Shown in pieces: positions 1 to 35,993 of a DNA stretch of 35,993 bases (position 1 is the stretch's first letter; each line of letters begins with the position of its first letter). A model generated the notes under the pieces. It was not told the DNA's origin. It was given only the letters and a program-made list of their open reading frames with translations, and searched no databases. The stretch covers positions 1 through 35,993 of the forward strand of contig NZ_JACYOX010000042.1 of assembly GCF_015352955.1 (NCBI RefSeq). The letters run 5' to 3'. Both the position numbers and the translations under genes were made by a program. This DNA is from Noviherbaspirillum soli (GTDB lineage Bacteria > Pseudomonadota > Gammaproteobacteria > Burkholderiales > Burkholderiaceae_D).

Positions 1-324
1 GGCGTTTTATGACTTCCCGGCGGAGCATTGGCAGCATGTACGGACCACCAATCCGATCGAATCAACGTTTGCCACGGTGCGGCATCGAACCACGCGGGCC
101 AGGAATTGCCTGTCGCGGGCTACGTTCTTGGGGCTGGCATTCAAGCTGATGGAAGAGGCAGAGAAATCGTGGCGCCGGATTCGCGGCGCCGACCGAATTC
201 AGCCGTTGCTGGACGGCGTACCGTTCAAGGATGGCATCCCGGTGCAGGACAATCCGCCGGAACAACAGAAACTCACCGCCTGATGCTCCTCCTATGCTTC
301 AGACCGGCCGTACACCAGATTTGA
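1..324 (+). mobile_element. IS256-family element, 3' end only
   Basis: The window opens inside an IS256-family element. It holds the end of the transposase reading frame and about 40 bases of downstream end sequence. The last 24 bases (301-324), reverse-complemented, resemble the bases at 35875-35898: both begin GTCA and share TGGTGTACGG. They are therefore probably the two kinds of end of related elements. The rest of this copy lies outside the window, so its target duplication cannot be checked. Confidence 0.8.
2..283 (+). CDS. IS256-family (Mutator-type) transposase, C-terminal part
   Basis: This is the C-terminal 93 residues of a DDE transposase of the IS256/Mutator type; the start lies before the window. 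The frame opens with AFYDFPAEHW, then NPIESTFATVRHRT, which is the family's conserved C-terminal region around the N-P-I-E-S motif. It continues to a typical tail with KLMEEAEKSWRRIRG and LLDGVPFKDG. It stops with TGA at 281-283. I see no internal stop in the visible part, so the copy may be intact. The family recognition is from these motifs only. Confidence 0.85.
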   Translation, partial: AFYDFPAEHWQHVRTTNPIESTFATVRHRTTRARNCLSRATFLGLAFKLMEEAEKSWRRIRGADRIQPLLDGVPFKDGIPVQDNPPEQQKLTA

Positions 325-690
325 CATTAGCTCCAAAGTAATGGGCACATGACCTTACCGGCACCGTTCTATCTTTAGCACGCTAACGCGACAAAACCAA
401 AAAAAACAGCGATGAAGATTAATCATCAAAAAGATGAACATTTTTCACTCGGGCTTAAGTCATAGAATATTGTCATCAAATTTGTTGCAGCGAACGTGCT
501 TCGTAGCCCAAAAGCCCCTTTTCCGCCGCCTTTTTCCCTCAGATTGCCACGCATATGCCAGGCTTGCGATGGATAACACCTCTTAGCATAAGCCAAAAGC
601 TGTATGTTTTTTTCATAACTAAATATATTTCCTTGCAGAATTTATTGCTTCGTTGCACTATATTGCGTAGTGAAGTTAAGGGCAATTAAG
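325..690. other. AT-rich stretch without a recognisable gene
   Basis: No reading frame with a recognisable protein or a convincing ribosome site was found on either strand. The stretch lies between the IS256 end and the decayed cheW copy. It is clearly richer in A and T than the genes around it. It may contain the old promoter of the cheW-receptor pair, but I could not identify a sigma-28-like flagellar promoter. Confidence 0.5.
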
Positions 691-1133
691 ATGATGAAAA
701 TAGGTACAAAGGTTGATGCATCTGAAATTCTCGCATTCAGATTCGGTACGAAGAACATGGCCTTAATATATTCAAAGTGCAGGAGATCCGCGGCTATGAC
801 CCTGAAACGCGCATCGCCAATACTTCTGACTTAATTAGGAAAATACTTACCCTTTACGATCTGAACGTGCCCGTTTCCGACCCCTATATCCCTTTGAATC
901 TTAGGTAGCAAATTTATGACAATTTCATTGTTGCCATTGAATTCACAATTGCTAATCGTACTGTGGACATAGCTGTCGATGCTGTGTCGGACGTCGTATT
1001 TATGTCGGCCAGACAAATCAAGCCATCGTCGAAACTGGGTGCTGGAATAGACGCCGGTTATCTAAGCCGCTTGGAAACGGAAACGGCCGCATTATTATGC
1101 TTTTCGAATAGGCTGGCTCACGTTGCCGGATGA
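691..1133 (+). pseudogene. cheW: Decayed cheW-like chemotaxis adaptor
   Basis: CheW is the cytoplasmic scaffold joining chemoreceptors to the CheA kinase. From ATG at 691 the frame gives residues similar to the CheW start (EILAFRFGTKNMA). A one-base shift near 763 is then needed to read LNIFKVQEIRGYDPETRIAN, close to the CheW core I/V-L-K-V-Q-E-I-R-G-Y. The second frame reaches an in-frame TAG at about 906-908. It resumes as YDNFIVAIEFTIANRTVDIA, then VDAVSDVV and ARQIKPSSKLGAGIDAGYL, and ends with TGA at 1131-1133. One frameshift and one nonsense codon, plus many eroded conserved residues (for example the loss of the R-G pair usually before V-P), show it is dead. It sits directly upstream of an intact receptor gene, as paired cheW-mcp genes often do. 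Confidence 0.85.
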
Positions 1134-1213
1134 GATGGGCCTAATTGATTGAATTCCAGCACAGCGCTACAGCGCACATAAATTTTCCTAAATACTTTAT
1201 AGAACAGCATGAA

Positions 1214-2929
1214 ATGAAAAACTTGAAAATAGGGATGCGCTTAGGCATCGGTTTTGGCACGATCATCCTCATGATGATTGTCGTGGCGACCGTCGGAATT
1301 AATCGATTGTCTGCAAATGGTTCGACGGTGGATCGTGTTGTCAACGACACTTATAAGAAAGTCGCTTTACTCAATGATTTAACCAGGGAAAGCGATGTTG
1401 GTGCGCGCAACCTTCGCAATGCAATGCTCGCAAGGAATCCTGAAGAAGCAGCAAAATTTATCGACGCGATCGCGGTCAGTAGCAAAAAGGCAAGCGAAGC
1501 TAACAGTGCATTGGAGATTCGTCTTTCTCTCCCTAAAGGAAAAGAATTGTACAAGGCAATGAGCGTTGCCCGCGCGCAGTACATAGTGATGCGCGGCACA
1601 GTAGTTAAGTTAATTAAAGAAGGACGTAAAGAGGAGGCAACAGACTTCCTCTTTAAGGAAATACTGCCTGTTTATGCAAGCTATACAGCAGCGACAGAAC
1701 GTTTGCTCGATTTTGAAAAAGAGCTGATGGATAGCGACAGTAAAATCGCAATTAATCAGGCCAATTCTGCCAGCAGAACAATGATGGTTTTATCGGCTTT
1801 TGCGACTGCATTGGCTATTTTTTTCGGCCTATTTCTTACCCGCTCGATCGTTGGACCAGTTCATGAGGCACTCAGAGTAGCAGATACAGTCGCGTCTGGC
1901 GATTTGACCAGTCACATAGAGAGCACCGCAAATGACGAGACTGGTCTACTTTTGCACGCCCTTAGGAAAATGAATGAGAATTTGGTCAAAATCGTCACTG
2001 AAGTGCGTACCGGTACGAATACGATCGCCACGGCTTCTAGCCAAATTGCAGTCGGGAACCTCGATCTATCTTCCCGCACCGAGCAACAGGCAAGTTCGCT
2101 GGAAGAAACCGCTTCTTCCATGGAAGAACTCACCTCTACCGTTAAGCAGAATGCAGACAATGCACGGCAAGCCAATCAATTGGCACTCGCAGCTTCTGAC
2201 ATCGCCACCAAGGGTGGGTTCGTGATAACGCAGGTGGTTGACACCATGGGCGCCATTAATGATTCGGCAAAAAAGATTGTCGATATCATTAGTGTCGTTG
2301 ATGGCATTGCTTTTCAGACCAACATCTTGGCGCTGAACGCCGCGGTGGAAGCAGCGCGGGCTGGGGAACAGGGACGTGGCTTCGCAGTGGTTGCCACGGA
2401 AGTGCGCAGCTTGGCCCAGCGAAGTGCTGCTGCTGCGAAGGAAATCAAGGAACTAATTGGCAATTCGGTCGAAAAGGTGGATGCCGGCAGCAAACTGGCG
2501 GCGCGAGCCGGTAGCACCATGGACGAAATAGTGACTAGCGTGAAACGCGTAACCGACATGATGGCGGAAATCACCGCCGCCAGCCAAGAGCAAAGCGTTG
2601 GAATCGAACAGGTAAACAAGGCCATCAGTCAGATGGATCAGGTGACACAGCAGAATGCAGCCCTTGTGGAAGAAGCCGCAGCGGCGGCAGAGTCGCTGCA
2701 GGACCAGTCTGCCCAATTGGCACAAGCCGTCAGTGTATTTCAACTGGACCAAAGCCGTACTGCGGTAGCGGCCGTGATCCCGGCCTCAACACACGGTCAC
2801 GTCAAAGGAAAAGCGTCCCCCAGCCTCGTGTTACCACGCAACGATCGCCCTGGGTCAACACACCTTCGAGTACCCACGCGCGAAAACGCAACCACCATCA
2901 CCGCTGCTGATAGTTGGGAAGAATTTTAA
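1214..2929 (+). CDS. Methyl-accepting chemotaxis protein
   Basis: This inner-membrane chemoreceptor of 571 residues senses a periplasmic ligand and controls CheA. The start at 1214 (MKNLKIGMRLGIGFG) is the usual receptor beginning; an ATG 69 bp upstream would add an untypical leader. A first membrane helix lies at about residues 10-31, followed by a four-helix-bundle sensor of about 150 residues. A second helix lies near 190-210, then a HAMP domain (from about SIVGPVHEALRVADTV). The signalling hairpin carries the near-invariant stretch QTNILALNAAVEAARAGEQG and VVATEVRSLAQRSA. The protein ends in SWEEF, which resembles the CheR/CheB-tethering pentapeptide (NWETF type), so it is probably a high-abundance, methylation-assisted receptor. 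The adjacent cheW copy is dead, so it must use an adaptor encoded elsewhere. The ligand is unknown. Confidence 0.95.
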   Translation: MKNLKIGMRLGIGFGTIILMMIVVATVGINRLSANGSTVDRVVNDTYKKVALLNDLTRESDVGARNLRNAMLARNPEEAAKFIDAIAVSSKKASEANSALEIRLSLPKGKELYKAMSVARAQYIVMRGTVVKLIKEGRKEEATDFLFKEILPVYASYTAATERLLDFEKELMDSDSKIAINQANSASRTMMVLSAFATALAIFFGLFLTRSIVGPVHEALRVADTVASGDLTSHIESTANDETGLLLHALRKMNENLVKIVTEVRTGTNTIATASSQIAVGNLDLSSRTEQQASSLEETASSMEELTSTVKQNADNARQANQLALAASDIATKGGFVITQVVDTMGAINDSAKKIVDIISVVDGIAFQTNILALNAAVEAARAGEQGRGFAVVATEVRSLAQRSAAAAKEIKELIGNSVEKVDAGSKLAARAGSTMDEIVTSVKRVTDMMAEITAASQEQSVGIEQVNKAISQMDQVTQQNAALVEEAAAAAESLQDQSAQLAQAVSVFQLDQSRTAVAAVIPASTHGHVKGKASPSLVLPRNDRPGSTHLRVPTRENATTITAADSWEEF

Positions 2930-3105
2930 CTATGGATTCTTACCGGCGCTTCTGACTATTCATGCGCATGCACAACATCCACTCAATGCTCGTGCCTGCC
3001 TATGACTCCAAGGAAAAGAAATCTCCCAAGCATGTGGCAGCGGTTTTCCCGCGCCCGACGGCTCAACTGTGCAGCTTATATTTTTTTCAAGCTACTTAAA
3101 ACAAC

Positions 3106-3140
3106 AAGAGAAGAGAAGAGAAGAGAAGAGAAGAGAAGAA
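3106..3140 (+). repeat. Pentanucleotide tandem repeat (AAGAG) in the HD-GYP leader
   Basis: Six perfect head-to-tail copies of AAGAG are followed by a seventh ending AAGAA. The array ends six bases before the proposed HD-GYP start codon at 3147 and supplies the only purine-rich Shine-Dalgarno-like sequence there. Five is not a multiple of three. A frame from ATG 3069 reads through the array in phase with the HD-GYP gene at the present copy number, giving a KRREE-type leader. Gain or loss of a unit would change either that frame or the ribosome-site context, the typical structure of a slippage-prone contingency repeat. Confidence 0.9.
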
Positions 3141-3146
3141 ATCAGC

Positions 3147-4379
3147 ATGATCAAGAAAATCTCAACACACAAGCTTCGGATCGGCATGTATGTGCATGCC
3201 CTTTCGCGTAACTGGACAGCGCATCCCTTTCTCAGAAACCGTTTTCGAATTACCTCCAGCGAGGAAATTCAGAAAATTATCGAAGCAGGCATCACGGAAC
3301 TGGAGATCGATACGGAAAAAGGCCATGATCCACCCCAGGAGGCCAGTAATGAACCCGTAATTCTGCTACCTGTGCAGAAGGAAGAAGCGCAAGCCAATGA
3401 GGACGTACCGGTTCAGGCGGGAGCTGTTTCCTTTTCTGAAGAGTTGGTGCGTGCCCGACTCATCAAGACACAGGCTATCCATCTGGTACGTAATCTGATG
3501 CAGGACGCGCGACTGGGGAAAATTATTGAACTAGAGCGCGTGCAACCGGTAGTGCAAGACATAGTTGACTCCATTACCCGCAATTCCAGCGCGCTGCTTG
3601 CACTGCTTCAAATTAGAAATAAGGACGATTACACCTTTCTCCACTCTGTTGGCGTATGCGCACTACTTGCCGCATTCTGTCATTCGCTTCACAAGCACCC
3701 GCAGGAAACCTACCAAGCAGCCTTGGGCGGTCTGCTGCATGACATCGGCAAATCCCACGTGCCCGATGCTATTCTGAACAAGCCGGGACGCCTGACGGAT
3801 GCAGAATTTGATGTCATTAAACGTCATCCATTGGAAGGACATGCAATTCTGTCTACCATTTCAGGCATCGGCGGAATACCGCTTGAGATAACACTTCGTC
3901 ACCATGAACGACTTGATGGTGGCGGCTATCCAGATAGACTGCATGGTAATGAAATTAGTGAACTGGCCCAGATGGCTGCCATTGTGGACGTCTACGATGC
4001 AATCACAGCGGAGCGTTGCTATCATCAGGCGATCTCGCCAGCAATTGCATTAGGTAAACTTCATGAATGGAGCAATACACAGTATAGTGCCCACCTTGTA
4101 CAGGCATTTATCCGCTGCCTTGGTATCTATCCCGCAGGTTCGCTCGTTCTTCTTCAGTCAGGGCGTCTCGCCGTAGTCACGCAGCAGCATCCAGAAAACC
4201 TGCTAAAGCCGACCGTGAACGTGTTTTTCAGCACCCGCTCGAATACCTATATTCCCCCGCAAAAGGTCGACCTGTCCAAAACCCCTGCACTTGGTGTGGC
4301 TGACAAGATCCTTCGTGCGGAGCCGCCAGCTAGATGGAAAGTTGATCCGCTAAGATTTCTCGAAATTAGCGAAAATTAA
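3147..4379 (+). CDS. HD-GYP domain c-di-GMP phosphodiesterase
   Basis: A cytoplasmic protein of 410 residues, predicted to hydrolyse cyclic di-GMP. The N-terminal ~130 residues resemble the DUF3391 domain often preceding HD-GYP (start MIKKISTHKLRIGMYV). The HD-GYP domain follows, with LLHDIGK for the HD dyad, then RHPLEGHAIL, HHERLDGGGYP for the HHExxDGxGYP signature, and ELAQMAAIVDVYDAITAERCY. All metal-binding motifs appear present, so activity is likely. I chose ATG 3147 because the DUF3391-type start fits it. An upstream ATG at 3069 is in frame but its extra residues come from the AAGAG repeat. The gene is followed 115 bp downstream by a REC-GGDEF gene, a pairing of degrading and synthesising enzymes; the latter is now disrupted. 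Confidence 0.93.
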   Translation: MIKKISTHKLRIGMYVHALSRNWTAHPFLRNRFRITSSEEIQKIIEAGITELEIDTEKGHDPPQEASNEPVILLPVQKEEAQANEDVPVQAGAVSFSEELVRARLIKTQAIHLVRNLMQDARLGKIIELERVQPVVQDIVDSITRNSSALLALLQIRNKDDYTFLHSVGVCALLAAFCHSLHKHPQETYQAALGGLLHDIGKSHVPDAILNKPGRLTDAEFDVIKRHPLEGHAILSTISGIGGIPLEITLRHHERLDGGGYPDRLHGNEISELAQMAAIVDVYDAITAERCYHQAISPAIALGKLHEWSNTQYSAHLVQAFIRCLGIYPAGSLVLLQSGRLAVVTQQHPENLLKPTVNVFFSTRSNTYIPPQKVDLSKTPALGVADKILRAEPPARWKVDPLRFLEISEN

Positions 4380-4494
4380 TCGCCAAAAATAAAAAACAAG
4401 TATGATTTTAGAAAAGAAGTATTGATGCCATTAATTATGGCCTCGGTGTATAGCTGAGTAATGTGTACCTTGATGAGGCGCCTAAGATAAGTTC

Positions 4495-5074
4495 ATGATC
4501 ACCGACGAAGACATTCGGAATGCAAAAATTCTGGTCGCGGACGATTGCGAGCGCAATGCCTGGTCTTTAGAGGAAATTCTTCGTCTGTATGACTACAATC
4601 AGGTATCCGTGTGCACCAAACCGAGCCTAGTGGCCCCACTACATAGCAAAAACCACTATGACTTAATCTTGCTCGACATGCACATGCCTGATATGAGCGG
4701 GCTCAGCGTCATGAATGCGTTGCGGGCAACCGGTATGGATCCCTACTTGCCGGTGCTTGCCATTACTGCCGACAAAACGCTCATGCATACTGTTCTTCAA
4801 GCTGGAGCTCGCGATTTCGTCCTCAAACCCTATGATTTTTCCGAGTTGCGAATTCGGATGCGGAATGCTTTGGAAGTCCGCCTTCTATACAAGGCAGCAA
4901 AGGAATACGGTCGCTTGCAGAAGGAACGTGCGCTTCATGATCCGTTGACGGGCTTATCGAACAGGGTGTTACTGGAAGAACGTATTGACTACGGCATCGC
5001 GTATGCCACTCGCGACGGACACGCGATGGCACTGATGTATTTGGACCTTGATGGTTTCAAGCAGGTGAACGATT
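4495..5074 (+). pseudogene. REC-GGDEF diguanylate cyclase, 5' part, split by an IS
   Basis: This is the front of a response-regulator diguanylate cyclase. The receiver domain (about residues 10-125) has the acidic pair in VADDCERN, the phosphoacceptor Asp in LLDMHMPDMSG, the Thr in AITADK and the Lys in LKPYD. A GGDEF domain begins with LHDPLTGLSNRVLLEERI and runs to LDLDGFKQVND. There an IS5-family element enters after the codon for Asp. Reading on into the element adds about 20 unrelated residues to a stop at 5136. Joining this part at 5074 to 7677 restores one frame of 314 codons, so the gene was intact until the insertion. A truncated protein with a working receiver could still be made. 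Confidence 0.95.
5071..5074 (+). repeat. Target duplication GATT, left copy
   Basis: GATT immediately precedes the left inverted repeat of the IS5-family element. The same four bases immediately follow the right inverted repeat at 7673-7676. Removing the element with one copy restores the reading frame of the host gene, which supports this as a true 4-bp target duplication. Confidence 0.9.
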
Positions 5075-5105
5075 GGGCACCTCGAAAAATCTATGGTCAC
5101 CCTCC

Positions 5106-5348
5106 TTTTTGCAAGGGTAGATTTTGGGTTTTGTGATTGGCTTGCCTAAATCTATACGGCGTCTGATTGGAGGGCGTTTCTCCGCGCCACGATGAAAGTC
5201 GCGCCCGGCAGTCCTAAAAACCTCGGCGGCTTCGAGAGCCGGTTTTTCGATCAGGTTATCTGCCAGGCCGTTATGCCGTTCACGTCATCCAATTTCTACA
5301 GTCGCAAAACCAGGTGGGTACTTCGTACTACTCAATTTTGTACGCCGC
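5106..5348 (-). ncRNA. Candidate bridge/seeker guide RNA of the IS1111-type element
   Basis: About 240 bases between the transposase stop and the element end carry no reading frame with recognisable content. Known IS110-family elements encode a structured guide RNA that pairs with donor and target DNA. In the IS1111 subgroup it lies downstream of the transposase, as this segment does. The assignment is by position and family only; I did not derive a fold or the guide loops. Confidence 0.5.
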
Positions 5349-6374
5349 TCAGGCTGCCTTTGAAGCCTGAGCGGCGCGGTATTCGGTGTGGCGGGCAGCA
5401 AGCGCCCAAACTGTGCGAGCCAGTTTATTAGCCAATGCACAAGCGACGACATTGGAATGTCGGCGTGACAGCATCGCGCGGACCCAGTCCGCCAGCATTC
5501 CTTTCTGCTTGTCCAGACGCTGCATGTACGACCTGGCACACAGCACCAGCAGGCGGCGCAGATTCTTATCCCCTCGCTTACTAATCCCGAAGAGAGTGGC
5601 TCGTCCTCCTGTACTGTACTGGCGCGGCACAAGGCCAACGGAGGCCGCGAAGTCTCGCCCGCAGCTGTACTGCTTACCATCGCCAAGCTCGGCCGACAAC
5701 AGGCTGGCCGTAATTGGCCCGACACCCGGCACCGCCATCAGTCGCTGCCCCAGATCGTCTTCCTGCAGCTGCAGCTGCAATTCCTTCTCCACTTCAGCAA
5801 TCTGTTCGTCCAGGTACTTGTAGTGAGCGTGCAGGCGATTGAGAATGGCAATCAGCCGTGCTGGCAGCGGGTGTTCTGCCAGCACGGAAGGAAGGCGTTT
5901 GATGGCGGCTGAACCGATGGGAAGACTGATACCGAATTCCAGCAGAAAGCCGTGGATCTGATTGGAGGCCTTGACCCGGTCACGAACAAGCGATTCCCTT
6001 ACACGATGCAGGGCGCTGAGAATCTGTTGTACTTCAGTTTTTGGTGTGACAAAGCGCATGTTGGGACGGGAGGCAGCTTCGCAGATCGCTTCGGCGTCAA
6101 TAAAGTCATTCTTGTTTCCCTTGACGAAGGGACGGACGAACTGAGGACTGATGAGCTTGACTTGGTGGCCAAACGTCATCAGGTGCCGCGCCATATGATG
6201 GGCGCCGGCACAGGCTTCCATGACAACGGTACAGGGATGAAACGTAGCGAGGAAGGTAATGAGCTGCTTGCGGGAGCACTTCTTGCGGAACACCGCTTTG
6301 CCATGGGCGTCTTGGCCGTGGAGGTGGAAAGAGTGCTTCCCAAGGTCAATGCCGATCAGTATGACGTCTTGCAT
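5349..6374 (-). CDS. IS110-family (IS1111-type) transposase/recombinase
   Basis: A 341-residue RuvC-like DEDD recombinase that moves its element with an RNA guide. The start at 6374 (MQDVILIGIDLGKHSFHLHG) is preceded by a strong GAGGAG site; a longer frame upstream lacks homology. The N-terminal DEDD domain shows GIDLGKHSF, EACAGAHH and KNDFIDAEAICEAASRP. The C-terminal Transposase_20 domain shows LMAVPGVGPITASLLSAELG and YSTGGRATLFGISKRGDKN, with the Ser expected for the family. No stop interrupts it, so it looks active. It lies in opposite orientation to the IS5 transposase it split from its left end. Confidence 0.94.
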   Translation of the reverse strand: MQDVILIGIDLGKHSFHLHGQDAHGKAVFRKKCSRKQLITFLATFHPCTVVMEACAGAHHMARHLMTFGHQVKLISPQFVRPFVKGNKNDFIDAEAICEAASRPNMRFVTPKTEVQQILSALHRVRESLVRDRVKASNQIHGFLLEFGISLPIGSAAIKRLPSVLAEHPLPARLIAILNRLHAHYKYLDEQIAEVEKELQLQLQEDDLGQRLMAVPGVGPITASLLSAELGDGKQYSCGRDFAASVGLVPRQYSTGGRATLFGISKRGDKNLRRLLVLCARSYMQRLDKQKGMLADWVRAMLSRRHSNVVACALANKLARTVWALAARHTEYRAAQASKAA

Positions 6375-6502
6375 GATGGTCTCCTCGCTCAGAAGGTAAA
6401 AACACCTTACAAGCGTAACCGCCTGTAAGGTGGAGGGTGACCATTTCATTACCTCTGAGAGTCTGGCAAGATGTGAGCGCCCCAAACTTGACGTAAATTT
6501 TC

Positions 6503-7528
6503 ATGATCAAGACCAGTCTGTTTGCCGACCAGGAGCGCGAAGCCAAGCTGAACAAACTTGGCGATGCGCTGCAGGTGATGGAGAAGCATGTCGACTTCGC
6601 CGCCCTTGCTGCGGAGGTCGACCTTGCGGCACCGCGCCCCAGCCGCGAGCGCGGCGGTCGTCCGCCTTTCCCCACCGAACTGATGGTGCGTGTGCTGTTG
6701 ATCCAGCAGCTATTCAACCTGAGTGATGAGCAGATGGAATTCCAACTGCTCGACCGCTTGAGTTTCCAGCGCTTCGTCGGGTTACGCGCCAGCAGCCAGA
6801 TCCCGGACCGGACGACGATCTGGACCTTCAAGGAGCGCTTGATCCAGGCCGGCGCCAGCGAGAGCGTGTTCGATGCCGTTAATCGCCAGCTGGCCGGGCA
6901 CGGCTACATTGCGCGCGGCGGCCAGATGATCGACGCGAGCATCGTGGAGGCGCCCAGGCAGTCGCTGAGCAAGGAAGAGAAAGTCATCGTCAGCGAAGGC
7001 GCAATGCCGGCAGACTGGAAGCCGGCCAAACGGCGCCAGAAGGATATGGATGCGCGCTGGACGAAGAAACACGGCAAGTCCTACTTCGGCTACAAGGTTT
7101 CGGCCAACGCCGACAAGCGCTACAAGCTGGTGCGCAAGATCAAGGTGAGCACGGCAAGCGAACACGACACCACGCATTTCGAGGACGTGCTCGATCCCGC
7201 CAACACGAACCGGGACATCCTGGCCGACAAGGGGTATGTCGATGGCGAACGCGAAGCGCGACTGAGCAAACAGGGCTGGCGCATGCACATCCAGCGCAAA
7301 GGCAGCAAGGACAAGCCAATCTCCGAGGCCCAGCAGCGGCGCAATCATCGCATCGCCAAAACGCGTGCACGCATCGAGCACGTGTTCGCGGGCCTGGCAC
7401 AGATGGGCGGCAAGACGCTGCGCTCCATTGGCCTGGCACGCGCAAGGCTGCACCTGAACTGGAAGGTCGCTGCTTACAACCTGCAGCGTCTCATCTATCT
7501 GAGGGAGGCCGGGGTCGAGGCATTCTGA
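6503..7528 (+). CDS. IS5-family transposase
   Basis: A complete DDE transposase of 341 residues. The N-terminus (MIKTSLFADQEREAKLNKLG) leads to a DUF772-type segment (PFPTELMVRVLLIQQLFNLS, then RTTIWTFKERL) and a DDE_Tnp_1 catalytic domain. Candidate catalytic acids lie in QMIDASIV, in ILADKGYVDG and in RIEHVFAGLAQMGGK. The protein is uninterrupted. Upstream sequence shows no clear Shine-Dalgarno site, and the native promoter may have been separated by the IS1111-type insertion between the left end and this gene. Confidence 0.94.
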   Translation: MIKTSLFADQEREAKLNKLGDALQVMEKHVDFAALAAEVDLAAPRPSRERGGRPPFPTELMVRVLLIQQLFNLSDEQMEFQLLDRLSFQRFVGLRASSQIPDRTTIWTFKERLIQAGASESVFDAVNRQLAGHGYIARGGQMIDASIVEAPRQSLSKEEKVIVSEGAMPADWKPAKRRQKDMDARWTKKHGKSYFGYKVSANADKRYKLVRKIKVSTASEHDTTHFEDVLDPANTNRDILADKGYVDGEREARLSKQGWRMHIQRKGSKDKPISEAQQRRNHRIAKTRARIEHVFAGLAQMGGKTLRSIGLARARLHLNWKVAAYNLQRLIYLREAGVEAF

Positions 7529-7672
7529 CGCCCGAGGTCCGTCCGGACCGCCGAAAACGAGCAGCACACTCTGAAAAAGAGGTCGGGAAACGACGACGCT
7601 AGCGCGTTGTTGGACACGTTCAAACGCTTGGCTCGCTGACGACGGCGAAATCACGTGTTATTCGAGGTGCCC

Positions 7673-8041
7673 GATTGTCACGGGCATTTATATGGTGACC
7701 ACTTGTTGAAGGCGACAGCCCGGCGGCTTCAGGAAAACAAGCGGCAGGAAGATACGCTCGCCCGCATTGGCGGAGATGAATTTATCTTTTTGCTGCATCA
7801 GATCTCAAATAAAAATGAGGTGAGCAAGTCGGCCACCCGAATGTTGCGTGCCATGGAAGAGCCGTTTGACATTAACGGAGTAGAGCTACGTTTGACGATC
7901 AGCATCGGCATCGCATTTTATCCGGATGATGCTCACGATCGTGCATCGCTTGTCCGCGCAGCGGATAAGGCGTTATATAAAGCAAAGCGTTCGGGGGAAA
8001 ACGATTACGCATGGGTTTCTCCCAAGTCGGCGTTTTCGTAA
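7673..8041 (+). pseudogene. REC-GGDEF diguanylate cyclase, 3' part
   Basis: This is the rest of the GGDEF domain severed from 4495-5074. The first four bases (7673-7676) are the duplicated GATT target. Reading in the restored frame gives CHGHLYGDHLLKATARRLQE, directly continuing FKQVND. The active-site motif RIGGDEFIFLL and the C-terminal LTISIGIAFYPDD and ADKALYKAKRSGEN are intact. The domain has no start codon of its own in the right context and is fused to IS-derived codons at its front. It is therefore unlikely to give an active cyclase unless the element excises. Confidence 0.94.
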
Positions 8042-8046
8042 GAAAA

Positions 8047-8135
8047 GCAGAATGGAAAGCAAGTCTGTAGGCTGATCAAGAGGCACTGAGTTTTCGAAAA
8101 CGATTTGTAAGAAATGAGACGAATCGCTTTAAAAA
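8047..8135 (+). repeat. 89-bp dispersed intergenic repeat, copy 1
   Basis: This stretch, just downstream of the GGDEF stop, aligns without gaps to 32326-32414. I count about 72 of 89 bases identical. Both copies contain a short in-frame tail AE-x-x-ASL followed by TAG, and an imperfect or perfect hairpin built from AAAGCGATT and AATCGCTTT. In this copy one arm has a mismatch (AAAACGATT). It is followed after 15 bases by the IS427-group element. It could be a family of repeats or copies of a gene's 3' end with its untranslated region. Confidence 0.85.
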
Positions 8136-8150
8136 GACGCGATTTTTTAC

Positions 8151-9030
8151 AGCGTCTAACAAAATGAGTTTTTTAAAGTGCGCCAACAAATAAGGGCACA
8201 TCCCAGGTAAAGGAAGGCTTCGTGCATTGAGGGCAATCGTTCGTAGCGTACGCGCAGTCGTCGAAATTGATGTAGCCAGGCGATGGTGCGTTCGACGACC
8301 CAGCGCGTCTTGCCCAGGTTGCTACCGTGCGCAGTTCGTCGCCTGGCAATCTGGTGCCGAATGCCTCGCTGTTCCAACGCCAGGCGATGGGTGCGGCTAT
8401 CGTAGGCACGATCTGCCTGAACAGACCCAGGCTTTTTCAACGGCCGTCCGCGCTTGCCGCGAATTGGGTGCACCCCTTCGACCAACGGCAACAACTGGGT
8501 GACGTCATGCCGGTTGGCCTCGGTCAGAATGACATTGACCGGAATCCCTTGCGCGTCGACGAGGAGATGATGTTTGCTGCCCGCCTTGCGGCGATCGGTT
8601 GGATTCGGTCCAGTTTTTTTCCGCCATGCACTGCGCGCACCGACGAACTGTCGGCAACGACACGGGAGAAATCAAGCTTGTCCGCACCCCGCAGTTTATC
8701 CAGCAGCACACGGTGGAGTGCCTGCCACACCCCAGCCTTTTGCCAGGCATGCACCCGGCGCCAGCAAGTCATGCCCGAGCCACAGCCCATCTCCTGGGGC
8801 AGCATCTCCCATGGGATGCCAGACCGTAAAACAAACAAGATGCCGGTCAACACACGCCTGTCATCGAGTGGTTTGCGGCCGGGATGGGTCTTGCGCCGCT
8901 GCCTGACTGGCAGTAGTGGCTGGATTATTTCCCACAATTCATCATCAACAAGTTCGCGTGCCATAGTGCCTCGCCACGATAGGGATCGACGAGTTGCTGT
9001 GACAGCGAAAAATCCATTTTGTTAAACGCT
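8151..9030 (-). mobile_element. IS5-family, IS427-group element
   Basis: Imperfect terminal inverted repeats run from 8151 (AGCGTCTAACAAAATG) and inward from 9030 (its complement reads AGCGTTTAACAAAATG). The 880-bp span and two overlapping reading frames joined by a -1 shift are typical of the IS427 group. Flanking bases do not give a clear duplication, which is short (TA or TNA) in this group and hard to prove. Confidence 0.9.
8156..8964 (-). CDS. IS427-group transposase made by -1 frameshift (orfA/orfB)
   Basis: The first frame starts at 8964 (MARELVDDELWEIIQPLLPV) and runs to 8524. It contains the DUF4096-like N-terminal domain, the HPGRKPLDDRRVLTGI region and the first catalytic Asp in RVVADSSSVRAVHGGKK. 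The second frame supplies the rest: TGPNPTDRRKAGSKHHLLVD, then QADRAYDS and the C-terminal WVVERTIAWLHQFRRL with the catalytic Glu. The change happens at seven A bases (T run at 8614-8620). A -1 slip there reads GGKKTGPNPTDRR without loss, as in known programmed frameshifts of this group. The transposase is probably functional. Alone, the first frame ends in about 20 unrelated residues. Confidence 0.92.
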
Positions 9031-9116
9031 ATAAGTTACAATCGTAATATTAACGACGACAGGAATTCGAAAGAACTGCTCGAATCCCTTGGAACACCTG
9101 GACTGGTGACACGAGC

Positions 9117-9359
9117 TTGAAAAAATTACAAAACAACAGCCGGCTCCATAAGGCTATGCTCTTGCCATTGATCCTGACCTGCTTTTTAGGCTGCGAAGAG
9201 TCGACACAGCAGAAAAAGATGCGTCTCGCAAAAAGTCGGGTTGACTCGTGTATAAAATCAGCGAACGAGGGGGCTAACGAAGAGGAGCGGAAACTCGTGG
9301 GCTCCGTCTGTAAAACATTACAAATTGAATTAGATAAAATAAAAGAAAAAAATAATTGA
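9117..9359 (+). CDS. Small predicted lipoprotein
   Basis: An 80-residue protein of unknown function. It begins with TTG at 9117 (MKKLQNNSRLHKAM), followed by a hydrophobic stretch and a lipobox-like FLGC; an ATG at 9156 is an alternative. Lipidation at the Cys near residue 26 would leave a charged mature part of about 55 residues with two further Cys (in VDSCIKSA and GSVCKTL) and a Lys/Glu-rich end. I recognise no family. It stands alone between two IS remnants, so it may be a survivor of a disrupted locus or cargo. Confidence 0.55.
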   Translation: MKKLQNNSRLHKAMLLPLILTCFLGCEESTQQKKMRLAKSRVDSCIKSANEGANEEERKLVGSVCKTLQIELDKIKEKNN

Positions 9360-9382
9360 AAAAAGTGTTGGCCTTCAATTTA

Positions 9383-9779
9383 TGGTCGGTCGGAAATTGA
9401 ACTGACCCCCAGGAGTTGGAAACAATCCTGAAGGTTTTATGAGGACGTTCGGCCTCAAGTTCAAACGGAAGGTGGTCCGGGCATACCTTTCTGGCAAGGG
9501 AGGATGCAAAATCCTCGCCGCCAAGTTCGACATCGCTGACAGCCTTGTTAGGAGATAGGTCGGGGCATATCATCATCACGGCAGTGACGGGCTTGTTCGC
9601 CAGCGCTGTCGATACACGTGTGATTCAAGCTGGAAGTGCTGCACCGCCTCGCAGCTGAAAACCTGTCCTGCCGCGAGCTGGCGGCTATGTACAAAATCGG
9701 CAATCCACATAGCATCACGATGTGGCAGCGACAATATGACCGCAGAGAACTGATCTTGCCCCCATATCACCGGACACGG
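9383..9779 (+). mobile_element. IS3-family (IS150-like) left-end remnant
   Basis: The segment starts with an end-like sequence (TGGTCGGTCGGAAATTG at 9383) of the kind seen at IS3-family termini. It then carries a broken orfA. No orfB or right end follows, because the next IS3 element begins at about 9780. It is a fragment trapped in the IS cluster. Confidence 0.7.
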
Positions 9780-9791
9780 TCTAGCGCTTAG
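9439..9791 (+). pseudogene. IS150-like orfA, broken
   Basis: Two helix-turn-helix segments typical of IS150-type OrfA proteins are readable. The first (ATG 9439 to TAG 9558) contains LKFKRKVVRAYLSGKGGCKI, then LAAKFDIADSLVRR. The second, in another frame (about 9628 to TAG 9791), contains KLEVLHRLAAENLSCRELAA, then MYKIGNPHSITMWQRQYDRR. The linker between them is damaged by frame changes and a nonsense codon. It cannot make a working regulator/DNA-binding subunit. Confidence 0.75.
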
Positions 9792-9804
9792 TTTGCGTCA
9801 TTTT

Positions 9805-10425
9805 CTAAGCCTGACGCACCAACTCCCTCCTGTACATGCGAGGCGATTTCCATTTCAACGCAGAATGGGGATGGACCTCATTGAAGTGTTCAAAGACGTC
9901 CGGCAATTGGCTTAGAACGGCGGCCGCTGTACTGCAGTCCATCTGGCTGACGTAGTCTCGCTTGAGCGTATTGACGAAGCTTTCGGCCATGCCATTGGAC
10001 TGAGGACTGCAAACCGGTGTATGAGTCGGCGTCAGGCCCAGCTGCTTGGCGATGGCATGAGTCTCATGAGCGCGGTAGGCGCCACCGTTGTCGCTCAAGA
10101 ATTCCAACGTACCTGGGCTGGCATCGACGTCGCCAAAGCGTTTTTCCACCGCTTCAATGAGCATTTCGCGTACTGGCTCTCCCGGCAGGCCGCGGCCTGA
10201 CCAAGCACGCCAGGCGATGATCTCGCGATCACAGCAGTCCTTGGTAAAGGTGCCGGTGACGACCTGGCCATTGTCGCAGGCAATCTCAAAGCCGTCGGAA
10301 CACCAGCGCCGGTTGAATTCGGTCACTGCCACTTTGCCTTCATGGGGACGACTACTGAGGCGGCGTTTGGGCGCCTTCGGCAGCAACAGGCCATACTGCT
10401 TCATCACTCTGTAGTACCGCTTGTC
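9805..10425 (-). pseudogene. IS2-group orfB transposase, C-terminal part
   Basis: This is the catalytic part of an IS3-family transposase of the IS2 group, read leftwards. It starts in DKRYYRVMKQYGLLLPKAPK and includes the integrase core. The catalytic residues are the Asp in WCSDGFEIACDNG, the Asp in FLSDNGGAYR and the Glu in NGMAESFVNTLKRDYV. Its N-terminal part is separated by the IS1111-type insertion. Joining TVN (right side) to DKRYYRV (left side) at the insertion point restores a continuous frame. No independent start with a good ribosome site is seen, so it is considered inactive. Confidence 0.85.
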
Positions 10426-10427
10426 GT

Positions 10428-10676
10428 CTAATTGCAGTCAAGTAGCTGACATCATATTTTCTCCGTCAGTTAAGTCATTCGGCACACGCTCTCCGCTGTT
10501 TCGTTGTCGTCTTCGTGATCACGACTGTTTCGTGTCACCACATGCTGCCAGAATGTATAGTCGCTGTGACGTTCCAATGTGATTCCCGTAGTCCATTCAG
10601 CTGCAAAGCGTTACAAGGAATCGCCACGGCGACGTAATCGGTCAGAGAGCTGTACCTGATTGTTCGATATGCTCTG
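10428..10676 (-). ncRNA. Candidate bridge/seeker guide RNA of the second IS110-family element
   Basis: The segment between the transposase stop and the element end has no recognisable coding content. It is the expected site of the guide RNA in IS1111-like elements. Only position and family support this. No secondary structure was computed. Confidence 0.45.
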
Positions 10677-11696
10677 CTATGCCGAGCTGAGGACGAAGTC
10701 TTTGTCCTGCCGCCATAGCGTGAGCAGTACCGTAGCTAGTTTGCGTGCCGCCGCAACGGTTGCCTTTCGCAAACCACAACGAGAAGCAAGCCCAAGCGCC
10801 CATTGCCGCAATGCGCATTCTTTCTTCAGTCGGGTAATCATTATGCCGGCTGCCTCGAACAGCAGCTGCCGAGTCAAAGGACACCCGGTTTTGGATATAT
10901 TGCCTTGTCGGTCTACATTTCCGGACTGATACTTCTTCGGTGTCAGTCCGAGATACGGTCCAATGTCTTGCAGTCGCTTGAAGCGCGCGGGATCGTCTAC
11001 CGCTGAGGCAAAGGCGACAGCGGTAAGTGAACCCACACCTGGAACGGTCATGAGCCGCCGGCAGACATGGCTGACGCTGGCAAGGCGAGCAATAGCTTTG
11101 TCGAAGTCCCGGATCTGTAGATTTAAATGACGCCAGGTATCAAGCAACGCGTGGATCACGTATTGGATCAGCGAGGAGCGCGGTGTTTGGGACAGTACCA
11201 GCTGCTCGAAGGTCATTCCTTTACCCGCTGGCAAGACAACACCAAAGGTTTTAAGGGTGCCCCGTATCTGGTTGTACATGGCCGTACGCAAACCTACTAG
11301 CTTGTGGCGTGCGCGCAGGAGCAGTCGCACTTCATGACTTGCCATGCTTTTGACTTCGACAGGACGATACCAGCCGGTCCGGGTCAATTGCGCAATACCA
11401 TGCGCATCGTTAGTGTCAGTCTTGTTAAGCTGAGTCGTCAGGACAGCATGGACATGACGGGCATGGATACAGTGAATAGGCACACCCAAGTGCCGTAGTC
11501 CATGATAAAGCCATACAGCCAGCGGGCCAGTTTCCATACCGGCCCGCTGGAGCCGAGGCGCGTGTTGCTGCAAGACTGCGGCAATCGAACCTGGAGAAGT
11601 ATCACAGCTGCCACGCCAAAGCTGCCTACCGTCCTGGTCAATAACGCAAATTGCTGTTGATTTCTGCGAAACATCCAATCCCACATACTGGTCCAT
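10677..11696 (-). CDS. IS110-family transposase/recombinase
   Basis: A complete 339-residue RuvC-like DEDD recombinase. I start at 11696 (MDQYVGLDVSQKSTAICVID) because GGAGGG lies a few bases upstream; the in-frame ATG 12 bp earlier overlaps this site. The N-terminal domain has GLDVSQKST, ETGPLAVWLYHGL and NKTDTNDAHGIAQL. The C-terminal Transposase_20 domain has LMTVPGVGSLTAVAFASAVD and YQSGNVDRQGNISKTGCPLT. No damage is seen. A 5' piece of an identical gene occurs at 19534-19691. Confidence 0.94.
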   Translation of the reverse strand: MDQYVGLDVSQKSTAICVIDQDGRQLWRGSCDTSPGSIAAVLQQHAPRLQRAGMETGPLAVWLYHGLRHLGVPIHCIHARHVHAVLTTQLNKTDTNDAHGIAQLTRTGWYRPVEVKSMASHEVRLLLRARHKLVGLRTAMYNQIRGTLKTFGVVLPAGKGMTFEQLVLSQTPRSSLIQYVIHALLDTWRHLNLQIRDFDKAIARLASVSHVCRRLMTVPGVGSLTAVAFASAVDDPARFKRLQDIGPYLGLTPKKYQSGNVDRQGNISKTGCPLTRQLLFEAAGIMITRLKKECALRQWALGLASRCGLRKATVAAARKLATVLLTLWRQDKDFVLSSA

Positions 11697-11760
11697 GTTG
11701 CCCTCCACGGAAGGTAAGTCCAGCCATTAGAGCATGCAGTAAATGCAATTACAGCATGTG

Positions 11761-12033
11761 GTTGACCGTAGACAGGCCAATATGGCTGCGCGTGCGATTG
11801 GCCAGTGCACCAGCACGGCGGTAGCCATAGGTCGGCAATGAAGCGATTTCAGCGCGCACTGCATCGACCAGCAAGGCATCGGAATCCGGATCGACACAGG
11901 CAGCGGTGCGGCCATCGACCCAGTCGTCAGGCCGCTGTGCTTTCTCATGCACATTGGAGCGCGCCACCCCGAGTGCAAGGCAGACCGTCTTCACTGGTCG
12001 TCCTTGCCGCACAAGGGTGAGCGCGCAATCCAC
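11761..12033 (-). pseudogene. IS2-group orfB transposase, N-terminal part
   Basis: The frame overlaps the end of orfA and carries the N-terminal helical part of the transposase: [20 protein letters not shown], then PTYGYRRAGALANRTRSHIG and LSTVN. It breaks where the IS1111-type element begins, at 11760. The catalytic domain continues at 10425 and below. IS2-group elements produce OrfAB by a -1 shift in the overlap with orfA. The overlap (11991-12033) is retained. Confidence 0.82.
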
Positions 12034-12380
12034 TTTCGCTCTCGAGCAAGCTCGACTGCCTCCTTGAGAATCTCGTTCTCCATGGTCTTCTTGCCCAGCA
12101 GCCGCTGGAGTTGAGCAATCTGTGCGCGGGCATTAGCCAGTTCGCTGGCCGGCACGACCGACTCACCGGACGCCACAGCAATCAACGCGCCTTCCCGGTC
12201 CAGCTTGCGCCAATTGAACAACTGACTGGCGGCGACGCCATGCTGTCGTGCCACCAACGACACGCTCACGCCGGGTTCGTAGGTCAGGCGAACCAGGTCT
12301 GCTTTCTCTTGGGTGGACCAGCGCCGGCGCCGCTGCTCGCTCACGGTGACTACTTCGATCTTTTCGTTAGTTCTAGTCAT
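11991..12380 (-). CDS. IS2-group orfA (DNA-binding subunit)
   Basis: A 129-residue protein with an N-terminal helix-turn-helix and a leucine-zipper-like C-terminal helix. Readable landmarks are [40 protein letters not shown] and then [20 protein letters not shown]. The start at 12380 ([16 protein letters not shown]) fits the family better than an in-frame ATG 36 bp upstream. In the parent element it represses transcription and forms the front of the OrfAB transposase. It is intact, but its orfB partner is split. Confidence 0.85.
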
Positions 12381-12617
12381 ATTCACAGTCTTATTCCTAT
12401 GCGTAAGATAACGCATAAACTGTATCCGGCGTTCTAGAGGGCTATCTCATTCAACACGTTCAAGCACTTGACAAGTTTAGTGACTTAACTGAGTTATCTG
12501 AAATAACAAATAGGAGGAGTTGATTGCCTTCAAACCTTGAAAGGGAGAAATAGATTAAGCTGACTTGCAGTAGCGCATGATCTCAACACAAATATTCAAA
12601 ATTCTGATGGAGACAAG

Positions 12618-13871
12618 ATGAATATCAAGGGCCCTATCGTTGCCTCGGTCGTTGCTCTCTCTGTGCCGCTGGCCGCCATGTCACAGGACAACATGAAGAA
12701 GCTGGAGAACTTCCAGTCCACCGGCGCCAATCTCAATATGGAGACCATTCCCCAGACGGGCGCCAAGGCCGAGGCAATCCGTAACAACCTGAAGAACATC
12801 AAGCTGCCACCGGGCTTCAAGATCGACCTGTATGCCATCGTCCCGGATGCGCGCCACATGGCGGTCGGTCCGTCGACTGGCATCCTGTTCGTCGGCACCC
12901 GCAAGACCCAGATCTGGGCAGTGACCGACCGGGCCAAGACCCGCGTGGCGGATGAGGTCAAACCATTTTCGCCTTCCATCAGCATGAAGGTGCCCAACGG
13001 CGTGTGCTTCTCGCCGGACGGCATTCTGTATGTGGCCGAGCATAACCGGGTGCTGGCATTCCCGGCCGCCGAGTTCTTCTATGAGGGGCCGGATGTGGCC
13101 GCGGCCACCGTGGTGCCGCAGGGGCAGCTGATCCCGGTGGAAGAGGAGAGCTTCAATCACGGCGCCCGCACCTGCCGCATCGGCCCGGATAACAAGCTCT
13201 ACATCACCATGGGCAATCCGTTCAACGTGCCGGCCAAGGACAAGCTGCCGATCTATGCGAAGACGGGCATGATGGGCATCCTGCGCATGGACCGGGACGG
13301 CAAGAACCGCGAGGTGTTTGCGCAGGGCGTGCGCAATTCCGTGGGCCTGGACTTCAATCCCAAGGACAAGACCCTCTGGTTCACCGACAACCAGGTTGAC
13401 GGCATGGGCGACGACACGCCGCCGGGCGAAATCAATCGCGCCACCAAGGCCGGCCAGCATTTCGGCTTTCCCTGGTATGGCGGCGGCAAGGTTCGCACCG
13501 TGGAATACAAGGATGACAACCCGCCGGCCAACGTCGTCTTCCCGCAAGTCGAAATGGCCGCGCATGCAGCCGACCTCGGACTGACGTTCTATCGCGGCTC
13601 CATGTTCCCGGCCAAGTACCAGGGCGGCATCTTCAGCGCCCAGCATGGCTCGTGGAACCGCACCACGCCAGTGGGCGCCCGGGTGATGTACACCTCGCTG
13701 AAGGCCGACGGCACCGCCGACAAGACCGAAGTGTTTGCCGAAGGCTGGCTGACGCCTAACAAGGAATACCTCGGCCGCCCGGTGGATGTGGCGACGCTGC
13801 CGGACGGATCGCTCCTGGTGTCGGATGACTATGCCGGCGCGATTTACCGGGTGTCCTATGCAGCGCAATAA
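12618..13871 (+). CDS. PQQ-dependent sugar dehydrogenase-like protein
   Basis: A secreted beta-propeller protein of 417 residues resembling soluble glucose/sorbosone dehydrogenases that use pyrroloquinoline quinone. The first ~22 residues form a signal peptide ending near PLAAMSQ. The propeller begins with IKLPPGFKIDLYAIVPDARH. Landmarks include NGVCFSPDGILYVAEHNRV, GPDNKLYITMGNPFNVPAKD, FAQGVRNSVGLDFNPKDKTL and GEINRATKAGQHFGFPWYGG, ending with LPDGSLLVSDDYAGAIYRVS. GGAGA precedes the start. The next gene, a cytochrome c, overlaps its stop by 14 bases, so electrons from sugar or aldehyde oxidation probably pass to that cytochrome. The substrate is unknown. Its codons are richer in G and C than the surrounding IS and signalling genes. 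Confidence 0.92.
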   Translation: MNIKGPIVASVVALSVPLAAMSQDNMKKLENFQSTGANLNMETIPQTGAKAEAIRNNLKNIKLPPGFKIDLYAIVPDARHMAVGPSTGILFVGTRKTQIWAVTDRAKTRVADEVKPFSPSISMKVPNGVCFSPDGILYVAEHNRVLAFPAAEFFYEGPDVAAATVVPQGQLIPVEEESFNHGARTCRIGPDNKLYITMGNPFNVPAKDKLPIYAKTGMMGILRMDRDGKNREVFAQGVRNSVGLDFNPKDKTLWFTDNQVDGMGDDTPPGEINRATKAGQHFGFPWYGGGKVRTVEYKDDNPPANVVFPQVEMAAHAADLGLTFYRGSMFPAKYQGGIFSAQHGSWNRTTPVGARVMYTSLKADGTADKTEVFAEGWLTPNKEYLGRPVDVATLPDGSLLVSDDYAGAIYRVSYAAQ

Positions 13872-14190
13872 GCAGGCCGTCGCCTTGCTGCTGGCGGCGC
13901 TGGCCGCTGCCGGCAGCGGCCCGTCGCTGGCGGCGGACATGGCAGCCGCCAAGGCGAAGGCTGGCCAGTGCTTTGTCTGCCATGGCCCCGACGGCGTAGC
14001 CAAGGTGCCGGATGCGCCCAATCTGGCAGGGCAGAATGAAGGCTATCTGGTCAAGGCGCTGAAGGACTACAAGTCGGGCAAACGCGAGAATGAAATGATG
14101 AATGCCATGGCCAAGAACTTGTCGGACCAGGACATTGCGCTGGTGGCGGCGTACTTCAGCAGCATCGTCATCACGGTCAAGGCGCCCTAA
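13858..14190 (+). CDS. Periplasmic class I cytochrome c
   Basis: A 110-residue protein with a signal peptide (MQRNKQAVALLLAALAAAGS, cleaved near SLAAD). It has one covalent heme site, CFVCHG, in AKAGQCFVCHGPDGVAKVPD. The distal Met is probably in the segment ENEMMNAMAKNLSDQDI, and the fold ends in ALVAAYFSSI. The ATG lies inside the last codons of the dehydrogenase gene, which indicates translational coupling and a shared function as its electron acceptor. It is similar in form to cytochromes of the c553/c4 type. Confidence 0.92.
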   Translation: MQRNKQAVALLLAALAAAGSGPSLAADMAAAKAKAGQCFVCHGPDGVAKVPDAPNLAGQNEGYLVKALKDYKSGKRENEMMNAMAKNLSDQDIALVAAYFSSIVITVKAP

Positions 14191-14835
14191 AGCGAGGCGC
14201 GTAGTCAGTGCCTGCGCGCCATGCCGGCTGCGCATGCCGCATGTGGCCGTTCCGTACAGCCGGGCATCATCGCCTTATCTTCATGATGTCCGGCTGCATT
14301 CGGAAAGCTTGAGACTGTTATGGACTTCAGAAAGAGGCTTGGAGCAACCATAACTTACCCATATGCGGTGTTGTGGCCCTCGTTAGTCAATCAAAAAATT
14401 ATCGCCGCAATAGAGTTGTGTCGCCGGCCAAGTCAATAACGGTACCGGCGTCCTTTCAGCCAGTCGCGCCTGACAACCGAAAAGATTTTGAAAAACGGCC
14501 TTCGCAAACCAATGGCAGGGCGATCAAAGCTGTCCCCACATGCTTGTACCCTTACCAAATACAGCCGTCAAAGATCTTACCCTTGCCAAAGCGGCAGCGT
14601 TTCTGCTTCCCTCCACGATGGAGTTCAGGAAAATGAACGAGCAAAGTGGCAGCTATTCCGGAAAGTGCTTGGGATGGACGAGACCTATGTGTACCGGGAC
14701 GTAAGGTGCAATACTATCGCACGGCACCAGCGTGCACTCCTTGAAGCCTCATTGCCTTCCCTCGAGGGGCGATCTATTCGGGTGCAGTACAAAGATGGTA
14801 GCGCAACGGTCACTGATACCGCCTAAGGCAGCTCG
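14191..14835. other. Intergenic stretch with one weak hypothetical frame
   Basis: There is no gene I recognise here. A frame at 14488-14826 (112 codons from TTG, ending in EGRSIRVQYKDGSATVTDTA) is open. It has no homologue that I know and no convincing ribosome site, so I treat it as unproven. Just after the cytochrome gene, GGCGCG (from about 14197) and CGCGCC (near 14219) could form a short stem, but no T tract follows. The stretch ends at the outer end of the IS4-like remnant. Confidence 0.4.
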
Positions 14836-14890
14836 TTACACATAACTGAATCTGCAGCTGCTGGTTTTATAATTTTTAGTGGAGGCAGTC

Positions 14891-15805
14891 ATGAGCCAGG
14901 ACTGGGCAGCGCAAGAACTGGCAGGAATCGATTTGGGCGCTGCGCGGCTTAACAAGCGTTCCATCACGCTATTGGATCGGCTGGCAGACAAGCCGACGGC
15001 CAGCAATCCTCATGCCTGCAATGGCTCGGTTGAAACGCAGTTGGCCTACCGATTTCTGGCGCAGGAGGATATTGGCTGGGAAGATATTCTTGCATCCAGT
15101 ACGACGGAGTTGGACTTTAACGGCCAGCAGACCGAAGGCCTGGGCACGCTGAGCTTTCCTGCCCAGCGCGGCATGTATCTGCATCAAGCTTATGCAGTCA
15201 GCCCGGAGCGTGAACCGCTCGGCGTGCTGGACGCCTGGATGTGGGTACAGGATGCGTCAAAGATGGGCAGTCGCAGTCTGCCGGCCGGCGCCAAAGAAAG
15301 CTGTCGCTTGCTGGAAAGGTATGCACGCCTCGCAGAGCAAGTCAGCTTGCTGCTGGAGACGCGCCTGGTGTACGTGACAGATCGGGAAAGTGATTTCCTT
15401 GACTGGATGGTCCAGGCCAGCGCGTTGGGCACGCCGGTGGACTGGCTGATTCGTTCGGCCCATAACCGCAAACTGGTCGGCCAGCAGGAGAAGCTGTGGG
15501 GTGGCTTTGCCTAGGCACATGGTCTTGGGGAGCTTCGGTTTTATCTGGCAGCGGGTAAAGGGCAGAAAGCACGCCAAGTTGTGCAGCAGGTGTCGGCCCG
15601 GCGTTGCACGCTACAGGCACCGGATGCACAGGCCATTGAGGTCACTGCGGTATTAGCACAAGAGACAACGGACCTGACAGCGTTAAACCGATCCAGTGGC
15701 GTCTGCTGACCAACCCGGTGGCCACGACGCTGGAAGCAAGTGCAGAACTCATCAATTGGTACCGCTGCAGATGGGAAATGGATATCTTCTTCGATGAGTG
15801 GCGTT
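14891..15805 (+). pseudogene. IS4-family (IS50-like) transposase, left copy, disrupted
   Basis: From ATG 14891 (GGAGG upstream) the frame reads MSQDWAAQELAGIDLGAARL, then SVETQLAYRFLAQEDIGWED. A jump to STTELDFNGQQTEGLGTLSF follows. Some 20 residues that normally precede TTELDF are missing, and the catalytic Asp expected just before TTEL is replaced by Ser. The second Asp is in VYVTDRESDFLDW. A TAG at 15512-15514 ends this frame. Further pieces with other frames follow, for example LGELRFYLAAGKGQKARQVV and INWYRCRWEMDIFF, the last holding the Glu region. Homology stops at about 15800. The gene is inactive. Confidence 0.88.
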
Positions 15806-15973
15806 AGCATAAATGAATTTCAACGATTAGCGCAGCAAGGTATGATTAGCGAACTTCCAAAAGTTCCGGACGAACTTCATACGCAAACTCTACAAGTTGT
15901 GCGCATTGATTTTTTAGCAATTCACTACAAGGGATTGCTTGTCGTCTTCATCGTCGACGACATTTCTTCTTGA
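15794..15973 (+). CDS. Short hypothetical protein at the IS4 remnant edge
   Basis: A 59-residue frame starts at an ATG in the last bases of the IS4 remnant (MSGVSINEFQRLAQQGMISE) and ends in LLVVFIVDDISS. The first few codons may be IS-derived. I recognise no family and see no good ribosome site. It could be the 3' end of a gene whose beginning was lost to the insertion, or chance. It precedes the dioxygenase gene by 70 bp. Confidence 0.3.
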   Translation: MSGVSINEFQRLAQQGMISELPKVPDELHTQTLQVVRIDFLAIHYKGLLVVFIVDDISS

Positions 15974-16043
15974 TTAGATCCAGCCTTCAAATCGCATGCG
16001 CATTCCTTCGCCTGCGCATGTTTATAAAGAGACAAGCATTGAC

Positions 16044-16877
16044 ATGACAAAAATTCAAGTAAAGCGGGTGGCCGGAGCTCTCGGTGCAGAAATCCACGGA
16101 GTAAATCTCTCCCAAAGTCTTTCCCAAGGGCTTGCTGCCGAAATTAGGAGTATCTTTCTCGATCACGGTGTCATTTTTTTTCGCGATCAAGATCTGACGC
16201 CTGCTCAGTTTCTTGCTTTTGCCGAAAGCATGGGACAGCCGATCGAATACCCTTTTGTGAAAGGCGTCGACGGTTATCCAGTCATCATCGCCGTGGCCAA
16301 GCTCGAACATGAGCGCCATAACTTTGGCGGGATATGGCATTCCGATACCACCTACCTGGAGCAACCGCCAATGGGTTCCATGCTCCTGGCCCGAGAAATT
16401 CCACCCTTTGGTGGCGATACTCTGTTCTCGAATCAGTATCTCGCTTATGAGTCGCTGTCCGACCGCATGAAGCAACTCCTAGAAGGGTTGGTAGGCGTTA
16501 GTACATCGGCGAAGGCAGACGTATCCAAGACCCGGGAAGATCGGATTTCATCCAATGGCCGTGAAGGCGCAAGCAAGCAATATGTGGCAGAACATCCAGT
16601 CGTCCGTACGCACCCGGAGACGGGTCGGAAGGCGCTTTATGTGAATGTAGCTCATACGGCATATTTTAAGGGCATGACTGAGGAGGAGAGCGCCCCTATC
16701 CTTCAATACCTGTTCCAGCACCAGATAAGACCTGAATTCACCTGTCGTTTCGTATGGCAGCCCGGATCGCTAGCATTTTGGGACAACCGCTGTGTACAGC
16801 ACAATCCAATTAATGACTACCACGGATATCGCCGGATCATGCACCGGATTACCCTGGCGGGTGACACGCCGCGCTGA
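16044..16877 (+). CDS. TauD/TfdA-family Fe(II)/2-oxoglutarate dioxygenase
   Basis: A cytoplasmic oxygenase of 277 residues that would hydroxylate a small substrate using oxygen, Fe(II) and 2-oxoglutarate. The start at 16044 (MTKIQVKRVAGALGAEIHGV) fits the family; AAAGAGAC lies upstream. Key segments are the early IFFRDQDLTPAQFLAFAE, the iron ligands His and Asp in GIWHSDTTYLEQPP, HPETGRKALYVNVAHT, and the distal His with the 2-oxoglutarate-binding Arg in WDNRCVQHNPINDYHGYRR. The family includes taurine, alkyl-sulfate and 2,4-D dioxygenases; the motifs do not fix the substrate. A Bug receptor gene follows after 47 bp, so uptake and oxidation of one compound is a reasonable inference. Both lie inside the composite-transposon remnant. 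Confidence 0.93.
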   Translation: MTKIQVKRVAGALGAEIHGVNLSQSLSQGLAAEIRSIFLDHGVIFFRDQDLTPAQFLAFAESMGQPIEYPFVKGVDGYPVIIAVAKLEHERHNFGGIWHSDTTYLEQPPMGSMLLAREIPPFGGDTLFSNQYLAYESLSDRMKQLLEGLVGVSTSAKADVSKTREDRISSNGREGASKQYVAEHPVVRTHPETGRKALYVNVAHTAYFKGMTEEESAPILQYLFQHQIRPEFTCRFVWQPGSLAFWDNRCVQHNPINDYHGYRRIMHRITLAGDTPR

Positions 16878-16924
16878 GCGTCATCAGCATTACTATATAC
16901 GGCCACCTAACAAAGGGACTAACT

Positions 16925-17893
16925 ATGCTTAAGCAACTACATGTTGCCGGCCTGCTTGCTGCAATACTAATCAACGCCAACGCACTGGCGCAAAATTTCC
17001 CGGAAAAAACCGTTTCCATTATCGTGCCGCAGACGCCAGGAGGCGCATCGGACATCATAGCTCGTACCATTGGAGCAAAATTGTCCGAGCGGTGGGGGAA
17101 GCCGGTAGTGGTGGAGAATAAACCTGGGGCGGGCGGCAACATCGGCACCGATTTCGTGGCCAAGGCGCCAGCCGATGGGTACACCCTGCTGATGAGCTAT
17201 GTCGGCACCCAGGCGATTAATGGGGCCATTTACAACAAATTGCCCTATGACCCTTTTACGGATTTTTCGCCAATAGCAACTGTCGCAACCGTGCCGTTTG
17301 TACTGCTCGCTAATAACAATCTCCCGGCTAAGTCCGTGCAGGATTTGATTGCCTATGCCGCATCGAATCCTGGTAAGGTTAATTTCGGATCGGCTGGCAA
17401 CGGTTCGCTCAATCACTTATTGGGTGAAATCGTCAATACTACTAAGGGCGTGAAGATGGTTCATGTACCCTACAAAGGCGCTGCCGCGGCATTAACCGAT
17501 ACCATCAGCGGGCAGATCCAAGTAACCTTTAGCAGCCTGCCGTCGGCCGCCGGTTTTATTCGCAGCGGCAATCTGCGTGCGCTTGGCGTGACCGGGACGA
17601 AGCGTACGGCGAAATTTCCATCCATTCCGACCCTTTCTGAAGGAGGAGTTTCTGGGCTTGAGTTGAGTCCATGGTTTGGCTTATTAGCTCCAGCTCATAC
17701 GCCGGCAGCCGTGGTTAAGAAAATTAATGCCGATATCGCAGATATTGTGAGCCAGCAGGATGTGGTTGAACGGTTAGCTGCGGTAGGCGCCGATGCCTAT
17801 ACCATTTCCCCAGAAGCGTTTGCCAATCTGCTCCAAAGCGATATTTTTAAATGGAAAAAAGTTGTAAAGGCCTCCGGAGCACATATTGATTGA
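16925..17893 (+). CDS. Bug/TctC-family periplasmic solute-binding receptor
   Basis: A 322-residue extracytoplasmic receptor typical of Burkholderiales. The signal peptide spans residues 1-22 (MLKQLHVAGLLAAILINANA, cut near LAQ). The mature part begins NFPEKTVSIIVPQTPGGASD and shows GKPVVVENKPGAGGNIGTDF, ADGYTLLMSYVGTQAIN, then VPYKGAAAALTDTISGQIQV, all typical of the fold. Bug proteins bind carboxylates, amides and other small acids. Few are linked to full tripartite transporters, and no membrane subunits are encoded here. Being directly after the TauD-like gene it probably binds that enzyme's substrate or acts as its sensor. Confidence 0.93.
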   Translation: MLKQLHVAGLLAAILINANALAQNFPEKTVSIIVPQTPGGASDIIARTIGAKLSERWGKPVVVENKPGAGGNIGTDFVAKAPADGYTLLMSYVGTQAINGAIYNKLPYDPFTDFSPIATVATVPFVLLANNNLPAKSVQDLIAYAASNPGKVNFGSAGNGSLNHLLGEIVNTTKGVKMVHVPYKGAAAALTDTISGQIQVTFSSLPSAAGFIRSGNLRALGVTGTKRTAKFPSIPTLSEGGVSGLELSPWFGLLAPAHTPAAVVKKINADIADIVSQQDVVERLAAVGADAYTISPEAFANLLQSDIFKWKKVVKASGAHID

Positions 17894-17927
17894 ATTCGTG
17901 CATTCAATAACCTTTCATGAAGTAAGA

Positions 17928-18014
17928 TCATGCTGCTGATATGATGGGCTTGTTGAGCCGCGCATCGCCCAAGTCGATGCCTGCCAGTTCTTTCTCCGCC
18001 CATTCCTGGCTCAT
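17928..18014 (-). pseudogene. IS4-family transposase, N-terminal stub, right copy
   Basis: Only the first 28 codons remain: MSQEWAEKELAGIDLGDARL, then NKPIISAA and a stop. They match the left copy at 14891 (MSQDWAAQELAGIDLGAARL), and the upstream GGAGGCAGTC and end sequence also match. Similarity breaks just after LNK, so the rest of the element is gone. It reads towards the Bug gene, inverted relative to the left copy. Confidence 0.85.
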
Positions 18015-18083
18015 GACTGCCTCCATCGAAAATCATAGGACGGGCAGCTGCAGATTTAGTTGTGTGTAATGGGGTGCCCTTAG

Positions 18084-18275
18084 TCGCCACATCTGAACCC
18101 GGACGAGCAGGTCTGGGCTCATGTCAAGCGCCGCGTCAGCAAGCAAGCAGTGCAGGGCAAAGAGGACATGAAGAAGCTGGCACTCGGCGCGTTACACCGC
18201 ATTCAAAAACTGCCTCGGCTGGTCAGAGCCTTCAAAGGTGGCCCCGTTCGTTTGGACAGAGACTGGCAAGGCTTA
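18084..18275 (+). pseudogene. IS630-family transposase fragment (C-terminal)
   Basis: The frame reads SPHLNPDEQVWAHVKRRVSK, then MKKLALGALHRIQKLPRLVR. The NPDEQVW-HVK signature is that of the C-terminal DDE region of IS630-family transposases, with the catalytic Glu in PDEQ. A TAG precedes the fragment and an IS3-family element cuts it at about 18275. No promoter end of the IS630 element was found. Confidence 0.78.
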
Positions 18276-18312
18276 AGTGGAACCTTACTGATGATGGGTC
18301 TTTCCCAGTGGC

Positions 18313-19143
18313 CTACGCTGCCCGTTGCATTGCAGGGAGGTGCTTGAAGTAAAACGCATCTGGCGTCATGCCGTCAAGCGAACTATGAGGCCTGCGGCCG
18401 TTGTAGAAGTCGATATACCGTCCAATCCCGCTGCGCGCAGCACTGACTGTCTCGTAGGCGCGCAAGTAGACCTCTTCATACTTGATCGATTTCCAGAGCC
18501 GCTCTACAAATACGTTGTCGCGCCAGCAGCCCCGGCCATCCATGCTGATGGCAATGCCATTTTCCTTGAGGAGCTGGGTGAATTCCTGACTCGTAAACTG
18601 GCTACCCTGGTCGGTGTTGAAGATGTCCGGCTTGCCGTAGCGGTGGATTGCTTCCTGAACCGCCTCAATGCAGAAGTCAGTGGTCAGTGTGTTCGACAGG
18701 CGCCATGCCAGAACGCGGCGGCTGGCCCAATCCATCACGGCAAACAGATAGACGAAGCCTCGCTTCATTGGGATGTAGGTAATATCCGCGGCAAAGACCT
18801 GGTTCGGCAGGCTGATATCCATCTGGCGCAGCAGGTACGGATAGACCGCGTGAGCAGGATGGCGCCGGCTGGTGTTGGGCTTCTTGTACACCGCTTCGAT
18901 GGTCATGTGCTTCATCAGCGTCGTTACATGTTTGCGGCCAATCGCATGGCCGTCTTGTCGCAGCATGTCCCGTAGCATCCGACTGCCAGCAAACGGGTAT
19001 TCCAGGTGCAGTTCGTCGATCCTGCGCATGAGCTCCAGGTCCGTTTCACTGGCCTGCTGAGGACGATAGTAGGCAGTCGAGCGCGCCAGGGAGAGGATCT
19101 GGCATTGCCGTGTCACCGGCAGAGCATGGCTACGGTCGATCAT
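18313..19143 (-). CDS. IS3-family orfB transposase
   Basis: A 276-residue integrase-type catalytic protein. Its N-terminal part (MIDRSHALPVTRQCQILSLA) leads to an HTH_21 segment (RRIDELHLEYPFAGSRMLRD). The rve core follows, with the Asp in VFAADITYIPMKRGFVYLFA, the Asp in FNTDQGSQFTSQEFT, and the Glu in DNVFVERLWKSIKYEEVYL. It ends with the family's NGRRPHSSLDGMTPDAFYF. The ATG overlaps the orfA stop (ATGA), and the overlap AAAGAAATGA also offers a possible -1 shift to make OrfAB. It is uninterrupted. Confidence 0.93.
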   Translation of the reverse strand: MIDRSHALPVTRQCQILSLARSTAYYRPQQASETDLELMRRIDELHLEYPFAGSRMLRDMLRQDGHAIGRKHVTTLMKHMTIEAVYKKPNTSRRHPAHAVYPYLLRQMDISLPNQVFAADITYIPMKRGFVYLFAVMDWASRRVLAWRLSNTLTTDFCIEAVQEAIHRYGKPDIFNTDQGSQFTSQEFTQLLKENGIAISMDGRGCWRDNVFVERLWKSIKYEEVYLRAYETVSAARSGIGRYIDFYNGRRPHSSLDGMTPDAFYFKHLPAMQRAA

Positions 19144-19445
19144 TTCTTTGCGCTCAGCAATCCCGCTTTGGTGAGCGCGCTTCCTAAAAAATCGATTTCC
19201 AGCGCCTGCTGCCCAATCTTTGCGTGCAACACTTTCAGGTCCGGCTCGTTCTCCTTCTTGCTGGCAGTACCGTCGAATACATCAGCAGCCCGCTCCAGCA
19301 GCTGCCGCTTCCATTCGGTCACCGGGGTCGGATGGACTTGGTACTGCTCAGCGATTTCGGTGAGCGTCTTATCGCCACGTAATGCCGCTACGGCCACCTT
19401 GGCCTTAAAGCTGCCTGAGTGGTTCCGTCTGCTTCTCTTTGTCAT
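19140..19445 (-). CDS. IS3-family orfA
   Basis: A 101-residue DNA-binding subunit with a Transposase_8 helix-turn-helix: RNHSGSFKAKVAVAALRGDK, then TEIAEQYQVHPTPVTEWKRQ. A C-terminal coiled-coil follows (ENEPDLKVLHAKIGQQALEI). The start at 19445 (MTKRSRRNHSG) fits the family; the frame remains open to 19499. It ends SAKK with TGA overlapping the orfB start. Confidence 0.9.
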   Translation of the reverse strand: MTKRSRRNHSGSFKAKVAVAALRGDKTLTEIAEQYQVHPTPVTEWKRQLLERAADVFDGTASKKENEPDLKVLHAKIGQQALEIDFLGSALTKAGLLSAKK

Positions 19446-19533
19446 ACGCTTGCTCCTGTATTCGGCCTTGCGACCGAGATTTTGAAGCAAGGTTTCCACT
19501 TATCCATCTGCCCGAATTCCCGGGACCACTTCT

Positions 19534-19755
19534 CCGGCCCGCTGGAGCCGAGGCGCGTGTTGCTGCAAGACTGCGGCAATCGAACCTGGAGAAGTATCAC
19601 AGCTGCCACGCCAAAGCTGCCTACCGTCCTGGTCAATAACGCAAATTGCTGTTGATTTCTGCGAAACATCCAATCCCACATACTGGTCCATGTTGCCCTC
19701 CACGGAAGGTAAGTCCAGCCATTAGAGCATGCAGTAAATGCAATTACAGCATGTG
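19534..19755 (-). mobile_element. IS110-family element, copy 2, 222-bp right-end remnant
   Basis: These bases are identical to 11539-11760, the right part of the complete copy. They include the first ~52 transposase codons (start at 19691, MDQYVGLDVSQ) and the right end through CAGCATGTG. Identity stops at 19755/11760, which helps define the element end. On the left it is cut near the IS3 element with about 30 unrelated bases between. The zero divergence suggests recent movement or recent deletion. Confidence 0.92.
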
Positions 19756-20013
19756 GTTCGCCGCGCACTGGCCGGGCAGTATCCGCAAACGCCTGAGCAA
19801 ATCATTGACGCACTGGAAGCGACAGTCAGTGGATGGAATCAGTCTCCCACGCCTTTCCATTGGGGCGGCAAACGGTATGCACGGCGAAATCGCCAGCGTC
19901 AACGTCAACATGCTTTGGGTGGATCCGGGGCGTGTACACGGTATCCCATACGCGCCCGGCCTAGCAGGTTGCAACAATATTTAAACCGAGGCAGTTGCCA
20001 AGTGACCCACTAG
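19756..20013 (+). pseudogene. IS630-like transposase, C-terminal part
   Basis: Starting exactly at the end of the IS110-family remnant, the frame reads [40 protein letters not shown] and [20 protein letters not shown]. The PTPF-WGGKR and RRxRxRxRxH pattern is that of C-terminal tails of IS630-type transposases, as I recall them. The missing front was presumably beyond the IS110 insertion point. It ends at TAG 20011-20013. Confidence 0.6.
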
Positions 20014-20238
20014 TTGTCGGAGCGCGATAGAAGTGGCATCGATAGCATGACATCATTTCCGAAGCGCTGAAAAAAGTTGCCGTCACGGCGATTTTGCGTG
20101 CTTAGCTATCGCAAGCAGACGTTCGTGCCAAGCCCAGCGCACAGATCCAGTCTCGTAACTGTTAAGTCATATGGTTTGCCGAAATTCTGCAAACAAGTGC
20201 GCTGTGTGCGACTTTGTCGTAGAGCACGTCCGAGTTCG

Positions 20239-20598
20239 TTATTTTTGCACGGTCAGTGCTGTAACGGTCGGCTGGTTTTCTACGTTTTCGATGGTGACTT
20301 TGACCTTGTCTCCCTCTTTTACCGCTGAAAGAAACGATGCGTTCTCGACAGCAAAAGTCATCGTCATCGCGGGCATCTCGACCGTTTTGCTCTTCAAAGG
20401 GCCGTGCTTGAGCGTGACGGCTTTTCCTGCCTTATCTACTCCTTGCACCACTGCTTCGTTTGTGCCCAGGCTTGCGCCTTTGGAGGCGCCCATTTCCATG
20501 GATCCCTTCTTCATGCTGCTGTTCTGGTCGGCGTATACATTCAGTGCAAGCAGGGCGAAGCCAAATGCAGCGGTGGTTTTAATGAGTGATTTCTTCAT
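20239..20598 (-). CDS. cusF: CusF-like periplasmic copper/silver chaperone
   Basis: A 119-residue secreted protein that would hand Cu(I)/Ag(I) to the CusCBA pump. The signal peptide ends near NVYAD (start [20 protein letters not shown] at 20598, with AAAGGAG upstream). The OB-fold domain has the CusF metal site in [20 protein letters not shown]: His, then the two Met of the PAMTM motif, with the expected aromatic replaced by less clear residues. A Met/Ser/Gly-rich linker ([15 protein letters not shown]) precedes it. The start lies 20 bp before the cusA stop, so it is the last gene of the cusCBAF operon. A second CusF-like domain is fused to CusB. Confidence 0.9.
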
Positions 20599-23500
20599 GG
20601 GGGGACTCCTTTGTGGATGAGGGTGAAAATTCGGTAGTGCGCCGCAGTTTGCGCTCCTGCAGGAGGCGCCAGGCGGCAGGAATAACAAAGAGGGACAGCA
20701 GCGGCGCCGTAAGCATGCCCCCGACCATCGGTGCAGCCAGCCTAGACATTGCCTCATGGCCCGCTTCATGGCCGAACATCAGCGGAATCAAGCTGGCCAG
20801 GATGACGGCAACCGTCATGGCTTTGGGGCGGACACGTTGTACAGCGCCTTCACGGATCGCCTCGACAATCAGTTCCCTGGTCAACGGGCGTCCGGCGTCC
20901 AGCCGCTGCTGGAGCGCATTGCGCAGATAGACCAGCATGACCACGCCGAACTCGGCTGCCAAGCCCGCCAACGCGATGAAGCCGACGGCGGTGGCAACTG
21001 AAACAGCGTGCCCAAGGAGCCAGATGAACCAGAAACCGCCGACCAAGGCAAAAGGCACAGTCAACATCAACAGGAGAGCTTCAGCGACTGACCGAAATGC
21101 CAGGTACAGCAGGAGAAAAATGAGCAGCAGCGTGGCCGGAATGACGCTTTGCAGCCTCGCGGTAGCGCGCTCCATACTCTCGAACTGCCCGGACCAGCCA
21201 ATTGAATAGCCGGGTGGAAGCTTAATTTCCTGGGCGACGGCCGCCTGCATCGCCCTGACTGCCGAGAGCAGATCCGTGCCGCGCACATCCACATAGACCC
21301 AACCGGCAAGCCGGGCATTTTCGCTGCGTATCATGGGTGGTCCGTCAGTCACGCGCACGTCTGCTATGTCAGCCAGCCGGATCTGCGCCCCCTTGTCCGT
21401 AACGACGGGAAGCTCCCGCAAGGACTGCACAGAGTCCCGGTACGCTTGCGGATAGCGCACGTTGATGGGGAAGCGCTGACGCCCCTCAATGAACTCGCCA
21501 ACATTCTCCCCGCCGATCGCTGATGAGACGACGGATTGGACGTCCACCACTGACAAGCCGTATCGAGCGGCCTGCGCGCGGTCGACATTGACATCGATAT
21601 AGCGTCCACCAGTGAGCCGCTCCGCCAAGGCGGAGGTCACCCCGGGCACGTTTTTCACCGCCGCTTCGACCCGGGCTGCGATTTGGTCAATTTGGCCAAG
21701 ATCTGGTCCGGACACCTTCACACCAACAGGCGTCTTGATTCCTGTCGAGAGCATGTCGACCCGATTTCGGATAGGCGGCACCCACACGTTCGACAGGCCC
21801 GGAACCTTGACGACCCGGTCCAGTTCCTCGACCAGCTTCTCCGGGGTCATCCCGGCCCGCCACTGGTCTTTTGGTTTGAACTGGATGGTTGTCTCGAACA
21901 TTTCCACCGGTGCGGGATCCGTGGCTGACTCCGCACGGCCGGCCTTGCCGAACACCGTAGCGACCTCGGGCACCGTCTTGATAAGCCGATCCGTCTGCTG
22001 CAGGAGTTCACTTGCTTTGGATGCGGAAAGCCCCGGCAGTGCCGAGGGCATATACAGTAGGTCCCCTTCATCCAGCGCAGGCATGAACTCGCCGCCAAGG
22101 CGTGAAGTAGGAATGGCGGTCAGGGCAAGGGCCACAACAGCAATGCCAATGGTCCAGCCCGGCCACCTGATGCTGGCTTCCAGTAATGGGCGGTAGACTC
22201 TAATCAGCACACGGTTGATGGGATTGGAAGCCTCGCTGGGAATGCGTCCGCGAATGAAGTAGCCCATCAGGACCGGAACCAGGGTGACGGCCAAACCGGC
22301 AGCGGCAGCGAGTGCGTAGGTCTTGGTATATGCCAATGGCGAGAAAAGCTTGCCCTCAGCTGCTTCCAGCGCGAACACTGGAAGGAATGACAAGGCAACG
22401 ATAAGAAGCGAGAAGAACAACGCCGGCCCTACCTCAATGGATGCGGCAATTATTACGTCCCATCGTTCTTTATCATTGATTTTCCGGCTCGGGTGGGCAT
22501 GCGTATAGGCCTCCAGGTGCTTGTGAGCGCTATCGACCAGGACGACTGCGGCATCGGTCGCTGCGCCGATGGCAATGGCAATGCCGGAAAGTGACATCAC
22601 GTTGGCATTGACGCCCTGGTATCGCATCACGATGAAGGCAGCGAGCACTGCGACTGGGAGCGAGACAATGGCCACCAGCGAACTGCGGAAATGGAACAAG
22701 AAGACTGCACAGACGACGGCGACCGCAATAAATTCCTCGATGAGCTTGCTGCGAAGATTGCCCACCGCAGCGTTGATCAGGTTCGATCGGTCGTAGGTAG
22801 TTACCACTTCAACGCCATTGGGTAGGGATGCCTTCAACGTCTCCAGTCGCGCTTTGACTGCGGCAATGGTCTCCAGCGCGTTTTTTCCGGTGCGCATCAC
22901 GACCACGCCGCCGGCGACTTCGCCCTGGCCATTCAGTTCGGCGATACCGCGGCGCATTTCCGGCCCCAAACGGACGGTGGCCACGTCGCGTAGCAGGACG
23001 GGCGTCCCAGTGTCGCTAGCACTCAGAAGCACATTACGGAAGTCTTCCAAAGAGCGCAGATACCCGCGCGAGCGCACCATGTATTCCGTCTCGGCCATTT
23101 CGACGACGGAGCCGCCCGTTTCCTGGTTAGCTTTGCCCAGCGCTTCGAGTACCTTGGCGTGCGAAATGCCGAATATACGTAGCTTGTCCGGGTCGAGGAC
23201 GACTTGGTATTGCCTGACCATGCCACCGATGCTGGCAACCTCGGCAACGTCTGGAACGGTTTTAAGCTCATACTTCAGAAACCAGTCATTCAGCGCCCGT
23301 AGCTGGCTCAAGTCATGTTGGCCAGTGCGGTCGACAAGGGCGTATTCATAGACCCAGCCTAGCCCTGTGCCATCCGGCCCGAGTTCCGCCCGTACACCCT
23401 GCGGCAGGCGGCTTTGCACCTGACTCAGGTATTCGAGCACCCGAGAACGCGCCCAATACAAATCGGTGTTGTCGTCAAAAAGCACATAGATGAACGAATC

Positions 23501-23767
23501 CCCGAAGAATGAATATCCCCGGACTGTGCTGACGCCTGGCACGGATAACAGGGCGGTGCTGAGCGGGAACGTCACCTGGTCTTCAATGAGTTGAGGCGAC
23601 TTACCGGGCAACGACGCCCGGATGATTACCTGGGTCTCGCCAATCTCGGGCAAAAAGTCGAGAGGCAACGTCGCTACAGCCCGCACGCCGACGATCAGAA
23701 TCACTGCGGTCGCCAATAACACCCAGACCCGATTGGCAATAGATGTACGAATGATCCGTGCAATCAT
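20579..23767 (-). CDS. cusA: CusA-type heavy-metal RND efflux pump
   Basis: A 1062-residue inner-membrane proton-driven transporter exporting Cu(I)/Ag(I). It starts [20 protein letters not shown] and shows the HME-RND layout of 12 membrane helices with two large periplasmic loops. The proton-relay Asp lies in the fourth helix region ([20 protein letters not shown]). The three Met of the CusA metal path are recognisable by context, in [23 protein letters not shown] and [13 protein letters not shown], which argues for monovalent copper/silver rather than Co/Zn/Cd. The ATG overlaps the cusB stop (ATGA), giving tight coupling. No cusRS regulators are in the window. Confidence 0.95.
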
Positions 23768-25299
23768 TTCTTAGTCCCGGCAGCGGGCACGACGCTCTCC
23801 AGCACGTACGAGCCGTTCTTACCTTCCTTGAACGAAAACTCGAATTCCTGGCCCACCTGGGCATGGGAGAAGGCGTCCGGGCTTGGCTTGGCAAAGTCCA
23901 TGGTCATCGCCGGCCATTTCAACTCAGGAATAGGCTTATGGGAAAAGGTAATACTTTCCGGGGATACCTTTTCGACCTTGCCGAGACCGCGGTAGACCGG
24001 CGACATGCTCGTGGAGGTGGGCTCGGAAACCGCACTTCCTTGTGCTCGTGCTGCGCTGGCTAACTTTGGCAGAACTCCCTTGAGGCTGGCTTCCGAATCA
24101 ATCAGGAATTGCCCGGAAGCGACTACCTTCTGGCGTTCTTGCAAGCCGCTCAGGATTTCGGTGTCGTCGCCAATATCGCGCCCAGTCGTAACCGTCACCG
24201 GCTGCATGCTGTTGTTGTCGCCGGCGACCAGCACCACCGATCGCTTCCCCGTCGTGATGACAGCTTCGGTCGGCACTAGCAGCCGGGAAACCGGCTTGTC
24301 GGCACCGAGACGAACGCGCATGAGCATTCCCGGCGTCAGGCTGCCGTTCTTGTTGTCCAATTCAAGGCGGGCTTGTACGGTCCGCGTGCTCGTGCTGACA
24401 CCCGGCAGAATTTCGCGCACCTTGCCGGTATATTTTCGATTCGCATCGCCAGCAGGCGCAGCTTCTACCGACATACCAGCCCGTGCTGAACTGGCCAGGG
24501 CTTCCGGTACTTCCGCAACCAGCCAGACCTTATTCAGGCCGGCGACTTTCGCCACAGTCATTCCCGGAGACACCATTGCGCCCTCACGCACTGCCAGCTC
24601 AGTGATGACGCCCGTAACTGGCGACGCCAGCGTCAGGTGGCTCTGGGCTTTCCCGGCACGCTCAGCCTGGGTAACCAGTCCCGGAGGAATGGAAAGGGCC
24701 TGCATCCGCTGGCGAGAGGCCGTAGTCAACTCGTCGTTCCCTGACCGTTTGAGCGCCAGGTATTCCTCCTGTGGTCCAATCCAGTCCGGCACGAACAGCG
24801 AGGCAATCGGCTCGCCGCGCTTGACGCGTTGCATCGGTGCGCGCGCATACAGTTGGTCGATATAGCCGGTCACTCGGCTTTGAACGACTTCAGAGATGCT
24901 TTCGTCGAATTGAGTCGTGCCGACCACCTCAAAGGACTCTCGGGTTTCCGCGCGCCGTACGGTGGCAAACCGAATGCCCAAGTTCTGCTGCAGTGTCGAG
25001 GTGACCTTCACGCCAGCATCGGACCCGGCTTCGTCTGCATAGACTGGGACCAACTGCATGTCCATAAACGGGGACTTGCCCGGCTTATCAAATTTCTGGC
25101 CAGGCACCATCGGGTCGTGCCAGTACAGCACTTTTCGGCCGGTGTTTGGGTCAATCTTGTCGCCGGCTGGTGCGGAAGCGGCGGCCGGCGTGGCAGATTT
25201 CCCTATGCCTTGGTGCATGCCGACCCAGTAACCGCCATAGGCTAGTCCGGCGCCAGCCATCGCGAGAGCCAGTGCTTTTGCTGCGATGTTCGATTTCAT
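23764..25299 (-). CDS. cusB: CusB-type membrane-fusion protein with fused CusF-like domain
   Basis: The 511-residue periplasmic adaptor links CusA to CusC. An N-terminal anchor ([20 protein letters not shown]) is followed by a heavy-metal-binding segment, [20 protein letters not shown], then MDMQLVPVY. The barrel-sandwich hybrid follows, with the region [20 protein letters not shown] and the lipoyl-like [20 protein letters not shown]. After the usual end near residue 415 there is an extra ~95-residue domain, [20 protein letters not shown] then [12 protein letters not shown]. This carries the CusF His and Met-x-Met pattern (with the Trp of the cation-pi site). The fusion means the complex has its own tethered chaperone besides the free CusF. 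Both ends overlap neighbours by ATGA. Confidence 0.95.
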
Positions 25300-26612
25300 T
25301 GGTCGATCCTCCGGATACCTGCATGATCATGCGGGATAACGTGGTATTCGAGCTTGGCCCAAGTAGTGGCCGCCTCTTTCTCGACATCCAGCACTTGCAT
25401 CTGCGCGTCCAGGGCCATCCGTTTGGCGTTGAAGACCGCCGCTAAGCTGCCGGTGCCCGACCTATAGGCCGCCATGGCCAACTCGACCTGCTGGTTTGCC
25501 GTGGGCAAAAGCTCCTTTTTCAACCGGGATACCCGCTCTTGCAGGCTGGACAGGGTCACGGACTGGTCTTGGAGCTCGGCTTGCAGCTCCCGCAAAGCAT
25601 CTTCGTATTGCATTCGGGCCTTCGTGCCAAGTGCTGACTTTTCGGCGATGTCGCGGTCCTGTCTCTGCGCGCGGTTGACTGGAATTGGGATGCTGACGCC
25701 GACCGATACCATGTTGGAATACTGGCTGCCCCTCTGGGCGAATCCGGCTTCAAAGGACCAGTCCGGCCGGCGTTCTGTCGTGGCCACCGTCGTCTCGGCG
25801 TCAGCGAGGGTGATGGCTCGACGTGCGCTCAAGAGCATCGGATGGTATTTCTCCAGTTCTTCGACTGGCAGACTTGGCACATGAGAGGTTAGGGGCGGAA
25901 GAGTACCGACCACGGTTTCGACAGGGACCGCGACCCAGCGAGCCAAGGCCGTCCGGGCGCTTTTAAGCACTTGCTCCTCTTTCCGGGTGCGGTCCTGTGC
26001 CTGCGACAAAGCCAACTGGGTTTGAAGGACGTCGGCAGCGCCGGCTTTCGCGCCACGCAGCGCCGCTTGCCCAGTGGCTAAGTCTTGGCTCGTTTCATTC
26101 TCCAAGCCCTTCAGCAGTTCAAGGGAACGCTTGGCAAAGAAGAGGTTTATCCATGCAACAGCCGTTTCCTCCCTCACTTTGGCGACGTTGGTCAGGTAAT
26201 TGGCTTCCTCGGCATCAACGGCGCGTTCCCCACGTTCAACGCGTGCGGTGCGCTTGTCGGCAGAAATCCACTGCTGCTCAATTCCGACACGGCGCTGAGT
26301 CATGAAATCGCGCGTCAGGCTGTACCTGTCTGGTCCTGTCACGGGCAGGTTGTCGACGCCAAATTTCAGCATCGGGTCCGGCAGTTGGTTAGCCTTGGCC
26401 ACCATTTCCCGGCTTGCCTGCACTGAAGCGGCGGCTGCTTGGCTCGAAGCCGATCGCTGGGTTGCGAATTGAAGTGCCTGGCCCAGGGTAAGGGCTGAGC
26501 TTTGGGCGTAACCGAACGCCGGGATAAGGATTAACACCACGAAGGTGCCCAAGCGGTAGGGGTGACGCGCGTGGCTATCGAGCGCCGGCGACGCTTTGAC
26601 ATTAAAAAACAT
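25296..26612 (-). CDS. cusC: CusC/TolC-type outer-membrane factor
   Basis: A 438-residue outer-membrane channel of the CusCBA system. A long signal peptide ends near IPAFGYAQS. Two OEP repeats of coiled-coil helices follow: SALTLGQALQFATQRSASSQ, and AAASVQASREMVAKANQLPD with PMLKFGVDNLPV, then the second repeat ARRAITLADAETTVATTERR with PDWSFEAGFAQRGS. The start at 26612 is preceded by AGGAG. It lacks an evident N-terminal Cys for lipidation, unlike E. coli CusC. It heads the four-gene operon and overlaps cusB by four bases. Confidence 0.92.
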   Translation of the reverse strand: MFFNVKASPALDSHARHPYRLGTFVVLILIPAFGYAQSSALTLGQALQFATQRSASSQAAAASVQASREMVAKANQLPDPMLKFGVDNLPVTGPDRYSLTRDFMTQRRVGIEQQWISADKRTARVERGERAVDAEEANYLTNVAKVREETAVAWINLFFAKRSLELLKGLENETSQDLATGQAALRGAKAGAADVLQTQLALSQAQDRTRKEEQVLKSARTALARWVAVPVETVVGTLPPLTSHVPSLPVEELEKYHPMLLSARRAITLADAETTVATTERRPDWSFEAGFAQRGSQYSNMVSVGVSIPIPVNRAQRQDRDIAEKSALGTKARMQYEDALRELQAELQDQSVTLSSLQERVSRLKKELLPTANQQVELAMAAYRSGTGSLAAVFNAKRMALDAQMQVLDVEKEAATTWAKLEYHVIPHDHAGIRRIDQ

Positions 26613-26682
26613 GGATTCTCCTGTGATGGGACGTGCGCCAGCAGCGGCAAGATGCCGGCCGGCGAATCAGCAGAAGCTCAGG

Positions 26683-27063
26683 TCAAATACGAAGTCGTAG
26701 CGTTCGGAGGTATGGCGGGTCGGTCCCCGACTCAACGGGAACGTTTCCCTGCGCAGTAGCGAGGACATGCGGGATAACCAGCGAAGGTGCCGGCATGATA
26801 GACGTTACGGTAAGCGGTCCCAGGGCAGGCGTTGTTGCCAGGTGCTCGAGCGCTAACTGGATGCCAGCCTTGTCCTCCGCGCAAAGGACTGGTTCTTTCT
26901 TGTCCATTTCTGCACAGGGCATCCCTTCCATCGCGACCTCTGCGGCCGGTGCCGGCACGAGCTGTGGGCACGCGTAGGCAGCCATTGCGATTCCATAGGT
27001 CAGCACCGTCATGACCAGGAAGCAGGCTATCAGACGGCGGAAGGATGAAAAGAAACGCTGCAT
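26683..27063 (-). CDS. Small exported Met/Cys-containing protein upstream of cusC
   Basis: A 126-residue protein of unknown function, start MQRFFSSFRRLIACFLVMTV at 27063; a Met six codons earlier is possible. A membrane or signal segment (residues ~10-30) ends near AAYACPQ. The exported part has a cluster of potential soft-metal ligands: CPQL, MEGMPCAEMDKKEPVLC. The rest is featureless, and the C-terminal 15 residues look untypical. It lies 70 bp before cusC on the same strand, so a role in periplasmic copper handling is a fair inference. I cannot name its family. Confidence 0.6.
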   Translation of the reverse strand: MQRFFSSFRRLIACFLVMTVLTYGIAMAAYACPQLVPAPAAEVAMEGMPCAEMDKKEPVLCAEDKAGIQLALEHLATTPALGPLTVTSIMPAPSLVIPHVLATAQGNVPVESGTDPPYLRTLRLRI

Positions 27064-27211
27064 CGAGTTAGAATGAATCAAACATGCGTAGTTTAAAAAA
27101 TTTCGATTAGTTATTAGTTTACCCCTTCTTCCGATGGAAGCGCCAATCGCCCTGCGTCGTGAACATCATCGAAGATTTGTTGCCAAATGGCGGAAGACAC
27201 AGGAGTTTGCC

Positions 27212-27379
27212 ATGGAGATGCAATCGAGGGCGGTAAGGATCATGGTCATCGTGTTAGCGGTGATAGGAACGTTGGTGGTGCTAGGAGGCGCGGGAATGGT
27301 GTTCATGCATGGCGCAATGATGGGTAGCTCTCCGCGTCATGCACTTTTCTCTTCGATGATGGGAATGTGCCCGGCATGA
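27212..27379 (+). CDS. Met/His-rich single-pass membrane peptide
   Basis: A 55-residue protein, start ATG 27212 behind a well-spaced AGGAG. It has one hydrophobic helix (RIMVIVLAVIGTLVVLGGAG) and a short periplasm-facing tail with repeated soft-metal ligands: MVFMHGAMMGSSPRH, then SSMMGMCPA. It is divergent from the cus operon with only about 150 bp between the two starts, and probably shares copper control. No family is recognised. The high Met count and the good ribosome site support it as real. Confidence 0.6.
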   Translation: MEMQSRAVRIMVIVLAVIGTLVVLGGAGMVFMHGAMMGSSPRHALFSSMMGMCPA

Positions 27380-27857
27380 TGGCTAGCAAGCGGGCAAGAT
27401 ATCAGCCTTAGGGCAAGAAGTTACCCGGCGTCCTACAGGTGCGTGATGGTGGAGGCGATACGCGGCCGCTTAGACAGACTGTTATTGGTGTAGCCAGTGT
27501 TGCTAGTTGGGCCACGCCGACAGCCGGGTCATAGGTGCCCGTAAAATCCGCTTGGCCTAGCCTGGTCAGCAACTTCAGCCGGCGATCCCGTGGGAAAGGC
27601 GGCAGATCTGATATATCAGACAGCAGCAGCCGTCTCTGTTTCAAGTGCATTTTTCATTTCGAGTGTCGTCGCTTATTCCCGTTTGTCTCGACAGTGAGTA
27701 TCTTTCCAGGCGTGGGCGCTACGAAATCTGGCTTTATCTCGCTTAGTGCCTGGCTGGTTACTGCATTTTGAATATGCTTAGAAAGATTCATACCGCTTGG
27801 CAATGCTTTCCATGCGTGCTTCCTCCAGCGCATTAATCTTTGACTCGCGACCAAGTA
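27380..27857. other. Stretch without a recognised gene
   Basis: Open frames exist on the minus strand (27408-27650, beginning MHLKQRRLLLSDISDLPPFP; and 27654-27854, containing LSKHIQNAVTSQALSEIKPD). Neither has a clear ribosome site or a family I recognise. They could be fragments of older genes. I see no inverted repeats or IS ends here. Confidence 0.4.
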
Positions 27858-28070
27858 TCATCCGCAGCAGCCGCGCTGCTCCTGAATTGGGGGACATTTG
27901 GCCGAGCCATAAGAGCAGTAGACGCAGCAATCACCTTCTTTCGGACGGAGAACTGTCTTGCAGTTCTCGCATTCGTAGAAGAACTGGCATGCATCCGTCG
28001 GCATGATTTCTGACTTTACATGCCCACACATCGGGCAAGTCAATAAAGATTGATAGCTGGTCGTTGCCAT
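27858..28070 (-). CDS. GDCCVxC-motif small zinc-ribbon-like protein
   Basis: A 70-residue Cys-rich protein. It begins MATTSYQSLLTCPMCGHVKS with one CxxC pair, then YECENCKTVLRPKEGDCCVY (second CxxC) and CSYGSAKCPPIQEQRGCCG. The GDCCVxCSYG...CPP signature defines a conserved small family of unknown function that also has selenocysteine-containing members. In this copy all positions are Cys codons, with no internal TGA. In other genomes it accompanies metal-resistance genes, which fits its position beside cus genes. Eleven Cys suggest metal binding or thiol chemistry. Confidence 0.85.
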   Translation of the reverse strand: MATTSYQSLLTCPMCGHVKSEIMPTDACQFFYECENCKTVLRPKEGDCCVYCSYGSAKCPPIQEQRGCCG

Positions 28071-28180
28071 AGTTCATTCTCGTCCGGTGGCATGGAGTCC
28101 GGCGTTGGCCAACGCCAAAGCGACAACAGTAGCGCTGGTCTTTGCCGGGCCAACTTTGGACAGCTTTTTTGTGCAATCGG

Positions 28181-28873
28181 TCAGCTCGCAGCGCCCAAGC
28201 GAGCGTTTTGCGGAAATAGGACGCGGCGGGCTTCTTCGTCCATCTCAGTCTTGAAAGCGTGTTGTGCCTTTAGGGCCTCGGCACGCTGCGCCGCGGGCCG
28301 TGCATTGATTTCATCGAGCAGCCGCTTCACCTGAGGGAGCTTACCCCAAGCCTCGGCACCAAGGATGAAAGGCACGGCTCGGGCCCAGCCCCATACTGCC
28401 ATGTCGACGAGCGTATAGCGATCTCCCAGCATATAGGGATGCTTGGCGAGTTGCGCGTCGATCAAGCTCCAGTGGCGCTGAGCCTCAAAGTCGTAGCGGT
28501 TCACTGCATACTCCTTCGGTTCTGGCGCGAAGTGCTTGAAGTGCACAGCCTGACCCGAATATGGCCCAATCCCCGTGGCCACAAACATCAACCAAGATAG
28601 CATCTGTGCGCGTTGCTCAGGGGTATTCTCTGGCAGGAATTTTCCTGTTTTCTCAGCCAGGTACAACAGGATGGCATTGCTATCGAACACTACAGCGTCG
28701 CCATCCACCAGGGCCGGGGTCTTGGCATTCGGATTGATGGCAGTGTAGACGGGCGCGTGCTGCTCCCCCTTGCGGGTGTCTACGGGGATCAATTCATAAG
28801 GCAGTCCCGCTTCTTCCAAAAAGAGGGCTACTTTGGCCGGGTTAGGGGATGGATGATAGTAGAACTTGATCAT
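28181..28873 (-). CDS. Glutathione S-transferase
   Basis: A cytoplasmic 230-residue GST. The thioredoxin-like N-terminal domain reads MIKFYYHPSPNPAKVALFLE, where the Ser/Asn of SPN sits at the usual glutathione-activating site, followed by TRKGEQHAPVYTAINPNAKT, PALVDGD and FDSNAILLYLAEKTG. The helical C-terminal domain has HWSLIDAQLAKHPYMLGDRY, then TLVDMAVWGWAR. The form is close to the Nu/YghU-like or Ure2p-like classes, where disulfide-bond reductase activity is known. It is divergent from a TetR gene and a set of detoxification enzymes, so it probably belongs to the same electrophile response. Confidence 0.93.
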   Translation of the reverse strand: MIKFYYHPSPNPAKVALFLEEAGLPYELIPVDTRKGEQHAPVYTAINPNAKTPALVDGDAVVFDSNAILLYLAEKTGKFLPENTPEQRAQMLSWLMFVATGIGPYSGQAVHFKHFAPEPKEYAVNRYDFEAQRHWSLIDAQLAKHPYMLGDRYTLVDMAVWGWARAVPFILGAEAWGKLPQVKRLLDEINARPAAQRAEALKAQHAFKTEMDEEARRVLFPQNARLGAAS

Positions 28874-29069
28874 TATCGTCCTTTGAAAACGGAGTTGAGG
28901 AACCGTGGGCGGCGAGCGTTAAGAAAAGTAGCGAGGACAGCATTGCCCTGCGCAACCCGCCTTTCAGCATAGCAACAGGGCGAAGTGGAACGTCTGCTCT
29001 TGGACGCACAACACCCCATCAGAGAGGGTAAGTCCATTACTCCCGCATAGGCGACGTGGGGATAATATC

Positions 29070-29099
29070 AAAATTCTGGTACAATCGGTCCAGAATTTT
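29070..29099 (+). promoter_or_regulatory. Palindromic TetR operator over the -10 box
   Basis: A perfect inverted repeat with 10-bp arms, AAAATTCTGG at 29070-29079 and CCAGAATTTT at 29090-29099, is separated by 10 bases. The spacer begins with TACAAT (29080-29085), a good -10 hexamer. It lies 17 bp before the TetR start. It is the likely autoregulatory operator: bound repressor would cover the -10 element. Confidence 0.85.
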
Positions 29100-29116
29100 T
29101 GAGGGGTAAGTTGTCC

Positions 29117-29689
29117 ATGGCACGACATTTGGAATTCGATCGCAATGAAGTTGTTGCACGCGCAGTCGACGCATTCTGGCAGGCCGGTTATGAATCTTTG
29201 CCTGCGCTTGAAATTGCGGAGGCAATGGGCGTTGCGAAATCTTCGCTATACAACACGTTTGGTTCAAAGCGAAATCTTTTCATTGAATCAGTAGACCATT
29301 ACGCCGATAGCCAGCGTTCGAAGGTCGTCGCGCGCTCTAAAAGCGAGAACGTGGGGGAATTATTGCGCCAGATGCTGCTGGATGTGATTACTGACAACTA
29401 CGCGGGCCGCGGCTGTTTCCTGGTGAACACGGCTGCCGACTTCGGGGCACGTGATGAGGAAGTTCGTCAACACGTCAAGGCTGGTTTCGACGGGATGATA
29501 GACGCATTCACAACACTTATTCGCGCTGGGCAAGAGACCGGTCAAATCAAATCCGACGTGAACCCGCAGCAATATGCTGTCATTCTAGTGACGGGCATTT
29601 CTGGCTTGCGCGTTCTGGTTAAGGGCGGATATTCATCGGTTGAACTGGACCCTGTGATTGAAAACATGTTGGCCGGATTACTGAAATAA
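29117..29689 (+). CDS. TetR/AcrR-family repressor
   Basis: A 190-residue regulator. ATG 29117 has GAGGGG upstream. The DNA-binding domain reads MARHLEFDRNEVVARAVDAF, then EIAEAMGVAKSSLYNTFGSK. The ligand domain contains GRGCFLVNTAADFGARDEEV, with a single Cys in a position common in this subfamily and possibly reactive to electrophiles. It heads a co-directional set (AhpD-like, dehalogenase-like, Old Yellow Enzyme), a layout comparable to nemR-nemA. I infer derepression by reactive electrophiles or quinones; the true ligand is unknown. Confidence 0.93.
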   Translation: MARHLEFDRNEVVARAVDAFWQAGYESLPALEIAEAMGVAKSSLYNTFGSKRNLFIESVDHYADSQRSKVVARSKSENVGELLRQMLLDVITDNYAGRGCFLVNTAADFGARDEEVRQHVKAGFDGMIDAFTTLIRAGQETGQIKSDVNPQQYAVILVTGISGLRVLVKGGYSSVELDPVIENMLAGLLK

Positions 29690-29757
29690 ATTTTTTATCT
29701 ATTTTGGACTGGAATGACCAAAATCGTGCGTCATTCCATTTTTCTCAGGAGCTGATG

Positions 29758-30333
29758 ATGACTAACATTGCAAAACTTTCTCTTCCGCCTACTACCCTCG
29801 AGACTGCCGAAGGCCGGACCAAAGAGGTATTGGAGGCAGGTAAAAAGTCGGCAGGTGGTATTCCCAATATGTATGCTGGAATGGCGAACTCGCCTGCATT
29901 GCTCGATACCTATCTGCATGGTTATCAACTTTTTCGTCGGGAATCCGGCTTTACGGCGGCCGAGCAGGAGCTGGTCTTCCTGAGCATCGCGCGTGTCAAT
30001 GAGTGCACGTATTGTGTTGCAGCACACAGCTTCCTCGCGGGTGCTGTCTCGAAAACGCCTGAACAAGCTGTCCAGGCGGTCCGCAATGACTCCATCATCG
30101 AAGATGCGAAGTTGGCGGCATTGAGCGCCTTTACCCAAACGATGGTTTCCTCACGCGGCAAGCCGACGCCAGACCAATTGGAAGCGTTTTTGGCGGCGGG
30201 CTATACCGAGAATAACGTGCTGGAAATTATCCTCGCGATTGCCGTCAAAACGATCAGTAACTACGCCAATCACGTTTTGCGTACCCCAGTGGATGCCATG
30301 TTCCTGTCGCAGGCCTGGTCCCCCAAAGCATGA
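29758..30333 (+). CDS. AhpD-like carboxymuconolactone-decarboxylase-family protein
   Basis: A 191-residue protein of the AhpD/CMD fold. ATG 29758 is 6 bases from AGGAG; ATG 29755 is too close. The active-site pattern E-x-C-x-x-C-x-x-x-H is present in ARVNECTYCVAAHSFLAGAV. AhpD-type enzymes use this Cys pair as a peroxidase or disulfide reductase. The segment GGIPNMYAGMANSPALLDTY is typical of the family. It is the first gene after the TetR repressor, with a gap of 68 bp, and is probably controlled by it. Likely role: reduction of peroxides or electrophile adducts. Confidence 0.9.
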   Translation: MTNIAKLSLPPTTLETAEGRTKEVLEAGKKSAGGIPNMYAGMANSPALLDTYLHGYQLFRRESGFTAAEQELVFLSIARVNECTYCVAAHSFLAGAVSKTPEQAVQAVRNDSIIEDAKLAALSAFTQTMVSSRGKPTPDQLEAFLAAGYTENNVLEIILAIAVKTISNYANHVLRTPVDAMFLSQAWSPKA

Positions 30334-30449
30334 ATTAACGTGACGGATCCTCTATCAGTAGGACATGACCCGTCGCCTAAAGGGTAAATAGTCGGCGCGC
30401 CCCGCCGGGCTCACCACCTTATCGTTGATCGTACCTATTGGAGCCAAAA

Positions 30450-31139
30450 ATGAGTCAATCAAGCAAGCGCGAGCGCATAATCGTCTTTGATGTCAATGAA
30501 ACACTGCTCGACATTGAAATATTGGAGCCGTTTTTTGAGCGAGTCTTTGGTGATGCTCGCGTCATGCGACAGTGGTTCGCTGAACTGATTCTTTACTCTC
30601 AAGCCCTGAGCTTGAGCAGCCGCTATGCGCCTTTCGGTCAACTCGCGGTGGCTGTACTCAAGATGGTTGCTGAAATAAAAAACGTATCACTGACGGCCGA
30701 TGATCTCGAAGACTTCAAGGACGTTATGGGTCGGTTACCCGCCCACCAGGACGCTGCGCCAGCTCTCGAAATGCTCAGGAGTGCAGGATTTCGCCTCGTG
30801 ACCTTGACGAACTCAGCACCCGAGGCTGGCCAGGCAGTTCTTCAAAAGGCTGAGCTGTCGCAGTATTTTGAAAAACAATTCTCGGTCGATGCAGTGAAGC
30901 GTTTTAAACCTGCCGTTGAAACCTATAGCAGCGTAGCGTCGGCGCTGGGCGCTGACCCCAGCGCCCTGCGATTGGTTGCGGCTCATACCTGGGACACTCT
31001 GGGCGCGCTGGCGGCGGGGTGGAAGGCTGCATTGTTAATCCGTCCAGGAAATGCGCCCTTGCCGGTCGGCGATCAACCCGACGTCATAGAAAAGGACTTG
31101 CTGGTAATTGCGCGCCGCATCATCACCATAGACCAGTAG
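30450..31139 (+). CDS. HAD-superfamily (S)-2-haloacid dehalogenase-like protein
   Basis: A 229-residue cytoplasmic hydrolase, start MSQSSKRERIIVFDVNETLL at 30450 with GGAG upstream. Motif I is FDVNETLLD with the nucleophilic Asp. Motif II is LVTLTNSA. The motif III Lys is in VKRFKPAVETYSSV. Motif IV is VAAHTWDTLGALAAGW, where His-Thr stands in place of the Ser-Asn seen in classical 2-haloacid dehalogenases, so the substrate may differ. It follows the AhpD-like gene by about 115 bp in the same direction and could remove halogen from compounds also handled by the ene-reductase downstream. Confidence 0.88.
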   Translation: MSQSSKRERIIVFDVNETLLDIEILEPFFERVFGDARVMRQWFAELILYSQALSLSSRYAPFGQLAVAVLKMVAEIKNVSLTADDLEDFKDVMGRLPAHQDAAPALEMLRSAGFRLVTLTNSAPEAGQAVLQKAELSQYFEKQFSVDAVKRFKPAVETYSSVASALGADPSALRLVAAHTWDTLGALAAGWKAALLIRPGNAPLPVGDQPDVIEKDLLVIARRIITIDQ

Positions 31140-31248
31140 GCAAAGTTTGTCTTCGCGGCTGGGGAATGCGGTATTCCGTTTCATTCAGGAAACTGCCCTT
31201 GTCTGGGCCGAAACAACGACTTAAGACTAAATTTTTTTATTGACCAAT

Positions 31249-32349
31249 ATGAATCCAACTGAAAACCAATCAAAGCTTTTTATGCCGGCCGTACTCGGCT
31301 CCATTCCACTTCGAAACCGTATCGTGATGGCACCGTTGACGCGCAGTCGCGCCGAGGCGGGCAATGTGCCACATGAACTCAACGCGCGTTATTATGCGCA
31401 ACGCGCATCTGCTGGCTTGATCATTTCGGAGGCAACCCAGATCAGCTCGCAAGGCCAAGGTTATCCAAAAACGCCCGGCATCCACAGCGACGCACAAATC
31501 GCTGGATGGCAGTTAGTCACAAACGCCGTCCATGAGTGCGGCGGCAAGATTTTTCTTCAATTATGGCATGTGGGGCGTATCTCGCATCCAGTGACATTGG
31601 GAAAAGGCGAAGTGCCGGTGGCGCCTTCTGCCATCAAGCCGGCTGGCGAGATTTATACTGACCAGGGGATGCGGCCATTTGTGACACCGCGCGCTCTTGC
31701 GATCGACGAGATTCCGGCCTTGATTGAAGACTTCCGCATTGCAGCGACAAATGCCAAGGCAGCCGGCTTCGATGGCGTCGAAATTCATGCCGCCAACGGT
31801 TACTTGATTGATCAGTTCCTCCGGGACGGCACGAATAAACGCGAAGATGCTTACGGTGGCTCCGTCGACAATCGAGCACGCCTTCTGCGCGAAGTGACCG
31901 AGGCGGTCCTGTCAGTCTGGGAACCCGGCCAAGTCGGCGTTCGAATCTCGCCAACGAACCCGTTCAACGATATTGCTGACTCCAGTCCGCAAGCTACGTT
32001 TGACGTAATTGTTGAGCAACTCAACCGCTATAGCTTGGCTTACCTTCACGTGGTGGAAGACCGCACGGACGGCTTTGATTATCAGCAGCTCCGACAAATA
32101 TTCAACGGGGCCTACATGGCCAACGGTGGGTATCAACGCGACAGTGCAATTGCCGCGATTGAAGAAGGCAGCGCTGATTTTATTGCCTTCGGCAAGCTTT
32201 TCATTGCCAATCCTGACCTTCCCCAGCGCCTCCGTCTAAATACAGAGTTCAATCCGCCGCGTGAGGAATTGTTTTACGCTGGCGGTGCGGAGGGCTACGA
32301 TGATTACCCATCGTTAAGAGGAACTGCAGAAAGGGAAGCAAGCCTGTAG
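31249..32349 (+). CDS. Old Yellow Enzyme-family FMN ene-reductase
   Basis: A 366-residue NAD(P)H:flavin oxidoreductase of the NemA/xenobiotic reductase type, reducing activated C=C bonds or nitro groups. Key segments are PLRNRIVMAPLTRSRAEAGN, RASAGLIISEATQISSQGQG, the LQLWHVGRISHP motif, and GVEIHAANGYLIDQFLRDGT with the substrate-binding His/Asn pair. ATG 31249 is chosen; a TTG nine bases upstream is possible and neither has a strong ribosome site. The last seven codons (AEREASL) lie inside the 89-bp repeat, so the C-terminus after YDDYPSLRGT seems to be provided by repeat DNA. Confidence 0.93.
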   Translation: MNPTENQSKLFMPAVLGSIPLRNRIVMAPLTRSRAEAGNVPHELNARYYAQRASAGLIISEATQISSQGQGYPKTPGIHSDAQIAGWQLVTNAVHECGGKIFLQLWHVGRISHPVTLGKGEVPVAPSAIKPAGEIYTDQGMRPFVTPRALAIDEIPALIEDFRIAATNAKAAGFDGVEIHAANGYLIDQFLRDGTNKREDAYGGSVDNRARLLREVTEAVLSVWEPGQVGVRISPTNPFNDIADSSPQATFDVIVEQLNRYSLAYLHVVEDRTDGFDYQQLRQIFNGAYMANGGYQRDSAIAAIEEGSADFIAFGKLFIANPDLPQRLRLNTEFNPPREELFYAGGAEGYDDYPSLRGTAEREASL

Positions 32350-32414
32350 TCTGATCAAGACAAACGAAGTTTTCGAAAGCGATTTGTCGAAGATACGATG
32401 AATCGCTTTAAAAA
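32326..32414 (+). repeat. 89-bp dispersed repeat, copy 2
   Basis: This copy matches 8047-8135 without gaps at about 81% identity. It begins inside the Old Yellow Enzyme gene, supplies its last codons and stop (32347-32349), and ends five bases before the end of the convergent sigma-factor gene. It contains a perfect 9-bp inverted repeat, AAAGCGATT and AATCGCTTT, around a 16-base loop. Here it lies between two convergent genes. Confidence 0.85.
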
Positions 32415-32419
32415 ATGGC

Positions 32420-32953
32420 TTATAGAGGTTCTGAGCCAACCATATATTCCCGCACGAGTTCCCTGGCGCGATGCAGCCGGCTCTTGATAGCACCAGGTTG
32501 TTCGCCGAGGCGTTGTGCAATCTCGCCGATCGTGAGCTCTTCGAAGTCCCGCAACAGCACGACTTCAAGATAATGGGCTGGCAAGGATTCAAGCGCGTTG
32601 GCCAGATCAATCCGGAGTGACTCGTCAGTGCGACTTGCCAGCTGGTGTTCGGCCAGATCTTCTTCTAGCGACTCATGCCTGAACATCATGCGTTCCAGTT
32701 TGCGGCATTCACGCTTGATGACGGTAAATAGCCAAGAGGAGAAAGCTATGGCCGCTCTAAGTCCGGTTACCTTGCGCGAAATGATCAGCAGTGACTCCTG
32801 GACGGCGTCATCAATGTCGCTGACGCGGCAGTGCCTGCGTGCATAGCGGCGAGCATCCGCCTGGCACACAGCGAGTAAGCGGGAGATCGCCACCTGGTCT
32901 CCTGCCTGTGCGGCCAGGATGAGGTTTTCCCGTTCCATGACATCGGCGACCAT
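32420..32953 (-). CDS. ECF-family RNA polymerase sigma factor
   Basis: A 177-residue group IV sigma factor. AGGAGG lies nine bases before ATG 32953. Region 2 is at residues ~10-80 (AAQAGDQVAISRLLAVCQAD, DIDDAVQESLLIISRKV and FSSWLFTVIKRECRKLERMM). Region 4 is at ~115-170 (ALESLPAHYLEVVLLRDFEE, LTIGEIAQRLGEQPGAIKSR). It recognises GAACC-type -35 boxes in this family; such a box with matched downstream bases occurs in front of this gene and two neighbours. No anti-sigma gene is adjacent. Cys in AVCQAD and RRHCRV and in KRECRK could be a redox or metal switch, but this is a guess. Confidence 0.94.
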   Translation of the reverse strand: MVADVMERENLILAAQAGDQVAISRLLAVCQADARRYARRHCRVSDIDDAVQESLLIISRKVTGLRAAIAFSSWLFTVIKRECRKLERMMFRHESLEEDLAEHQLASRTDESLRIDLANALESLPAHYLEVVLLRDFEELTIGEIAQRLGEQPGAIKSRLHRARELVREYMVGSEPL

Positions 32954-33075
32954 CGTTCACTGCCTCCTGTCGAGTTTGTGGTGATGCCAGGCGCACTTCC
33001 AACCTAGGATAGGCTTCATGTATAACATTCCGGTCTCCTCGGAGGGGTAAGGTTCGATGGCATCGCTTTATTGCT

Positions 33076-33105
33076 AAGAGTCGCCAAGCTCTCAAAACGG
33101 TTCGC
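33076..33105 (-). promoter_or_regulatory. ECF-type promoter of the sigma gene (motif A)
   Basis: On the minus strand GCGAACC (33099-33105) is followed at a fixed distance by CTCTT (33076-33080). Counting from the base after GCGAACC, T4, G6, TT at 12-13, C16 and CTCTT at 19-23 are shared with motifs B and P. It lies 123 bp before the sigma start, implying autoregulation. Confidence 0.8.
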
Positions 33106-33162
33106 AGAAACTATAAAGTATTTTGGTCGTGGATCGGCAATTGACAGCGATGGCTAATCGCA

Positions 33163-33891
33163 TTAAAAGCGTGTCGTCAAACCAGTCAACCAAGTCGGGG
33201 AGTGCTCGACCAGCCATGTCTCAACCGGTTTGTCTGCTCCGGAGAGGATCATGACCGCGATGGCGACCATCATGGCGCCCATGACGATCTTTCCAGTCTT
33301 CCCTGCTTGCATAAGTTTGCCGCGTGCCTTCATCATCGCCGTGCGGGAAAGGTAAGCCAAGCCAACCACTGGTATCGCTGCGCCAAGGCCGAAGACGCCC
33401 ATGAGCAGGGCAGCTTGAGGAAGGTGGGCACCCTGGCTGGCCAACACAATAGCAGCACCAAGCGTCGGGCCGACGCAAGGGCTCCAGACTACGCCGAGGG
33501 CAAGACCAATGACGAATTGTCCGCTAAGGCCGTTAAGCGTGAGTCGGGACACAAGATCGTTGCCGACATTTCCGATTCCAGATGTCGCCGAAGCGAAGCG
33601 CTGCTGCAGGCTTGTCGACATTAGTACTAATCCCAACAGACCAACAAGAGCGGCGCCCACGCTCCTGAAGCCGGCAACGTCGAAGCCAACCGCTGAGCCG
33701 CTCCAGGCGATCAACGTGCCGATAAGGGCATAGGAGAACGCAAGGCCAGTGGCGAGCGCCACGGGAGCGCGAGGATGCGCGGCCAAAGCTGAGCTTAGCA
33801 GGACCGGCAGGATTGGTAGCACGCAGGGCGACAGCGTGGAAAGCATGCCAGCCAGCAAACCAAAGCCATAGGAGCCGAGGCCGAAGTCCAT
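33163..33891 (-). CDS. CcdA/DsbD-like transmembrane thiol transporter
   Basis: A 242-residue inner-membrane protein with about six helices that would carry electrons from cytoplasmic thioredoxin to the periplasm. Its two redox Cys are in LSTLSPCVLPILPVLL and VVWSPCVGPTLGAAI, the symmetric SPC-V-x-P motifs of CcdA. The start codon overlaps the stop of the upstream periplasmic thioredoxin gene by one base (TGATG). The natural partner is therefore that thioredoxin. It is smaller than DsbD and lacks the fused end domains. Likely job: keeping the thioredoxin-like protein, and through it a Cys-rich client, reduced. Confidence 0.93.
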   Translation of the reverse strand: MDFGLGSYGFGLLAGMLSTLSPCVLPILPVLLSSALAAHPRAPVALATGLAFSYALIGTLIAWSGSAVGFDVAGFRSVGAALVGLLGLVLMSTSLQQRFASATSGIGNVGNDLVSRLTLNGLSGQFVIGLALGVVWSPCVGPTLGAAIVLASQGAHLPQAALLMGVFGLGAAIPVVGLAYLSRTAMMKARGKLMQAGKTGKIVMGAMMVAIAVMILSGADKPVETWLVEHSPTWLTGLTTRF

Positions 33892-34274
33892 CAGTTAGCA
33901 GCCTTCCTGAAGATATTCTCGATGCCGGTGGGCGTTGTGTCGCCAACCGAGCGGCCGGTTTCCTTACCGCCCTTGAATGCGATCAAAGTGCTTTGTGACG
34001 TTACCTTGAAGTGCTTCAGCACTGCTTTGTCGGCATCAAAATCCGCCATCAGGACGGCTACCCCTTTGTAGGGTTCCTGTTTGGAAAGGCTTTCGACAAT
34101 GGGTTTCTGGGCTTTGCACGTCGGGCACCAGGTAGCTGAGACATCTACCACGACTGGCTTGCCGTCCTTTGCCAACTGGTCGAATTCCGTCTGCGTAAAC
34201 GGTTTTGGTTCGGCGGCCGAGGCCATTGTTGCGCAGAAGGCGAGTGCTGCAGCAAGGATTTGGGTCTGTTTCAT
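33891..34274 (-). CDS. Exported thioredoxin-like protein
   Basis: A 127-residue protein with signal peptide MKQTQILAAALAFCATMASA and a thioredoxin fold. The active site WCPTC is in VVDVSATWCPTCKAQKPIVE; the Thr of STLIAFKGG occupies the usual cis-Pro neighbourhood, where Pro is expected but not seen. The start at 34274 is preceded by AAGGAGAA. It is coupled to the ccdA-like gene, and its promoter (motif B) matches that of the sigma gene. I infer reduction of cysteines in a periplasmic client, perhaps the divergent Lys-Cys-rich peptide. Confidence 0.93.
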   Translation of the reverse strand: MKQTQILAAALAFCATMASAAEPKPFTQTEFDQLAKDGKPVVVDVSATWCPTCKAQKPIVESLSKQEPYKGVAVLMADFDADKAVLKHFKVTSQSTLIAFKGGKETGRSVGDTTPTGIENIFRKAAN

Positions 34275-34347
34275 GTGATTCTCCTTAGTGGATGGGTTGT
34301 TGGTTGATGCTGCATAGAATCAGTTCTTTGCGTTGTGGTTGGAAGCA

Positions 34348-34377
34348 AAGAGCAGGTAAGTCGTCGAAACGGTTCGC
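34348..34377 (-). promoter_or_regulatory. ECF-type promoter of thioredoxin-ccdA (motif B)
   Basis: On the minus strand GCGAACC (34371-34377) is followed by CTCTT (34348-34352) with the same 18-base gap as in motif A. The first 11 bases GCGAACCGTTT are identical in A and B. It lies 74 bp before the thioredoxin start. Confidence 0.8.
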
Positions 34378-34432
34378 GACCGGTAAATCTTTTTTACTGC
34401 CCTAATGGCAAACCGAAAATTTTTCTCGGCCC

Positions 34433-34462
34433 GCGAACCCGATTGCGAAGTTATCTCCTCTT
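34433..34462 (+). promoter_or_regulatory. ECF-type promoter of the Lys-Cys peptide operon (motif P)
   Basis: On the plus strand GCGAACC (34433-34439) is followed by CTCTTA (34458-34463), again with the 18-base gap, and by the shared T4, G6, TT12-13 and C16. It lies 48 bp before the peptide start and points away from motif B. The two form a back-to-back pair, 55 bp apart. Confidence 0.8.
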
Positions 34463-34509
34463 ACCGGATGAGGCCAATCCTCATTTATTCATTCACCAAG
34501 GAAAAATCC

Positions 34510-34752
34510 ATGAAAACCCAACTGAAAATGGCGTCGCTGGCCGCTTTGACCGCCGCTACTCTGGCCTTGCCTGCTGCGGCCGAAGAGGCTTCGGCACCTG
34601 CTAAGTGCGCACCGAGCGCTATGGCAAAATGTGGCGCAAAATGCGGGTCAAAATGCCACGCAAAAAAAGATTCCACGAAGAAGGACGGTAAGTGCGGCGC
34701 CAGTAAATGTGCTGCCAAGTGCGGCGCCAACAAGTGCGCGCCCAAGAACTGA
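34510..34752 (+). CDS. Exported peptide with eight Lys-Cys pairs (candidate bufferin/HvfA-like or metallothionein-like)
   Basis: An 80-residue protein, ATG 34510 with AAGGA upstream. Signal peptide MKTQLKMASLAALTAATLAL is cleaved near PAAAEE. The mature ~56 residues consist mostly of Ala, Gly, Lys and Cys with eight Cys, each directly preceded by Lys, arranged in two blocks: AKCAPSAMAKCGAKCGSKCH and GKCGASKCAAKCGANKCAPK, joined by a KKDSTKKD linker. Four KCG units resemble the EGKCG repeats of HvfA-type peptides that MNIO enzymes modify to bind copper. No MNIO gene lies in the window. It could also act unmodified as a periplasmic metal buffer. The regulator and redox genes nearby, and the next gene 5 bp downstream, fit a dedicated peptide system. 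Confidence 0.85.
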   Translation: MKTQLKMASLAALTAATLALPAAAEEASAPAKCAPSAMAKCGAKCGSKCHAKKDSTKKDGKCGASKCAAKCGANKCAPKN

Positions 34753-34757
34753 GTTAG

Positions 34758-35447
34758 ATGCAGAAAAAGCGATTGCGCTTGTCCAATGCTGCCGCCAATG
34801 AGGCGGCGGCATTTCGCTTGCTTGAAACCTACACGGTCTTGGCAGTGCAACGAAAGCATTTGCTAGGAAGGCTACTGGACGGGCGATCCCCGCAGCAATG
34901 GGCACACTATCCGGAAATGGACGCCATTGACCGATCCAGCGGCTACCAATGGTTTTACCACTCTCATAGTGCTGAGGATCGGTCAGTTTCCATCGAACAC
35001 GGACATATCCATCTCTTTGCCCGAAAGCCACTCTGGGGCAGAAGGCGGCACTCAAAATCAGAGAAAGCATTTGCGGAATTGTGTGGCAGCCACTCTGAAA
35101 AGCCAGAAACAAGACATCTGTTAGCCATAGGATTTGACGGAAAAGGACTTCCTGTCTCTCTTTTTACTGTCAACAGCTGGGTAACGGGCGATCTGATGCT
35201 AGGAGCGGATTTAACTGTTGAATTGCTCAGATCGATGAAGCTCGACACTGGTCAAGCCGAAATTGATACGATCATCGAGTCGGTCATTCAGCTATTCGTG
35301 CCAGAGTTGAAGAAGTTGATGCAGCAACGAGACGATGTGCTGCGAGAACATCCGGGGCCAAACAAGTTGGCTGATCAATCACTGGAATTGCTATCAATAG
35401 TCGAAATTGATTTGGACATGAAATTAGCGAAGATCGGGACTATATAA
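34758..35447 (+). CDS. Uncharacterised protein coupled to the Lys-Cys peptide (DUF6969-like)
   Basis: A cytoplasmic-looking 229-residue protein without signal or membrane segments. It starts five bases after the peptide stop without its own good ribosome site, so it is translationally coupled. Notable are the clustered aromatic/His motifs GYQWFYHSHSAEDRSVSIEH and GHIHLFARKPLWG (H-S-H, E-H-G-H-x-H, possible metal site), then RHLLAIGFDGKGLPVSLFTV, NSWVTGD and a helical C-terminus with PELKKLMQQRDDVLREHP. From memory this resembles an uncharacterised domain (DUF6969); I cannot verify that. Given its position it may process, bind or help export the peptide. Confidence 0.8.
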   Translation: MQKKRLRLSNAAANEAAAFRLLETYTVLAVQRKHLLGRLLDGRSPQQWAHYPEMDAIDRSSGYQWFYHSHSAEDRSVSIEHGHIHLFARKPLWGRRRHSKSEKAFAELCGSHSEKPETRHLLAIGFDGKGLPVSLFTVNSWVTGDLMLGADLTVELLRSMKLDTGQAEIDTIIESVIQLFVPELKKLMQQRDDVLREHPGPNKLADQSLELLSIVEIDLDMKLAKIGTI

Positions 35448-35874
35448 TTCCCATACTTCAAGAAAATGCGCTGGACCTGGTTAGCCTGGCTACCAATCCG
35501 ATAGCGATGGTCAGCGCATCAGGATACGAATGACCTGTGATGAAAAATGTTCTGCTCAGATGGTAAGAGACATGTGCTTGCTTAGCAACTTGCCCTGAAG
35601 GTCCTACGTCTAATCGGTCGATGCTTTGGAATAAGCGGCCAGCAAAAGAAGCTTGTAGTTTAGTCTATGTAGCAAAAACCATATCAAAATTACCACTAGC
35701 GCTCTACCCTCACATGGTGCAAAACCAAATAACTTACTGCAACAAGTCGCACGCGTCGCCTTAGTAGAGCAGTGTAGGTATGCTGGTTCACCGCCAATGC
35801 TTTGCAACCGGGATTAAAAATAGTTTGGTGCTCTGCAAATATCATCCATATGAAACGAAAAACGGTGAGCTATA
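35448..35874. other. Stretch without a recognised gene
   Basis: No convincing frame was found. Early in it, ATGCGCTG (about 35465) and CAGCGCAT (about 35512) form an inverted repeat with a long loop, and no T tract follows, so I do not call a terminator. The stretch ends at the left end of an IS256-like element. Confidence 0.4.
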
Positions 35875-35993
35875 GTCAGAAGTGGTGTACGGGCTGATGC
35901 CTGAAGGCGGGAGGAAGGCGGTGGAAGTTTTTGTTGGAGAATTTGATTGTCTAGGCCAAATCAACCAACAGAGGAAACTCCCACCATGCGCAA
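35875..35993 (+). mobile_element. IS256-like element, 5' end with transposase start
   Basis: GTCAGAAGTGGTGTACGGGC at 35875 resembles the reverse complement of 301-324, the end of the IS256-family element at the window start. About 110 bases later ATG (35986) follows a GAGG site and begins MR plus two bases before the window ends. The match to the other element's end suggests this is the beginning of a related transposase in the same orientation, but its coding part is not visible. Confidence 0.6.

Follow-up and report, generated by a model that had tools for sequence, protein, structure and literature searches.

A compact ECF sigma regulon predicted around a thioredoxin-CcdA operon and a lysine-cysteine repeat peptide in Noviherbaspirillum soli

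Does a single ECF sigma factor control three neighbouring transcription units of Noviherbaspirillum soli, and what might such a regulon be for? The DNA analysed here, called the window, comprises positions 1-35,993 of the forward strand of contig NZ_JACYOX010000042.1 (GCF_015352955.1). The three units are the sigma gene itself, a thioredoxin-ccdA operon and an operon that begins with a peptide of lysine-cysteine (KC) repeats. The original prediction, that one sigma serves all three, is strongly supported by comparison, in that relatives carry the same motif before sigma, before the KC gene and before thioredoxin. We consider it likely that the whole forms a compact, autoregulated ECF sigma regulon for periplasmic thiol-peptide defence. 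The defence is probably aimed at stress that is copper-like or otherwise reactive toward thiols; the stress signal and the peptide chemistry are what we infer.

The promoter motif in the window and the genome

The pattern GCGAACC-N18-CTCTT had been reported at three places, and all three 30-mers were found there with zero mismatches: at 33076-33105 (minus strand) before the sigma gene, at 34348-34377 (minus strand) before the thioredoxin-ccdA operon, and at 34433-34462 (plus strand) before the KC-peptide operon. From the pattern and a scoring matrix, each is predicted to be the promoter of the unit it precedes. There are 122, 73 and 47 bases, respectively, between CTCTT and the start codon (the distance given earlier was 48-123 bp), and the window indeed contains no fourth exact copy. 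With up to 3 mismatches allowed, 26 matches were found in the window against 33.6 expected, and the looser matches are therefore background. The matrix was built from 56 sites of relatives, with the window excluded; these sites were collected by the core pattern, and the core columns are favoured as a result. The three window sites score 32.2, 31.8 and 29.6, and no other place in the window exceeds 2.5. On 30 Markov-randomised windows the best score was 15.9 and the mean of the maxima was 6.9.

A scan of the whole genome had been proposed as a check. The assembly, 5,613,803 bases in all, has 3 exact matches to the pattern, every one at this locus, and 0 to the reversed control pattern. Allowing one mismatch gives 15 sites, the three known ones among them, compared with 16 for the control, and thus no excess beyond the three exact copies. 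By motif, no further targets are indicated in the genome.

The agreement that had been noted within the spacer is only partly a general property. T4, G6, TT12-13 and C16 are common to all three sites, but TT12-13 is hardly conserved in relatives. Across 44 distinct sites from near relatives, T4 is conserved in 84%, G6 in 77% and C16 moderately (61%), while positions 12-13 are 47% T and 40% C. The C directly 5' of CTCTT is also conserved (88%).

Conservation of the motif in relatives

Upstream sequences were tested for 79 of the best 80 of 99 sigma relatives. The degenerate motif with a spacer of 18 lies 5' of the sigma gene in 57 of the 79, a count in which the cases are not independent because many of the relatives are close kin (about 20 rows are Bradyrhizobium). 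Neither the opposite strand nor any other spacer tested (8-17 and 19-28) gave a single case among the 79, and shuffles gave an average of 0.005. An exact degenerate match is absent in 22 of the 79, and in L056 the upstream motif fits best with a spacer of 19. The motif tracks the sigma gene across the beta-proteobacteria and into relatives from Shewanella, Bradyrhizobium and Myxococcus with the spacer fixed at 18, and it is kept 5' of the sigma gene down to about 45-50% sigma identity. The sigma tree has 46 rows with identity of at least 56%. Among 399 genomes of the order, 6 (own genome included) encode a sigma at least 73% identical, and all 6 carry an exact copy directly 5' of that gene. 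L170 has a plasmid-borne sigma of 68% identity that lacks both the motif (best 4 mismatches) and the YgaP-like gene discussed below.

The other two units follow the same trend. Unless a Pfam or NCBIfam match is cited, neighbour genes in relatives were identified with tblastn or by text pattern. Of 21 relatives with a KC gene, 15 have the motif before it, at a distance of 47-63 bases from its start; these 21 have frames of fewer than 200 residues with four or more KC, and L092, with an EGKCG repeat, was excluded. Before thioredoxin, it lies within 800 bases in 15 of 17 relatives and within 200 bases in 5 of the 17.

The boxes and their spacing are known from sequence only, and the motifs might be the sites of another regulator, with the sigma a mere neighbour. 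We hold this to be very unlikely: two boxes, an AAC-type -35, fixed spacing and an orientation facing the genes are traits of an autoregulated ECF promoter, and conservation upstream of such distant sigma genes also speaks against it. Two of the sites share one divergent intergenic region, as duplication of one intergenic segment might leave them; this origin, or plain chance, is hardly credible when most positions of the spacers disagree, other genera have kept the sites and a spacer of 18 is so exclusively used.

We return to the ECF promoter reading. As the promoter is nearly unambiguous, the targets of this ECF group should be readable from sequence in many genomes, and the same regulon design recurs in many other bacteria. 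No description of an ECF group using a GCGAAYC-N18-CTCTT promoter was found among the literature matches listed. The system is of a known kind, and several of its parts look new.

The sigma factor and its YgaP-like neighbour

The sigma gene (32420..32953, minus strand) encodes 177 aa with the domains of an ECF (group 4) factor, namely Sigma70_r2 (E 1.7e-7) and Sigma70_r4_2 (E 3e-14) alone, both above the Pfam cut-offs. Its own promoter matches the target type, which is usual for ECF factors but not obligatory and is judged here from the DNA letters. An adjoining anti-sigma gene, likewise usual but not obligatory, is absent from the window, where only a remnant of a YgaP-like gene exists.

A gene for a small YgaP-like membrane protein with CPxC lies between promoter and sigma in 67 of the best 80 of 99 relatives. 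The window has a remnant of 23 codons (32959..33030, ends approximate, minus strand), recognised by alignment to the 69-codon gene of L033, L035 and L036: both termini align and the middle is absent. The 23 residues gave no family match in the profile search; PF11127, the two-helix YgaP-like transmembrane domain with CPxC, is matched by six proteins of relatives and not by the remnant. A second YgaP protein of the sigma type acting in trans was considered and rejected, the sole other PF11127 match in the genome being of CPLY type and not of the sigma-linked CPMC or CPAC type.

In most relatives the usual sensor is probably this YgaP-like CPxC protein encoded just before sigma. As its gene is a remnant here, control would need another source, perhaps the invariant C42 and C83 of the sigma itself. 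The cysteines of the sigma are C30, C42 and C83; in an alignment of 24 of 81 sequences, window included, C42 and C83 are present in 24 of 24 and C30 in 17. The accessible parts of PMC8999054 and PMC9023288 describe CorE/CorE2 and OrbS as sensing metal on board through cysteines of the C-terminal region, and CorE also through a linker CXC. The present sigma is like these factors, as far as those parts describe them, in its conserved cysteines, and a separate anti-sigma may perhaps be unneeded; it is unlike them in that C42 and C83 lie in domain 2. The cysteine-rich C-terminal domain of the CorE type (ECF238) is absent, with no cysteine after C83.

A comparison was also made with the Caulobacter sigma-F/NrsF regulon, for which the accessible part of PMC3511200 gives the promoter GTAACC-N16-CGAA, a link to heavy-metal stress, and a membrane protein whose cysteines set the activity. 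On that description, both are small ECF regulons in which the sigma reads its own promoter and those of a few operons. The two differ in the boxes and spacing of the promoter, GCGAAYC-N18-CTCTT in our case, and in the membrane partner, which in relatives is YgaP-like and in the window is lost. Control by NrsF was rejected, as PF06532 has 0 matches in the own genome with a positive Caulobacter control. EcfQ of Bradyrhizobium was rejected as a described relative because its promoter boxes and spacing differ in the available part of PMC3420878. In the literature no description of a sigma/YgaP-like pair was found; searches on DUF2892 with a sigma factor gave nothing judged related, on listings alone, and those on sigma with ccdA, thioredoxin, cysteine-rich, periplasmic or cytochrome c gave nothing fitting, again judged on listings.

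The target operons and their possible role

The KC-repeat peptide (34510..34752, plus strand, 80 aa, read directly from the sequence) has eight cysteines with a lysine before each, a signal peptide apparent by eye, and no Pfam match above cut-off. The gene of a 229-aa DUF6969 protein (34758..35447, plus strand) starts 5 bases after it, with a PF22308 match of E 4.7e-52 and 176.9 bits against a curated cut-off of 27, and DUF6969 accompanies the KC gene in 20 of the 21 relatives. An invariant His/Asp set, with six histidines, stands out in the alignment of relatives; L044, with a stop in its DUF6969 frame, was excluded from sequence set A3. No homologous solved structure was found (best E 0.82), no viral relative in 39 candidate stretches, and no close plasmid relative among 167 records, all below 60% identity. 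Nothing on DUF6969 was found in the literature, and a search of 32000-35500 gave no known RNA element.

On the minus strand, thioredoxin (33891..34274, 127 aa, Thioredoxin E 1.5e-14, apparent signal peptide by eye) overlaps the start of the gene of a CcdA/DsbD-type transmembrane electron carrier (33163..33891, 242 aa, DsbD_TM E 2e-11). Nine relatives have a CASCH cytochrome c gene between the motif and thioredoxin; seven of these genes look complete, and those of L044 and L069 are partial. In L063 the KC repeat is fused to cytochrome c. These cases would suit a module for the maturation of periplasmic c-type cytochromes, with CcdA-thioredoxin as the reductant of haem-binding cysteines and the KC peptide in an accessory role. 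We regard this as unlikely, as neither the window nor the remaining KC-bearing relatives have a cytochrome gene at that place. Relocation of the cytochrome elsewhere in the own genome was rejected, the match being weak (36% identity, E 3e-4).

For the defence regulon that we prefer, the following scheme is proposed. The sigma would guide RNA polymerase to GCGAAYC-N18-CTCTT. Transcription of three units would follow: the sigma gene, the thioredoxin-CcdA operon and the operon of KC peptide and DUF6969. The exported KC peptide would offer eight thiols in the periplasm, which may bind soft metals such as copper or be oxidised so that other targets are spared; electrons passed outward by CcdA and thioredoxin would keep the thiols reduced, and DUF6969 would process or load the peptide. 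The functions proposed for DUF6969 and the YgaP-like protein are guesses.

Close by, at 29099-32349, stand genes of TetR-like, AhpD-like, HAD type II and old-yellow-enzyme type, which hint at electrophile or oxidant stress no less than at metal. In a reading that we find possible but rather doubtful, the regulon is the same, and the KC peptide would sacrifice its thiols to scavenge reactive chlorine or electrophiles and be recycled by CcdA-thioredoxin, rather than buffer metal. It would be a cysteine counterpart of the cycle of MrpX and methionine sulfoxide reductase. The accessible part of PMC4623255 describes such a system, sigF/nrsF-mrpX-yedYZ, where an ECF sigma governs a methionine-rich periplasmic peptide and its recycling reductant. 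Peptide plus reductant under one ECF sigma is alike in both; the differences are that our peptide has cysteine where MrpX has methionine, that CcdA-thioredoxin would take the part of methionine sulfoxide reductase, and that the sigma partner is another. The gene block lies beside sigma also in L034 and, without the old yellow enzyme, on plasmid L170. However, TetR, HAD and old-yellow-enzyme genes are rare near sigma (each 2 of 80 relatives), though AhpD-like genes are found in 11 of 80, and MNIO/bufferin-type peptide genes beside sigma in 5 of 80 (best 80 of 99) favour a metal role.

The available parts of PMC12452194 and PMC10304878 describe bufferins with MNIO, gigPABT-rpoQ-rsqA of Cupriavidus metallidurans among them, as cysteine peptides that are exported and have a partner protein, with an ECF sigma in the vicinity and fusions to cytochrome c. 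Our locus shares the cysteine peptide with its partner protein and the nearby ECF sigma, and the cytochrome c fusion has its like in L063. It differs in that the partner of the KC peptide is DUF6969; modification by MNIO in the own genome was rejected, with 0 matches to PF05114. As for bufferin signatures, the KC peptide gave no DUF2282 match in the profile search and no EGKCG repeat on reading. The lost YgaP-like gene, DUF6969 as peptide partner, and the bufferin and cytochrome links had been omitted from the earlier reading.

The targets point to a peptide-plus-DUF6969 module and to what may be a new class of sigma partner, both of them linked in this way to the copper peptides of the bufferins. 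Quite tentatively, the two-helix YgaP-like CPxC protein may be the thiol or metal sensor and anti-sigma of a cysteine-pair sigma, and DUF6969 may be a new enzyme, dependent on metal, whose modification turns KC-repeat peptides into peptides that bind metal or act in redox chemistry; within one sigma group it would then be to these peptides what MNIO is to bufferins. Related sigmas adjoin bufferin/MNIO-type operons in L049, L052, L055 and L057, and in L057 these genes have their own copy of the motif.

The putative promoter motif in the window and across genomes

The original prediction held that GCGAACC, 18 bases and CTCTT recur at three 30-base places, with no fourth copy noticed in the window, and that one sigma controls all three units. 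All three places (33076-33105, minus strand; 34348-34377, minus; 34433-34462, plus) were confirmed, and the exact pattern occurs three times in the whole 5.6-Mb assembly (105 contigs, 99.8% complete), all inside 1.4 kb; a reversed control pattern gave no match. When one mismatch was permitted, the assembly contained 15 motif sites versus 16 control sites, and so no site stands out besides the three. A matrix built from 56 sites of relatives scored the three window sites at 29.6-32.2 and all other window places at 2.5 or less, and the best score among 30 randomised windows was 15.9. The genes at the motifs encode an ECF sigma factor (32420..32953, minus, 177 aa), a thioredoxin (33891..34274, minus) whose gene overlaps a ccdA/DsbD-type gene (33163..33891, minus), and a peptide with Lys-Cys (KC) repeats (34510..34752, plus), followed 5 bases on by a DUF6969 (PF22308) gene (34758..35447, plus).

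In the order, 80 of 399 genomes contain the exact motif, and the reversed control is likewise widespread there; therefore, isolated matches are mostly background. Of the 399, 15 have a sigma match with an E value of 1e-30 or lower. For sigmas at least 73% identical, the exact motif lies just upstream in 6/6 genomes (our own counted). The other nine (47-66%) have no exact motif near sigma, with the GCGAACC form searched and GCGAATC being common in distant relatives. A copy in G144 is within an open frame and is probably due to chance. G212 has an additional copy ahead of a gene whose product appears to be exported and a GDCCVxC gene (locus L154), and so the regulon would not be limited everywhere to these units.

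Conservation of the motif in relatives

Because the pattern had been derived from the window sites, it was tested on other loci. A sigma protein scan with one genome per species was used, and the best 80 of 99 relatives (40-85% identity) were kept. Among the 79 of these with sufficient upstream DNA, 57 have GCGAAYC-N18-CTCTW upstream of sigma, although many of the 79 are related (about 20 are Bradyrhizobium-type) and the 57 are not independent events. The motif is present in 25 of 39 relatives at 64% identity or more to the window sigma, and in 32 of 40 below. Spacers of 8-17 and 19-28 bases gave 0/79, as did the opposite strand, and the mean of 200 shuffled sets was 0.005. The 22 relatives lacking the exact degenerate match comprise eight with one mismatch and spacer 18, four with two mismatches, one (L056) with one mismatch and spacer 19, and nine with no near-match upstream of sigma (L033, L034, L051, L065, L083, L085, L087, L091, L101). 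In three of the last group (L034, L065, L101), sigma directly follows ccdA and the motif is placed before thioredoxin.

The motif is also found 47-63 bases 5' of the KC start in 15 of 21 relatives having that gene; three others (L039, L053, L057) have a one-mismatch motif there, and the last three (L063, L064, L066) carry the KC gene directly after sigma. For thioredoxin, checked in 17 relatives, the motif is within 200 bases in 5 and within 800 bases in 15, and none was found within 800 bases in L051 and L070. The comparison thus supports the claim that one sigma serves three units (57/79, 15/21 and 15/17), and a regulon of this kind may be regarded as well supported on sequence grounds. An autoregulated ECF regulon is a known kind of system, and some parts of this one look new. 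The readings of its trigger and chemistry are candidates.

Some sigma members are wired differently, since an E. coli plasmid stretch (L170) has a 68% identical sigma that lacks both the motif (4 mismatches at best) and the YgaP-like gene; it is located behind TetR, HAD and AhpD-like genes. A Cupriavidus plasmid stretch (L171) has the motif, YgaP-like gene, thioredoxin and ccdA.

The YgaP-like gene and the sigma cysteines

The motif-to-sigma distance is 251-315 bases in 52 of the 57 motif-bearing relatives, compared with 122 in the window, because a small YgaP-like membrane protein gene sits between. It was found in 67 of the best 80 of 99 relatives and ends shortly upstream of sigma. The proteins mostly carry CPMC or CPAC, and all six tested (67-74 aa) match PF11127 (E 7e-17 to 8e-12). 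The contig start clips the gene in L086, and the L099 copy (4759-4953, before sigma) is interrupted early on by an in-frame stop. In the window, the gene can still be aligned at its ribosome site, start and end, but 23 codons are left versus 69 in the nearest relatives, a net in-frame loss of 46 codons. Mapped onto a 46-sigma tree, the gene's presence or absence requires six changes, and well-supported branches force two or more of these. The protein might act as a sensor or anti-sigma.

All 24 aligned sigmas, with or without the YgaP-like gene, have C42 and C83, and 17 of them have C30. Our own genome has ten sigma-region matches, and the three aligning over the C42/C83 stretch (the window's own aside) have neither cysteine. 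Metal sensing by an ECF sigma itself, via other cysteines, is described in PMC8999054 and PMC9023288.

The KC peptide and neighbouring genes

All eight cysteines of the KC peptide come directly after a lysine, and they follow an apparent signal peptide; the leader and KCGAKC/KCAPKC repeats are retained in relatives. CcdA with a periplasmic thioredoxin delivers electrons to periplasmic thiols, and here the pair might serve the KC thiols. Nine relatives carry a cytochrome c gene between the motif and thioredoxin (complete-looking in L035, L036, L039, L040, L043, L045 and L046, partial in L044 and L069); none was found there in the window. The L036 protein matches SoxA/TsdA-type cytochrome c, and L063 (5583-6155, plus) encodes a KC repeat fused to a domain of that type.

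DUF6969 adjoins the KC gene in 20 of 21 relatives. It also occurs without KC, since only 8 (our own counted) of its 27 places in 25 of the 399 genomes have a KC-type gene in the flanking DNA examined. Thioredoxin, ccdA and DUF6969 lie in series in L007 (161-2199, plus), with no KC gene in the DNA examined. H50, D55, D58, H68, H70, H83, H85, H120, N139, W141 and R191 are invariant in 20 diverse DUF6969 sequences, which suggests a putative metal site. A structure search found no solved homologue, and the family name was not found in the literature searched.

Sigma has relatives of an MNIO cluster as neighbours in L049, L052, L055 and L057; in L092 its neighbours are an MNIO-like gene and a peptide with EGKCG repeats. 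Pfam confirmed MNIO in L052 and L057, and DUF2282 in L055 and L057. In L057 (2348-4740) a single locus brings together the motif, a YgaP-like gene and sigma, the KC-DUF6969 pair, and a bufferin operon (DUF2282-MNIO) that has a motif copy of its own (3547-3576, minus).

Family search placed a CusA/CzcA-family heavy-metal RND efflux operon at 20579-26612 (minus) of the window, with no ECF motif before it; its adaptor is CusB-like, under the model's cut-off, with a CusF-like C-terminal match. Next to sigma (29099-32349, plus) are genes for TetR-like, AhpD-like, HAD type II and old-yellow-enzyme proteins, which would count against a purely metal role; this block is also beside sigma in L034 (59-80% identity). 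A GDCCVxC-domain gene lies at 27858-28070 (minus), and 6 of the best 80 of 99 loci have a relative of it close to sigma. By eye, several open frames at 5349-19499 resemble transposases, suggesting a mobile region.
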